A DNA stretch of 64,000 nucleotides from positions 18,068,085 through 18,132,084 of the forward strand of contig OY727103.1 of NCBI GenBank assembly GCA_963402885.1, in the 5' to 3' direction. The stretch is from Antedon bifida (lineage: Eukaryota; Echinodermata; Crinoidea; Comatulida; Antedonidae). Shown piece by piece: positions 1-64,000 of the stretch. The position numbers and the translations under genes were made by a program. Under the pieces are notes generated by a model. The model saw nothing but the letters and a program-made list of their open reading frames with translations, made no database searches and was not told the DNA's origin. Within the stretch, counting starts at the first letter, position 1. The number at the start of each line of letters is the position of its first letter.

Positions 1-2330
1 TTGTTTGCACCCCTATTAACTTTTTGTGCATCCCCATTAAATTTGTAGTATCACCTTGCAACCTCCATTAACCTTTTTGGTATCATTAATTTTCGGCTTT
101 CACATTTTATCTTTCTGCTCATCTCGCCTTTTTTTACACTACTGCACGATTATCATTAAACGTATTTATGGAAGGGAATTTATGATGGCCTACACTATGA
201 AAACAATGATTTATCAATCATTAAGGCACTAATATAACGATATTAAATTTCGAATTTATTTGATTTATTAACGATATCTAACTATACTCATGACATATTG
301 CAAAACTATAAAACAATATCCACCGAGATTTGTGTACTGCAGCCAGAAATCTTTGTAATTGTCGCAAAATAACAGAATGACCAAAAACTCCAAAGTTTTA
401 CATTACTCATTAACAACAGATAATATAATTTAATGACTTGTAAGCTAGTGGACTTTACTATAAATCGTAAACATAAATAATACGCACTCAGGAGAATATT
501 ATGCTTATGGAATTGTTACCATAAATAGTTATACTTAGCAATCATCAGTCAAATGATATCTTTAAATGCCAATCAAGTCATTATTAAATACAGAGTTTAA
601 ATTCGGTGAATCATGGTTTTAGGAAACATTTTAGATAATTTATCATGAGTCTAAATTTAGAAATCCTTTTTAAATGTGATCTCAATGACTACATGGATTC
701 AAAGAGATAAAAAACATGGATATTAGAAGCAGCAATAGGAAAGCTGGGGAGACCTGTGGCTGCATTCACCATTCGCACAAAAGAAAACCTTAAACTTTAA
801 AAAAATCTCTCTCCTATAAGTGAATACAATTGAAGGAAAATACTTATTTATTTGAGTTAAGTGAAATACTTAATATTTAGGGGAAATATTTTACTTAAGT
901 GTGATTGGTTAATACGGCCATTGTTCCTTACTTTAAAATTTTGAGACAACAGTATACTATCAAAAGTGTTTATTATTGAATCAAAATTGTTTTCTTCATT
1001 TTTTATTTTCAAAACTGCTTATCTCCCACCCTTAAACAGCAACACTGACATTATTTAAGGGCACTTCTTGGATTGTCAAACTGCATTATAAATTTGTTTT
1101 AAACTTTATGAAATATAACATTTTTTAGTATGTTTCAATGTGGGGCAGTCATTGCCTTAAACAGTGTGTTGATTACCAAAAAAATGCTTGCTAAAAAATT
1201 TCAAACAAGTTTAAACAGTACATAGTTACTGCAGTAACCACAGTGGAATAATTTTGATATGAATCCCTAAACACAAATGTTACCCAAGAGGAAGTGTGGC
1301 ATTTTGTACTTTTTTTAATAGTACAAACTACAACTATATTTTTATTATTCTATTTTTTTTGTCCTAATACATTAAAAATCCTTTTATGTTAAATCATTTG
1401 AGAGTTGTTACACATATCCCAGTCTGTGTAAATGGGAAATTACATTAAAAGTACAGTACAACTAGATCACATAAAAGGGCATTTTGAAAGAATCGGTATT
1501 TTTATGAAACCATAAATATAAATACTACAAAGTTGAGACAAACTGGCAAGCTAAGGAAGATTTATTTTTATAGGAAGTACAGTACTGAAGGCATTACAAG
1601 AGAAAAATTATACCATATCTTTCACGTTATATGATATAATACTGCGCACATTATGATCGCACCTGCTGTCTACAGTGGCATAACGGCTATGAGCACACAC
1701 TGGCTAAAACCAGGATTGTCCAAGATCTTAAAAGGCTTCTGAGCATGGGCAGCCCCAATGCAACTACCCAGCATTGGAAGGCCCCTAGTAGAGCTAAACC
1801 AGGGCCCTTTTCCACTTTCGTTACATATTGTTGCGCAAAGTACCATCAAATATTATGTTACTTCGTCCTTCGGATAAGGATGTAAAACCATTGATCGTCC
1901 TATGTGCACATATATGCACAATAAACACTTCTTGGTAGACTTTTCAAAAATAGAAGAGATTGTCTCCTGGTGTGCTGATTGTGGTTCTCTGGTGAAGAGG
2001 TCATCCAGTATAAAAAAGAACTTTATCACAACAGTGGTGTGGGTATAGTCTATATAAGTGCCAGTTACCTGGATAAACCAACAATAGCCTGTGCTCTCCC
2101 AACGGAGTATTATAAAGATAAAAGTTCCTTGAACACCCCTCTGAAATAATGGATTAATCCACAAACTAATTAGCCTTCACATAGGCATGTCCCAACGTAC
2201 AGTACCACTGTTATCATTACTTGAATGTAGGGATATAAAATATTCTGTAGTGTACTGTTTGTATTGTATTGTCGGGTTCCAAATGATCAGCTTTGCTGGA
2301 TGGGCTACCCTCATGAAACATGGTTTAATA
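1..2330. other. AT-rich non-coding stretch
   Basis: I see no exon chain, RNA gene or well-formed repeat here. The short frames are isolated, have no recognisable domain and lie in AT-rich sequence. The segment near 1130-1260 weakly resembles the repeat unit found at 18.3-18.8 kb (CTTGCTAA..., GTTACTGCAGTAAC), so at least part of it is old interspersed repeat. Confidence 0.5.
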
Positions 2331-2430
2331 ACAAGGTCATATACATGGCTGCAGTTGCCTGTTCAAGTTAGTGTTTAACGACCAACCAACCGACATCGTG
2401 AGCTGTAGAGTCGCGTTGCACCTGACTAAA
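2331..2430 (+). repeat. ACCG-core short interspersed element, copy 1
   Basis: This is a diverged copy of a short element seen at least six times in the window. It begins with ACAAGGNCATATACATGGCT, continues through GCAGTCGCGTGCTCAAGTTAGTG, has an ACCAACCGACC-type core, and ends with GTGAGCTGTAGAGTCGC and GCGACTAAAA. CGCG-rich segments at the two ends are complementary (CAGTCGCG and CGCGACTAA), so the unit can fold as a hairpin. It carries no coding capacity. Confidence 0.65.
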
Positions 2431-2954
2431 ACAAGTAGTAGTGATTTTGAACCAAACATCTTAGGATTTTGAGTGCATGTTGAAACCACCTAGGTACCTA
2501 ACAATGACATATGAAAAGCATGGGTCCTGAAAAGTCAAATAGTACATGCAATAACCATGTCTAGATATGCAATAAAGGCTAAAGACATACAGTAAAACCT
2601 AACAGAGGTTGGATAGGTCAAATTGATAGCCTAAAGCATGTTTTAAGTCTGTTCTGTTGATCTATCATCTAACTTTGAGGCATGCTGTCATGTTTGATAA
2701 AACATCGTTTGATGAGTACAGTATGATTGTCAGACTGAACCTGTTGTTGTATTGAATGTTGTAGACATTACGTTTTCAACATCTGCAGCATTTATTAATA
2801 TCTAGATTTGAAAGGACCCGCAGATATATGTTTCATAAACGTGCTAGCCTATTTCTATCATTTAGCCATGAAAAAAAATAACAGTAATAGCAACAATTTC
2901 TGGAAGACCTCACAAGCATTTTGAATTGTTTTTTGTTTGCAACATCTTAAAAAA

Positions 2955-3064
2955 CAAGGCCATATACTGTACATGGCTGCAGACATGGCTACAGTCGCGT
3001 GCTCAAGTTAGTGTTTACCGACCAACCGACCGACATAGTGAGCTGTAGAGTCGCTTGCTAAAAA
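2955..3064 (+). repeat. ACCG-core short interspersed element, copy 2
   Basis: Second copy of the same element, only about 600 bp downstream of copy 1 and in the same orientation. The order is the same: AAACAAGGCCATATACTG, the GCTGCAG/AGTCGCGTGCTCAAG block, ACCGACCAACCGACCGAC, and GTGAGCTGTAGAGTCGC. The last CGCGACTAAAA block is degenerate (CTTGCTAAAAA). Confidence 0.65.
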
Positions 3065-3912
3065 TAACACAAATTTATTACATGGGTCATTTTCAGTCTG
3101 GTGAGGTCTAGAACTCCAAGGACCTCAGCTTTTATTTTATGACAGTTTAAAAAAAGTCTCCTGGAGAGACCAGATTGACACATAGCGGTCAACCTTTCAA
3201 TATGTTGTGCGGGACATTTTATGTATTGCAAGTTGCCACGCATGATTTCTGTATTCAATATGGAGCAGTGGGGGAACCAAATGTCAAAGTGCAAGTGTCA
3301 AAGGTGCTTATGTCTAGTCTTTAAAAAAAATGTTTCTTACTAACCTCCACAGCCTTCCTTCTTAAAATGAAAAAGTTTTCGGCTCGCATCATCATAAATC
3401 GCATAAACTTTCTACATAATATCTTTTCAATTTCATCTGCCTGAATATCAAATAAAAGAATTAATTAGAATTATAATACTAATTATTTCTTAAATTTAAA
3501 TGGTAATATATTACTAGGAAAAAAAATAACCATTGGTCTTTGTTTATTTAACCCCGAGGAAATTGTAGCCAATGTTTGGATTGAAATTTCCATTACAATT
3601 TGTTTGGTTTTTTTGGCCTAATTAATACGTTGTGCATTGTGTTCTTAACTTCATCTTAATCATCTCTGTGATAGTGCATATAAACCATGCAGGGGAGTAC
3701 CACTTTACTACTAAGATGTAAGTTTTACAAAATCACATAAACAATCATACATATGTTGGTACTAAAAACTAAAAAAATGCTGAATAGAATAACATTAATT
3801 GTATTTAAACTAACAATAGTTAGAACAAGTAGTTCAATTTCAGTTTATTTGTTACGCTAAGACTGCTCAGTACCAGATCTCCGGCTTTTTAAAATGTGTA
3901 TTTAGGAATGTG
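3065..3912. other. AT-rich non-coding stretch
   Basis: No gene, RNA or repeat structure stands out. The minus-strand frame at 3058-3294 has no domain and starts inside a repeat, so I do not call it. Confidence 0.4.
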
Positions 3913-4003
3913 CAATTATTTTCAAAGTCCTGCATAGCCTGTTGATACATTTATTTGTCAATTATTTTCAAGTCCTGCATAGCCTGTTGATACATTTATT
4001 TGT
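3913..4003 (+). repeat. Tandem duplication, 46-bp unit x2
   Basis: Two adjacent copies of a unit running from CAATTATTTTCAAAGTCC to TTTATTTGT follow each other with a single-base indel (CAAAG against CAAG). The near identity points to a recent replication-slippage event. Confidence 0.85.
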
Positions 4004-4299
4004 CATTTATTATAATGTGCACTACCTTTTTATTGTTTTCTACTACAGTAATGAATTATGCCTACGCAGCTGAACAAAAATACCAACTAAATTCCTGTAC
4101 TATGATTGCACTTTTTGCATTTAAAAAAGTAGTAAACAGTTCAAACTAATCCTTTTTTTGAAAGAAACTTGAATTTGTCGCAGAAAAGGATTTGGCTGAA
4201 TTATATGAATGCGCATAAAAGCAGATGCCCTAAAAATTTTGCAAATAAATTCACTAGGTAATGAAAAACAGGCTTTATTCCTAGAAAAACAGTTTGAGT

Positions 4300-4715
4300 T
4301 TATTGACCTGTTTAAACAATGCTTTCTGATATGTTTAAACAATGTTTTCTGACCTGTTTAAACAATTTTTTCTGACCTGCTTAAACAATGTTTTCAGACT
4401 GTAAAAACTATTAGGGTACTGACATAATTAAACAAGGTTTTAACTGACTTGTTTAAACAAGGTTTACTGACCTGTTTAAACAGCATTTACTGACATGATT
4501 AAACAACAGGGATACTGACCTGTTTAAACAAGGTCCAACTGACCTTGTAAACAAGGTTTACTGACCTGTTTAAACATGGTTTGCTGACCTGTTTGAACAG
4601 GGTTTACTGACCTGTTTAAACAGCATTTACTGACATGTTTAAACAACAGGGATACTGACCTGTTTAAACAAGGTCCAACTGACCTGGTAAACAAGGTTTA
4701 CTGACCTGTTTAACA
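4300..4715 (+). repeat. Minisatellite with GTTTAAAC units
   Basis: About seventeen imperfect units of the type CTGACCTGTTTAAACAAGGT (22-25 bp) follow each other. Each unit is centred on the 8-bp palindrome GTTTAAAC. A higher-order pattern is visible: the block with CAGCATTTACTGACATG, AACAACAGGGATACTG and GGTCCAACTGACC occurs twice (about 4480-4560 and 4620-4700), so a multi-unit segment was itself duplicated. Confidence 0.9.
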
Positions 4716-6047
4716 GCGATGCTAATCCTGATGGAATTGATTGATCCTTCTATTAGTACTTTCTCCCTCTCATTACGACTGATGACAAGTGGTTGCAGCA
4801 AAAGCTCTTTACTACTCCTGAAAACATCATAAACATTTTATAACTATTAAGCCTGACAAAAATGCAAAACACAGATTTACTCATCAAACAATATACAAAT
4901 ATTTGTATGCGCCACAAAGTGAGTGAGTGGCCCAATGTTGAACCTCAATAAATAGCCATATATTCGAAGCTCACTTGCTCCATGATGCTGGTGGTAAACA
5001 TGTCGGATAAGGACTATAAACCATACAGTAGGTCCAGTGTACACAGCCTACAGCAGAATCTAGTACATTTTTCAGGATGAGTCAGGGTTTAATACACATC
5101 CACACTATTTGAGATTAGGAGATCAGAAGATTGGATGAAATTTCGAGAGGTTTCTGGAGAAATCAAGAATTTTAATACTTCATTTTTGTATTCAGAATAT
5201 TGTACTTCAAAATACAGCAATAAAATCTTAATGTGTTGGTCTATGGTGAAAAATCATTGTCGGTACTACTGTGTCACAATTGTTTCTTTTTCTCATGGGT
5301 TTCATAAAACTGCTTGTTTTATAAACATTTTATAGCAAACATCGACAATGGGTAACTCCCGATTGTCAAATAACACCGGATAAATTGTGTAAAACATTGA
5401 TAATTTCCATTATAGTTGATGTAATGACTGTGATGTTTGTTAAAAATGCAAATTATACTTGTTTCATGTCTGTCCAGTTTAAAAGAAGGCCGCCTTTTTA
5501 AACGTGTACTTAAGAGTATTACTGGAGATCAGAGCACTTTATTACAATGGTATGTTTCCTCTACTGACGAAGTTATTGCAACAATGACCGTTTAATTGAA
5601 CTCCATCTGAGCTGGAGTCAAACTTGTTCAACTGGAACAATTTGTGTTATAATTTCCAAGTATTAACTATTACTACAGCTTCCTGCTATAGATTAATTAT
5701 TTTCTTTCTTAATATTCCGACGAAAATCATTAAGATCACCTAGGCTTGTTCTGGTTACACATGTTGCCATGAAAAGTTCACTCCATTGTCTATAATCTAG
5801 ATCAGCATTCTGCAGCCTTGTTATTTTTTAGCCCAAAATTTGAATCTTAGTAACAAGTTGCGGCACAACCACCCAGCTGGACCAACATAATCAAGCTAAA
5901 ATATTATTTTGTGCATAACAAGTCCTCCAGATTTCATCATTTACAGTACTGTAGGTATGTTAGATTAAACATGTCAGCACATTCATTGTTCCCATATTAT
6001 TTTCGTTAACTCTTTTCACTAGTAGAAGGAATGACATCATGTAATAA
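4716..6047. other. Non-coding stretch
   Basis: Only short domain-free frames occur. I see no splice-linked exon series and no array. Confidence 0.4.
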
Positions 6048-6315
6048 CAATGTGCAGCTTGTAGTGGAGCTTGGTGGGTAACAATACATGCTTGTCTTCC
6101 AATCCCAAAATCCTGGGTTCAATCCTGACCTACAGTAGTGCAAGGGTTGTACTCACGACTCTTTCAACCACTCCCTAAGCCTCAAGACTGATAAGAAGCA
6201 TGATAAATTATAAAATAGTTTATCCATCCTGTAATTGCGAGTTACTTGCTGTTGGATGCGTATATAATGATAAAATGTTCCTTCTCTGTTTGCCAACACA
6301 GAAAAAATAAAATGA
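6048..6315 (+). repeat. tRNA-derived SINE
   Basis: The head has an A-box-like TAGTGGAGCTTGGTGGGTAA at about 6061 and, 45-50 bp later, a B-box-like GGGTTCAATCC at about 6116. This is the internal RNA polymerase III promoter arrangement of a tRNA-derived SINE. A tRNA-unrelated body follows (AAGGGTTGTACTCACGACTC, CAACCACTCCCTAAGCCTC) and the unit ends near AAAAAATAAAATG. It is not a functional tRNA, because no acceptor stem closes across the boxes. Family assignment would need a repeat-library search. Confidence 0.6.
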
Positions 6316-8624
6316 GTGCAGTTTTACTAAACTAAAAATTATTCACTTATCAATATAAATCTTTTCAGTATACCATAAATTTATATCCCACACAATTATT
6401 TTAAATAAGTGATATTTATACTACCTTAGTCATTTTTTTCCAATTCTCAATAACAACTCATTTAAAAATTATATAAATATATCTATTTTCGTTTTAAAGT
6501 TGTTAAATCTTTCGTCCTTATCTACTTCTTGAGGATCTCCAGATAAGCTCCTAAACGATTTGCATGACCATATTTGGAATTACTCCATTTTATCACACTT
6601 TATTTTCAAGGGTTTGTGTGCAAAAAAATAACATACATTATTTACTACAGTAGTCAAAAATTTAAAAAAAATGAGCATGGATTGGCTCATCATATTTAAA
6701 GTCTTTTCGTCCTCGTTTGTAACAGGAAAAAAAAAAGTCATTATTTTTAATATCAAACATAAGATAAATTCAGAGAGTTCATAAGGCGACTTAATTCTGG
6801 CAGTGAAATAATATAATAATATATAATAATAATCCCATAAACCTATGAAATTTGATATCATTTTTATTAAACAAATATAAACCAACCTACAAAAATTAAT
6901 TTAAACAATAAGTTATAGTTTATTAGGACGAAAATTTGTCATTCAATACATTATAAATAAGTTTATTCTTATAACATGCAAAGTTATACTTAGAAATAAG
7001 ATATCATTAATGAAAAATTGTAATCAAGTCATCAGATAATAACGAGTTGATTGAGAAAAAATATTTTAAAGAGTTTAAAGATGTATGCCTTTCAACAAGG
7101 CAAAGCCATGCTGAAGATAAGGAGTCAATCTTTCAACAAATGAAAATTTATCTAAAATCTCCACAAAAGCAAAATTATTTATAAAATACCATCCCATGCA
7201 GAGGTGCTAGGTAGCGGTAGATGTTACCGGTCCATCGTCTCTCGTAAAAATAGGTTTCGTAACAGCTTTTATCCAGCTGCCGTACTGCTTGACATTTGTA
7301 GTTTTGTTTTTATTTTCATATATATACATATATTTTTTTACTTTGTCTGTTTTGTAAATGGCGTCCATGAAACAAGCATTCTGCTTTTATAGGTCTTTTT
7401 TTTTTATTTGAATACATTACAACATACAGCACACTGTCAATGTAAAAGTAATCATACTTCAAAGCTATTTTTTGTACTCTTTCAATAGAGGATGATTAGT
7501 ATATGGGCACAACATTATAAGACATTGGATAACAAGAATTTATCATGTATTTTTACATGTCTTTGAAATGCTGAAAAGCGTAATAAATCTGCAACAAGGG
7601 GTATATCCCCTTACAATTAGAAGGAAAACAAAATATCTGTAAATTAGTATTTCAATTAGTATCAGACATTTTAATTTATGAACATAAAAGGTCAATGCAA
7701 TTGGAATTCTATGATCAATTAATCATTCTATTAGAAAATCGATAAAATGTCAGGTTTTTATTTCATGGAACCTACTTTTCTACTCTAATACAGTTAAAAG
7801 TGATTACAATTTTAAAGCTTCTATTATGGAAATAGTTTTTTTTATGACACTTTGTTTACTAAGTAAATGTTGGGGGAATGACCTGCGACTTGCATTATTA
7901 GGCCGGAAATGACACTCCCATGTAGTGCGCTAGCAATTGGAAAAACGATTTTTTCCGCCGGTAAACACATGTTTGAATATTGTACGTTTAGATGTGCATA
8001 TTCTGTGTGGGAACCGCCAATTGTTTGATCATTGACAGAGCTCGGTGTTTGGATTAGTGTTGAGTTGTGTTTTTAATCCAAACATCTTACGAACATGCAT
8101 TAAGCATAGCAATTAATTAATTTATAGTTAAGAACAAAATTCTGAACTGATTTTATTTTTCGTCTGAAACTTAGGCTTGTACAGTATGCATTTACCAAAA
8201 TGGTAGCCAAAAATACAGTACCAAACTATGTTTCCTACTCCAAATTCCTGATCAGCATTAACTTAAATTATCCTTGGCTAATCAATTTTTTTTTTAATGA
8301 ATTATGTGAATCTGATTCAATCACAAGAAACGTGGCCAAGAATAATTTTGGACGTGTCAATACTGTTGGTTCATTGAACAGACACAGACACTAATTTCAT
8401 CAAGATAAACATCTAAGTATCAAATGTAAATGGTTGAAATTCTTCACATCAAAAACTGGGTTTCACAAAATAAAGTTATAAACATATTGGCCTTTGGTCT
8501 GATTACCAACTTGTTGTACAGTATAGTTAAGTGACATATAGTCATCCGTGACATATTTCTTTGCAACGAAATATTGAGGCTGCCAATCTCCATGTTGTAT
8601 GGCAAAACCATGTTGAAACATAAG
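6316..8624. other. AT-rich non-coding stretch
   Basis: I find no gene. Frames here are short, rich in Phe, Ile and Tyr as expected from AT-rich DNA, and show no domain. Confidence 0.4.
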
Positions 8625-8793
8625 TTGAGTTCTGTTTGACTATCAAAAAAAGTGTGATGTGCCCAAAAGTATAGTAGTGACATGCACAAATATGGTAGTG
8701 ATTTGACATCATCATGTCCATACATGGGCAAATCACATTTTGTTAGTCACATAAAGTTTGATAAGTGTAGACAGAACTTTATTAAGCTTTGTT
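8625..8793 (+). mobile_element. MITE, 'TCTACACTATCAAAC' family, copy 1
   Basis: This is a short non-autonomous element with complementary ends: TCTGTTTGACTATCAAAAAAAG at the left, and AAGTTTGATAAGTGTAGACAGA at the right. The interior carries GTGATGTGCCCAAA and TATGGTAGTGA motifs shared with copies at 9.15, 22.8 and 45.6 kb. It has no coding capacity; mobilisation would need a transposase from elsewhere. Confidence 0.6.
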
Positions 8794-9152
8794 GGGCTTG
8801 GTAGATATTGGAAGCACCTAGGCTTATTATTGGTTGCTGTAGAGATAGAATTTCAGAGAGAATACAGGGATTGGACTAGCAAGCGAGAGGTACTTAGTAC
8901 TGTATTGGTTCAAGTCTACTTGTGCTAATGATTGTACAGTATCCTAGGCAAGTTAAAGAACTAACTAGTTAAAAAGAGTAAGGGATCATTTGTTCATGAT
9001 TTATTCCAATATAATAAAAAAAAATCTGGTATTAAATGCATGGGCCTACTGACACCCTAATTTAAGTACTGTACACATTAATTTTTAAATGTTTAAAGGC
9101 CTATTTTGTGCAGAGTGAAAGGTGAGGAGTAACAAATACCTTCTGTTTAATT

Positions 9153-9300
9153 TAAAGCTCAGTCTACACTATCAATCTAGTTTGACAAAAACAGTTTGAT
9201 GTGCCCAAATATGGTAGTGATATGCCCAAATATGGTAGTGATATTACATCATCATAATATATCATCATATTTTAGCCACAAACTGTAGATGTAAAATGTA
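9153..9300 (+). mobile_element. MITE, 'TCTACACTATCAAAC' family, copy 2
   Basis: The left end AGTCTACACTATCAATCTAG and the duplicated internal motif GTGCCCAAATATGGTAGTGA match the other family members. The right terminal inverted repeat is eroded (CCACAAACTGTAGATG). Confidence 0.55.
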
Positions 9301-10090
9301 ATTAGTGTTGTAGATTCTACAAAAATGAGAACATTTCACATAGATCGATAGTTATGAAGGCAAATCTCTTGCAAAGAGGCCTGATACAGTATAGGAACAT
9401 AGTCTTACTGTACATTTAAAGAATCACAAAGAACATACAAGATGCTAGATTCTACACAAAAAAAAAAGAAGTTTTTTACAAGTCTTTGAAAGTGGGGTTG
9501 ACATCAGACATAGACTTCAGCCTAGACCCTATGAATATCCACTTTTGTTTAAACAATAAACGTGTGTACATATACTTATGTTGATATTAAATAAAGATGT
9601 GATTTTTCAAGGTATTTTACAAAATGTTAATACAATTTATGATTGTTCACTAGTAAACTACACTAATCTGCATGTCTAGACTACTTATTTAAATATCCTG
9701 GCATGACACTAGGTCCTCAACTAACTCTACTGTATTTTTGTATTAAAAACTGCATGACGTTTATACTTTTTTATGTTCATTAAAAATTCATGTCTCCTAT
9801 GTCCAGACTGCTGTATTATGGAAAGATGGCTGAGAGTTGTACTCAACACGAAAGGCGCCCTTAGGGGTGATGAAATGTAATCTGTCCACTATGCTTTGAG
9901 ATGATGATCGTATATAAATCACACATCCATTATCTTTTGATGAAGTAACTTTCCTGCAACAGTTTTTTTTTTACAAAAAAGGTGATTGCATCGCGGAATG
10001 ATTTGGATACAGTTATTTAACAAATGTTTGTATACCAGTTATTTCAAAATGTGATAGACTATGAAATGATAATAAGTAGTCTTTATCACA
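9301..10090. other. Non-coding stretch
   Basis: No gene, array or inverted repeat that I can support. Confidence 0.4.
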
Positions 10091-10488
10091 TACAGTAGAA
10101 CCTCTATTAAGGAGACACCATTAGGCCCCAACAAAGTGTCTACTTAATCTGGGGTGTCTCCTGACTGAATAGAAGTTTGTTGCATGCAGTATTGAAACAT
10201 ATATTATACCTATTTTTCATGTGAAAATGTCTCCTTCCAGGCCTTTTCTTTTGAGGTGAGCGAGTGCGATCACTCACCCAACACACTCATGCACTACACT
10301 TGATTAGTACAGAATGATTTACAACACACTTAAATTTAGTAAACTTTTACACACCAAAATACAAACGGCACACCTACAGCATCCCTGAATGTATTGAGGA
10401 GTGAAGTTTGTAGCACACCTAAAATTTTAAAAAGACAAGGCCTGGTTCCCTGAATAGGGTGGCCAAAAGAAGGCCCAGGTTCTACTGT
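10091..10488. mobile_element. pogo/Tigger-like MITE with TA target site
   Basis: The segment begins TA-CAGTAGAACCTCTATTAAGG and ends GGTTCTACTG-TA. The ends are inverted (CAGTAGAACC against GGTTCTACTG) and flanked by TA, as expected of Tc1/mariner superfamily insertions. The CAGTAGAACCTCTATTAAGGAGACACC-type end is typical of pogo/Tigger-related elements (family knowledge). The interior has no transposase, so this is a non-autonomous copy of about 400 bp. Confidence 0.7.
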
Positions 10489-12742
10489 ATTACAATTGTT
10501 ATTGCATCTATACAGGGGTGGATACCCAATTACAACATTTGCTCGAATCACTCACTTTTAAATAAGATATTTATAGTTTGTGTACTAACCTTACTTCAAC
10601 TTCAGGTTTATTGTGTCGTTCCACATGCTGTGATGAGAAGTTCTCAAGGCACATGGCTGCAGTTAGGGTTGAACGAACTGCATTCAGGTATGGTCTCAGT
10701 GTAGCAGACTACAAAAAAAAGGTTTTAATACAATTTCTCAAATAAATGACAGGCTTTTATAAACACCAAGCTACAGCTCCACTCTTTCCCATACACTGTG
10801 ATAGTTCCAATTTACTATCAAAAAAATCCCATTCAATGCAATGTAGTTTAAAATCACAAAGTAAACTAAAAATACACATCTACACAATGTACTGTAACAA
10901 GTTGTAACCAGGTTTGCATAGTATGATATACAATTTTCTGGAAAATCACACCAAAAGAGGCCTGTGATTTTGTTCTGTGTTGTTCAGAGTTCTTACTGCG
11001 TGCGTGTGTATTGCCCTGGTATTAACTGACCAATTATAGTAATCAAATAGCGCGCAATTATTCTTTCCAGCTCCTCCCAAGATTTCACAAGGTTCGCGAT
11101 GCATGTGTGAAAACATGTAACATGTCGGGAGATCAAACCTGGTATAAAAGTTTGTGTATCACTATCAGCCGGCTATTTTAGCTAATTTATTTATTTATTT
11201 ATAAACATATTTCTACTGGATGACAATATCAACGTTGTCCCACAAAGGGGACATTGTTGTTTTTCAAAAGGTCCAGCATAAAACATAACAATATACATAA
11301 TTATATAATACATAGTTTCTTAAAAATTGCTAAAATTAAACAGTCTAAAAATATTAAAATGTGAGAACCATACATTAAAAATACAAAATTATGATTAAAA
11401 ATCCAAGTTAAAAAGATCACAGTACAGTTTGAGTAGGCCTAGAGTAAAGGATTGTACAATGGAAGTGTAGGTAGGCTATGCCTACCTAATACATCTAGTA
11501 GTACCGGGCAAGGTACAGTGTAGGCCTACTAGCCTCAGATAGAGCTATACTTGTATTTTGTATTGTACTGTGTAAGGCCTCTGGCTGGGCTTTTAAATAG
11601 TAGGTGGCTAACCAGTAAAAACTATGGTTCTAGGTCGTGTCTAGTTAATGACTAAAACAACAATGGAATATAGGCAATATCCAATCACATAATTATTCTC
11701 TTATATCACTTTAAGCATATATATAACCTAGTAGTAGTAGGCCTCCTTCTAGGCCTAGCGAGGTGGATGCGGAAGTAAAAATTGGTGCGGCTCGCAGTGG
11801 ATTTTTCCCGAGGAAGAATTTCCGGTTTGAACGTCACAGAAAACGGTGATTTCCTTGCAAAATAGTACTCATACAGAAGCAAATTCCACCATTTTACTAA
11901 ATTATCTACAATGCAAAATCAATGTATAGTGTCTCCTCGCACTGTACCTACCATTTTAGGAGTTAAATACGTTTGTTTATTGCCTTGAAAAGAAGGTGGG
12001 GGCCTGGTTAAATCAAACACAGGAAAAGATCATGCGGAAACGTTACGCATGAATAAACTTACTCGTTCGAAATGCATCATGGGAGATTTAAATGTAGATC
12101 TCTCTTACATAATTATAATATAGTCGCGCATCTCCTTTTATTTTATTTTCATTATCAATTTTTATTTATCAATTTTCACTATCTGTAATATAGGCCTAGA
12201 TACAAAAACAGTGCATTATAAAAATATACAGAGGCCCTCTCTCAAGAACTCCAATGTTCCTGTCTTAGGGAATCATAAAAGATAACGCGATTTTTTCTCT
12301 TCGGATTCGCGCAAATAAATTCATGGAAAACAATAATTATACACGAACTACCAATTATCTTATTCAAATCAAATTATGTGAACTGAAGGACAATTGAAGT
12401 TTAGAGGCCTAATAGCATGCGCACTTTGATAAATGCGTTTCGAAATGAGTCGTTGTCTTGTGTAGTTACAAATCTCAATTCTTCTTTTTAAAAGGGTTTA
12501 AAATACAGCTCATCAGTTCTTAGTACCCACACAATGGAATCTCGGCACTCATTCAGCAAAGATGAATTACTCCAATCTGAAACATAATGTCGCAATTAGT
12601 TAGGCCTACAATTATGCTCCCAATTATGGCATTTGTTAATGAGTCGTAGACTAATAATATATCTTTATAATAACCCTTAAAATCCTTTTATGTTGAGGCA
12701 ATGCTGTCGTGCATGGTTGTATTTTATCAACTTGTACACACA
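10489..12742. other. Non-coding stretch
   Basis: No gene is supported. There are scattered TAGGCCTA motifs and an ATTTATTTATTTAT run near 11183. The frame at 10459-10704 overlaps the MITE end and has no domain. Confidence 0.4.
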
Positions 12743-12854
12743 TAAGCTCCCACTAGGACGAAACGCAATGACCTATCAATCAATCAATCAATCAATCAAT
12801 ACGCTTGCCTTGCGTTTACGTCCTTGCGTTGCGTCCTAGTGGGAACTAAGTTAT
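12743..12854. mobile_element. Short hairpin MITE, 'CCCACTAGGACGCAACG' family
   Basis: The ends are inverted: AAGCTCCCACTAGGACGAAACGC at the left and GCGTTGCGTCCTAGTGGGAAC at the right. The loop contains a tandem CAAT/TCAA microsatellite. It is a roughly 110-bp member of a family also present at 15.2, 43.95, 46.28 and 52.95 kb. Confidence 0.65.
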
Positions 12855-13949
12855 AGGATGCCTTGACATACCTAAACTTGTTTTTGTGCGATAACTTCGG
12901 CTTCATTATAAACACGTACAATTCTAATCTTGACCTATGACCGCTCCGAGTTCGTCAAACAAGTACACATGTATGCAAGTTTACGTGAGCAGACACGATA
13001 ACTGACCTATGATGCGCACGTAAATGTAAGACTATTGTTTCTATGATGAGTACGATTGTCTCCAAACGTACTTAATTAGTTTAGTTAGTTTATTATTATG
13101 CGTGCCAATTGTTTAAAACTAATTTACTCAATTCATTTGGGATTGAATTATTATTTGATTTGTATTGTCTTTTTTCCCTTCTATTTCTTTAAAAACTGGT
13201 AGTTGTTGAATATTACCATTGGACATTACTTTAACCATTTAGGCCTAATGATATACAAATAATTAATGTTTATGAGTGTGGTACAAATAATGACATTATT
13301 AAATGTACCATTCCACGCCATATAAAACATTCTTTATTTGTTTTAGGCTATATAACATCTAAATAGATTCCTGTCATTTGAATCAGATTGAAAAGATTTT
13401 TTTTTAGCATAGAGAAAAAAAGTACCATTTAACGATCGTTAAATAGTGCGTAAAATTGCACGCCAGCAATCGTCCAATCAAATGTCCAATTTAACGAAAT
13501 AATCAACGCCTTAGATAGGCCAACTCATTATGAAGAGGTATCTTTTTTTCGTGTGTTTATCAGTAAGTATACGGTATAACTGATTCTCAAATGTATCTAT
13601 ACATTGTACAGTATCATAAGCAAATTCTGAGATGCGGTGTCACATAATGTGCGGTACCATAAGCCTAACCTTAACAAATTATATTTATGTTATTCATTTG
13701 TATGCATTGCTGCAATTTATTTGTAAAAGTCGTAATTGAAGAACGAGATGGCTAAAGTAGAATTCAATTGGTAGAGACTGAACTCTTTACCGTACGATGG
13801 GAGCTGTCCATATTTACATCGCTAATTATAAAAAAAATCATATTCTGTAAGTTAAAAAATGTCTTTTTTCTTAACTGATGTTATAATTAATCATATTCCA
13901 TATTTAAATTACACATAATTGTTCAATATATTATCTCTATATTGGAAAA

Positions 13950-14585
13950 AAAAGTTGTCAACTTTCTAAACTAGATTCTGAAACAAACGCTGATAACTTT
14001 TGAGAATCTGAAACAAAAGTTGATAACTTTCTAGACTAGAATCAAACAAATGTTGATGACTTTCTAGACTAGATTCAAACAAATGTTGATGACTTTCTAG
14101 ACTAGATTCTGAAACAAACGCTGATAACTTTCGAGATTCTGAAACAAAAGTTGATAATTTTCTAGACTAGATTCAAACAAATGTTGATGACTTTCTAGAC
14201 TACATTCTGAAACAAAAGTTAATAACTTTCGAGATTCTAAAACAAAAGTTGATAACTTTCTAGACTATATTCTGAAACAAAAGTTCATACATTTCTAGAC
14301 TAGATTCTGAAACAAAAGTTAATAACTTTCTAGATTTTGAAACAAAAGTTGATAACTTTCGAGATTCTGAAACAAAAGTTGTTAACTTTCTAGGCTAGAT
14401 TCTGAAACAAAAGTTGATAACTTTCTAGACTAGATTCTGAAAATATTTTCTTAGTTTGCCAAATTCTAAAAAGAAAGCGTGCACCTTTTTAGAATCTGAA
14501 ATAAAACTTTCTTTCTAACTTTCAGGATTATGAATAAAAGTTGATAACTTTCTGAACTAAAAAGAAAGTTGATATCATTCTGAAT
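13950..14585 (+). repeat. Minisatellite, about 35-bp unit
   Basis: Well over a dozen imperfect copies of GATTCTGAAACAAAAGTTGA followed by TAACTTTCTAGACTA succeed each other. The last 100 bp are progressively degenerate. Shorter units lacking CTAGACTA alternate with full ones. No frame of length runs through it. Confidence 0.85.
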
Positions 14586-15164
14586 TCGGACAACATTCTT
14601 GAAATGGAACGTAATCTACGTTGGGAATTGCAGGGTTGAAATTAATTTAATAAAACCTGAAAATCTTGTCGAAAAATGAATAAAATATTTTATATACGAC
14701 TGGAGCAAAAAAGACTAGCAAGCGTAGGCGAATAGCAGCATGATGCAGAAGAGGCTAGACGAACTCGAATATGAAAAAAAAAAGAAAGGCATGCAAGAAC
14801 AAGTTCATAAAAGGTTTAATTTCAAAAATAAATTATATATCTGTGAATATAAACAATAAATGATATGATATATAACAACCATCATTATTAATGTTCAGTA
14901 ATGTTGTTGTGGCATGAAATAGTGAAAACAAGTTAATGCTAAATATAGAAAAAGTAGAAGGCAATTGTGTTATTATTCCTATCACATCACCACAATTAGT
15001 TTTATAATCAACACATAAGTAATGTTGTTTTTTTTCTGTGCAATTGTGAAAAACAAGTTATTTCTAAAAATAGGAAGAAAGTAACCATTTAACTTTTAAT
15101 ATTCCTATCACAATCTGACCATAATTAGTTCTAATTGTCAATTCACCGATGTTTGCTTCTCGTG

Positions 15165-15322
15165 TCGTGTATTCATGTTGACCCTTTCTTAGCAATTGGA
15201 TGCAACGCAAGGTCGACAGCGTTTGACCAATCACGACGAGATAGATCACTCGAACTAACGCTTGTGATTGGTCAACATGCTTGCTGTGTGTTGTTGCGTT
15301 GCGTCCTAGTGGGACACAACAT
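15165..15322. mobile_element. MITE, 'CCCACTAGGACGCAACG' family
   Basis: Inner complementary segments GTTTGACCAATCAC and GTGATTGGTCAAC flank a short loop. The right end is TTGCGTTGCGTCCTAGTGGGA, as in the rest of this family. The left end (GGATGCAACGCAAGG) is more diverged. The frames on both strands at 15064-15360 fall within this hairpin and are not genes. Confidence 0.55.
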
Positions 15323-16410
15323 TTAATTCCTTCTCGATTAATGAATGGATCTTTAAACAATAGAGAAGCTGTCAGTCATGTTATAATTAAGATCTTTGTC
15401 ACGAAATAACTCAAATGCCAATAACAGATACAAATAAAATAGCACATTGCAGATTGTGATTCATCACTTTTTAAAAATTGTTATTCTTCATTACATATCT
15501 TTTTTTTTTCTTTTTAATTTATTCATACCAGCACAGGAGAACTTTTATTCATTTAAATGTGTTTTTGAAACTGACTGTTATTTATTTTGTTTAATATAAA
15601 TATTTTTAATAACCTAAAACATGCTTTGACTCTTTCAATTATTGAAAGAGTTAAAATACAGATAAATAAAGGTATTAACTTCCAAGTTAAAACTTAGTTA
15701 AACTTTAGTTATTATTAATAAATATTAATATTTCTACACAGATAGAATAACAGAGTTTATAAATATTCGTTTTTTATTTCCATCAAGTAAAAGTAAAGAT
15801 GAGAGTGATTCTCAAATGTATTTGCTTTTAACTTGACAATACCAAAATTCATTTTACCGGAGTATATTCTTTACTTTACACGTAGGCTAAATAATAGTTT
15901 AAAGGATTTATCAACATTTACATAAATTTGTTAACGTCACAGTTGTATAGTTTATTAATTTGATCTCTTTTAATCACTTCATAATTGGTATTTTTAAGGA
16001 ATTTCACTCTTCCCTGTTCTCCTGCTGTTTTTAATATATTGCCAAGGGAAAATCAATTTTCCAGTTATTGAAAAAATAGGTATCTTGAATCTTATGGACT
16101 TATTGACCAGCAGAGAATCAATTTGGCTTATTGTTTCAAATGACATAGTTGGCTTTCATTAAGAAAATTATTATGTCTACGTCTTCTCTAATAGTTAATG
16201 ATCACCTAACAATGAACTTGGAATTATTGGACTGATATCTTTGTAATACGTAAGTTATCATTAACAAATAACTGAATTGTCTACTAGTTTAGTCTGCATT
16301 TAAGTTTGTTTTAAAGGACCTTTTCACCTCTAAGGAATTTTTAATCGCAATCAAACTTTGGTAGGCCTATACGTTTTTGTCTGTGTATGTGTTTGGTGGT
16401 GTTTCATTAG
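15323..16410. other. AT-rich non-coding stretch
   Basis: Nothing beyond low-complexity AT-rich sequence. Confidence 0.4.
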
Positions 16411-16473
16411 GGAAGTTGGGACCGGTTAGGGTTTGGATGGGAGACCATGGCAATATTGGGTGTATTAATGGAG
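16411..16473 (+). pseudogene. 5S rRNA 3'-half-like fragment (5S pseudogene or 5S-derived SINE head)
   Basis: The sequence GACCGGTTAG, then TTTGGATGGGAGACC, then GGCAATATTGGGTG matches the conserved 3' half of 5S rRNA, which includes the C box of the internal promoter (GGATGGGAGACC). The 5' half is not recognisable. A moderately GC-richer tail runs to about 16640, which would fit a 5S-derived SINE, but a simple retropseudogene is equally possible. A 62-codon frame beginning in it is a by-product. Confidence 0.55.
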
Positions 16474-16639
16474 CTGGGGGTTCCATCAGCATCTGCTGAC
16501 TCTTATGACACTGTGCATATTGACTCTGACTTTTCTCTGGTCAAGGTGGGAGCTGGACAAGAGAAGCCCAATGATAGGACCAACCAAGGTGCTTTAAACA
16601 GTCCTGGCTTATATTTGCATCCATCATCCAGATGACTAT

Positions 16640-18314
16640 CGGAGTTTTATATTAGTATTCATCACTCTTTCCTGATATGACAATTCATTCCATTTATATA
16701 TATTTTATTTTATGTATCTCTATAAAATAAAAAATTGCTCGATTGAATATTTAAAATCATCGTTTCAGTCAGATAAACATTGTGTAGATATGTTTATCTT
16801 AAAATTACTTAATTTCTATTTTGAATCGAATATTATTTTTAGAAATAGCACTTAGCAGTTAAATGTAGCTATCTTTGAATAGAAAATTAAATTAAGTTTA
16901 CAGAAGATATCTTTTGATATTAGCGGCACATACTGTAGAGATTTAATGGAGAATGCACTTAAATGACAGGTGAAAGCAGTACTGTATACAAATAGAAAGT
17001 AAAAAAGAATTTAATAAAATCTATATTCATGTAGTTTTTAATCTTAAAGGGAAAAGTATCTGATTAAATTAAGTATTTCAATGTCATAGAAAGTCCTGAT
17101 AATTATTGTGTGACATAATTGACCGATACAAATCTCTACGGAGCCTTTTTTTATTGAGATTTAAAAAAAAATGATGATAGAAAACGTTAGTTTGTGATGT
17201 TATCGTCAATGTGCGTTCAAATATTGACCTTTCGTTTTAACAGCGCGCTAATACTAGAACATGCTTCTTAAAATAAAAGTAAATAGTTATTCCGCGCAGA
17301 TGTTTCCGAGGGTATGGTGTTCGCACGGCGTAAACGTTGTGTTTCTTTGTCCTGTTTTGACGTAATGACAAGATTGTAAACTCATCGAATTACATACACG
17401 CAAGTATGCCCTCTATAGTATACAATTATATAATAGCATTTCACGTGACAGTAAGTATTGTTGAATATATAATTGAAGTCCAGGAAATCAGAGCTCAGAC
17501 TGCGTTTGATTGTGATTAAAAAAGCAACATCCTGGATAACATGCACGTTTTCACATAGCTGGATTTCAAAGGTGCGATAATAGAACGGAGAACGGCATGG
17601 CATCAAGTTTTTGAATAGCTAGTTTTTAGCGGATGAAATATTGTTATCAACATACTGAACCAATATTTTTTCTCAAACTGAGTTGTGGCGAAGTCCGTTG
17701 ATGAGTTTGTCGCGCTTAGGTTCTTGAAATATTTCTGTGATGTGATATATTTTGATATCTTGCTTGGATATTTGTAAAAGGTAAGAAACGGATTTTAATA
17801 TTCTTTTAGTCACCAATATCAAGAGTTATTAATGTACGATACAAATAATCTAGATTTATAATCTTAGTTAGGTAAATACAGCAAATAATATCCAAACACG
17901 TACAACTTCACGTAAAACCTGAAAAGAAACAACTTTGCAATTTTGGATTACATTTTTTAACGCACTCTTCAGTTATTTATACGTTGTTAAAAACTTCAAA
18001 TAAAGAATCTATAATTTGCAAGTGTATGTGCAGTAGGTAGTGGGTTGACTGTGATAAAAAGTAAAGAATCATCATGATAAATCGAAACAAGAAAACGGAA
18101 ATTTTATGAAGTTTTTTCATAAAAAGATCAGAAACTGTTGAGATAATATTAACGGAAAAGTTTTAAAAGCTTATAATATAGTAGATTTAACTACGTTTAA
18201 ATACGATTCACATGATTAACTATTGTCTCTTGTTATAGTTATATTCACTCTTTGTATTCATAATAATAAGCGACCACGTCAATATTATTCTTATCAATAT
18301 CAAAATATATTCAA
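16640..18314. other. Non-coding stretch
   Basis: No gene is supported; only short domain-free frames. Confidence 0.4.
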
Positions 18315-18762
18315 AATCATTTTGTACATTTTAACCAGTTTATGCATGATTTACTCGGTATTTAGCAAGTTTCCAAATTGAAACTAAAATCATACGTTAT
18401 TGCAGACAAAAATGTAAGTAGTAATTGTAACAATGTTTGAACAATAGCAACAAAAAGACAAAGGTTTAGCTATACTCATTTTGTACTTTTTAACCTGTTA
18501 GCGCATGATTTACTATGGTATTTAGCAAGTTTCCATATTGACACTAAACTTATTTCGGGAAAAAATGCAGTTACTATAGTAATTGCAACAATGTTAGAAC
18601 AATAGCAACAAAAAAGACAAAGACTTAACTATTCTCATTTTATACTTTTTAACGTGTTTATGCATGAGTTACTATTAGCAAGTTTCCACATTGAAACTAA
18701 AATCATACGTTATCGCAGGAAAAATGTAGTTACTATAGTAATTGCAACAATGTTAGAACAAG
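18315..18762 (+). repeat. Tandem triplication, about 158-bp unit
   Basis: Three successive copies start near 18316, 18474 and 18632. Each has TCATTTTGTAC, TTTAACC, GCATGATTTACT, TTTAGCAAGTTTCC, a GAAACTAAAATCATACGTTA-type block, and GTAATTGCAACAATG followed by a GAACAATAGCAAC block. The third copy is joined directly to an ACCG-core element. A related single copy lies at about 28.88-28.99 kb, so the unit is an interspersed repeat that expanded locally. Confidence 0.85.
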
Positions 18763-18858
18763 GCCGCCATATATACATGGCTGCAGTCGCGTGCTCAAAT
18801 TTGAGTTAGTGTTTACCGACCAACCGACCGACCGATCAACCAACCGACCGACATAGTG
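18763..18858 (+). repeat. ACCG-core short interspersed element, copy 3
   Basis: It carries AAGGCCGCCATATATACATGG, then GCTGCAGTCGCGTGCTCAAA, GTGTTTACCGACCAACC, and ACATAGTG. The right end with CGCGACTAA is missing, so the copy is truncated. Confidence 0.65.
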
Positions 18859-19487
18859 CTGCTGCACTTAACTATTATTATTGTATATAAACGACACGAT
18901 GTAAAAACACTGTGTAAAAATAATCATTGTTTGTAATTGTTGTAACGTTTTGAAGATTATCTAGGCCTATAAATATAATATAAATAGTGTTAGGCCTATA
19001 ATCATTTTTAAAAACACATTTGGAACAACATTCAAAACAACAACTCAACTTGGTTTATTCAAATTGAGACAAAGTAATAAAAGCCAACATAATTGTAAAC
19101 ATTTACAAAAAGGAAAAAAATGTTTCAAAAAATGTTTCTACACAACTTGAAAAATAATAATTAAACAATTCATATTTGAATTGATTTTTCAATATGCCCT
19201 TAAAACTAATAAATTGCCTACACAAAATTTTACTTTCATGAAGATTTTTTTTTATTTATTAATGTATATCACATTACATTCTTTTCATTAGTTTGCATAA
19301 AACGACTTAATTCAGATGATTCTAAAGCTACTTTATCGATCATTCAAATAAAATGTAAAAAAATAAACATTAGCCTAATGGCATGTAACATTAAGTATGA
19401 GTACATTAAATCGTTTACTCAATTCGAATATTAAAAGATAATCATAATCATAATAACTATTTTTTGGTAGTAAACATGGACAAACTG

Positions 19488-19858
19488 GTCAACATGACCA
19501 GTTTTATCTTAACATGACCAGTTTTATCTTAATATGACCAGTTTTATCTTAACATGACCAGTTTTATCGTAACATGACCAGTTTTATCGTAACATGACCA
19601 GTTTATCTTAACATGACAAGTTTATCTTAAAATGACCAGTTTTATCTTAACATGACCAGTTTATCTTAACATGACCAGTTTATCTTAACATGACCAGTTT
19701 ATCTTAACATGACCAGTTTTATCTTAATATGGCCAGTTTTATCTTAACATGACCAGTTTTATCTTAACATGACCATTTTATCTTAACATGACCAGTTTAT
19801 CTTAACATGACCAGTTTTATCTTAATATGACCAGTTTTATCTTAACATGACCAATTTA
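19488..19858 (+). repeat. Minisatellite A1, 20-bp unit
   Basis: About nineteen copies of AACATGACCAGTTTTATCTT follow each other, with private variants (ATCGT twice in a row, GACAAG, AATATGGCC, ACCATTTTATC). The array is followed by a poly-A run. The order of variants is almost the same as in the array at 20.7 kb. Confidence 0.9.
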
Positions 19859-20702
19859 AAAAAAAAAAAAAAAAAAACAAAATAGCCTATGTACTTTTAT
19901 AACAACTATACCGCATACAAACAATAGCCAACTCGCAAACTGTCAGTAACTGATTCGCAGTTCACCATACAATCTGCATTCACCGTAACGCATAACAATC
20001 ATCCTTCTCATAAACGTCATTTAAAACTCCCCAAAACTTGTGACTGCTGTTCAGACACTTCAGTTTCGTACTAAAAACACTATAAAGTTTCATTTACACT
20101 GAACGCATTCTAGTTCGGTTGCTGGATGGAAATTGAGAAAACTCCGGGCACGTTGGGCGCACTGCGTCAACACGTTTCGTTTGGTACGGAATCCGAATAA
20201 GTCTGTGTGAACGGTTATAAACACTAGGCTCATTTTCACGATATTTTTCCGGGCTCTGTGTGAACGTAGCTTACCTGTGTATGTCAAAAAACATGAAATG
20301 TTTAAAACCGATACAATTTTCTATACAAATGACTGAAGATATGGACTATGAATAATTGCCTAAAAAATTGACTTAGTTTAATAAGCCTGTCCCCTCTCTA
20401 TCAGCCGAACTTAGATTATCAGACAATTTCTAATTTACTGAAAGTTCAAATTAATGTTTAATCTTTATTGCAAACATCTGAAGATGTTTTAGTTATATAA
20501 AAATAACTTTTATGTACATCCTGACATGTCATTTTTTGACACGAAAGTGTCGTACAGTATATCTGACAGGGAAACTTCATCAGGAGTGACGCCACCAGGT
20601 TCTAAGTGTGACGTCAGAGGTTTGTTGTTCTCTCTCGGACCAACATTAATTCAAGTGAGAAGTTACGAGTAAGGATTTAGGAATATTCCAAATTAATTCC
20701 TA
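19859..20702. other. Spacer between two copies of one minisatellite
   Basis: The spacer begins with a poly-A run and has no gene. A segment at about 20085-20280 has partly complementary ends (TTACACTGAACGCATTC... and GTGTGAACGTAGCTTA) and may be an eroded MITE, but I cannot delimit it. Confidence 0.4.
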
Positions 20703-21056
20703 TTATATGACCAGTTTTATCTTAACATGACCAGTTTTATCTTAATATGACCAGTTTTATCTTAACATGACCAGTTTTATCGTAACATGACCAGTTTTAT
20801 CGTAACATGACCAGTTTATCTTAACATGACAAGTTTATCTTAAAATGACCAGTTTTATCTTAACATGACCAGTTTATCTTAACATGACCAGTTTATCTTA
20901 ACATGACCAGTTTTATCTTAATATGGCCAGTTTTATCTTAACATGACCAGTTTTATCTTAACATGACCATTTTATCTTAACATGACCAGTTTATCTTAAC
21001 ATGACCAGTTTTATCTTAATATGACCAGTTTTATCTTAACATGACCAATTTTATCT
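20703..21056 (+). repeat. Minisatellite A2, near copy of A1
   Basis: The same 20-bp unit occurs in the same variant order as A1: two ATCGT units, then the GACAAG unit, the AAAATGACC unit, short TTTATC units, the AATATGGCC unit and the ACCATTTTATC unit. It is about one unit shorter in the middle. This is a duplication of a finished array, not independent amplification. Confidence 0.9.
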
Positions 21057-22812
21057 TCTTATCTATTTTATCGTCGATCGTTATCGTTCTAGTATTTCGC
21101 AGCCTTTATCCGATAATTCTTTTATATTTTAACTATGAAACGTTTGAACATATTGTTTATACATTTTGTATGGATCAATTTCCAATATCCATTGTTATTT
21201 TGCTTCATCCTCCTTAAATAAACTTCAAATGACTTAACGGTAAATTACTCTGTATGTCGAGACACAATTCTCACCGTATTGTAACATGTAAACATGTATG
21301 ATGGTACAGATAGATTTGTATTAAGCGATTCTATAATATCTTAATACGTTTCAGTACGGAAAAGCACTTTATAATTGCCGCGGGCATTATACATGTAAAG
21401 GCAAACTTAATCAGAGATATTGAGGCTGTCGAACATTATAGCAAGCTTAAGATTCGTAATACTCGTACAACGATATTTGAAGTTCAATCAAATATCGATC
21501 TGAAATCTATCCAAAACTTTCCTAATTTGTTTTCTCTTTTGTGGCGTAAACACTTTTGCCAATGTATAGCATAGGAAAAATGATGGGACCTCCGTAATAT
21601 TCTATTTTTTTTAAACTTTATGACTTCATCAAAATTAACGTTAAACATGTTCGAAAGATAATTGCCTGTGCAACATATTCAATTTAGGCACGTAGAATTA
21701 AGCGAGATGTGCGCATTTTAGAATGTGATACCTTTTATTTTCTTTAATATTAGGCCAAAACCTTGTTTAAATCAACAGTAACAATAATTAGTATGATACT
21801 GTTGTAACATGTGACACAGTTTCTATGATACAATTACTGTAGATAAATTCGGTAAAGGGATGAAATTTCAATACAGTAGAAACAGAGCTGTACCACGCAA
21901 CGTTCCTAAAATACAGAAGAAATAAAGGTGTAGTTAAGATGAAGTCACTCACCTTGATATGACACAACTCTACAATATTGTTGGCTTTATTTAATAAAGA
22001 GAGAATAACAAATTAAATGAAATATAATACAAAGAATTATATACTGTCTTCGGATCAACTTTCGTTGATAATATAAGGATCATCATTGAGATTTCTAGTT
22101 TAATAAATGTTAGGCCTATTTAGCAATGTAAATATTCTGTATAAACAGTGAATAAATAAAATGATACAATTACAAAGAAATCACAGCTTGAATAACACTA
22201 AACGAAAATAGATTGGCGCTTACGGAGTTTGAATTTGAAGGTAATAACCTCTAGAATGTTATCTACCTATATAACAGATTCATTGTTTTAACGGAAGAAG
22301 GACTGGACAGAGGTACCGCAACTGTTACAGTTATTGTTATACACATTCATTTTACATGTGGGGGGTACCAACCCTATGCCTACTGAAAACGGGCGAATTA
22401 TAGATAATTACATTCTATTAACCAATTACTGAGGGCAATTACATTGTTAAAATTTAGTTTATTTAAAATGAAAAAACACAGACATAAATTCCACAAGTAA
22501 ATCCCAATGTGTAATTTGTAAAACAAACCACAATTAACTGGGATTATTATACAATCTGGATGTATTAAAGTACTTAATACACTTATACCCTAACAGACTA
22601 CTTTCTTTATGGTTTATAATTATACCGAGCACCAAGGGAAGATAACAACTAGGATATTACTCCTCCCAAATATCATGTCCAATTAATCGATAATCTCACG
22701 TCCAGACTACAGTACTGTACGTGTATTGTACAGTAGCTACAAATATACCCTTGTTACCGGTACATTTTTAAATGAAAAAAGTTATCAATTAATTCTTGAC
22801 ACCGAATTCGTT
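21057..22812. other. Non-coding stretch
   Basis: It starts with TTTTATCGTCGATCGTTATCG, which matches the terminal inverted repeat of the MITE at 56.67 kb and is probably a fragment of that family. The rest shows no gene. Confidence 0.4.
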
Positions 22813-22983
22813 TGTAAAGCTCTTTCTACAGTATCAAACTTTATGTGACAAAACAATGTGATATGTACATATATTGACATGATGATGTCATATCACTACC
22901 ATATTTAAGCATACCACTACCAAATTTGGGCACATCACACTTTTTTGTCAAACAAGTTTGATAGTGTAGACAGAGCTGTACCC
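22813..22983 (-). mobile_element. MITE, 'TCTACACTATCAAAC' family, copy 3
   Basis: The two ends are inverted: AGCTCTTTCTACAGTATCAA and GTTTGATAGTGTAGACAGAGCT. The interior has ATGATGATGTCATATCACTACC and TTTGGGCACATCACAC, the complement of motifs in the copies at 8.6 and 9.2 kb. It is one of the better preserved copies. Confidence 0.75.
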
Positions 22984-23017
22984 GATTCTCAGTGTCTCAA
23001 ACTACTACTATTTGCCC

Positions 23018-23190
23018 ATTATCATAGGAATATTTGGAAATACAGCATCTCATGTGTATCACATGTGGTACCTGTATCATGTAAGGTTAGGTTAAGGGTT
23101 AGGTTATTGTGATACTTAAAAATTACATGTGAAATACATGTGATGTTGTACAGCATTACGGTACCAAAATTCATGATACTGGAGAAATAA
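23018..23190. mobile_element. MITE, 'CAGCATCTCATGTG' family, copy 1
   Basis: The inverted ends are ATCATAGGAATATTTGGAAA plus TACAGCATCTCATGTGTATC at the left, and ACATGTGATGTTGTACAGC plus ATGATACTGG at the right. The centre has TAAGGTTAGGTTAAGGGTTAGG. Related copies lie at 29.45 and 46.75 kb. The TTAGGG-like centre is short and inside the MITE, so it is not telomeric. Confidence 0.7.
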
Positions 23191-23838
23191 TTATAGATAA
23201 AATATGGAGGAAAAACTAAAAATGTATTATTACTATTTTATATTACTATTATTAAATTTATTTTTTTCTCTATGGATAAAAGTACTGTATATCGAATAGA
23301 AGTATCGAATTTTCGCCATCACGTACGTATATCGAATTTGTTGCTATGGAGTGATATCATAAAAGTGGTAATCTCAATTTTTAATTAAATCTTGAATCAC
23401 GTTCCTTACAAAATGAAATTAAAAACAAACAGGTAGTATTAAATAATAGTAACAAAACAAAATAAAACACCGGCTAATGTCAATGAATGCGGTTTTTAAT
23501 ACATATTTGGGCGGAGTGTTTTCACAATTTAATTGTTGTTGTAGATATTGTTTTCACATTTACATTGTTATTGTGAGTAAAGTGTTTTTTAAATTTTCCT
23601 TGTAATTACATTTGTGGGCGGACTATTTTCACTTTTTGTTACTGTGGATAAACAAGGTTTTCACATTAATTTTGGTTATTATTACACTTGTAGGCGAGTG
23701 TTTTCACATTTCGGCACATCTCTGAGTGTTTAAGGACGATTTTTCACTAATCGTATTCATGTTTCCCTTTTTGTGCATACGAACATATTTACACGTGAGT
23801 GAGCTATTCTTTCAAACAATCTCAAGGCGTGATCGAAC
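23191..23838. other. Non-coding stretch with GGGCGG-ACT-TTTTCAC repeats
   Basis: Between about 23510 and 23720 a loosely repeated phrase recurs (GGGCGGAGTGTTTTCACA, GGGCGGACTATTTTCAC, GTAGGCGAGTGTTTTCACA), spaced 80-110 bp apart. It is a very degenerate tandem repeat. No gene. Confidence 0.45.
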
Positions 23839-24095
23839 TTATGGAACGTCGTTTACGCAACATTTCGATGATATGTGAATGAATGCACCGATTATATAAA
23901 TGTCATGACGCGATGTAAATGGAATGCTTTGAGTGAAATGTTTTGAATGACATGCTTTGAATGAAATGTTTTGAATGCATTCAAATCATTTCATTCACAT
24001 CGTGTCATGAAATTCATACCATCAATGCATGTCATATACATATTAAGTCATACAATTTATATCATCGAAATGTTGCGTAAACGGCGTTCCATACG
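23839..24095. mobile_element. Hairpin MITE, about 255 bp
   Basis: The left arm ATGGAACGTCGTTTACGCAA plus CATTTCGATGATAT is the reverse complement of the right arm ATATCATCGAAATGTTGCG plus TAAACGGCGTTCCAT, with very few mismatches. The loop contains the slipped repeat TGAATGAAATGTTTTGAATG. Short frames on both strands here are hairpin artefacts. Confidence 0.75.
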
Positions 24096-26307
24096 AACTT
24101 CTGTCAAAAGGAACACAAGTTTGACGGATTCGAAAAAAAATGAAAAATATGATTTCAGTTTGAAAAATGGTTTTTGGAAATAAGTTTTAACAAGCCAATT
24201 GAAATAAAAACTTAGATGGTTAAAAGTTACCTTAAACATTTCCTTGGTCTTTTCACAGCTTTTTCAGAAGAATTATCAAAGAATTATAAAAGTTTATATC
24301 TTAATTGATTTGTTAAAAAGACATTTCCAAATCATTCCCTGCTACAATCCAGATGAACATTGTTTTAATCCAAAAATTGAGAAATAAATGGGTCTATAAA
24401 TTACAGATCGTTTGCAGAAAATGTTTTCTAAATATGAAAATGCCCGTAAACGGATTGTTGCTTCACATTAGCAAGGCATTAGCAGAGTGTCCAATATCAT
24501 ACATTAGCAGACGACTTATCTACTTCGTGGTATTGATGTTATTATTGAACAACTTGATCAGCAATACTGGTATCAAGGTATATATTCAAGGATCAGACAA
24601 ATCGGACCTTGAAAATAGGCACAACACTGTTTATCTTATCGTTGATTGGAGGATTGTGGTCACATGATATCTAATAAAAACTCGATTGAACACGCATGTC
24701 ATCAAGCGTGCAATTTCGGTATATAGGACGTTGAATTTCGGTATATTTCATTTTTGGTGAAACCACGCGAAATAATTAGTACTATTGCACTCTGAAAAAC
24801 ATTCATTATTTGTAGCTTATTATATTATATGGAGTTCTGGTTAACAGGATTTGTGTCCCGTTGTGATATAATATTACTATTCGTTATGACAAAGTAGACA
24901 AGATCAAACAATATTGCAAACAAGAAGGTAAGGAAAACAAATTCAAAATAAAAACAAACAAAAAACAAAACAACGAACAGGATACACCCAAAGATAAATT
25001 TCAATATTACAAAAATTAGTTTTTAATTTAATTTTGTTACACACTTTTTAAAAATTATCTTATATTGAATTATTAATTTATTAATTTATTAGTGTACAGT
25101 AATACAATTTATATTTAGTGTATATGTCTGAGAGTATTGATGACGATTTTCTTTTTTTTTATGACGAAATTTTGTTTTCCGAAAGATTAGCTTTCTCTCT
25201 GTGGTATTTTTACTTTATCGTTTTGATTTACCTTTTTTTGTTTTTATTATCCCTTTGAGATCCTGCAGCAACTGATATGATACCCACATTATTGTCATTC
25301 GTTTATTTAGTAATTTGCCTTTGGATTTATAATACTAAGCTATAAAACGTACTTATTTCAACAGGGGAGATTGGATTAGTCGCACTTTGATTTAACATTT
25401 GTACTTAAAGATAGAAGGGTTGTTCACCCAAAATCTAAGATGACAATCGTAATTCAACCAAATTTCATTTTTAAAAGCTAGTAGTACAGAATTTCAAAAG
25501 TCTGAAACATTACCTTGGCCTTCTTGTTACTAAAGTTTAAACGCAACCTAAATGACACTATGTAATACTATATTTTATTAGCAAATAATGTGTAACATTA
25601 AGCAATAAAAAACTGCTTAATGTACAAAAAAAACCATGATTACATAGACAGACAGACTCGCTAGATGTTAAGTAGTTACTGTTCAGTCCTTTATGAAATT
25701 ACGAATTTGATCAATTCCAAAATAATAGTTCACTAAACTTATAATGTAGAAATTATATTCAAGTTAGTGTTGGTTGATTTATTTTAATGTCCAAATAATT
25801 CTTGAAATTGTACTGATCCTGTTTAATATGTCCACATTGACATTTTGAACATTCATTATAATAATTTTAGAAATTTATTTTTTAGTAATATGACACCAAG
25901 ATGTATGATATTATAGTGTACGATAATATAAAATATGTTTGGCTCATTAGCCAATATTTCATAGCAAACTCGAATATTTCATAGCGGACTCTATGTATCT
26001 CGGGCAGAATCCGGACAACTACTCGCCTCCCGTACAATCTCGGCAATGTCATGGATTCATGGCAAATTCATAAAGTTACAGCGTTACATATGATATATTA
26101 TATTTATCCTAAACTTAAAATGTTATGTTATTTAATAATCTTGAACTTATTAAGCACTTTATAAATTTTACCAATCTTCCTTCGTTCAAACATAACCTAA
26201 AAACTCCTTCAAAAACGGCAATTTAATCTCTCCTCCTGTTTCTACTTACTTTGTTGTTGTTATTAGTTGTTTCTTAAGTTGTAAACTGGACGGCTATATC
26301 TCCATAT
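24096..26307. other. AT-rich non-coding stretch
   Basis: The longest frame (24353-24667, 104 codons) shows no domain, signal or homology I recognise and no compositional shift from its surroundings, so I leave it uncalled. Confidence 0.4.
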
Positions 26308-26528
26308 TTAAACAAGGCCAACAGCCATAAGTCGCGTGCTCTCAGAAAAAATGAACTTTCAAAAAGTAATGTACTTTAAAACTTTTCTGTACATCAAAAC
26401 AGTTCAAAAAGTACAGAAAAGCGATAAAACGCATAGTGATACCGGACCGAAAGACAGACCGACCGACCGACAGACCGACCGACCGACCGACCGACATAGT
26501 GAACTATAGAGTCCACGCGACTAAAAAT
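26308..26528 (+). repeat. ACCG-core element, long variant (copy 4)
   Basis: It starts AACAAGGCCAACAGCCATAA, has GTCGCGTGCTC, then about 100 bp absent from other copies (paired AACTTTCAAAAAGTA and CAGTTCAAAAAGTACAG segments), then a long ACCG tandem run, and ends ACATAGTGAACTATAGAGTC and CGCGACTAAAAATG. It shows that the ACCG core varies in length between copies. Confidence 0.7.
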
Positions 26529-26819
26529 GTATTACTGTATTGTTTTACTTGAATCCAGTGGCCATGACCCAAAGTTTGCCTCCAAACTTATTTTGGCCTC
26601 CATCTGTACTTTTGTAACTTTTACTAGTGTTAGGCCTATATTTAAGTGTGTTTTTTTTAGTTTAATTTAGTAGTAGTTTGCTGTGTGTGCAGACAATAAA
26701 AACAAACAAACAAATAATGCGAATGATTCATTTTGTCATAAAGTCTTATTATAGGCCTAAAACTTTTATTGGGCCTATTATTTTTCCTACTTATTGGTCG
26801 GTAACGTTGTTATTATAAC

Positions 26820-27030
26820 GAACTTTGACGAGTAAACTCAGACAGCATCGTGTGACTCGCAAGGCCAACAAAACGTCTTGACTCGTCGGTGCTGCCTGAG
26901 TTGAATCCCGACGAGACGAGTCGTCTTGAGATAGCGTCGGGCGTAGTTAGGTCGTCGGTAGAACATTAAACATTTTTAACTTTCTCGTCGGGCTTCGTCG
27001 TACGGTGCTGAGTTTAAGGCCAACTCAGCT
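26820..27030. repeat. CpG-rich inverted-repeat segment
   Basis: ACTCAGACAGCATCG near 26834 is complementary to CGGTGCTGCCTGAGT near 26889, and further GACGAG/CTCGTC segments follow to about 27000 (CTCGTCGGGCTTCGTCG). The stretch is much richer in CpG than its flanks. It is probably an eroded DNA element; I cannot place its ends. Confidence 0.4.
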
Positions 27031-28833
27031 TATGGCTTGTCAAGAGCTATGATTCAATTCCAACTCCTTCAATGTATTCAAACTAAAGTCAAATCCAAAC
27101 ATAGTGTTGGTAATTGCACTTTGCACTTTACGGAATGTATAATGTAATAAATTTAAAAGAAATGAACGGCAATATTTCAATCATCTGACGACGACCAAGT
27201 TAAATTGAACTTTTTAAGTTATTTTTAATTATATTGTTTTTCACTATTCATTCAACACATACATGTATAACACATTAGCGTGCCTAACATTCGGACGTTC
27301 AGGCTTATGTCATAAAACATAAATCAGATTGTGACGCAGGCCTATCATAATTGAAAACACCTCGCGGCGTAGTGCGGTAGCTGTAATATGTTTTTTATAT
27401 CGAGGATTCACATCTGGATATAATAAAAAAGAACATCTTTGCTTTAAATTGCTATGATAATATTGGTAGGGGAATTTGGGGAATAATACATTATTTTATT
27501 TAATTGAAATGCATTTATTTTGTGTACTCATCCATAAGAGTCCACACCTGTCATAATATTACTACACCTTACGTCCTATAACTTAAGTCGAGCTATACGT
27601 TAGCTTAAGTCTTCTTCTGGTATTATGTCTGGTTGCTGACGTTGATGATCATTGTTCTCTAATTCCCTGTTGAATGCACTTTCAATGAAATTGTTTTGGT
27701 GAGCCGAGTGTTTTTACTTAAGTACGACTACAAAACGCTTAACTATAGCTTCATTCATAATATTCACAACATACTCCTATCCGTCGGAATCAACAGAATG
27801 AATAGCCGGAGATGATAAAACGCGATGACGTTACTAAAGTTGGCGGATTAGGTAGTTTTAAAGTGTAGGCGCCTATGTAGTTTAGAGTTAAAACAAGTCA
27901 CAAAACAAATCAAAAAGAGCTGTCTACAACGCCTCTGACAATTCTAACGCAGGCCTAACAAGGCTGAATACATTCTAATTCATGTTTTTTTAAATGAAAA
28001 AAGTGACATTTTTTACCTACGAGAAGGCTAGTCTAGTTTAAACTGTGGTAGTGTGTAGGCCTACAAGACTAGGTAATTTTCGTTGTTTTCTTTACCTTTT
28101 AAATATATAACAAACATTTTAGAAAATTTAATTTGCATACAGTGAAATTTGAAACAAGCTAGTTATTAACATTCAGATCAAAACTCCTGTGTGTATAAAC
28201 AAATTATCCCCCTCCGCAGTTTATTACCATTTTATACCCTAGGCCTACAACGTAGTCGTCTGTTCGCAATTTCTGCAGATATTTTATACAGCACAATCAA
28301 TTTTCTATACTGGGATCAATCACGCATGACGAATTGGTTTCTATAAACTCCAAATCAACATTTCAATAACATATCGACACGCTTAATGGCGGTTTTATTA
28401 AATAACAAAGGGTATTGCAATTGCCACATTTTAATAATAATGAAAATAACGCGATTTGACGTTAAGTACGTGATGTTGTTGTGTCGCTGAACTTCTGTAG
28501 CAATGAGAGATAGAATATCACAAACTGTAGGGCCATAACTAGTAATTTGACATCAAACACGCTCAACTGAAATTAATATCTTTTTGTTTAATTATTCCAA
28601 CATCCCGACGGAGACTATTGAAGTTGACACATTTTAAAACAACCTGTAAAATCGGCTAGTCTGTTTGAATGTACGGAGGCTCTGAAGCACTATGCTGGCG
28701 CATGCGCAGAGTAGGTTTTGAAACACATGACAGCTGCATGATGTTGGCAGAAACAACGAAACTTTTAGAGATGGATTTCTATTGGTCTCTCTAAAAGTTA
28801 TTCTCATTTGATTATGATGTAATAAGATACCAT
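27031..28833. other. Non-coding stretch
   Basis: I see no gene. A consensus-like NRF-1 site (GCGCATGCGC) lies at about 28697, but with no nearby exon I cannot tie it to a promoter. Confidence 0.35.
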
Positions 28834-28995
28834 GTAAAATCTTTCTACTGCAGTCACTGCAGTAACTACCTATGTTGTGTTTGTTCTTTAACCTGCTTAT
28901 GGACAATAATTCAGCAAGCTTTTCGTAAACTTCTACACAAACTAAAATGATTACGTTATTGCAGTAACTGCAGCAGAATAAATTTGACATGATCC
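28834..28995 (+). repeat. Single copy related to the 18.3-kb triplicated unit
   Basis: The sequence AACCTGCTTATGGACAATAA, then TTCAGCAAGC, then AAACTAAAATGATTACG and TTATTGCAG parallels the unit at 18.33 kb. It is bounded by inverted segments TACTGCAGTCACTGCAGTAA and TTATTGCAGTAACTGCAGC, suggesting these are the true ends of the interspersed element. The 126-codon minus frame across it is not convincing. Confidence 0.5.
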
Positions 28996-29439
28996 TTGAC
29001 CTTAGTGGTAACATTGCCTATTGTGACAATTACTTCAAACACACTGGTACTGTCAATATAGAATTTACACAATACGAATATTCCACCAACCTTCGGGACC
29101 GCTGAAGGGCGCAAGTTTTCTTCTCCAACACATTGGATCTTTGGCCACAGGTGATTCTAAAGATATCATGCTCTCTATTTCAATAATTGTCCATGTTTCA
29201 TGTTGTTTTAGGATATCCTCTAAAACGAAGAAGAATATTAACACAACTTCTTTATAACAAATGTAAATTGTTGATAATAATCAATGAAAACGAAATTAGA
29301 CTTAAATAATTTAACGAAATATCAAACAAAAGATAAAATATTTTTAGGCTTATCGACAAAAATACCTTTACTACTAGAAAAAAAAGAAACTTATTCATAA
29401 CTAAGAACAACAAAATATAAGTTTAACCAAGGACAATTC

Positions 29440-29635
29440 TGCGGAATATTCGGTCATATACAGTACAGAATCTCATTTGTATCACATGTGATGCCTGTAT
29501 CATATAAGGTTAGGTTACAGTCAGGTTACGGTATAAGATACTGGGCAATATGATGTGAAACACATGTGATGCTGTATTACCAAATATTTCTATGATACTG
29601 GAGAAATCTAGATACAGTATCGAGAATCGGATGCT
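29440..29635. mobile_element. MITE, 'CAGCATCTCATGTG' family, copy 2
   Basis: The left half has TACAGAATCTCATTTGTATC, then CACATGTGATGCCTGTATCA and TAAGGTTAGGTTAC. The right half has CACATGTGATGCTGTATTAC and CAAATATTTCTATGATACTG. The structure is the same as the copy at 23.02 kb. Confidence 0.7.
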
Positions 29636-30711
29636 CATCATCTGTTTTATTTCAGAATGTCTGACAGTTTTCATTTTTTTTTGTAATCAAATTAATTGAG
29701 ATTTCTTCGAAGGTTGCAATTTACTTGTAATTGATGAATACCACTCTAAATATCTTTATAGATACATAAAAATATTCAATCAACAGATGACCCTGTTGGT
29801 AACAAATCAATTAGGCCTAGGTTTGTACAATCAAATTGTATGCGTTTTCATAAATGAGTTGATAGGAGAGAAAAGGATGAAGAACTGTCTAGGCTAATTA
29901 TTTAATTTAACACAATTTATTTATACAGATAAAAACATTTCATGTTGCTACCGGTACATTCACACTTATTCCGTTTCACGTAACGAAAGACGTCATTTAT
30001 CAACGCTTTTCCAACTAGAGACGCAACACAAGGACCAATCACAAGCGATGGATTATTTGAATTGACTTTGATTCTTAATTTATCTTAAATGTAACTTTGT
30101 TAAATCAAGCAATCTTCGTAAACCATCGTTAAGGGTTTGATTAGGTGTTTTAGTTTATCCTTTTGAACTTTGTAGCGTGGCTTTAATGTACGCAGGGCAC
30201 ACTCTAACACGGCCGCCAGCGCCCAAACTACCGTTCCTGTTCGGTTACCGCCCCGATGCCAAAGCTTATATTGAAAGAATTGCGGCGTTAAGTTAATGAC
30301 GTTATTTATTTAATAGGTGTCAGCAGTAGATCGGTAAACAAACTGTTATTTCAAATCGCTTAATCAACGGACACCCAACTAGGTTGTTTATGAGAACTGT
30401 AAAATGGAAATCTATAAGCCCGAAGAAACAATTCCAACTTGTATACGTAACCATGAGCAGTGTTATTGCTACAGTTAATTATGAAAATTAATATTTGATA
30501 AGATGTAGCGCAACATATCTCTAGGGTTTACATATTTCAATTAATTATTTTGATTCTTAATCGATGTAGTGATACAGGCATTGAACTCATACTAGCGACA
30601 TGTTTATTTCATGTAAATTGCGAAAGGTTCAATCAGGGAAGAATGAATGAGGGAAGAATGAATCAGGGAAGAGTGAACTTCACTGAGTGAATTCTCTCTC
30701 CTGGTTTGGTT
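29636..30711. other. Non-coding stretch
   Basis: No gene. A CCAACTAGAGACGCAACACA segment near 30010 is a lone end of the 'CCCACTAGGACGCAACG' MITE family. Confidence 0.4.
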
Positions 30712-30890
30712 CAGCTAATTTGTTAACGGTTCAGTGAGAGTTGCTAACTTTTCAGTAAGAGTTGCTAACTTTTCAGTGAGAGTTGCTAACTGTTCAGTGA
30801 GAGTTGCGAACTTTTTAGTAAGAGTTGCTTTAGTAAAAGTTCAGCGTAATTTTATAACGATTTAGTGAGAGAGTTGCTAACGATTCCTCT
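30712..30890 (+). repeat. Minisatellite, GTTCAGTGAGAGTTGCTAAC unit
   Basis: About seven imperfect 22-24-bp units (GGTTCAGTGAGAGTTGCTAA and variants with TTTCAGTAAG) form the array. It is related in sequence to the neighbouring GTTCAGCGTGAGTTACTAAA array, so both likely derive from one ancestral unit. Confidence 0.8.
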
Positions 30891-30979
30891 TCTTTCCCTT
30901 TTCAGGAAATTTATTCAAGTATATTAAGGTCCATTGGCCCTAATATAAAACATAATAGACTATCTTAAGATAATTGATT

Positions 30980-31350
30980 TTAACGTGAGTTACTAAAGGT
31001 TCAGCGTGAGTTAATAAAGGTTCAGCGTGAGTTACTAAAGGTTTAGCGTGAGTTACTAAAAGTTTCAGCGTGAGTTACTAAAGGTTCAGCGTGAGTTACT
31101 AACGGTTCAGCGTGAGTTACTAAAATGTTTAGCGTGCGTTACTAAAGGTTTCACATGAGTTACTAAAAGGTTTAGCGTTAGTTACTAAAATGTTTAGCGT
31201 TGGTTACTAAAGGTTTAGCGTTAGTTACTAAAATGTTTAGCGTGCGTTACTTAATGTTTAGCGTTAGTTACTAAAATGATTAGCGTGCGTTACTAAAGGT
31301 TTCACATGAGTTATCAAAGGTTTAGCGTTAGTTACTAAAATGTTTAGCGT
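30980..31350 (+). repeat. Minisatellite, left part (split by LINE)
   Basis: Tandem units of the type GGTTCAGCGTGAGTTACTAAA (about 21 bp) pass gradually into AATGTTTAGCGTTAGTTACT. The array stops abruptly at about 31350, where the LINE begins, and resumes at 33867 with the same unit. Confidence 0.85.
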
Positions 31351-31355
31351 GAGAT

Positions 31356-33488
31356 TTGGTGGACGATGTCTACCAAAATAACTCTGCAAATGAATCCTAC
31401 AATATTTTTCTCGACAGATTTTCTTCACTATACGATACTCACCTCCCAAAGACAAGAACTAAAATTAACAAACGTAAACTTTGTAAACCATGGATAACAA
31501 AAGGTATAATCAAATCTATAAACACTAGAAATAAATTATATAAAAAATATATAAAAACACCAAATATGATTAATAAAACCAATTACATTACTTACAGAAA
31601 TAAACTCACACGACTAATAAGAACATCATGTAAGCAACACTATACAAATAAGTTTAACGACTATAAAAATAACATTAAAAAAACCTGGAATATAATTAAT
31701 AACATTCTCTGTAAAAACACTACAAAGACGCTACCTAGTTATTTTACAGATAATGGTACAAAAATTACTGACCCATCTCAAATTGCCAATAAATTCAATC
31801 GCTATTTTACTGATATTGGACCTAAACTTTCTTCTAAAATTTCGGCTACTCATGGCAACTTTACTGATTATCTAAGGAATCCCACTCAAAATTCAATTTT
31901 CTTCCAACCTACATCTGGTAAAGAGATTCTTGAAATAATTGCTAATCTAAAAAACAGTAAAAGTGCTGGCCTTGATGATATTGAACCCACGATTATTAAA
32001 GAAATTGGACCTTTTATTACCAGACCCCTTACCCACATTTTTAATCTATCACTAACTAATGGTGTATTTCCATCATCCTTAAAAATCGCCAAAGTAATTC
32101 CTATTCATAAAAAAAATGATTCCCATTCCTTTGAAAACTACCGTCCAATCTCAATTTTGCCTTGCTTTTCTAAAATACTCGAACGCCTTATATACAATAG
32201 ACTTTACAACTTTCTTTCTTCACATAAATCTTTTCATGATAACCAATATGGCTTCAGACCAAAACATTCTACCGATCTTGCAATCCTTGACATTCAAAGT
32301 AAAATCTCTAACGCCTTATCTAAAAACCACCATACTATTGGCTTATTTTTGGACTTGTCTAAAGCATTTGACACTATTAACCACACAATTCTTTTAACTA
32401 AACTTAGTCACTATGGTATCCGTGGAACTCCTCTATCTCTACTTTCTAACTATCTTCAAAACAGACAACAAATCACCTCTTTCGGCTCCTACTCCTCAGA
32501 AGTTCTTCCCATAACATGCGGTGTGCCCCAAGGATCAATTCTTGGTCCTCTACTTTTTCTCATCTATGTCAACGACATCATCAACGCTTCCAACTCTTTT
32601 GAATACGTCCTGTTTGCCGACGACACGAACATTTTTTCCTCCTATCCTGACTACAACACCTTAACTAGAATTTTTAATAAGGAAATAAAACATATATCTC
32701 ACTGGCTTAAACTTAATAGACTCTCACTAAATATAAACAAAACTGAATATATACACTTTTCTCCAAATAGAACATGCAATGACAATCAAAACACAATCCA
32801 TATAGAAAACACTCCTATCAAAAGGGTTACTTATTCTCAGTTCCTTGGTGTAACTATAGATGATAACTTAAACTGGAAAACCCATATAACAAATATAGCT
32901 AATAAAATTTCAAAAAACATCGGTGTCTTAAAAAAACTTAAATATATTCTACCCTCTAATATCCTCTTTTCTTTATATAACACATTAATTTTACCTTATC
33001 TATCCTATTGTAACATTGCTTGGGGAATTACAGATACTAAAAATAAAACTCTCTGTCCATGGGCTTCCACATATATTTCTAAATTAGACAAACTCTTTAA
33101 ACTCCAAAAACGGGCTATTCGCATTTGTACCAATTCTCACTATATAGCCCACACAAAGTCCCTTTTCTTTAAACTTAATACCCTAAACATCTTCGATATT
33201 AACAAATTACAAATCGCCACATTCATGCACAGATATTCAAACAATCAACTTCCAAATATTTTCAAACATTTCTTCATCAAAAATAATGAATTTCACAACT
33301 ACAATACAAGAAACGCCAACAATTACGCCACAATAAATTTAACCCATAACACAATCCGGAATTCTATCAAATACCATGGTCCTCTAGTATGGAATAATTT
33401 AAGTCAATCCTTACTAAATACTAATAACTTAAATACATTCAAATCCAAATATAAACAATTCCTTTTATCACAATACAGATCGTATTAA
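31356..33488 (+). CDS. LINE reverse transcriptase (N-terminally truncated ORF2)
   Basis: The frame encodes 710 residues of a non-LTR reverse transcriptase. Residues 1-200 correspond to the region between endonuclease and RT. The RT core follows: ENYRPISIL at 260-268, GFRPKHST at 299-306, DLSKAFD at 333-339 (first catalytic Asp 333), GVPQGSILGPLLF at 389-401, and FADD at 420-423 with the paired catalytic aspartates. The thumb and a C-terminal tail with the usual GPLVWNNLS motif of LINE proteins end the protein. All catalytic residues are present. There is no real initiator: the first codon of the open stretch is TTG directly after the minisatellite junction, so this is a 5'-cut piece of a longer ORF2 and probably not translated on its own. 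FADDT rather than YADD fits the CR1/L2/Crack-like groups. It has no functional link to neighbours. Confidence 0.9.
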   Translation: MVDDVYQNNSANESYNIFLDRFSSLYDTHLPKTRTKINKRKLCKPWITKGIIKSINTRNKLYKKYIKTPNMINKTNYITYRNKLTRLIRTSCKQHYTNKFNDYKNNIKKTWNIINNILCKNTTKTLPSYFTDNGTKITDPSQIANKFNRYFTDIGPKLSSKISATHGNFTDYLRNPTQNSIFFQPTSGKEILEIIANLKNSKSAGLDDIEPTIIKEIGPFITRPLTHIFNLSLTNGVFPSSLKIAKVIPIHKKNDSHSFENYRPISILPCFSKILERLIYNRLYNFLSSHKSFHDNQYGFRPKHSTDLAILDIQSKISNALSKNHHTIGLFLDLSKAFDTINHTILLTKLSHYGIRGTPLSLLSNYLQNRQQITSFGSYSSEVLPITCGVPQGSILGPLLFLIYVNDIINASNSFEYVLFADDTNIFSSYPDYNTLTRIFNKEIKHISHWLKLNRLSLNINKTEYIHFSPNRTCNDNQNTIHIENTPIKRVTYSQFLGVTIDDNLNWKTHITNIANKISKNIGVLKKLKYILPSNILFSLYNTLILPYLSYCNIAWGITDTKNKTLCPWASTYISKLDKLFKLQKRAIRICTNSHYIAHTKSLFFKLNTLNIFDINKLQIATFMHRYSNNQLPNIFKHFFIKNNEFHNYNTRNANNYATINLTHNTIRNSIKYHGPLVWNNLSQSLLNTNNLNTFKSKYKQFLLSQYRSY

Positions 33489-33601
33489 TAAAACTTTTTC
33501 ATCAAACTTTTTTTTTTTTTTTTTGTCTCACCTCCTGCAAGTATATATGATAGTACATATACTATACCCTTTACGTTTGTCCTCTTGTTGTGTTTGTATT
33601 G

Positions 33602-33655
33602 TCCTGTAGCGTAATTGTGTATAAAAAAAAAATATATATATATATATATATAATA
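33602..33655 (+). repeat. AT microsatellite in LINE 3' region
   Basis: A run of A followed by about ten TA dinucleotides lies in the LINE 3' UTR. Confidence 0.8.
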
Positions 33656-33866
33656 TTATTTCTACTACTTTAATTAATATTTTAATTATTGTCTATTGTA
33701 ATTGATACAATTATTAGTGTATTTTGTACTGGTGAAACCAGGCTTAAAGCTCTATATTGAGCTTATTTGGTCTTTTCCAGGCTTTGCATTTTTTTTATTT
33801 AATACTTATTATGTAAAAATATTAAGTTTGATGCATTGTGAAATAAAAACGAACGAACGAACGAAC

Positions 33867-34020
33867 TAAAGGTTTAGTGTTAGTTACTAAAATGTTTAGC
33901 GTGGGTTACTATTAAAACTAAAGGTTTAGCGTTAGTTAATAACAGTTTAGCGTGAGTTACTAAAAGGTTTGCATGAGTTACTAAAGGTTTAGCGTTAGTT
34001 ACTAAAAGTTTAGCTAAACG
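33867..34020 (+). repeat. Minisatellite, right part (split by LINE)
   Basis: The TAAAGGTTTAGTGTTAGTTA / AAATGTTTAGCGTGGGTTAC units resume here immediately after the GAAC tail of the LINE, confirming that the LINE landed in a pre-existing array. Confidence 0.85.
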
Positions 34021-36377
34021 CTGAAAAAAAACCCATTATTAATATGTATTGATTTGTTCTAACCTTCAAAAATCCCATTATTTTTTCGTAATAATGTTTT
34101 TCGATAATTTTTTTATTCCATGCATACATAGTTGAATTTTTAATTTTTAATTATAGTAATGGTATCAGCAATAATTATCTTTGATACAGATAAAATGAAA
34201 GAAATATTATGTGATGGGAAATGGATGATACATGATTTTAAGGAAGTTATTTTTAATAAAAACGTTTGATGAATTATGATGGAGGACAATTTATTCGGGG
34301 TCCTTAATATTATTATGTAAGACTATTATCATTATGTAATATTGTTTCTAGTTGATAACGGTGGATATCACTCACTTTTCCTTTTCAAAATAATTATTTT
34401 ATTATCTCTTAGATAGGACTGTGGGCTAACTAGAAGAACAAAAAATATATCTTTTTCAATCAAACTTTCTAAAGCATTTGAACACTAAAAATACGTTTAA
34501 CAAGCTACTACAGTAGGCCTATATATACACAATTTTCTATAATAAAAGTACTTCTTTCGCGAACACTATTTCTTTATTGTTTACCTTCGGCAATGAAAAT
34601 ATATCCACATATGGACGGCCAATAGGGACAAATAGAGGGAACAATGCACATAATGAAGAACTGTATAGTACTATACAGTATAATACTACTTGCACCAATT
34701 TGACAACTGAACGTGTTTCTAGAATATATACAAATTCTATTTAATGAATTGTGTTATCAACAAAGGCAACGTTTGAAGGGTTTTCGTATATATAATATAT
34801 TTTCAATTATAACTACCTACAAATTAGGTTATTGTGATAGATATAAGATATAAGATCATTTTATAAGGTTTCCTTAATTATAAAATGCCATCGCATTGGG
34901 CTGATTGCGATAGATAAGATAATTTTATAAGGTATCCTTATATTTAATTATAAAAATGCCATCAAATTAAGCAAAATATGGCAGTTACATGGTCATGGGC
35001 TATGAAAAATAGTGCCGGAAGAGTCATTAAATATATGTAATACTTCTAGAATCTATTAACTCTTAAATGTGTAATATAGTATGTGTGGGTGTTTATTCAA
35101 AATTGTTGTTTTCAATTTTAAGAAACAGAAAACAGAAATAAATGTTTTCGCTTTATGGAGAATGATTTAATGTTTTATAGATTGTATGTACCGACAGTAT
35201 AGTTGAAAAGGTGACAATGTCTTGAAAAGGTGGCAATTTATTTAAAACATGATAATTCATTATTTTTCCGGCTGTGAAGTAATTATTACTCTAAAGCAGG
35301 TGAATTTTGTTTTGGCTTCGGTTTCTTTTTAAAGTGTAAATGATGATACATTCGTCGGACCAAGATGATTATAAGCTCTGCTTCTGAACTTCATGTGAAA
35401 ATTGATTATATTTGTTACTATCCATTAATTGAATACAATTGAAAAGTGTTTTTCTACTCTTAATAAAAATATAAAGAAAATATGAAATTTTGAATCAAAA
35501 GGCAAATTACTGAAAAATGTCTTAATTCAAAATTTGAATCATAACAAAACAAAATCATTATTTAAAAAAAAAAATAATAACGGAAGGCTTATTATTATAT
35601 TATATAAATATTGTAAACAAATAAATAATGATTCAGCTATCATTGAACTGTTATTCACAGTCAGTCAAAATCAAGTTCTGATCTCTTGATTAATTAATCT
35701 AAAATTGATTTGAAATTTAACAAACTGTTAAGATTATACCCGAATACACGTAGGCCTAGGACACATGTAACCAAACGCATTTTACAAAAATGTTCCATTT
35801 TGTAAGATTTTGTGTACGTGTGAATCTGGTATTATAGTCTGCTCGTAGATGTATAGTTGCTAGTCTTACAAATTGCTTTGGACTTAAATTTACATTTTAA
35901 ATTGTATTTTGTTGCATTAACACTTCTTGAAGAATAATGTTCAGTCACAACATGACCAACATTCGTCCGATAAAAATGTCTAGATTTAAAATCGGTACTG
36001 TTCTAATTTAAAGCTAACATTAATTAATTAAATGCGAGTAATTCAAGAATTCACGCTCTGAATCTACTAGCTAAGTAGAATAATGCGAAGTGTGGATGTC
36101 AACATTATTCGGTTTCTTTGCAAAGAGCTTAACCGAGTGAAAACGTCTGCTCAATAAATAATGCCATAGTTAAGTTTCACCGATTAGTGTGTTTTATTCC
36201 ACCGTTCGACTTACTGTACATCTCTCTGGGACGACGTCATCGTAACACGTAGGCGTATACGAATTGGTAAAGAACCGAGTAATAATCAGAAACGACACTG
36301 ATTGATCAGGAAGCCCCAGCATCGGTATTATCGACGTATCGATGTACAGTATTAATACAAGTCTTAATTTTACTCCT
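34021..36377. other. AT-rich non-coding stretch
   Basis: No gene. A local duplication of about 75 bp occurs at 34840-34975 (GATAGATATAAGAT, TTTTATAAGGTTTCCTTA, AAAATGCCATC twice). Confidence 0.45.
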
Positions 36378-36488
36378 AACAAGGCCATATACATGGCTGC
36401 AGTCGCGTGCTCAAATTTGAGTTAGTGTTTACCGACCGACCGACATAGTGAGGTGTAGATTCGCATTTGCACACACGCGACTAAAAAA
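36378..36488 (+). repeat. ACCG-core short interspersed element, copy 5
   Basis: This is a nearly full copy: AACAAGGCCATATACATGGC, TGCAGTCGCGTGCTCAAA, GTGTTTACCGACCGACC, ACATAGTGAGGTGTAGA, and CACGCGACTAAAAAA. Confidence 0.7.
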
Positions 36489-36954
36489 TAGGAGATAAAT
36501 TGCAAATTAATAGTAAAGTGTCCGCCTCCGCATTCGTTTACGGAAATGTCCGCTTATAGTGTACCAACAATACACTCATTATAGTAAGAACATGCTTTTT
36601 TGATGAGTGTCCGTTATGGGGGGTGGGGGGGGGACCAGACAGTTCAATTTATTGAAGTCAAAAGTTCTTATACATTTAATTTAAGGGTAAAGGTTCAAAA
36701 TGTCTTAAATGCCAAATCATATGATTCATCACGTTGTTTATTTGATACCGCTTAAAATATTTATATACATTGTAGATCCATCAATCAGTTTAACTAATGA
36801 ATCTACTCAGTGAGTAAAAATGTCATTATTTCAGGGGAATTATTCTTCTTTAAGTAAGTTTATATAGTAATAATGTAAAGTTGATTCAAAATAAGTATTA
36901 GGAGATCATGATGGTATTAAGGGCAGATATTAAGATACACGACTCTGCAGTATA

Positions 36955-37265
36955 ATAACTTGGGAAAAGTACTTGCATGAAGAAAAGGATTTATTACGAC
37001 GCCACTTACGGCTGAATTCCTATGACAAGCATTTGCATGATGAGTAGGATGAGAACGACGACACTTACGTCTGAATTCTTACGACAAGCATTTGCAAGAT
37101 GGGTAGGATGAGAACAAAACCATTCCGGCTGAATTTCAATGCAAAGCATTTGCATGATGTGTAGAACAATATTAGGGCCACTTACGGCTGATTATCTATG
37201 ACAAGCATTTGCATGATGGGTAGGACGAGGACGACGCCACTTACGACTGGATTCCTGTTACAAGT
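36955..37265 (+). repeat. Tandem array, about 58-60-bp unit with ATTTGCAT
   Basis: Five imperfect units share GACAAGCATTTGCATGATGG, GTAGGATGAGAACGACG and CCACTTACGGCTGAATTCCT. ATTTGCAT (the complement of the POU octamer ATGCAAAT) is intact in three units and altered in two. Confidence 0.8.
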
Positions 37266-37654
37266 ATCATAGGATAGATTAACTTTATTAGAAATTCTCA
37301 TAATAATACATAAATAAAAAAACAACAGCGACCAATCACAAAGATAAAATCAGCATAACCTTGTTGCGAACTTTCTTTCCAAACTGTCTTTGTAAATATA
37401 TTTTTTAAGACATGCTCGATAGCAGCTTGACAATACTAACAGTATAGAAACTAAACCATAGTGACATTCTGTAACAGAATTAAAATCAGTGTGAACATAT
37501 TATAATGAGGTATAATAAGATACAACATTTCCGCTATTTTTCCTAATCAATGTGAACACTTTAATTGATGGTTTTACAATAATTTACGACTCTCGAGTTT
37601 AAATGGACAACATGCGTAGCCTTAAGCTTATGCAGCAGTCCTAATGAATGTCTA

Positions 37655-38774
37655 TGTTCAGACCCATGGCGTTAGACCGTTTTAGCGTACAACGTTACTA
37701 GCAAGGTCACATTACAAACCGCAGAGAAAAAAATGAGGTGTTCAGACCCATAGCGTACGATTATCGTTACAACGGAAGTGCGTCACTCAGGTTGTTTCTA
37801 GTTGCATATTCATGTGCTCTTACCCACGTGTTTACATCGTTATTTCCACTGTATATAGGCCTAGATCTCAGCCCTACAATTATGACAAAATTTGCCGTAA
37901 ATAAAACATACCTCAGCATTTATTTAAGAAAAATATAGTAAAGCCAAATTTCTGTTTCTTTGTTTTATTTTTGTTTTCTTTGTTTTTGTTTTATTATTTT
38001 TGTTTTATTTTGTAGTAAAAAATATTTTCCCCAGGCTCTTGTGTTACGAAAATAAAGCAGGCCTCCTAATGATGAAGATGGAGATTGTGTTAACCACATG
38101 GGTGGAAAAAATTGATTGTGATTATCCAGACCAGTAAGTTAAAAAAATACCCTTAACTTGCTAATAAAAAAGACACAGCTCCCCTTGTTTGTTTACTGAT
38201 TTTTTTTAGGGGGTTAGGGGGTTTTCAGCATTAAACTTGTCCAGTCTAGTCTGCCTTGTATATATGAATGAGTGACTTGATGTCCCACCACGTAACGCTA
38301 GTTTTTAGCTTGAATGAAATGCGTGAATGGCTCTTAGCTATGCCTAAAAGGAAAAGGGATCGTAGTCACTATGTTTAAATACAAGGTGCATTTATTTATG
38401 TCATTTGTTAGAAAATATCATGGTAATCAGTTGATACATGTAGTTTGTAGCCTATTTTTTTTAACAGTTGTATTTGTAGCCTAGTTAGGCCTTATTTATT
38501 CTGGCCCTTTTGTTTTTGCAATCCATCTCTCACACATTGACGATACAAGATGTCAGCCTAGGTCAAACCTTGTTTCGCGTCATAACAGGAAACGTTCTGA
38601 TTGGATACAACGTTGACTTACAGTAGCGTCGTACGCTAAAACGGTACTATCAACCGTTTTCCACTACAACGCTACAACCGTTGTACGACGCGTTGTACGC
38701 TAATCCCCAACTGTTCAGACACACATTCTTTTAGCGTCGTACGCTAAAACGGTCTAACGCCATGGGTCTGAACA
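37655..38774. mobile_element. Non-autonomous DNA transposon, 1.1 kb, 36-bp TIRs
   Basis: The left end TGTTCAGACCCATGGCGTTA plus GACCGTTTTAGCGTAC is repeated perfectly in inverse orientation at the right end (GTACGCTAAAACGGTC plus TAACGCCATGGGTCTGAACA). Extra partial copies of the terminal motif lie inside (37737, and 38622-38705 with CGTCGTACGCTAAAACGG), so subterminal repeats are present. There is no transposase; the frame at 37738-37938 has no domain. It is a deletion derivative that would need a transposase from elsewhere. Confidence 0.85.
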
Positions 38775-38834
38775 GGGCCGAAAAGTTGTTTTCATTGTGT
38801 AGCAGCTAAAATAGCTTAACGTCCTCAACATCCG

Positions 38835-38973
38835 GTGGTCCGCACACCACTTCTGCTGATTTATAGGCGCAGCTAGTGTGCAGAGTCCATTCAGTCAGTA
38901 GGAAGATTTTGGTTTGGGTCGACCGAAGAATCCACAACTCCCTGACCTACAGTATAGGAAAAAGTTAGTCCAG
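38835..38973 (+). promoter_or_regulatory. Possible promoter/5'-UTR exon of the GPCR gene
   Basis: This stretch is less AT-rich than its surroundings and ends in a good splice donor, CCAG|GTAAAT, at 38973/38974. A matching acceptor (TATATTTTTCAG) ends at 41135, 22 bases before the GPCR start codon. Joining the two would give a leader exon and a 2.2-kb 5' intron. This is inference from splice motifs only; no transcript evidence is available to me. Confidence 0.25.
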
Positions 38974-40552
38974 GTAAATCGATGTGTCGACGCTCGTCGT
39001 CTGGGACTAGAATCATCCCAGAGGTTGGAGCGACTCAGAATCAAGTTCAAACATTTAGTTTCTGAAAGTCGTCACTCCTCAAAATGTAATTTGCCATAGG
39101 CCTACACAGGGTCCACTTTACAGGCGTCACAGATCAGTGACTTCTTTATCAGTATTGTACGAATGGTTGACCAGTTGGCAACATTAACGCTAGTTGGTCA
39201 TTCCCATGTACCGCTTTGATTTACAATCATTTGGAAAAACACAATAGTAACGACATTTTGAAAATTACACCAGGAATTTAATTTAGACTACAGTTATTAC
39301 AACACAGCATAAAGTAGACACTGCGCATAAACATAGGACAATTAGCGTCTCCAATGCTTTATTATAATTGTATACATAATTCAATAGTGTAGAGAGTTAG
39401 GATCAGTTGTTTAAGAATAAGCGATTTGTGACGAGGTGTGTGTTCGCTCCTTCCCTCGATGGTTCCTAGGTCCAGGCGCCGACAGACATCACATCGATTG
39501 ACCTGACCTAGGTTGGTCGTTGGTCATCGGTTGTCACAAATCGAAAGCTTAAAGTTGTATTGTCCCCCCACCCCCCAAAACATGAAAAATGAAGACTTAA
39601 TAAAACCAGACAATTTTGTAGTTTTAACAAAGTTAATCATATCCGTAGAAAAAAAAACCGGATACAAAATAAACGGATAAATTCAACCAAAAACCCATTG
39701 GCTGGCAGCCAATTGACTATTTTTTACATTTTTTTCCGATCCAATTTTTTGTCAAAGTGAATAACTATTACGTGACATTAAAATGGCATATTCAACAGAA
39801 AATGTGAAAAAAAATGTCAGGGGACAATACCTTTAATAAAAGTTTATTTTAGAACAGTAGGTGTGTTTATAAAATATAAATGTTTTGTATTCGTTAAATT
39901 AGCAGAATATTTTCATTTGGGTAAAAGCTTTTGTGTCTTATCTTTCAACGATTTATACAAGATCTCACATAAACATTAAAAAGTATAAGAAACTAATTTA
40001 AAATAGTCTTAAACGTAGATTAAGTATTACTACTAAATAAAATGCCATCTGACTTTAACGCATTTAAGATGTCTCAATTTTCTCGTCAAATTGCTGATTT
40101 CTTTTCATAAATTATGATATATAGCCTGTTTGCTATTATAGCTTAAAGGTCTATTTAAACGTGAACATAAACATGATTTACTACTCTATTGTAAATCACA
40201 AACACACTATGCATTTGAAGCCGTATACATAGATTTACTATTATTGAAATACTACATCAAAGGGCTATAAGCCGTATACAAAAAGAACATATAGTACCGG
40301 TACATCTTTCGAGACGAGTAGGAGGATACCCGGTGTACTGGCCGGGCGTGGACCTTTCGTGTTGCCGTGATTCAAGACAAGCTACGCAAATGAATTCGCA
40401 AATAGTCGGATATAAGTTGTGGCGTAACAACTATAAAGCTTTATGTTAAGTTCAGCATACTTTAATTTAATGTAATCTCTTAAAACATTTTATTTACATT
40501 TTTATTAACTGAAAACATAAATAAAGATCGTTTTTTTACAAAATGTATACTT
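38974..40552. other. Non-coding stretch
   Basis: A short basic frame at 38914-39099 crosses the putative donor and has no domain. The rest is AT-rich with no recognisable feature. Confidence 0.35.
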
Positions 40553-41098
40553 TACAGAATTTGCTAGTGTAGACTTTGTCAACTCGTGGTCTACATTAAC
40601 AAACGTTGAAAAACTTTTCTTGACAAACTCGACTTAGGAAACAAACTTTGCCAATGTAGAATAGGTTTAATACTAAACTAAGGTCTCGTTTACACTATAA
40701 ATCAATCTTTAATTTGCATTTTCCGAGTTTGACCAGTTGACAGAAGTTAGGCAGTGTACACCTTATTGACAAACTATTTTGCTGATGATCAGCTTTGTGA
40801 CAATCAGCCAATTAAATAACAGTATTTAGTGTTTTGCAGTCACGTGATCTTCCAGATAGACAAATAGACAGTTTGCAGTAACTAGTCTTGTAGAAATCAC
40901 AAAATTCTCCAAACACAAGAGTTTGCAAATACAAATTCGGCAAAGTTTGCTAATGTAGACAAACCCAGCGAACAGTAGTAGTCTTCGGTACTTTGCAGTC
41001 ATGTGGTTCTCCGAGTAGACAAATTGACATCCTTCAGTAACTAGTCTGGAATCGAATCGAAACAGTTGCAAACTAAAAAGTTTCTATTGTAGATTAAG
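40553..41098. mobile_element. Repeat element just upstream of the GPCR
   Basis: Segments recur within it. TTTTGCAGTCACGTGATCTTCC followed by CAGTAACTAGTCTTG (about 40832-40895) is echoed by CTTTGCAGTCATGTGGTTCTCC followed by CAGTAACTAGTCTGG (about 40992-41052), and AGTTTGCTAATGTAGACAAA is complementary to TCTACATTAACAAACGTTG near the left end. It looks like a hairpin-type element with an internal tandem duplication. It lies directly in front of, or in the 5' intron of, the receptor gene. Confidence 0.5.
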
Positions 41099-41157
41099 CA
41101 TACAACTTTAAAATATCTTCCATTATATTTTTCAGATTGTGCAACTTCTGTTCTACA

Positions 41158-42201
41158 ATGAATTTAAGTATAAACGAAACTGTGCAACAGATTCTGTACA
41201 CGACTTTTGATAAAGCCGTTATCGCTGGATTCATGCCCTTCGTCGTGATTTTTGGAGTTATCGGCAACATCGCAACCGTTTTCGTCTTAATCAAAGGAAG
41301 AGTGAACAACACTGTCAACATCTACTTGTTGAACTTAGCTCTTGCTGATTTGCTGTTTCTGTTAACTGCTCCGGATTTGATATGGCATTCTTATATAAAC
41401 AGTCCAATCCATGACTATTTTGATATGGATGTGCACGTGTTCTTCTGTAAGACAACGTTCTATTTTGCCGACGCAGCAGTGCAGTGTGCATCGTTTACTG
41501 TAGTGTGGGTATCGCTAGAACGATATATCTCCATTCGGCGCCCGCTTTTATTTCGTCGATATGGTTTTGCTTCCAGAACTCGTGCCGCCAAGATCTGTAT
41601 ACTAATCTGGTCAATTGCTTTGACTCTGCAAAGTCGAAAACTGTTTTTAGTGCAAAGTGTTTCAGTGCCTTTCCCTTGGCCTGATATGTATCTGGGACTC
41701 CCGAACACAACAAACGCTTGCTCCAATTGCGATATAAACAACAACACCCAGTGTGACGTAGTGATATGGTGGCTGATTATTGACACGTCCATTTCATTTA
41801 TAATTGTAACCTTAATTTGTTTCATATATTCTGTATTATTACAGACTTTACGCAATTCTCCTTTTACGGATTCGAATTCAACGGGTGCGAGGATGAAATT
41901 ACGTGCAGAGCGAAAAGTGTTCCAAACACTATTTATAACTGTAACCGTGTATGTAATATGTTTCGCGCCATTTTTTACTATAAATCTTATAATAACCTTT
42001 AGTGATATACAGTTTAGAACCGGTCTTGGTTTACTAAATATCACACGTGTCCTGGTATATACTAATTCAGCGATAAACCCAGTGATTTACAATGCTACAA
42101 ATAAAGTGTATAGACACGCGTTTGCTGAGATGTTTTGTTGTCGACAGCCGACGCATCGAAAGATACAAACGACGCTAATGACTGAGGAAACAACACATTA
42201 A
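41158..42201 (+). CDS. Class A (rhodopsin-like) GPCR, probable peptide receptor
   Basis: The 347-residue protein has seven membrane segments at about 21-46, 54-75, 94-123, 143-163, 201-225, 255-280 and 288-311. Class A landmarks are present: GN in TM1 (N37), LALAD in TM2 (D64), Cys97 at the top of TM3, ERY at 121-123 in place of DRY, Trp151 in TM4, CFAPF in TM6, and NPVIY in TM7 (N307-P308). N-glycosylation sequons lie at N2 and N6 and in the long second extracellular loop (N183, N195), which has three cysteines able to pair with Cys97. A Cys-Cys pair at 327-328 could be palmitoylated. I chose the ATG at 41158 because the frame opens a few codons earlier only with TTG, right after a splice-acceptor-like TTTTTCAG. 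TM5 lacks the usual proline and TM6 has Phe where Trp is common. The ERY motif and short tail fit peptide-type receptors, but the ligand cannot be named. The coding sequence is in a single exon. Confidence 0.9.
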   Translation: MNLSINETVQQILYTTFDKAVIAGFMPFVVIFGVIGNIATVFVLIKGRVNNTVNIYLLNLALADLLFLLTAPDLIWHSYINSPIHDYFDMDVHVFFCKTTFYFADAAVQCASFTVVWVSLERYISIRRPLLFRRYGFASRTRAAKICILIWSIALTLQSRKLFLVQSVSVPFPWPDMYLGLPNTTNACSNCDINNNTQCDVVIWWLIIDTSISFIIVTLICFIYSVLLQTLRNSPFTDSNSTGARMKLRAERKVFQTLFITVTVYVICFAPFFTINLIITFSDIQFRTGLGLLNITRVLVYTNSAINPVIYNATNKVYRHAFAEMFCCRQPTHRKIQTTLMTEETTH

Positions 42202-42359
42202 AACGCTGCGTCATTACCTGTCTTGTTTAATGACACCGAATGCATAATTAGGCCTACATAGAACAATGGAACAAATTAAGCAGGATATTATATTCATCAC
42301 GGAACTGTAAGAAAGGGAAAGTGAAGTACCAACGTAATTAGCAACATCTTAACAATAAC

Positions 42360-43041
42360 GCCTGTTTCCCGGTCGACGCTATCATCGTTAATCGTTAAAA
42401 GTTCAACGATGATCGTTTGAAAACGATCAAATTGAAATGATAACGATAGCGCAAACATTTGATTTCTAGCGTTGAACGTTAGAAGTGAAACTCCTGTCTA
42501 CTTTCTCGACGTCGTCGTAACGCGAAAAATGAATAGAGGACTCCCCTGCCTCTCACAGTGTAGGAGACGTTGGCCTAGGCATACTACTATCTCTATAATG
42601 ATGGTTCTTCGTTCTCAGTAGGCCTATCCTAGCCCAAATAGCATTTTGGACTAGGCTGAACACTTCGACCTACCTAATATCCCCACGCCTACTTCCCGGA
42701 ACATCATTTTATAGTCACTTTGGCAAGGCTAGGCCTAGCTTTTACCGCGCCGCGATGCAACAAAAATAAATGTAGTCAGCAGAATTTTCCATCAATTACG
42801 TGACGTCATGTGATGTATCGCCAAGATGATTGGTCAGTTAGAGTTGCTATATCGCTATAATAGCATAACTATTGCGACTTGTAGCGTCGATTACTACACC
42901 TTTTCCTGTAAATCGTCGACGATTTGTATCGTCGTCGTTAGTTAAAAAAGTACCTTTTCCTGTAAATCGTTAAAATTTCACGTAGGAGATCGCCGATTGT
43001 TGTTAACGATAGCGTCGAATAACGTCGACAGGAAAACAGGC
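42360..43041. mobile_element. MITE, 'GCCTGTTTCC' TIRs, about 680 bp
   Basis: The left end GCCTGTTTCCCGGTCGACGC plus TATCATCGTTAA is inverted at the right end (GTTAACGATAGCG ... CGTCGACAGGAAAACAGGC). Internal copies of AACGATCAAATTG, CGTCGACGATTTG and CCTTTTCCTGTAAATCGT form subterminal repeats. There is no transposase. It sits about 160 bp after the GPCR stop codon, so it could supply 3'-UTR or poly-A sequence to that gene. Confidence 0.75.
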
Positions 43042-43940
43042 TTTAGTGGCTTCTTGTAGGAGTATATTAGATTCAGATTTAGTACAGTAATCATATAAGT
43101 TGTTATATAAGTGTCCACGTTTAACAAAGTTCTATAACGCATTACATATGCTCTAAAACGCGTTCGATGACGATAATGATGCACTAATTTGGAATAATTG
43201 TTCAGATATGTATGCTGGATTTGTACATATAAATGTTACTTATTTTTACGCAATTGTATGGCTAATTATACTACATTTTCCATAGACAACAACTTGCAAT
43301 ACAAGTAGAGGGCGCTTTATAACGAGGACGAACCTTAGACTGACACTAGAGCAGGAAAAACAAATGGCCGACAAACCCTCTGTTTTTCTAATTGATTTCG
43401 ACTTATTGACTAACTTGGTAATCTACTGACAAACTGACGAAAAGCAATCGACCGAGACTGACCAATAAACATTGTAAAACTTTCTTTATCACCAACCGAC
43501 AAAATCTAAACTAGGCCTAACAGACAGATACTATTAATGGGCATAGACCTTTATCAGACGTTATTGATATAATGTTGACTTGTATAATTTAATATAATTG
43601 GTAATATTTATACTTGTTGGTGTAATTTTCCAAAAGTGCAGTTTTCTGTCTGTTCTTCCGCAATCTATTTTTAGATTGGTCATATTGAACTTCAGGGTCA
43701 AATGTTAAAATCAACACATTTTGTGTCAGACGTTTTAAATTGCATCAAGTGTTAGTTAACGTCTTCATCGCATTTTTTCAAGATTGGATTCGTAAAAAAT
43801 AAACGGTTAATAATAACTTAGACTTTAGGCTTACATAGGCCTAAGCACAATGTGTTAACGACGTAAAAACGTCAACGTATTTATGTGGTTCAATTGAAGT
43901 ATAGTTCACACGGTATAGTGCAATTATACAGTTAATTAGA
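43042..43940. other. Non-coding stretch
   Basis: No gene or clear repeat. Confidence 0.4.
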
Positions 43941-43944
43941 ACCT

Positions 43945-44170
43945 AAAGCTTAGTTCCCACTAGGACGTAGTCTGGGTTCCAGGCGGAGTTTTGACTTAAT
44001 ATTAGTAAAAAGATAAATATTTTGGCACACATGTCGTTTCATACGTAGGCCTATACTACTTGAGCAATCAGACAAACATCGAAAAGCCTCAAAACGCCTC
44101 GAAATAACTACAGACTTGGGGCAAGTCTAACTAGGACGCAACGTAAGGAAAGAAGAAAGTCCAACGCAAG
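43945..44170. mobile_element. MITE remnant, 'CCCACTAGGACGCAACG' family
   Basis: AAGCTTAGTTCCCACTAGGA at the left end matches the family. CTAACTAGGACGCAACGTAA near 44130 is in the same orientation, not inverted, so this is a rearranged pair of ends. Confidence 0.45.
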
Positions 44171-44385
44171 TGAGTTGATCAATGGCAAGCGACAGTCCGA
44201 ATAATCCATCTTTTGTGATATAAATCAACACTTGGATTGCGCTCAAGTTGTTGTATTCCGCGCCTTCGTGTGAAACCAAGTATAATTGGACAACTTTGTA
44301 ATTAACCAAAGTCTCTCCACTGAATAGGAGTTGACTGCTGGTGTTGAAACGTACAATTCCCCTTGTTCGTTTTACGGAAAAGTGT

Positions 44386-44418
44386 CCCCTTAATATGGGT
44401 TTTACTGTATTACAGTAG
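44386..44418 (-). mobile_element. pogo/Tigger-like terminal repeat remnant
   Basis: GTGTCCCCTTAATATGGGTT plus TTACTGTA is the complement of the ACAGTAAAACCCATATTAAG GGGACAC-type end seen in pogo-like elements such as the copy at 10.09 kb. No matching second end is obvious. Confidence 0.4.
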
Positions 44419-44429
44419 TTTTCAGTCAT

Positions 44430-45353
44430 TATATCTGCTTATTGTTATTATATGGTACATTTATTAAAGTAAAAGGAATAAATTTATACAATTCGAAAAA
44501 AACTAATTAATACAGTACAGTATTACAAACGTTTTTACGGCAATTGCAATTCAATTTAACCATTATATTAAATATATTACTGTATTGTAATGTTATATGA
44601 ACGTTTTATTAATGGTAGGATATGTAGGTTAATATTGAGAAATATACATAACAAAACGATTCAATATAGTTCATAGTCCATACGGAAATTCATGTGACAT
44701 ACAATATTGTTCAAAGTTAAAAGATTAATACAATAAAATTACATAGCAACAAAATTCAACGACTCAACTACGGTTATTAAAATATCTAATTGAGTATGGA
44801 ATAAAAGAATTAAGGAAGCGTTTTGTTCTACAACGTGTAGCCCTCAAACGCCTTCCAGATCTCAACCATTTAAAATCACTATAGAGCGGATTGCTCTCAT
44901 CTTTCATTATGGCAATGACCTTATCATAAATGTTGACGTTACAAACATCATCAAATCTAATGATCTGTGTATGTATTTATATTATTGTTGTATATATAAA
45001 TTATTACATATTACTTTATGTATTATCTATCTATCGAGGGCCGGGTTGGGAATATTGCTGTTAATAAATTATATATACCAATCTGTGAGTTTTTCGCTAT
45101 TTAATATAATGTATACAATTGCACGATTAATGGCTGGTGAAATTAAAAACTGTAAACTTATCGATAGACTTAAGCTACGTTTATGACAAGCCCGGATGTT
45201 GTTCTGGATGTCTGAGGCAGAAATCGTGAATGATGCATGAATGATGATATTATTCATTTTATCTATGCTAACGAACTACAAGATAGCCGACCTGTTTTCT
45301 CAATATAACTGAATCTAATTCACTCTACATAGTCTCTCTCTTAACTAGTAAAA
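44430..45353. other. AT-rich non-coding stretch
   Basis: Nothing recognisable. The overlapping frames at 44971-45257 on both strands are short and domain-free. Confidence 0.4.
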
Positions 45354-45480
45354 CAAGGCCATATACATGGCTGCAGTCGCGTCTCAAGTTAGTGTTTACC
45401 GACCAACCGACCGACCGACCGACCGACCGACTAATCGACTGCCAAGGTGAGCTGTAGAGTCGCATTGAACGCGACTAAAA
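45354..45480 (+). repeat. ACCG-core short interspersed element, copy 6
   Basis: This is a full-length copy: AACAAGGCCATATACATGGC, TGCAGTCGCGTCTCAAGTTA, GTGTTTACCGACCAACCGAC with an expanded ACCG run, GTGAGCTGTAGAGTCGC, and CGCGACTAAAAA. Confidence 0.75.
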
Positions 45481-45631
45481 ACCCACGAAGATTTCGATGG
45501 CTTTCGAACCACAAACTGAAATCTATACCAGTTTTAGAAAGAGACATTCCGATTAAAGACCAAAGCTATTAAATGCTACTAAAACATGTTTTAGTTTTAT
45601 CTTAAGCACGAATTCAGGTTTTTTTTCCTTA

Positions 45632-45776
45632 ATCTCTGTCTACACTATCACACTAGTTTGACAAAAAGTGTGATTTGATTTAATACGGTAGTGATATCAT
45701 GATCATCATCATCTCCATATATGGGCACATCACATTATTTAGTCACATAAAGTTTGATAGTGTTGACAAGGCTTTA
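45632..45776 (+). mobile_element. MITE, 'TCTACACTATCAAAC' family, copy 4
   Basis: CTCTGTCTACACTATCACAC at the left is inverted against GTTTGATAGTGTTGACAAGGC at the right. The interior keeps AAAAAGTGTGATTTG and CATATATGGGCACATCACAT. Confidence 0.7.
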
Positions 45777-46280
45777 GTCACTACATATTGATTTATTTTG
45801 CCTATCCACTGTTTTTTTTTTTAGCTTAAGCAGAGATACAGTGACGTATTTGCTTAATATTCTTCTATTTTTTCTTAAGCAAAAAGATTGATAAATGTTA
45901 AATGTTCAAATACTGATTAACACTTCGGGTTGATAAGCTGGATTTCATTGTTATATCTTCATTATCGAATGATTTATGCAATTTTAATACATAATTTAAA
46001 CATATTCGTCTAGACTTACTTGCTATAAATAAAATGCATGCAATATGTTTCCTCTTAAAGATCTGATCAAATGCATCTTAAAGATTGCGAGGCACTGTAG
46101 GAAAAAACAAAGTATTCATGTTTACTGAAATGAAATGAATAATTTCTTTAATGAATCGATCACATAACCTTCATTAAAAGATGATAACAATAGGGCATTT
46201 CAACTGAAGCAGGTGGAACTGTATCTTTAGAGGAAAAGCGCAACATAACAACTAATGCATTAACTGTAATCAGATATCTA

Positions 46281-46496
46281 AAGCTTGGTTCCCACTAGCG
46301 ACGCAACGTGACGCAACGTAACGCAACCTACGCAACGTAAGAAAATGCCCTTCCAATAATTGTGTTTTCCCCCGCCTGCGTGAAATCAAACCTTTTTTTG
46401 CAGCACTGTTGCGTCGTCGGTTCCCACTTGTGATTACGCAATACATCACTTTGCGTCAATACGTCACCGCGTTGCGTTCTAGTGGGAACCACGCTT
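46281..46496. mobile_element. MITE, 'CCCACTAGGACGCAACG' family, full copy with TA duplication
   Basis: The ends AAGCTTGGTTCCCACTAGCG and CTAGTGGGAACCACGCTT are inverted and flanked by TA on both sides. The interior has tandem ACGCAACGTGACGCAACGTA and the reverse TTGCGTCAATACGTCACCGCG near the right end. Length 216 bp. The TA target fits a Tc1/mariner-type transposase. Confidence 0.8.
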
Positions 46497-46739
46497 TATG
46501 GACCTGCGATTATAGAACTTTTAAGATAATCGACAAATGCAAACATTGATGCACTTTTGAATAAGTGTATATAATATACTAACTTTTGAAGTTGCAAGTG
46601 TGTACTGCGAGAAGATTTATTAACGTAGCTTTGATGACGCAAGGCCCTCGACTTAACGACACAAACCGAATGTCTATATTAGAACGCCTCTCATTGGATA
46701 AGTGGTAGCCAAGCATCATAACCCCCAAGCCACAACTCC

Positions 46740-46880
46740 ACTCCTCAACTCCACTCCTATGTGTTTCACATATATCTAGTAGTAACCTAACCCTTAACCT
46801 AACAGGCACCGCATGTGATATAATATAAATTAGATGCTGTCTTACCAAATATACCTTACTTTGGAAATAGATGTGGAGAT
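46740..46880 (-). mobile_element. MITE, 'CAGCATCTCATGTG' family, copy 3
   Basis: CTCCTATGTGTTTCACATAT, CCTAACCCTTAACCTAACAG, CATGTGATATAATA and GATGCTGTCTTACCAAATAT match the family in the opposite orientation to copies 1 and 2. More diverged. Confidence 0.6.
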
Positions 46881-46904
46881 ACCGCACTGGGAATCGGGTG
46901 ATTT

Positions 46905-47195
46905 CATCCGGCAGAGAGCGAAAACCGTAAACCTACCTAGGTTGTTTTAGGCAAGACACTTTACTTACATTTGCCTCTCTTCACCCAGGTGTATACATGT
47001 GTACCGGTTATAGATCAAGACACAACATTGCGCTGATTACTAGCTGCATTATTATGGGAGTTTCTATACGTGTTTGATCCAAAAAATTACCGGGGTAATA
47101 ATGTGCAGCTCATTGAGAACTATAATTAAGCGCCTTTGAGCATGTTTATTCATGAAAAAGGCGCTATATAAATGTGGTATATTATTATTACACAC
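46905..47195 (+). repeat. SINE remnant with conserved GCGCTATATAAATG tail
   Basis: It carries GGCAAGACACTTTACTTACA, TTTGCCTCTCTTCACCCAGG, GTGTATACATGTGTACCGGT, then AAGCGCCTTTGAGCATG and AAAGGCGCTATATAAATGTG followed by TATTATTATTA. This layout of blocks and a TATTATT tail is typical of widespread deuterostome SINEs whose 3' ends copy a LINE tail (family knowledge; exact family not determined). Confidence 0.6.
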
Positions 47196-49180
47196 AATAT
47201 CTAAAATCACAAAATATATCATCGATCAGATTTTGACATACATAGCTACCAGTACACTGTGATGGTGGGTATACAGCCAGAATCTATCACAAAACAACAT
47301 GGGCCTGCCTCTACACTGATTTCACCGTTTAGTATGTAGAGTACACCTTGAAATAATTATAATAACAACACTTCTATTTGCGTTTAAAATTATAAATACG
47401 TCCAGGAATCATTAGCATATTACAAAATTAAACATTGAGAAAATCTCATATTTTGTATATAAACCTGGGAAGGGTGCTCTTCCCTGGTATAACATAAGAA
47501 AATTAGCGTCATCCCAAACGGTATATTATGATTCTATCCCATTTCATTTCAGAACATTTATTTCTCTTTTCTTTTCTATTTCCAGTACAATCGTAGACGC
47601 AATTTCGCTCCATTTGATGAAATAAATATGGTAATATAAATGTATGTGATCATGAGAAAAATTGGATTGATTGTGGTTTGGTGTTTGGGGGTTAAAACAT
47701 ATATTATTTATTTGTGTTTGGTTGTTTGATTTGTCTTCCACTTTCTAACATCGTGTTGTAGGCCTACAATATCGTCGGAGTGGTTCGAAAGTTGATTAAC
47801 TGATCCTACCACCCACAGGCATTTTTTACCCACATTTGAAATAACACGTAACTGAATTACTTAGGCTAAATATCAATAAAAGAGCACGAGCACAGTTGGT
47901 CTAAACAATAATTAAAGCACGCGCAAAAGGGCGTTCGTGTGCGTTGCGTGAAAGATAAATATTAACTTTATTCACTATGGTAGGCCTATAATAATAAAAT
48001 AGGTGAAAAGGAGGAGAAATAAATTTCGGCTGACAACGTGTAATTATGATTCCTGAATATTTTGCTTACTGGATTATTTTGAAAGCGTGTAAGGACGTGA
48101 CCACTACTATAGACAAAAATCAATAGGCCTACATCCGACAATGTTCACAGTATTTTACACGGGTAGGGTAAAATTGGTCCACGTCCACCATAGTTAGCGA
48201 TAATATACATATATTGCCTGCTTAGAGGTGAAATATAAGATTTGACATCCCCGAGGGAATGATTTTTTGCTCGAGGGAAATATATTCCAGAGTATTATTA
48301 ACAATTATTGACCCATTACTTACCCGGGTAAATAGAATGTTTAGTGGCCGGGGAGGCTTGAGAAAAGGACCTAGTGAAGCGGGTGCGCACAATGGACTGA
48401 GTAGGCCTATGCTACAACACACCAATTCGGATGCTAGTCAAGTCGTCCCATCGCAAATCTCCCCATACAAATGCTTGTATCAAAGCAAATTGGGTGCTAT
48501 ACCCTGTCCCATGTGTGAACGCTGCATGTCGTAGTTATAATGTAACCTTTTCTGCTTTCACAACGTGTCTTTACATGAATTGGAATCAAACATATTTAAT
48601 TTTTTGAAATGGTAGGCCTACTGTTAACCTAATTCCTATGATACAGTAGAAATATGTGACACCAATGACTGCTGTATCACATAATTTGCATAGATGCTGG
48701 AAATGATGTCCTTTGCATAGATACAGTAGGCCGAGTATTGTTTAAAAATGTATTTATATAAACTGCTTATTCGTCAATTGAACAAATTCATTGTAAAGCG
48801 GCGTTGCTTTTCTTTTTATTTTTATTGCATATATTAACTAATAACAGGGCATTATTCCAAGCATGAATATTTATAACAACTTTGTCAGTCGTTAAATTAA
48901 ACATGTTAGCGACACGCAACAGGTAGTTTAAATCATTTGTTATTATTCTTTTAATAAATTTAATTAAGCCTACTGTAGAAATAAATTAATTTTGTTGATA
49001 TATTTATAATAATATTTATGTGTGTATAATCAGCTCATCATTTTTTCTCGAAGGCGCCATGACTATATACCATATTATTTAACACCATATTATTTTCACA
49101 TAACGTGAAAGGGTTTGCCATTTTAAAGATGGCAAAAACAAAAATCCTCATGGGAAACTGTGATCCTTTTCTATCATTAG
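47196..49180. other. Non-coding stretch
   Basis: No gene is supported. The 91-codon plus frame at 48259-48534 has no domain; there are scattered TAGGCCTA motifs. Confidence 0.4.
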
Positions 49181-49512
49181 CCAACGCAAGTCTGGGCATG
49201 CGCACAACTTCACAAGATGCACAATTATTTTAGACAACGCACGTCTGTGCATGCGCACAACTTCACAAGATGCACAATTGTTTTAGACAACGCAAGTCTG
49301 TGCATGCGCACAACTTCACAATTATTTTAGACAACACAAGTCTGTGCATGCGCACAACTTCACAAGATGCACAATTATTTTAGAAAACGCAAGTATGTGC
49401 ATGCGCACAACTTCACAAGATGCACAATTATTTTAGACAACGCAAGTCTGTGCACGCGCACAACTTCACAAGATGCACGTCTGTGTATGCGCACAACTTC
49501 ACAAGATGCACA
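49181..49512 (+). repeat. Minisatellite, 53-bp unit with GCATGCGCAC
   Basis: Six to seven units read CAACGCAAGTCTGTGCATGC, GCACAACTTCACAAGATGCA, CAATTATTTTAGA. One lacks the AAGATGCAC part and the last are shortened. Each unit has the near-palindrome GTGCATGCGCAC, close to an NRF-1 site. The array ends about 160 bp before the left end of the large transposon. Confidence 0.85.
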
Positions 49513-49672
49513 TTGAGATAATGATTAGCTTTAGCCTGTTATCCACCAGGCAAAATAATGTATTCGCGCTGATTGGGAGGAACTGTCACTGCGAAAAATG
49601 CACAACCAATCAATACTCGGGAATATTCGCCTAAACAGAAAATTTTATAAAAATTAAATAAATTAAATTTAA

Positions 49673-50100
49673 TTACTTTTAAAGGATAACTTGACTGAGG
49701 ACCATATTTTAACAACGTATTAGGAATGTACATATGATTTCAAGACAATCGCGAGATTAAGGATATCGCCACACGCGCTCGCCGTACAGTCGTCGTAAAT
49801 TGATGTGACGTCAGAGGTGCATCGCAAAATCTACTTAATGAGTTTTCACTGTTAACATAGAAGAGATAGGTACCGTCACTTCAGTTGCTAATTTTACCTG
49901 TATTAGGCTTTAATTTGCCAAAATGTTTAGTCTAGTATTTTGAAGAAACACTTCAATATCCAGATAGGCAAAAGAAACAAGAAAAAAATCAACATTTATA
50001 TTTTTTACGATTTATTTAAAAAGTGTGTTTACTAGAAATGTTCGCCATTTGTAAGATTGAGAAAGTATGACGTATGTGATGACGTGTTGGAATCATTCAA
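49673..50100 (+). repeat. Left outer terminal inverted repeat
   Basis: GAGGACCATATTTTAACAAC, then AAGGATATCGCC, CGCGCTCGCCGTACAG, GAGTTTTCACTGTTA, and CACTTCAATATCCAGATA all recur inverted at 63035-63481. Mismatches are frequent enough to show that the arms have diverged since insertion or are not recently homogenised. Confidence 0.88.
49806..49813. promoter_or_regulatory. CRE palindrome in left TIR
   Basis: TGACGTCA is a perfect cAMP-response-element palindrome. It is conserved at the mirrored site in the right TIR (63338-63345), within otherwise mismatched surroundings. Confidence 0.55.
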
Positions 50101-50172
50101 CCATATCGCACTCAAAACGTGTGGTGTGACACGCGCGATGGGTCGTGTCGGTGTGTGTGGTGGTGATTCTGC

Positions 50173-50580
50173 CTATATCTACGGTGGCCCACAACTGTCA
50201 CGCACAGTATATAAATCATATTCACACAATTAAAGAAGAATCACACAATTAAAGAAGGAATCACACAATTAAAGAAGAAATTGCACAATTAAAGAAGAAA
50301 TCGCATATAAACAAAAGAAAGCATGAAAATATAAAACGAAATGCACAAATAAAGAAGAAACGCGCAATTAAAGAAGAGCTTCGCACAATTAAAGAAGTCC
50401 GCAACAAATTCGAAAGCTCCTCGCACAATTAAAGAAGTCCGCAACAAATTCGAAAGCTCCTCGCACAATTAAAGAAGTCCGCAACAAAATCAAAAGCTCC
50501 TCGCACAATTAAAGAAGTCCGCAACAAATTCGAAAGTACCTCGCACAATTAAAGAAGTCCGCAACAAATTCAATTCCTCA
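50173..50580 (+). repeat. Left inner inverted repeat with subterminal tandem array
   Basis: It starts TATCTACGGTGGCCCACAAC and includes a TATA box. Four or five short units of the type CACAATTAAAGAAGAAAT come next, then five units with an exact 40-bp period starting at 50381, 50421, 50461, 50501 and 50541. The unit reads TCGCACAATTAAAGAAGTCC plus GCAACAAATTCGAAAGCTCC. The same array occurs inverted at 59707-60068. Arrays of this kind next to terminal repeats commonly bind transposases (family knowledge); the role here is inferred. Confidence 0.9.
50208..50215 (+). promoter_or_regulatory. TATA box for the HECT gene
   Basis: TATATAAA lies about 430 bp before the HECT start codon and is conserved at the mirrored position in the right arm. 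Transcription would start near 50240, placing the 40-bp repeats in the 5' leader. Confidence 0.6.
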
Positions 50581-50638
50581 CTACTGCAAACGCACAAATT
50601 CAATTCCTCACCGCAGCAGACGCACGTGTTCAACTGAG

Positions 50639-50720
50639 ATGATGTTTTTTTGTCAAGCTTGTGGTAAACATAGGCCTATTCAGCACAAATTTTGTGCCAA
50701 TTGTGGGACCAGTATTTTTG
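50639..50720 (+). other. Coding exon 1 of the HECT gene (zinc ribbon)
   Basis: ATG at 50639 opens 27 codons plus one base, ending at a consensus donor G|GTAAGT. Key residues: Cys5, Cys8, Gly9, His16, Phe18, Cys19, Cys22, Gly23. It is too short to be found as a single frame. A second ATG directly follows the first, so either may serve. The next exon starts by completing Asp28-Leu29. Confidence 0.8.
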
Positions 50721-53700
50721 GTAAGTTTTATTAAGTAATATTTATTTGAGGGATATGTTCCAGTGGGTTGCCTTTTTACTAGGTGGTAGGTAGGCCCTAA
50801 TGCCGGGGGAAGGTAGGTTTGCATGGCATGGATGGATCATGGCTCCATGCATGGATCTAAACGGGCTAGAAGATAAGCCTGTTGCTATAAAAGCCCAATA
50901 CAGACCTACCATATACAGGTACGTCTCCCTCCAATTAAAGACCCCTCTAATCAGGGAGGTATAAGCTCCCTGCTCTAATTAAAAACTCCCTCCAATTAAA
51001 GATAGGGATACCGAGAGCTGACTCCATTTTCATTACCACGATTAAACAGCGCGCACGTTACTACGCGCGCAATGTCATTGACGCGGTGTTTTTTTTACTT
51101 TGGTAAACACTTTTTATTAGGTAATTATTTTGAAAATAAATTAATTATGAAAATATCCTTTTGAGTAAATATTTATTTACCTATTATTCTATAAGATCAA
51201 GTATTTTTTATTTCCATTTCATTCAACCAAAAATGTGAATATAAGTGGTTAAAAAAGATTATTAATATCGCCTAGCGCCTATAGCTTTTACTACGAAACC
51301 CTCGGAAGGCTCAATGACCTACCATTTTCAACCTTATTTTTTTAGTTCTCTAGAGATATCGAAGTCGCATATTAAGGGGACACTTTCCTTTCAAACGAGG
51401 GGATATAGGGCCTAATTAATATTTTAACACACGACCAACCCCTATTTATATTCCATTCTGGTTATATATATACATATACATGTACATATACATATTCATG
51501 TAATACAAAAAGGATCTCGGTGTCAAGTCTTTGACTTTCCAGTCCGACATTGTCCAATTAAATGTAAAATGTTATGACATTTTTCATTGGCCAGGCCTAA
51601 TTGTTACCCCACTTCGTATCACCAACATTGTCAATTTTGGCCCTAATTAGTAATATATTAAAGATGTATAGTCCCTTGAAACAGTACAAATAAAGATCAA
51701 TCAATTTCAATTTTGAATAGACCATAAATATAGTTATATGAAAGTTATACACTTTACGTCTAAAAATCGAGCGAAAAAACAAACAGTTTACATAAATACG
51801 GGTAAATTAGTGTGATTATATTTCGTCCTAATAATGCTACTCCGTAAACCGTTAAAACAGAGATTTTTTAAAAAATGTAAAAACAATGCATTACTATAGA
51901 GAATCGCTGTACAAAATAAACGCGTAGAGCCAGCCAGAGCCGTTAAATTGAATGGATTAAAGCTATTTTTTTTTGGTTTAAAATCATCAAAATAATGTTA
52001 TTATTGTTTTAACAAAAACCTTTAAACAAATTGATTCAATCCATTCAAAGTCGCAACTCTTTATGGCTCTGGGTTTGTTGATGTACTACGCATGCGCATG
52101 TACGTGTGAACAGATTGTATAATTAGGGCGTTATAACGCCCTAATTACGGCGTTATAATGCCCTAATACGGCGTTATAACGCCGTATTTTTATAAAATAA
52201 TTTTTTTCTTTGGCGGAAATCAGCCACCGTACGGATCACTGGCCACGTTCGCCGACAATGAAGAAATACGTTTCCGTGATCGCTTGATGAATGTTGACCA
52301 ACCATAGGCCTATAAATGGATTTAAAAGGATGGAATTCTAAAATAGGCATTACTTCCTCAGCCACATATGATCATTATGTGGCCCTTCATCATCCCACTG
52401 CTAAAACAGACCGGGACCAACTTGCCCAAGTTATTTTCTCGACGGTATAACATTTCCCTGGCTGCAGTCGAGGCCTCATCCTCCTAGCCTAAGCCTAGGG
52501 TCGGATACCCGCCCTAACTTATTTCAACCTTCTTTCTATTTGTATTGTATAGGCCAAGGCATATGGAATTCAATTTAAAGTAACTATAGGCCTATTGTGT
52601 TTAAGTGTTCGATTGATTTATCAGAGTATTATACCAGGCCTACTAGGAGTTTATACGAGTCGCATTCAAGTTAAGTTTTCGCCGTCGACGATATCGGCAG
52701 CAAAAGTGTTGTGTTTGCATAATTCATGAGCAACGCATTGCAAGTCGGAATATGTTTTACTTAAATTCCGCTTGAGAAACGCTGTCTGTCAGACAGTTAT
52801 TTTTTTTAGAAATTAGTCTGTATCTCTTTTTTTCAAGCTATTTTTTGGTGAAAGTTAATAACTATTATGATATTTCAAAACGGCAAATTTCATTTCAAAA
52901 TCTATTTTTTACCATTTTTAAAATTTATTCAAAGGGACAATACATCTTTAAGGTTGGTTCAAAACTGCCGCAACGTACGCAACGCAACGTAAGGACTGCT
53001 CTTCCGACAATATCGTTACAAAGTACATACGGTTCCCACTTGGGTCTCATGCGAACGGAACGCAGTCATTTCCGCGGGAACATACCTCTTGCGTGCACTT
53101 GATACCTTGCGTCTCGTCATTGCGTTGTGTCCTAGTGGGGACCAAGCTTTATGATGATTGAAATTCCCTTGTCCCTTTGAAAAATGACTTGCACAGGATT
53201 TCAAATTGCAACGCAGCACCCTGATTCACAATTTCCCAATATCATCATCTTTCCATTGTTTGTATGTCATTTCAAAAACTTGCTCATACAATTGTTTTTT
53301 TTTATTTTAATCTTAAATGTATACTGTATGCCTACTTTGAAATTGCATGAAAAGTATTGTTACAGTATATTAATTAATTAACTCTAATGATGGTTACTCA
53401 TTTTCAATTAAAATAAAAGAAGAAGAATCTATGTTTATCATTTTCACTTTGTTGATTTGTTTTTTCAAGAACACGCTAAGTCTCCCATGGGATATCCCTA
53501 TTAAGGGGACACTATTGGTGTGGTTGAGTTTTTGATGTTCATGGAAATTGATCCAGGCTAGTTATTCATATCATAGACTTTACTGCCTTACTGCAATCGC
53601 TGTATAAATCACCTACGGTACTACTTCATAACATTTGTTGTATTATTATGTAATGTTTTTTTGCAGATCTTGACAAGCCAACTACTAGTACAACACCAGA

Positions 53701-55771
53701 TATACCACCATCATCAAGTTTCATGCCTACAGGTAATTAGACAAAAAATAGGATCAGGCATACTGTAAGGCTATTGAAGAAGACGACGACGACATTAAAA
53801 AAAATGCGAAACCTCACTATTAGTAGTTAAAACACTGTTACTTAATTTTGAATTACTGTAGCCTACCCGTAACTGGTTTTAAATTTTTATTTTTTAGGTA
53901 GTGGCCCAATTAAATCTTTTGAATCATACAGAAAAGGTAAAGGCAGAGAGTGGAAAACAAGAGTGACCAAGAAAAAAGATGATAAAGATAGAGACCAAGA
54001 TGTTGTTATCACGCTTGGTCTTCTTGAATGGTCAGCGCAAGGATTATGCCTAAAACAAAAGCGTGGTCAACGATTGGCATTGAGAGTGAGCACAAAGGAT
54101 TCTTACAAGACAATCCTTGACAAAGCAGAGAAGAAATGGAAAGACTACAATTGTGATTCATACACTGAAACAGAGTACATTCTTGCATACAGTAATGGTA
54201 AATGTGCACAGTTTATGCCAGGGACATTTCAGTTTTTTGACTTGAAGAAGTACAGAGAAGAGGTGGGAAAGGAATTCAAGCGTATAGTGTTCTATCTGTG
54301 CACTCTGGAAGACCATCTCTTGGCAGAAAAGAAGGATATTGATAGTGAACACGATTCTGAACCTCTCACTAAGCAGATGAGAGTATTTGATGAATTTGAT
54401 ATCACTACCTTTGATGATAATGCATTTACAGCAGAGTCATTGCTAAGCAACGTACAACCACAACATACAGCCACTGAGAACAATCACAGCTCTACAGCAA
54501 TATCCACAGAAACCACAAATCCACCAGTAGCAACAAACGAGCAAGTGATAAATACATCATGCACAGAAGTTGAAGAATTTGACAGGAAAGAATTGTCATT
54601 CAAAGAGAAACTGGAAAACATTGGAAAGGCATTTCAAGACAGTGGTGATCCGGAAATTCTATCTGTACGTCGAAGGAAGCTCTGGCAGGACACTGCTCAA
54701 AAACTTGGTCGTCTTTATGCGAATTGCATAAAACCATTCAGTGTGTCATTCATTGGAGAAGCTGGTATTGATGCCGGGGGCCCGAAAAGAGAATTCTTTT
54801 CTTTACTTTTTGATGACTGCAAAAAGCATCTCTTCGCTACTGGTGATGGTAGCAGTTTCACCTTACTCCATGATGTTGAGAAGATGAGAAAGGGGGAATT
54901 TCAGCTACTTGGTAACATGATTTCTATTGCACTGCTGTATGAATGTGCAGGGCCACGTTGCTTCACCCCCTCATTGACTGCATGCTTACTGAATGGTCCA
55001 GAAATTCGACCAACCATTCAGGAGATTCCCGATTTCGAAATTCAGGAGAGATTAAGATCTTTAATGGCAGCAAAAGATGATGAGGAATTTCAGGGTATGA
55101 TGTCAACCTTTGAAGAAAGGTTTTCCTTTGGTGTGACCCGGTTCAAGGTTCCCTTTTCTGAAAGGGAAGATATGACCAGAAATATTGCCCAGCATTTTTG
55201 TATTTCCGCTTGCAATGAAGAAATACAAGAGGTTCGAAGAGGAATGGAGGTTATCGGGGTGCTTAAGGTTTTAGAAGAGCATTATGAGGAAAGTAAACAT
55301 GAGTTCCTTCTGTCAGAAATTCAGAAAGCTTCAAGTATTCTCGGTATATTTACCAGCATAGAATACACACATGTGAAAGAAGGGGATTCGCTTGATAGGG
55401 GGAAAAGAGATTTGGAAGAAGACATATTTTATAACTTCACAAACTGCATGGAGACTCTACAGCACGAGGGTACAATGGAATTACCCCTTATCATCCTTGA
55501 AGATGATGGCTCTGAGAGGGAAATTAACACTGTAATTACTTTGCAGGAAGTAACAAGATTTGTCACAGGATCAAAATATGTAACGGCGTCATTAGAGGGC
55601 AAAGGCACGATTTGCTTCGACCACTTGAAAAGAAGTGGCACACTCATGGTCAACACATGCAACATTGTATTGACTTTTCCTGTTTTGGAGAAATACTATG
55701 GATCTCCAGATGTTTTTATTAAGAGTTTCTTTGAAGATATGCGTTCAGATTCTGGCTTTGGTATGGTATAG
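50639..55771 (+). CDS. HECT E3 ubiquitin ligase with N-terminal zinc ribbon (transposon gene)
   Basis: Three coding exons, 50639-50720, 53667-53732 and 53898-55771, join in frame (phase 1 at both junctions; donors GTAAGT and GTAATT, acceptors TTTTTTTGCAG and TTTTATTTTTTAG) to give 673 residues. Exon 1 encodes a zinc ribbon with Cys5-X2-Cys8, X10, Cys19-X2-Cys22. Exon 2 is a Thr/Pro/Ser-rich linker. Residues about 55-190 form a conserved-looking charged domain I cannot name. Residues 240-275 are a low-complexity Thr/Asn-rich linker. The HECT domain runs from about 320 to the end: GEAGIDAGGPKREFF at 336-350, and the catalytic region NTCNIVLTFP with Cys637, 36 residues from the C-terminus, closing on GFGMV. 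It resembles the G2E3-like HECT proteins that are abundant in invertebrate genomes. All key residues are present, so activity is likely. A plausible AATAAA signal is at 56201. The gene converges on the integrase gene. Confidence 0.88.
50925..51005 (+). repeat. CCTCCAATTAAAGACC repeat in HECT intron 1
   Basis: TACAGGTACGTCTCCCTCCA and ATTAAAGACCCCTCTAATCA, then a second CTCCCTCCAATTAAAGA, form the block. A related block lies inverted at 58872-58958, in the first intron of the integrase gene, so either it belongs to the element's ancestral inverted repeat or the same small repeat inserted twice. Confidence 0.55.
52122..52186. repeat. Nested palindromes with GCGTTATAACGC core
   Basis: A perfect 24-bp palindrome at 52122-52145 (halves ATTAGGGCGTTA / TAACGCCCTAAT) is followed by an imperfect one and by a perfect 20-bp palindrome TACGGCGTTATAACGCCGTA at 52167-52186. 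The core CGTTATAACG is shared. The cluster can form stable cruciforms. Confidence 0.85.
52951..53149. mobile_element. MITE, 'CCCACTAGGACGCAACG' family, in HECT intron 1
   Basis: AGGTTGGTTCAAAACTGCCG plus CAACGTACGCAACGCAACGT at the left, and CATTGCGTTGTGTCCTAGTG plus GGGACCAAGCTT at the right, flanked by TA on both sides. Inserted later than the host transposon. Confidence 0.75.
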
Positions 55772-56293
55772 CATGTTACATAACATTTGTTACACATCAA
55801 CACATTTATTTTACATCATATAGTATTAACATAGTATAACATGTGATAATTAATAACAATCATTACATATCATAACCATTTTGATGATTATTATTACATA
55901 TAACAGTTTTTATCGTATTCAAACTAAATTAAGCTTGAGTCGTTCTGTGACAAAACGACGTAACTTGGAATCAGTTTCTGAGAAAATGTATACAGTCATG
56001 TGATAATCAACATTTCAAAATTTAAATATAAGTATAAGTAGTAAAGTAAAGTGATATGTCCTTTTTACAGTAACAGACAGTTATTACACTACCGTATTAG
56101 AAAAACATTGTAAAAATAATTGGAGGCCAATTTCACTGCTAAATTTATGACTACAAAATTGCTTCTAAAGTGTTGTCCTCTATAGTCAGTCAGTAGGCCT
56201 AATAAAGAGTTTTGTTTTCATTTATTACGTATACAACGATTTCCCAACGTGTCTGTCTTTATGATGTGCTTCCATTTTCTGTTTCTTTAGGCT

Positions 56294-56441
56294 AAAGGCG
56301 GGTTTCCATCGGGCGCGGTAACGGAGCGCGGAGCGGAAAACCTAATTGGAACATAAAATGAGAGCGAATTGTGTTCCAATGGATTAGAATAGCTTTTTCC
56401 GCTCCGCGTTCCGTTACCGCGTCCAATGGAAACCTGCCTTT
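56294..56441. mobile_element. Hairpin MITE, 148 bp
   Basis: AAAGGCGGGTTTCCATCGGG plus CGCGGTAACGGAGCGCGGAG CGGAAAA is matched by an inverted TTTTTCCGCTCCGCGTTCCG plus TTACCGCGTCCAATGGAAAC CTGCCTTT. The central loop also pairs (ATTGGAACA / TGTTCCAAT), so almost the whole element is one hairpin. Confidence 0.85.
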
Positions 56442-56664
56442 CGGGAGGTTTAGCTACCAGTACGTGGTACGCGTAGAAAATGTGCTGACGTCATTGATTT
56501 TGCGCACATCTCAATCAATTGTTACGCATGGAACATTTACGCGTAGATTCCAGGCATTCCTGAGTAAAAAGCGCAACAAATTCTACCCGTAGGCCTCCCC
56601 TACACATACCTAGCAACGGGTAGCTAACCTCCCTATTGACAAAGCCTAACGTATGTCTCGCATA

Positions 56665-57178
56665 AAGGCCTGTTTATGACTACAACGATAACGATCGACG
56701 ATAAAAAGATTAAAGCTATTTTTCCTATAGAAAATATAAGAAGTAGTTTTTATACCAGCATGATTCAATAACGATTTATTGTGTACACGATAAAAAAAAT
56801 TTCCACAAATCAATTTAATTATATGACGTCACAATCATGGAAAAACGATGAAATCGTAGTAGTACGTACAGACAATTTTATCGTTTTTTCATGAATATGA
56901 CGTCACTTTATTCGATTTGTGAAAGTATTTTTGTATCGTATACACGATGGAGAGAGGCATTATATACCAATAGATAAAAGCTTTGGTCCTCTCTCCTTCA
57001 TCTTTTTTTTTTCTTTGTAATGTATTATACCATATGGACAATTGTCTGAAATAAAAGTTGAATTGATAGATCGTTATTGAATCGTGCTAGTATGAAAAAT
57101 TCTCTTATTTATTATATTTTCTATAGGAACAATTGCTTTTTATCGTCGATCGTTATCGCTGTAGTATAAACAGGCCTT
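56665..57178. mobile_element. MITE with TA duplication, 514 bp
   Basis: The left end AAGGCCTGTTTATGACTACA plus ACGATAACGATCGACGATAA is inverted at the right end (TTTATCGTCGATCGTTATCG plus CTGTAGTATAAACAGGCCTT), with TA on each side. The internal halves also pair (TATTTTCCTATAG / CTATAGGAA...). A fragment of the same family is at 21057. Confidence 0.85.
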
Positions 57179-57530
57179 TAGATACCAGGTTTTCTTTGCA
57201 GTGATTCTGCACATGTAAACAAGCAAAACAGTGACTACTGGTTCTCCTCAGGTCTTATAAACATAATTGAGTGCAATTTTGTTTTATGTGATTAGAGTTA
57301 AAGGGGCCTTCAACAGCCGGAATTAGATGACTTTTCAGGAGAGTGGCGGACGTTAATTTGTTGATACATAGGTGGTATTCAACATTGGTTATATGATAAA
57401 TGAATGGTCCATCGGTTCTTTGAAAATCCTACAATTTATGAACAATCTATTTCCGTATTTATTATTAATAGTTTAGAAAATAAATAAAGCTGGTGCTCAG
57501 TGTTCATCATTATTGATATGTCGCATGAGG

Positions 57531-59596
57531 TCAATTAATCCCTACTTCAGAAATATGCAACAGGGTCTGATATCGGTTGAGGGCTTCACTCCAATTGTTA
57601 GAACGAGGGATCACCGCAGAGTTTTGTACCATTGTGAAGTAATCTAGGTATTCGTTGGACGTTTCTGTCAAGATAACATGTTGACTAACATATTCCAATT
57701 CAGGCCTTTCAACTTGCAGTAGAAGGTTTCTTTCACCACCGTGGATATCCGGTAAAAAATACAATGAATTTGGCCGCCCGTGCACTGTATTATGTCGAGA
57801 TCTTCTTATGAAATGAGTATTCCAATGTTCCTTTACGTTGTCTAGGTCTCTTTGCAGCAGAGAAGAGAAACAGAACCACAAGCATTCTTTACTTATTATT
57901 GATGACATGTCAATGATACGCCTAAATTCAAGATCTGCAAAAAAGGTTCTCCACCATGACGCATACTGCCTTGCAAAGAAAGACCACCACCCCTCTATAC
58001 GTTGATTTCTTGGCGATGGTACATATCTATGAGACATATCATTATCACGAAAGTAGCACTGCATTGCCGCTGCAATACCATTTTCTGTACCTAGGTCCGT
58101 TACTAGTTCAACTGGGCATCCACCAAGCTCTTTGACGCTTTTAAGATACATAGCAGCGATGTTGTCAGGAGATTTATTCGAATCCGTGACATTGAGCCAC
58201 AATACACGCCTGCTGAAGCCATCGATGGAGCCATGAATAGGGAAACCCCAGGGCTTCAGCTTGTCATAGCCGTCTATGTGCCATGCATAGTTTGGCCCAG
58301 GGTTTGTATACTGTCTTCGACGTAGTCGATGTCGGCGCCGCAAAATCGTTCCTGCTGGATCAATTTCTTTCAGCAATGCCTCCACCACTGAACGGGGACA
58401 ACGAAGTCCTTCCATTTCTAAGGTGTGCCAGATAGAACGGTAACCACTCAAACTTCCTGGGCCATTGATAATTTCGACGATTCGCTGCCGTATGTTAGTT
58501 AATTTGGTGCGAAATTCATCAGTGTCTCTATTGCAACGTCTTCGTAGCCCAAGCTGGCGAAGTCGCCTAAGAAGTGTACTGTAGCTCATTGTTAAACCGT
58601 GATACCGTTCAAGGAATGCAAGTATTTCGTTGTATTCGTAACCGCTGTTGAAGTAATATGAGATTGCTTCCTCCTCATTGAAATTGTTTTCAGTTTCTTC
58701 AGTGTCGACTTCATTCTGTGGGTCAATAAGCTGGAGCTGAAGATCTGTAATGACCAAAAACAATCATAATAAGGTATAATTAAATAAAAGATATACATAC
58801 TGTACGTTACATCATTCCACAAAAACAAAAGACCACTTTTCTGTTACACCAATGGATACCAAAGAGGCAGTCCTTAATAAAGTGATTCTAATTAGAGACT
58901 AAAGACCGCTAAAACCCTGGTCCCTAAAGTGGTCTTTAATTGGAGGGAGACCTGTATTAACTAAGTAAATAGTTGTCCCAGATTTTACAACATCTAGTAG
59001 CATGAACACTCAGCCTGAAGTGAACCTGAAATACAGCTGAATTAAAATAAAAACTGTAATTTATTCAGTGACTCTACAACATATTCATTACTATTCTATA
59101 AATTGTTTTGCTTTAATTATTTGAATTTATATTACTATCACCTATTAAAATCAACATTGTTCAAGCAAAGAACCGATTTTAACTAGTCCAGCTATTATTA
59201 GTACTTGTATTGCAATTACAGTACAGTAAAATAGCTATTTTCGTCAACAGAGGGCGCTATTTCTGATGTATTTCCTTATGTTCAAATAATATTTTTTGCA
59301 GCTAAAATTTCACTTTCTCTTTATGTTTTGGAAGTGGGATCAACTGAATTATTAATTAGATACATATCAACTATACATTTACATTGTATCATCCAATCTT
59401 CCTAAGACTAAGAGGAGATCACAAAATCCACTTTCTAGGCCTCTTTTTCAGGCTCATGCCCCACAGTCTATATAGGGCCTAAGGCCTACGCACGGTTTGC
59501 CTATCTACAAAGCTAGAAAATGTACCCACCGTGTCCACAATGATGGCAAAAATGAGAATCTTCTGACAGGGATGTCCCACAGATGTCACAATACAT
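57531..59596 (-). CDS. IS3-like DDE integrase/transposase with N-terminal zinc ribbon
   Basis: Two coding exons on the minus strand, 59596-59530 and 58744-57531, join in frame (phase 1; donor G|GTGGGT, acceptor TTGGTCATTACAG) to give 426 residues. Exon 1 encodes a zinc ribbon, Cys3-X2-Cys6, X10, Cys17-X2-Cys20. Residues about 46-92 form a helix-turn-helix-like region with LLRRLRQLGLRRR. Residues 100-150 match the IS3-type HTH preceding the catalytic core (GYRSIWHTLEMEGL, then a basic RRRHRLRRR stretch). The rve core has Asp180 (WHIDGYD), Asp239 (VTDLGTENG) and Glu273 (NQRIEGWW), a D-D33-E triad, so it looks catalytically complete. The C-terminal 130 residues are Trp- and Arg-rich and unassigned. 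It should bind the inverted repeats and catalyse transposition. Alternative: an additional 5' exon is possible, but the ATG, the zinc ribbon and the exact phase support this start. Confidence 0.87.
58745..59529 (-). other. Intron 1 of the integrase gene
   Basis: 785 bases from donor GTGGGT to acceptor CATTACAG on the minus strand. It contains an inverted CTCCCTCCAATTAAAGACC block near 58872-58958. The rest is AT-rich and shows no exon. Confidence 0.65.
59530..59596 (-). other. Coding exon 1 of the integrase gene (zinc ribbon)
   Basis: 22 codons plus one base from ATG (59596-59594) to donor G|GTGGGT. Key residues: Cys3, Cys6, Gly7, His15, Phe16, Cys17, Cys20, Gly21. The Cys spacing is identical to that of the HECT first exon, yet the codons differ widely, so the two exons are old paralogues and not a recent copy. 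Confidence 0.78.
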
Positions 59597-59706
59597 TTTC
59601 ACTACGACCAACGAAGTTCAAGTCCATCAAATCGCATCATCTTGACTGGCTGCTCACACACACCACCTGTCATCCATGAAAGCTTACACCAAAGGACCAG
59701 GCCACG

Positions 59707-60068
59707 TCGAGTTACTTTCGAATTTGTTGCGGACTACTGTACTTTAATTGTGCGAGGTACTTTCGAATTTGTTGCGGACTTCTTTAATTGTGCGAGGAGC
59801 TTTTGATTAATTTTGTTGCGGACTTCTTTAATTGTGCGAGGAGCTTTCGAATTTGTTCCGGACTTCTTTAATTGTGCGAGGAGCTTTCGAATTTGTTGCG
59901 GACTTCTTTAATTGTGCGAAGCCCATCTTTAATTGCGCGTTTCTTCTTTATTTGTGCAATTTCTTCTTTAATTGTGTGATTCCTTCTTTAATTGTGTGAT
60001 CCTTCTTTAATTGTGTGAATATGATTTATATAGTGTGCGTGACAGTTGTGGGCCACCGTATATATCAG
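59707..60068 (-). repeat. Right inner inverted repeat with subterminal tandem array
   Basis: About four and a half units of the 40-bp repeat (on this strand CTTTCGAATTTGTTGCGGAC plus TTCTTTAATTGTGCGAGGAG), then short TTCTTTAATTGTGTGAT units, then the TATA region and GTGACAGTTGTGGGCCACCG. It mirrors 50173-50580. One unit has a 4-base insertion and another has TTCCGGAC in place of TTGCGGAC. Confidence 0.9.
60024..60032 (-). promoter_or_regulatory. TATA box for the integrase gene
   Basis: TATATAAAT on the minus strand lies about 430 bases before the integrase start codon, the same spacing as on the HECT side. Conserved with 50208-50216. Confidence 0.6.
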
Positions 60069-63034
60069 GGTGCCTATGCCTAGCGTCCTAGGCCTAGGCT
60101 AGGCACACTACTAGCTAGGTATCGAGTCGGTCTGATAATTGTGACCGCCGTTTATGAACGCCTAAATTCATGAACTTTTATAATTTACTCACCATCGTCT
60201 TTGAGTACAAGTGTTAGGCCGATGGTTTTATTTACTATAAACATCGTCTTTATTCGGATCACCAAAAATCACCGCGATCGTATTAAAAGAGTTTTTAGTT
60301 CTTCGATATGGTTGAATTAAATCAGTCGGAAAGCCGCGTTGGTAACGCATCACTGATTTCATTCATTGTGAGGGCGCGCTTCGTGGAAAATGTTGGAATT
60401 TTTGCTATTTTAGTACACTTAGAAAATGGTATAATTTTGATATTAAATGAAATCAATAAACGTATTTCAATAGTTGAACTACAAGCGTAAATAATGATAA
60501 AAACTGTGATCTAAATTCCACAGATTTTTTGTTTCAAGAAATATCATTATTTTATGTATAAACTTTTTTACTTTAATTTTTTTTTAAATGATGGTAAAAA
60601 ATCATTAAATTTCATATTTTCTAGATAAGGTTTCAAAGCGAATTTAAAATCCTTTCAAGATAAACTATTAAGCTATCTATTAAAATAAAAATCTAATTTT
60701 AAGCTTTCTTGGGATGCAACTCCCACTAATCAAACCAAACCTACTACATTTCTGTTCTGTTTCGATCGAAAAATCGCCATTTTGAAACTTTGTTTACGTT
60801 TTACGAAGCTGGTACGAATCGTCCCGGACCGAATCGTGTCTGTGTTCAATACGGTTTTCATGCAGGCGTATTACGTCATAGGCCTAAGATTTCAATTTGC
60901 TCCCCGATTATTGTTCTATTTGGTTTCTGAGCTAGGAAAGGCTACCTACTATAATTACTTACTTGATTTCTAGCCTAGCTAGGCCTAAAAATAGTATTTT
61001 CTAGGCCTAGCTAGGCTGAGTATTCTGATATAATACTAATAATAATATTAGATAGGTAGGCCTACCCTAGTGAGTGTTAATAATAGTAGCTGGGTATTCT
61101 ATAGTCTAGGCTGGTGGTAGGTCTATCCCAGCTCTGCTCATATACCAAGCAAGAAGAAGCCTGAAGGAGAAACTAGGCCCAGAACAAATAAAAAACTGTT
61201 AAAAAAACAATAAATGGAAAAACAAAAAAAAATAACCCATTTTCAATTTATATATGGGGAATGTTTTATAAAATCGGGCATGTTTGTTTCAGAGACTCAA
61301 ACGTGTATTTTTATATGGTCATGTTTTTAAAAAAGATAATTATGGGCCCAGCTGAAACCAAGATATAAAAATATAAGTCCATCATTTACTTGAGTATTGT
61401 TACAGTGATTGGTTGGTACTCAGTATTTCAGTATCTGGCAGTAAATGTCACACTTGTATATAAATATTACTTTATTAGATACAACTTGCATTTCACACAA
61501 GCAACCAATTTTTTTTTACGTATACAGAATGTGAAAAAGCAGTTTTTAATACAAATATCTTTCAAACAATACTGATATAAATAGTAAATACTATACTACT
61601 GTATATAAAAACTTGCTTTTATTTAAATAGCACCTTGTTCATCAAACATAACAAACTAGCTAGGCCTATATCATATTAACTTACGTGAGTCTTACGGTTG
61701 TACTGATTTTATTATTGTTTTATATGTTTATATTGTATGTATCTGTGTGACTCTGGTTAATAAAGTAAATCAATCAATCAATTGCAACTTAATTTATATC
61801 TTATCATTGACTGATCTGAAACGCTACTAAAACTTGAATGCGTATGAATGTATATGTTATATTATTATTAGCGAATAAAATGAAAAACTATCAGCTGCAG
61901 CAATGATATTGAAATCGAGAAAACCATTACAGCTTCCACCGTCCAACCTCATATTGAAGAACGAGACAGAAAATCGTCGAGTCTTGATACCAACAAAAAA
62001 CCTAAAATGAAATGAATAGCTGAAATGTAATGAATGAAACTATTTAAATAATTGTCACTATGATATGAACAAAACATTGCATCGTTTAATACAGTATAAT
62101 TATTCAACAACCTGAAAACATTTTCAGATATAGGCCTACCATGAAAAAGCAGCAAATACAAAATTTCCTTATGTCTGTTTATTGTAATAATTATTAATAT
62201 TATAAATAAATTGTACCCCTCAGTTGTCAATAATTTTACTATAAATAAATATTTAACTATATAGAATAGGTAGGCCTATACCTGTATCAGGCTGCGATTT
62301 GCTTAATTATCTTTTTAAAACTTCCCAATGCATCTTCAATATAGAGTAGGATTGTAACGATACTTTAATAATACTAAATTGTAACTAAAGTATTTAAATT
62401 ATTAACAGAACATGTTACTAGGCCTAGGCCGATATAATACGACAACGATCCACCAGGTCGTGCATATACTCACCTACAACAACCACAATCAACACACCAT
62501 GCACCACACACGACGGAACTAGTGCCGCGAGACGTAACAATATATGACATGAGGACCTTTTTTAAAATGTTCGCTATAGGAAGCTTAAATAGGGTTTCAA
62601 GCCAATTTTAACGTAAAACAGACTATTGATACTTACTCTATCCATATACGTCGGTTTTTTGGTAATTCACTGTATGGGATGCAAATCCCACTAATGGAAA
62701 ATTTGTAAACAAACACCTGTTAGAAAACTTCAGTTTTGACGGACGCACACGAACTTTGGAAAGAAATTGTCGCTGACAACAAATCCAACAAATTATTCAG
62801 AAAATTAGGTGACCTGCGACATCTTAAACATATAAGGAACTGATCTTACCATATATGGTTAATTTTTCGCCAACTAATGTTTATTAAACAGCTATTAAAT
62901 GACGTATACTTTATGCTAATGTTTTCGCGCGAAACGTTGATGCTTCTGTGCCGAGAGAGGGCTTCTAAAATTTATGACGTCATGCGAAGTCGAAAATTCA
63001 GCGATAACGGTCATATTTCCCAACGCGGCTCTCC
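60069..63034. other. Extra 3-kb segment in the right arm
   Basis: The left arm has only about 70 bp at this place. The segment has no gene I can support. It begins and ends near an inverted 22-bp match (60321-60342 TCAGTCGGAAAGCCGCGTTG and 63020-63043), and GGGATGCAA-TCCCACTAAT recurs in direct orientation at 60711 and 62676. It may be a nested element, or the left arm may have lost this part. Confidence 0.6.
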
Positions 63035-63481
63035 GACTGAAATGATTCTAGAGCATGATACGTCATGTTTCTAGCTACTCGTCGGGTCAATAGACAAGTC
63101 CGGCAAATCGCGAAAATTTCTAGTAAACACACTTTGTAATCGTAAAAAATATAAATATTGATTTTTATTTTTGTTTCTTTTGCTTATCTGGATATTGAAG
63201 TGCTTTTTCAACATACCAGACTAAACATTTTGGCAAATGTAAGCCTAATACAGGTAAAATAAGCAACTGAAGTGACGGTACCCATCTCTTCTATGCTAAC
63301 AGTGAAAACTCATTAGGTAAATTTTGCGATGCACCTGTGACGTCACAGCAATTTACTGCGACGGAGCTGTACGGCGAGCGCGTGCGGCGATATCCTTAAT
63401 CTTGCGATGGTTCTGAAATCATATTATGCACATCCCTAATACGTTGTTAAAATATGGTCCTCGGTCAAGTTGTCATTTAAA
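63035..63481 (-). repeat. Right outer terminal inverted repeat
   Basis: Inverted counterpart of 49673-50100, about 80-85 percent similar by eye. It keeps GGATATTGAAGTG, GGTACCCATCTCTTCTATG, the CRE palindrome at 63338-63345, and CGTTGTTAAAATATGGTCCTC. Confidence 0.88.
63338..63345. promoter_or_regulatory. CRE palindrome in right TIR
   Basis: TGACGTCA, the mirrored match of the left-arm site at 49806-49813. Confidence 0.55.
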
Positions 63482-64000
63482 GTAGAACCTCTATCAATCA
63501 TTTGAAATCATCTCTGTTTTCCGTTTACCTTTCTTCAATTCGTCTCACCATCAATACCACACGCGATCTCAAAACTGTCTGTAAAACCATAAAACCAACT
63601 CATTCCAACACAATATAAGATACTCCAAACCTACACTGTGGAATAATCTTCCTTCCATTTTATTTAGACTCCTTTTAGAATGTTTTTTTAAATCAAAAAT
63701 CATATCTTGACCCTACCTTTATTTTATACAGATTATTTATTTATTATTTTATCTTTTCTTCTTTTTTTTAAGGCTCGCCCAACACAAAACTTTGACCTCA
63801 TATCAATTTGTTATTGCCTTGTTCGTTACTATATCTTTTATGTCAGAGTCTGTCTTCTGAATGGGGGTTGACCGTAGTGTAAATATTATTTCCAGTCGTT
63901 CCCTTACGGGTTGAAGGAAGTGTTAATAGGTGTCCACTTAAAGGACCAGGGGTGCCCAAAAGAGGGATTCTACAGCATTTTAATGTAAATCATAATGGAA
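63482..64000. mobile_element. pogo/Tigger-like element hosting the LINE remnant
   Basis: AGTAGAACCTCTATCAATC at 63481 and GGTGCCCAAAAGAGGGATTC plus TAC at 63957 resemble the two ends of the pogo-like MITE at 10.09 kb (CAGTAGAACCTCTATTAAGG and CCAAAAGAAGGCCCAGGTTC). The region between consists largely of the LINE remnant and its 3' tail. Ends are degenerate and the element may continue past the window. Confidence 0.4.
63534..63711 (+). pseudogene. LINE reverse-transcriptase C-terminal remnant
   Basis: Translation gives HHQYHTR, a stop or frameshift, then RYSKPTLWNNLP, FFKSK and a stop. This parallels the NYNTR ... GPLVWNNLS ... FKSK end of the LINE protein at 33.3-33.5 kb. Only the last 60 or so residues survive, with a break, so it is a dead 5'-truncated copy. 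It abuts the right end of the large transposon. Confidence 0.75.

Follow-up and report, generated by a model that had tools for sequence, protein, structure and literature searches.

A probable recently active IS3EU-type transposon carrying a HECT-type ubiquitin ligase gene in Antedon bifida

A stretch of 64,000 nucleotides from the crinoid Antedon bifida (contig OY727103.1; hereafter the window) contains what is very probably a recently active cut-and-paste DNA transposon of the IS3EU/GingerRoot type that carries, within its mobile unit, a gene for a HECT-type ubiquitin ligase. In the recently mobile copies described here, a ubiquitin ligase gene travels with a transposon of a known superfamily, and HECT-integrase pairs were found to recur with divergent integrases inside one genome. 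This opens two questions to testing: does a DNA transposon regulate its own movement, or the defence of its host, through ubiquitin, and are the large HECT gene numbers that the initial annotation ascribes to invertebrates partly made up of transposon genes? HECT gene counts from annotated genomes may include mobile copies.

Structure of the element and its two genes

The element, here called family A, and the DNA around it comprise the following features (positions in the window).

49678..50051, + strand: older host repeat, left arm, with TTAAAGGACAACTTGACC end; hosts the insertion, outside the element
50174..50179: left target-site duplication TATATC, a direct repeat outside TACGG..CCGTA
50180..60060: family A mobile element, 9,881 bp, TACGG..CCGTA termini, flanked by TATATC; ends as predicted in copies C1 and C13
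50180..50571, + strand: left terminal inverted repeat, nine CACAATTAAAGAAG motifs
50639..50720, + strand: HECT exon 1 (predicted), zinc ribbon CX2CX10CX2C, phase-1 donor
53667..53732, + strand: HECT exon 2 (predicted)
53898..55771, + strand: HECT exon 3, N-terminal region without assigned fold, then HECT domain with the catalytic Cys637 in an NTC motif
57531..58744, - strand: transposase exon 2, HTH-like region and rva_4 DDE integrase core
59530..59596, - strand: transposase exon 1 (predicted), zinc ribbon CX2CX10CX2C, phase-1 donor
59720..60060, - strand: right terminal inverted repeat, seven CACAATTAAAGAAG motifs on the minus strand
60061..60066: right target-site duplication TATATC, a direct repeat outside TACGG..CCGTA
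60318..63043: another repeat inserted within the older host repeat, terminal sequences roughly CAGTCGGARAGCCGCGTTGG; outside the element
63104..63481, - strand: older host repeat, right arm; outside the element

The TATATC duplication is perfect over its 6 bp. The terminal inverted repeats (392 and 341 bp) are 81.3% alike over 401 columns, their difference in repeat number included, and all 16 exact CACAATTAAAGAAG matches in the window lie inside them. Ends of the form TAYGG..CCRTA, which characterize IS3EU/GingerRoot elements together with terminal inverted repeats, are present in the window and in two further copies (C1 and C13), while another copy (C15) has the left end only. The 6-bp target-site duplication typical of this group was found in two of the three copies with both ends, namely the window and C13 but not C1.

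As the initial annotation had noticed, two long open genes face each other within the element. The HECT frame runs from stop to stop over 53873-55771 on the + strand (632 aa) and the integrase frame over 57531-58763 on the - strand (410 aa); besides these, no stop-to-stop frame of at least 150 aa overlaps 44000-64000. The key residues are indeed kept in both proteins, with Cys637 as the catalytic residue of the HECT protein in its spliced model and D180, D239 and E273 (spacing 58 and 33) in the integrase. The rva_4 domain (PF24764) scores 106.8 bits on the window integrase against a cut-off of 26, which identifies an IS3-like DDE enzyme. On the window HECT protein alone, PF00632 gives a weak match of 18.4 bits, under the cut-off of 23.9. 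The match is firmer at the level of the family: P0001 scores 31.1 bits, PF00632 is found at E<=1 in 6/6 members of alignment A2 (best 1.5e-07), and the family profile matches the E6AP HECT domain at 1.3e-07. Members of the G2E3 subfamily have PHD-type zinc domains N-terminal to HECT; no PHD family was found among the Pfam matches of the window HECT gene, which lends no support to a link to G2E3. Scans of viral contigs found no relative of either the HECT protein or the integrase.

The zinc ribbon of transposase exon 1 was matched by PF13248 (28.0 bits) and PF13240 (26.3 bits), both over cut-off, and zinc-ribbon models on HECT exon 1 reached 20.6-21.4 bits, under cut-off. It is only an idea from the domain content that a zinc ribbon on both family A proteins could bring both to the same place. 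It is no more than that because the HECT gene of family B, a second family described below, has a different, finger-like exon with Pfam matches under cut-off.

Further copies and the older repeat around the insertion

The HECT and integrase proteins of the window were found with 100% identity at three further places (C1, C13 and C15; four with the window), and the HECT-integrase spacing of 3,637 bp is the same at all four. At C1 and C13 both element ends lie where the window copy predicts them. The C13 copy has the target-site duplication GCTAAG, the C1 copy has both ends and no duplication (flanks CATAAA/AACATT), and the right end of the C15 copy is without its last ~91 bp. At the DNA level, 102/102 bp are identical at each of the five ends compared, and the C15 DNA (L066) is identical to the window over 1,013/1,013 bp. 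A further place, C8, holds a frameshifted HECT-A copy with no integrase match beside it. Between family A and one broken copy the HECT codons differ by seven synonymous and 11 non-synonymous changes, too small a sample to tell whether purifying selection acts on them.

Fully identical proteins at four places are also what assembly duplicates would give; however, the flanks differ at every copy end read and the duplications of the window and C13 differ, which makes this explanation extremely improbable. Just as improbable is a 13.8-kb element bounded by the outer pair of inverted repeats, as the initial annotation had proposed. These outer repeats are real (88.5% alike over 383 columns) and lie where they had been placed, but the proposed boundaries fail because the repeats belong to an older host repeat. 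Their family has 49 genome matches (40 scored among 452 candidates), and its arms have diverged much more than the copies of the HECT-integrase genes. Neither gene occurs in ten stretches of ~10 kb beside copies of this family (L019-L028) or in ten short copies (L009-L018). At the three places with identical proteins it is the inner ends that were found, whereas the predicted outer ends there (six windows) and at C8 (a seventh) gave no megablast match to window positions 49001-64000, with the caveat that, were the nested insert missing there, the right ends would be expected at other positions. The empty sites that the initial annotation had called for were found: all four host-repeat copies tested (4/4) run uninterrupted across the insertion site, as paralogous empty sites. 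The outer repeats were therefore rejected as element ends; the family A unit jumped into an older repeat family.

The nested insert, about 2.7 kb long, lengthens the outer right arm and has a second copy in L021 that is 98-99% identical. A single continuous terminal repeat of ~0.9 kb with a nested insert was rejected, as the insert sits in the older host repeat. The sequence TTTAAA was likewise rejected as the outer unit's duplication, since nearly all of the outer ends read include TTAAAGG, and no clear target-site duplication for the older repeat was seen among those ends.

HECT-integrase pairs across the genome and beyond

Across the genome, a HECT locus lies no more than 10 kb from 20 of the 30 rva_4 loci, against 0.09 expected under uniform placement, and the layout is convergent at 19 of these 20. 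They include family B, a second young family with TATGG..CCATA ends; its duplication ACCGTT comes from L033, the one copy for which both ends were read. Six of the eight family B loci were fetched, and a repeat is common to all six. The integrases of families A and B are 28% identical over their matched part. HECT-A gave no tblastn match to the family B HECT at E<=1, so the two ligases may be separate captures. Since the pair recurs at so many rva_4 loci, family B among them, IS3EU-type transposases in the source genome repeatedly have HECT as their partner. The central claim of the initial annotation, that the HECT gene belongs to a mobile element together with an IS3-like integrase, is borne out by the identical copies, by the separate duplications of the window and C13 copies, and by the other families.

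Transposons pick up host exons, and 10 of the 30 rva_4 loci have no HECT match inside 10 kb, as would be expected if the ligase were a neutral passenger, a captured host gene useless to the element. This is unlikely, given that convergent HECT pairs occur with integrases as divergent as those of families A and B in one genome, and that in family A the HECT protein is 49-62% identical among six aligned relatives, the Asn-Thr-Cys motif (N586, T587 and C588, with the catalytic Cys in the C-lobe) being invariant in 6/6 rows of A2. Starting from the premise that HECT genes are unusually numerous in invertebrates, the initial annotation had proposed that the spread of such elements feeds their number. 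The proposal is partly supported, for the source genome only, because 20 of its 48 HECT match clusters (clusters, not whole genes) adjoin an rva_4 integrase. The remaining 28 of 48 do not, which would agree with a ligase that mainly benefits the host and with elements that persist through host recruitment. Identical scattered copies and the frameshifted C8 copy look like transposon turnover and not like conserved host loci, and such recruitment is very unlikely. A transposon whose own unit of movement includes the ligase gene remains the preferred explanation.

In other sources, three pairs of HECT and integrase relatives share an equal longest contig, namely P0002/P0010 (1550588), P0003/P0012 (6118) and P0004/P0013 (3844); these are three among 11 distinct HECT values, compared with the best 120 of 1688 integrase matches. 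From equal longest contigs only, this is suggestive of HECT-integrase linkage in other organisms. An integrase from another source (P0053) is also at 3844. In a tree of 121 rows, the window integrase and the three equal-contig integrases were found in one clade of six rows (SH-aLRT 99).

Possible role of the ligase and comparison with known systems

By analogy with the superfamily, the DDE integrase would bind the subterminal CACAATTAAAGAAG arrays, cut at TACGG/CCGTA and join the ends to target DNA with a 6-bp stagger. Each terminal repeat may double as a promoter, because both share a repeated leader that stops 65 bp short of the HECT start and 124 bp short of the transposase start. The ligase would act in trans for the element, and the favoured reading is that it may aid transposition or blunt host control via ubiquitin transfer. 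More specifically, it might clear host proteins responsible for silencing or restricting the element, which is a tentative but real prospect, or, a little less probably, act on the transposase or the transposition complex itself; a ligase without a role in transposition is rather unlikely. A broader proposal has slightly under an even chance of being right: that animal IS3EU elements are typically two-gene units of a DDE transposase and a convergent ubiquitin ligase, that the ligase works in transposition or counter-defence, and that their spread is a main source of excess invertebrate HECT genes.

The closest known IS3EU-type elements share with the window element an IS3-like DDE integrase, TA..TA termini and usually 6-bp target-site duplications; in contrast, 'hect' and 'ubiquitin' have 0 occurrences in the main text of the paper describing them. 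No earlier report of a HECT-carrying IS3EU-type transposon was found in the literature searched, Repbase lying outside that search. Among host HECT ligases, including G2E3, the HECT catalytic module is the same (Marin 2010, PMC2837046, available part), whereas the window protein combines a zinc ribbon with an N-terminal region of no assigned family and lacks a PHD match. The strings 'transpos', 'integrase' and 'mobile' are absent from the available part of that survey. Fungal TET+ IS3EU elements, as described in the available part of PMC12730594, carry transposase, TET/JBP and alpha-kinase genes. They resemble the window element in their TAYGG..CCRTA ends, their 6-bp target-site duplication and a second enzyme gene opposite the transposase; however, their partner genes encode an alpha-kinase and a dioxygenase rather than HECT, and neither 'hect' nor 'ubiquitin' occurs in that part of the paper. 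The fungal alpha-kinase may, by analogy, be a parallel for a ligase with a function in transposition or counter-defence.

Gene content and ends of the family A element

The initial annotation described two convergent open frames, and both were confirmed; window positions 44000-64000 contain no further stop-to-stop frame of at least 150 aa. The minus-strand frame encodes an rva_4 integrase (106.8 bits against a Pfam cut-off of 26) and includes an HTH_21 match below the Pfam cut-off. The plus-strand frame gave a weak Pfam HECT match (18.4 bits, below the cut-off of 23.9). The reading of this protein (HECT-A, from family A) as a HECT protein is made firmer by family matches: PF00632 hits all six members of the alignment of its relatives at E ≤ 1, with 1.5e-07 as the best value, the HECT-A family profile reaches the HECT domain of E6AP at 1.3e-07, and the catalytic Asn-Thr-Cys is invariant across the six rows. 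Spliced gene models were predicted from frames and splice signals.

Predicted genes and host repeats (window coordinates)
50639-50720, 53667-53732, 53898-55771, plus strand: HECT gene, predicted exons (frames and splice signals)
59596-59530, 58744-57531, minus strand: transposase gene, predicted exons (frames and splice signals)
49678-50051 and 63104-63481: older repeat with TTAAAGGACAACTTGACC ends (family ends read)
60318-63043: nested repeat of about 2.7 kb in the right arm of the host repeat, with inverted ends of about 20 bp, CAGTCGGARAGCCGCGTTGG

Counting the stop as one letter, the predicted HECT protein has 674 aa, with Cys637, and the predicted transposase 427 aa, with D180, D239 and E273. 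In both genes the first exon encodes a CX2CX10CX2C zinc ribbon and has a phase-1 donor at its end. The transposase ribbon clears the cut-off, while that of the HECT gene falls short of it. Two other HECT proteins have comparable N-termini, P0131 (ribbon 23.1 bits, below cut-off) and P0001 (by eye, no Pfam ribbon match), as do two other integrases, P0088 and P0122 (ribbon below cut-off). Between the genes lie two inverted repeats, at 56294-56441 (73%) and 56663-56779/57066-57180 (80%), which are perhaps small repeats inserted in the family A element.

The outer inverted repeats (49678-50051/63104-63481) are indeed present, but the proposal that they bound the two-gene element did not hold, as they belong to another repeat family with ends TTAAAGGACAACTTGACC. 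Nested within them is an inner inverted pair (50180-50571/59720-60060) with TACGG...CCGTA termini and TATATC at either flank. Moreover, CACAATTAAAGAAG has 16 exact matches in the window, all inward-pointing and within the inner terminal repeats (nine and seven), and 0 in shuffles. IS3EU elements are described as having TA..TA termini and usually 6-bp duplications (PMC10045372), and fungal IS3EU as having TAYGG..CCRTA ends and 6-bp duplications (PMC12730594). The family A ends and 6-bp TATATC duplication match these descriptions.

Family A copies and the older host repeat

The HECT and integrase genes are co-mobile. In the 315.6-Mb, 27-contig assembly, HECT-A was found at 100% identity on contigs C1, C13, C15 and C16 (the window, at 18068085-18132084), as a frameshifted copy on C8 (deletions of 11 and 7 bp; 18 mismatches in 1,854 bp) and as a fragment at C15:9.49 Mb. 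The integrase is also 100% identical on C1, C13, C15 and C16, on the strand opposite to HECT, and the distance from integrase to HECT start is 3,637 bp at each; beside the C15:9.49 fragment it is 92-97% identical. The search for adjacent pairs proposed in the initial annotation thus placed HECT-A beside all five family A integrase loci, and an integrase beside five of six HECT-A loci (the C8 copy has none). The DNA of the four main copies is identical where compared (1,013/1,013 bp for C15; 102/102 bp at each of five ends). The C13 copy is flanked by GCTAAG on either side, the C1 copy has CATAAA/AACATT flanks and hence no duplication, and the C15 copy retains its left end and lacks the last ~91 bp of its right end. 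Neither the presumed ends of the C8 copy nor the left end presumed for the C15:9.49 copy gave an element match; at the presumed right end of the latter, subterminal repeats alone matched.

The outer-repeat family has 49 genome matches (40 scored of 452 candidates). Neither HECT nor integrase was found at E ≤ 1e-3 in ten short outer-repeat copies (L009-L018) or in ten ~10-kb stretches beside outer-repeat copies (L019-L028). Both flanks of the insertion site are present in seven fetched loci. Paralogous empty sites were recovered: in all four loci tested, whose flanks lie close together (L022, L025, L028, L047), the joined flanks align across the insertion site (72-80% identity, E ≤ 4.2e-22). 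The junction bases differ by a short indel, so the empty sites are not exact. The flanks are 343 bp (L009), 76 bp (L041) and several kb (L026) apart in the other three. The family includes short, internally deleted copies, and no clear target-site duplication of the TTAAAGGACAACTTGACC-ended repeat was found at the ends read. A second copy of the nested repeat, 98-99% identical, lies in L021.

Family B, other HECT-integrase pairs and relatives

All PF24764 matches were compared with all HECT matches, counting same-strand matches within 4 kb as one locus. This gave 30 integrase loci (46 matches) and 48 HECT loci (110 matches), the latter being match clusters in which a long-intron gene may count more than once. 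A HECT locus lies within 10 kb of 20 of the 30 integrase loci, against 0.09 expected under uniform random placement, paired loci within one family being non-independent. Nineteen pairs are convergent and one is same-strand (C1:6.83 Mb). By position and score pattern they may be sorted provisionally into seven groups: A with five loci, B with eight, C with three, and four single. The remaining 10/30 integrase loci have no HECT locus within 10 kb; pairs may be missed because HECT-A itself escapes the PF00632 scan. At C11:15.91-15.97 Mb, at least five HECT C-terminal matches cluster on the minus strand with no adjoining rva_4 match.

Family B, a second young HECT-IS3EU family, was seen in the PF00632 genome scan as the same HECT fragment, with identical score, at eight loci. 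The six loci examined (L029-L034) share a repeat that is mostly 99-100% identical, with longer pieces down to 96.8%. The L033 copy (258-9654) has TATGG and CCATA termini flanked by direct ACCGTT repeats, and its terminal repeats are 98.3% identical; L030 contains a multi-exon HECT gene (catalytic exon 36.0 bits) convergent to an rva_4 integrase (227.9 bits). The family B HECT carries a finger-like exon, CLNCRADISMKNMKVHIKYC. A tblastn comparison with HECT-A found nothing at E ≤ 1, and the integrases of families A and B share 28% identity. HECT-A was matched by three other integrase-adjoining loci (36-37% over 82 aa). Further HECT-rva_4 neighbours occur at C13:19.69, C8:19.27, C8:21.16, C8:23.29, C15:8.09, C10:18.18 and C1:6.83 Mb; their integrases are more divergent, with six pairs convergent and one same-strand.

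Among the best 120 of 1688 matches, named integrase relatives come from Dendronephthya, Oculina, Paramuricea and Clavelina, which points to a probable animal host. Comparing contig sizes for these 120, three HECT and three integrase relatives were found to have longest contigs of equal size (1550588, 6118, 3844), which suggests that they are on the same contigs; P0053, an integrase outside their clade, also has size 3844. In a 121-row tree built by a quick method, the window integrase, those three, P0009 and P0011 form one clade (SH-aLRT 99). The HECT-linkage label requires 3 changes (shuffled mean 4.0; as low in 10/500 shuffles), because P0009 and P0011 fall in the clade without known HECT linkage. 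Going by this indirect contig linkage, the data fit one old HECT acquisition in family A.

Possible mechanism and role of the ligase

As expected for its superfamily, the element would move by cut-and-paste with a 6-bp stagger, and its terminal repeats may double as promoters. We tentatively favour a ligase that clears host proteins involved in silencing or restriction; one that acts on the transposase or transposition complex is almost as likely, and one without a role in transposition is less likely. Fungal IS3EU elements are described with an alpha-kinase gene oriented opposite to the transposase (PMC12730594), and by analogy with this pattern the superfamily may have arrived repeatedly at partners that modify proteins. 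No HECT-bearing IS3EU element is named among the titles and abstract starts listed from open-licence papers, or in passages of PMC10045372, PMC12730594 and PMC2837046.

Elsewhere in the window, open frames of 711 aa (31353-33488) and 367 aa (41098-42201) resemble, by eye, a non-LTR retrotransposon reverse transcriptase and a seven-helix receptor, respectively.
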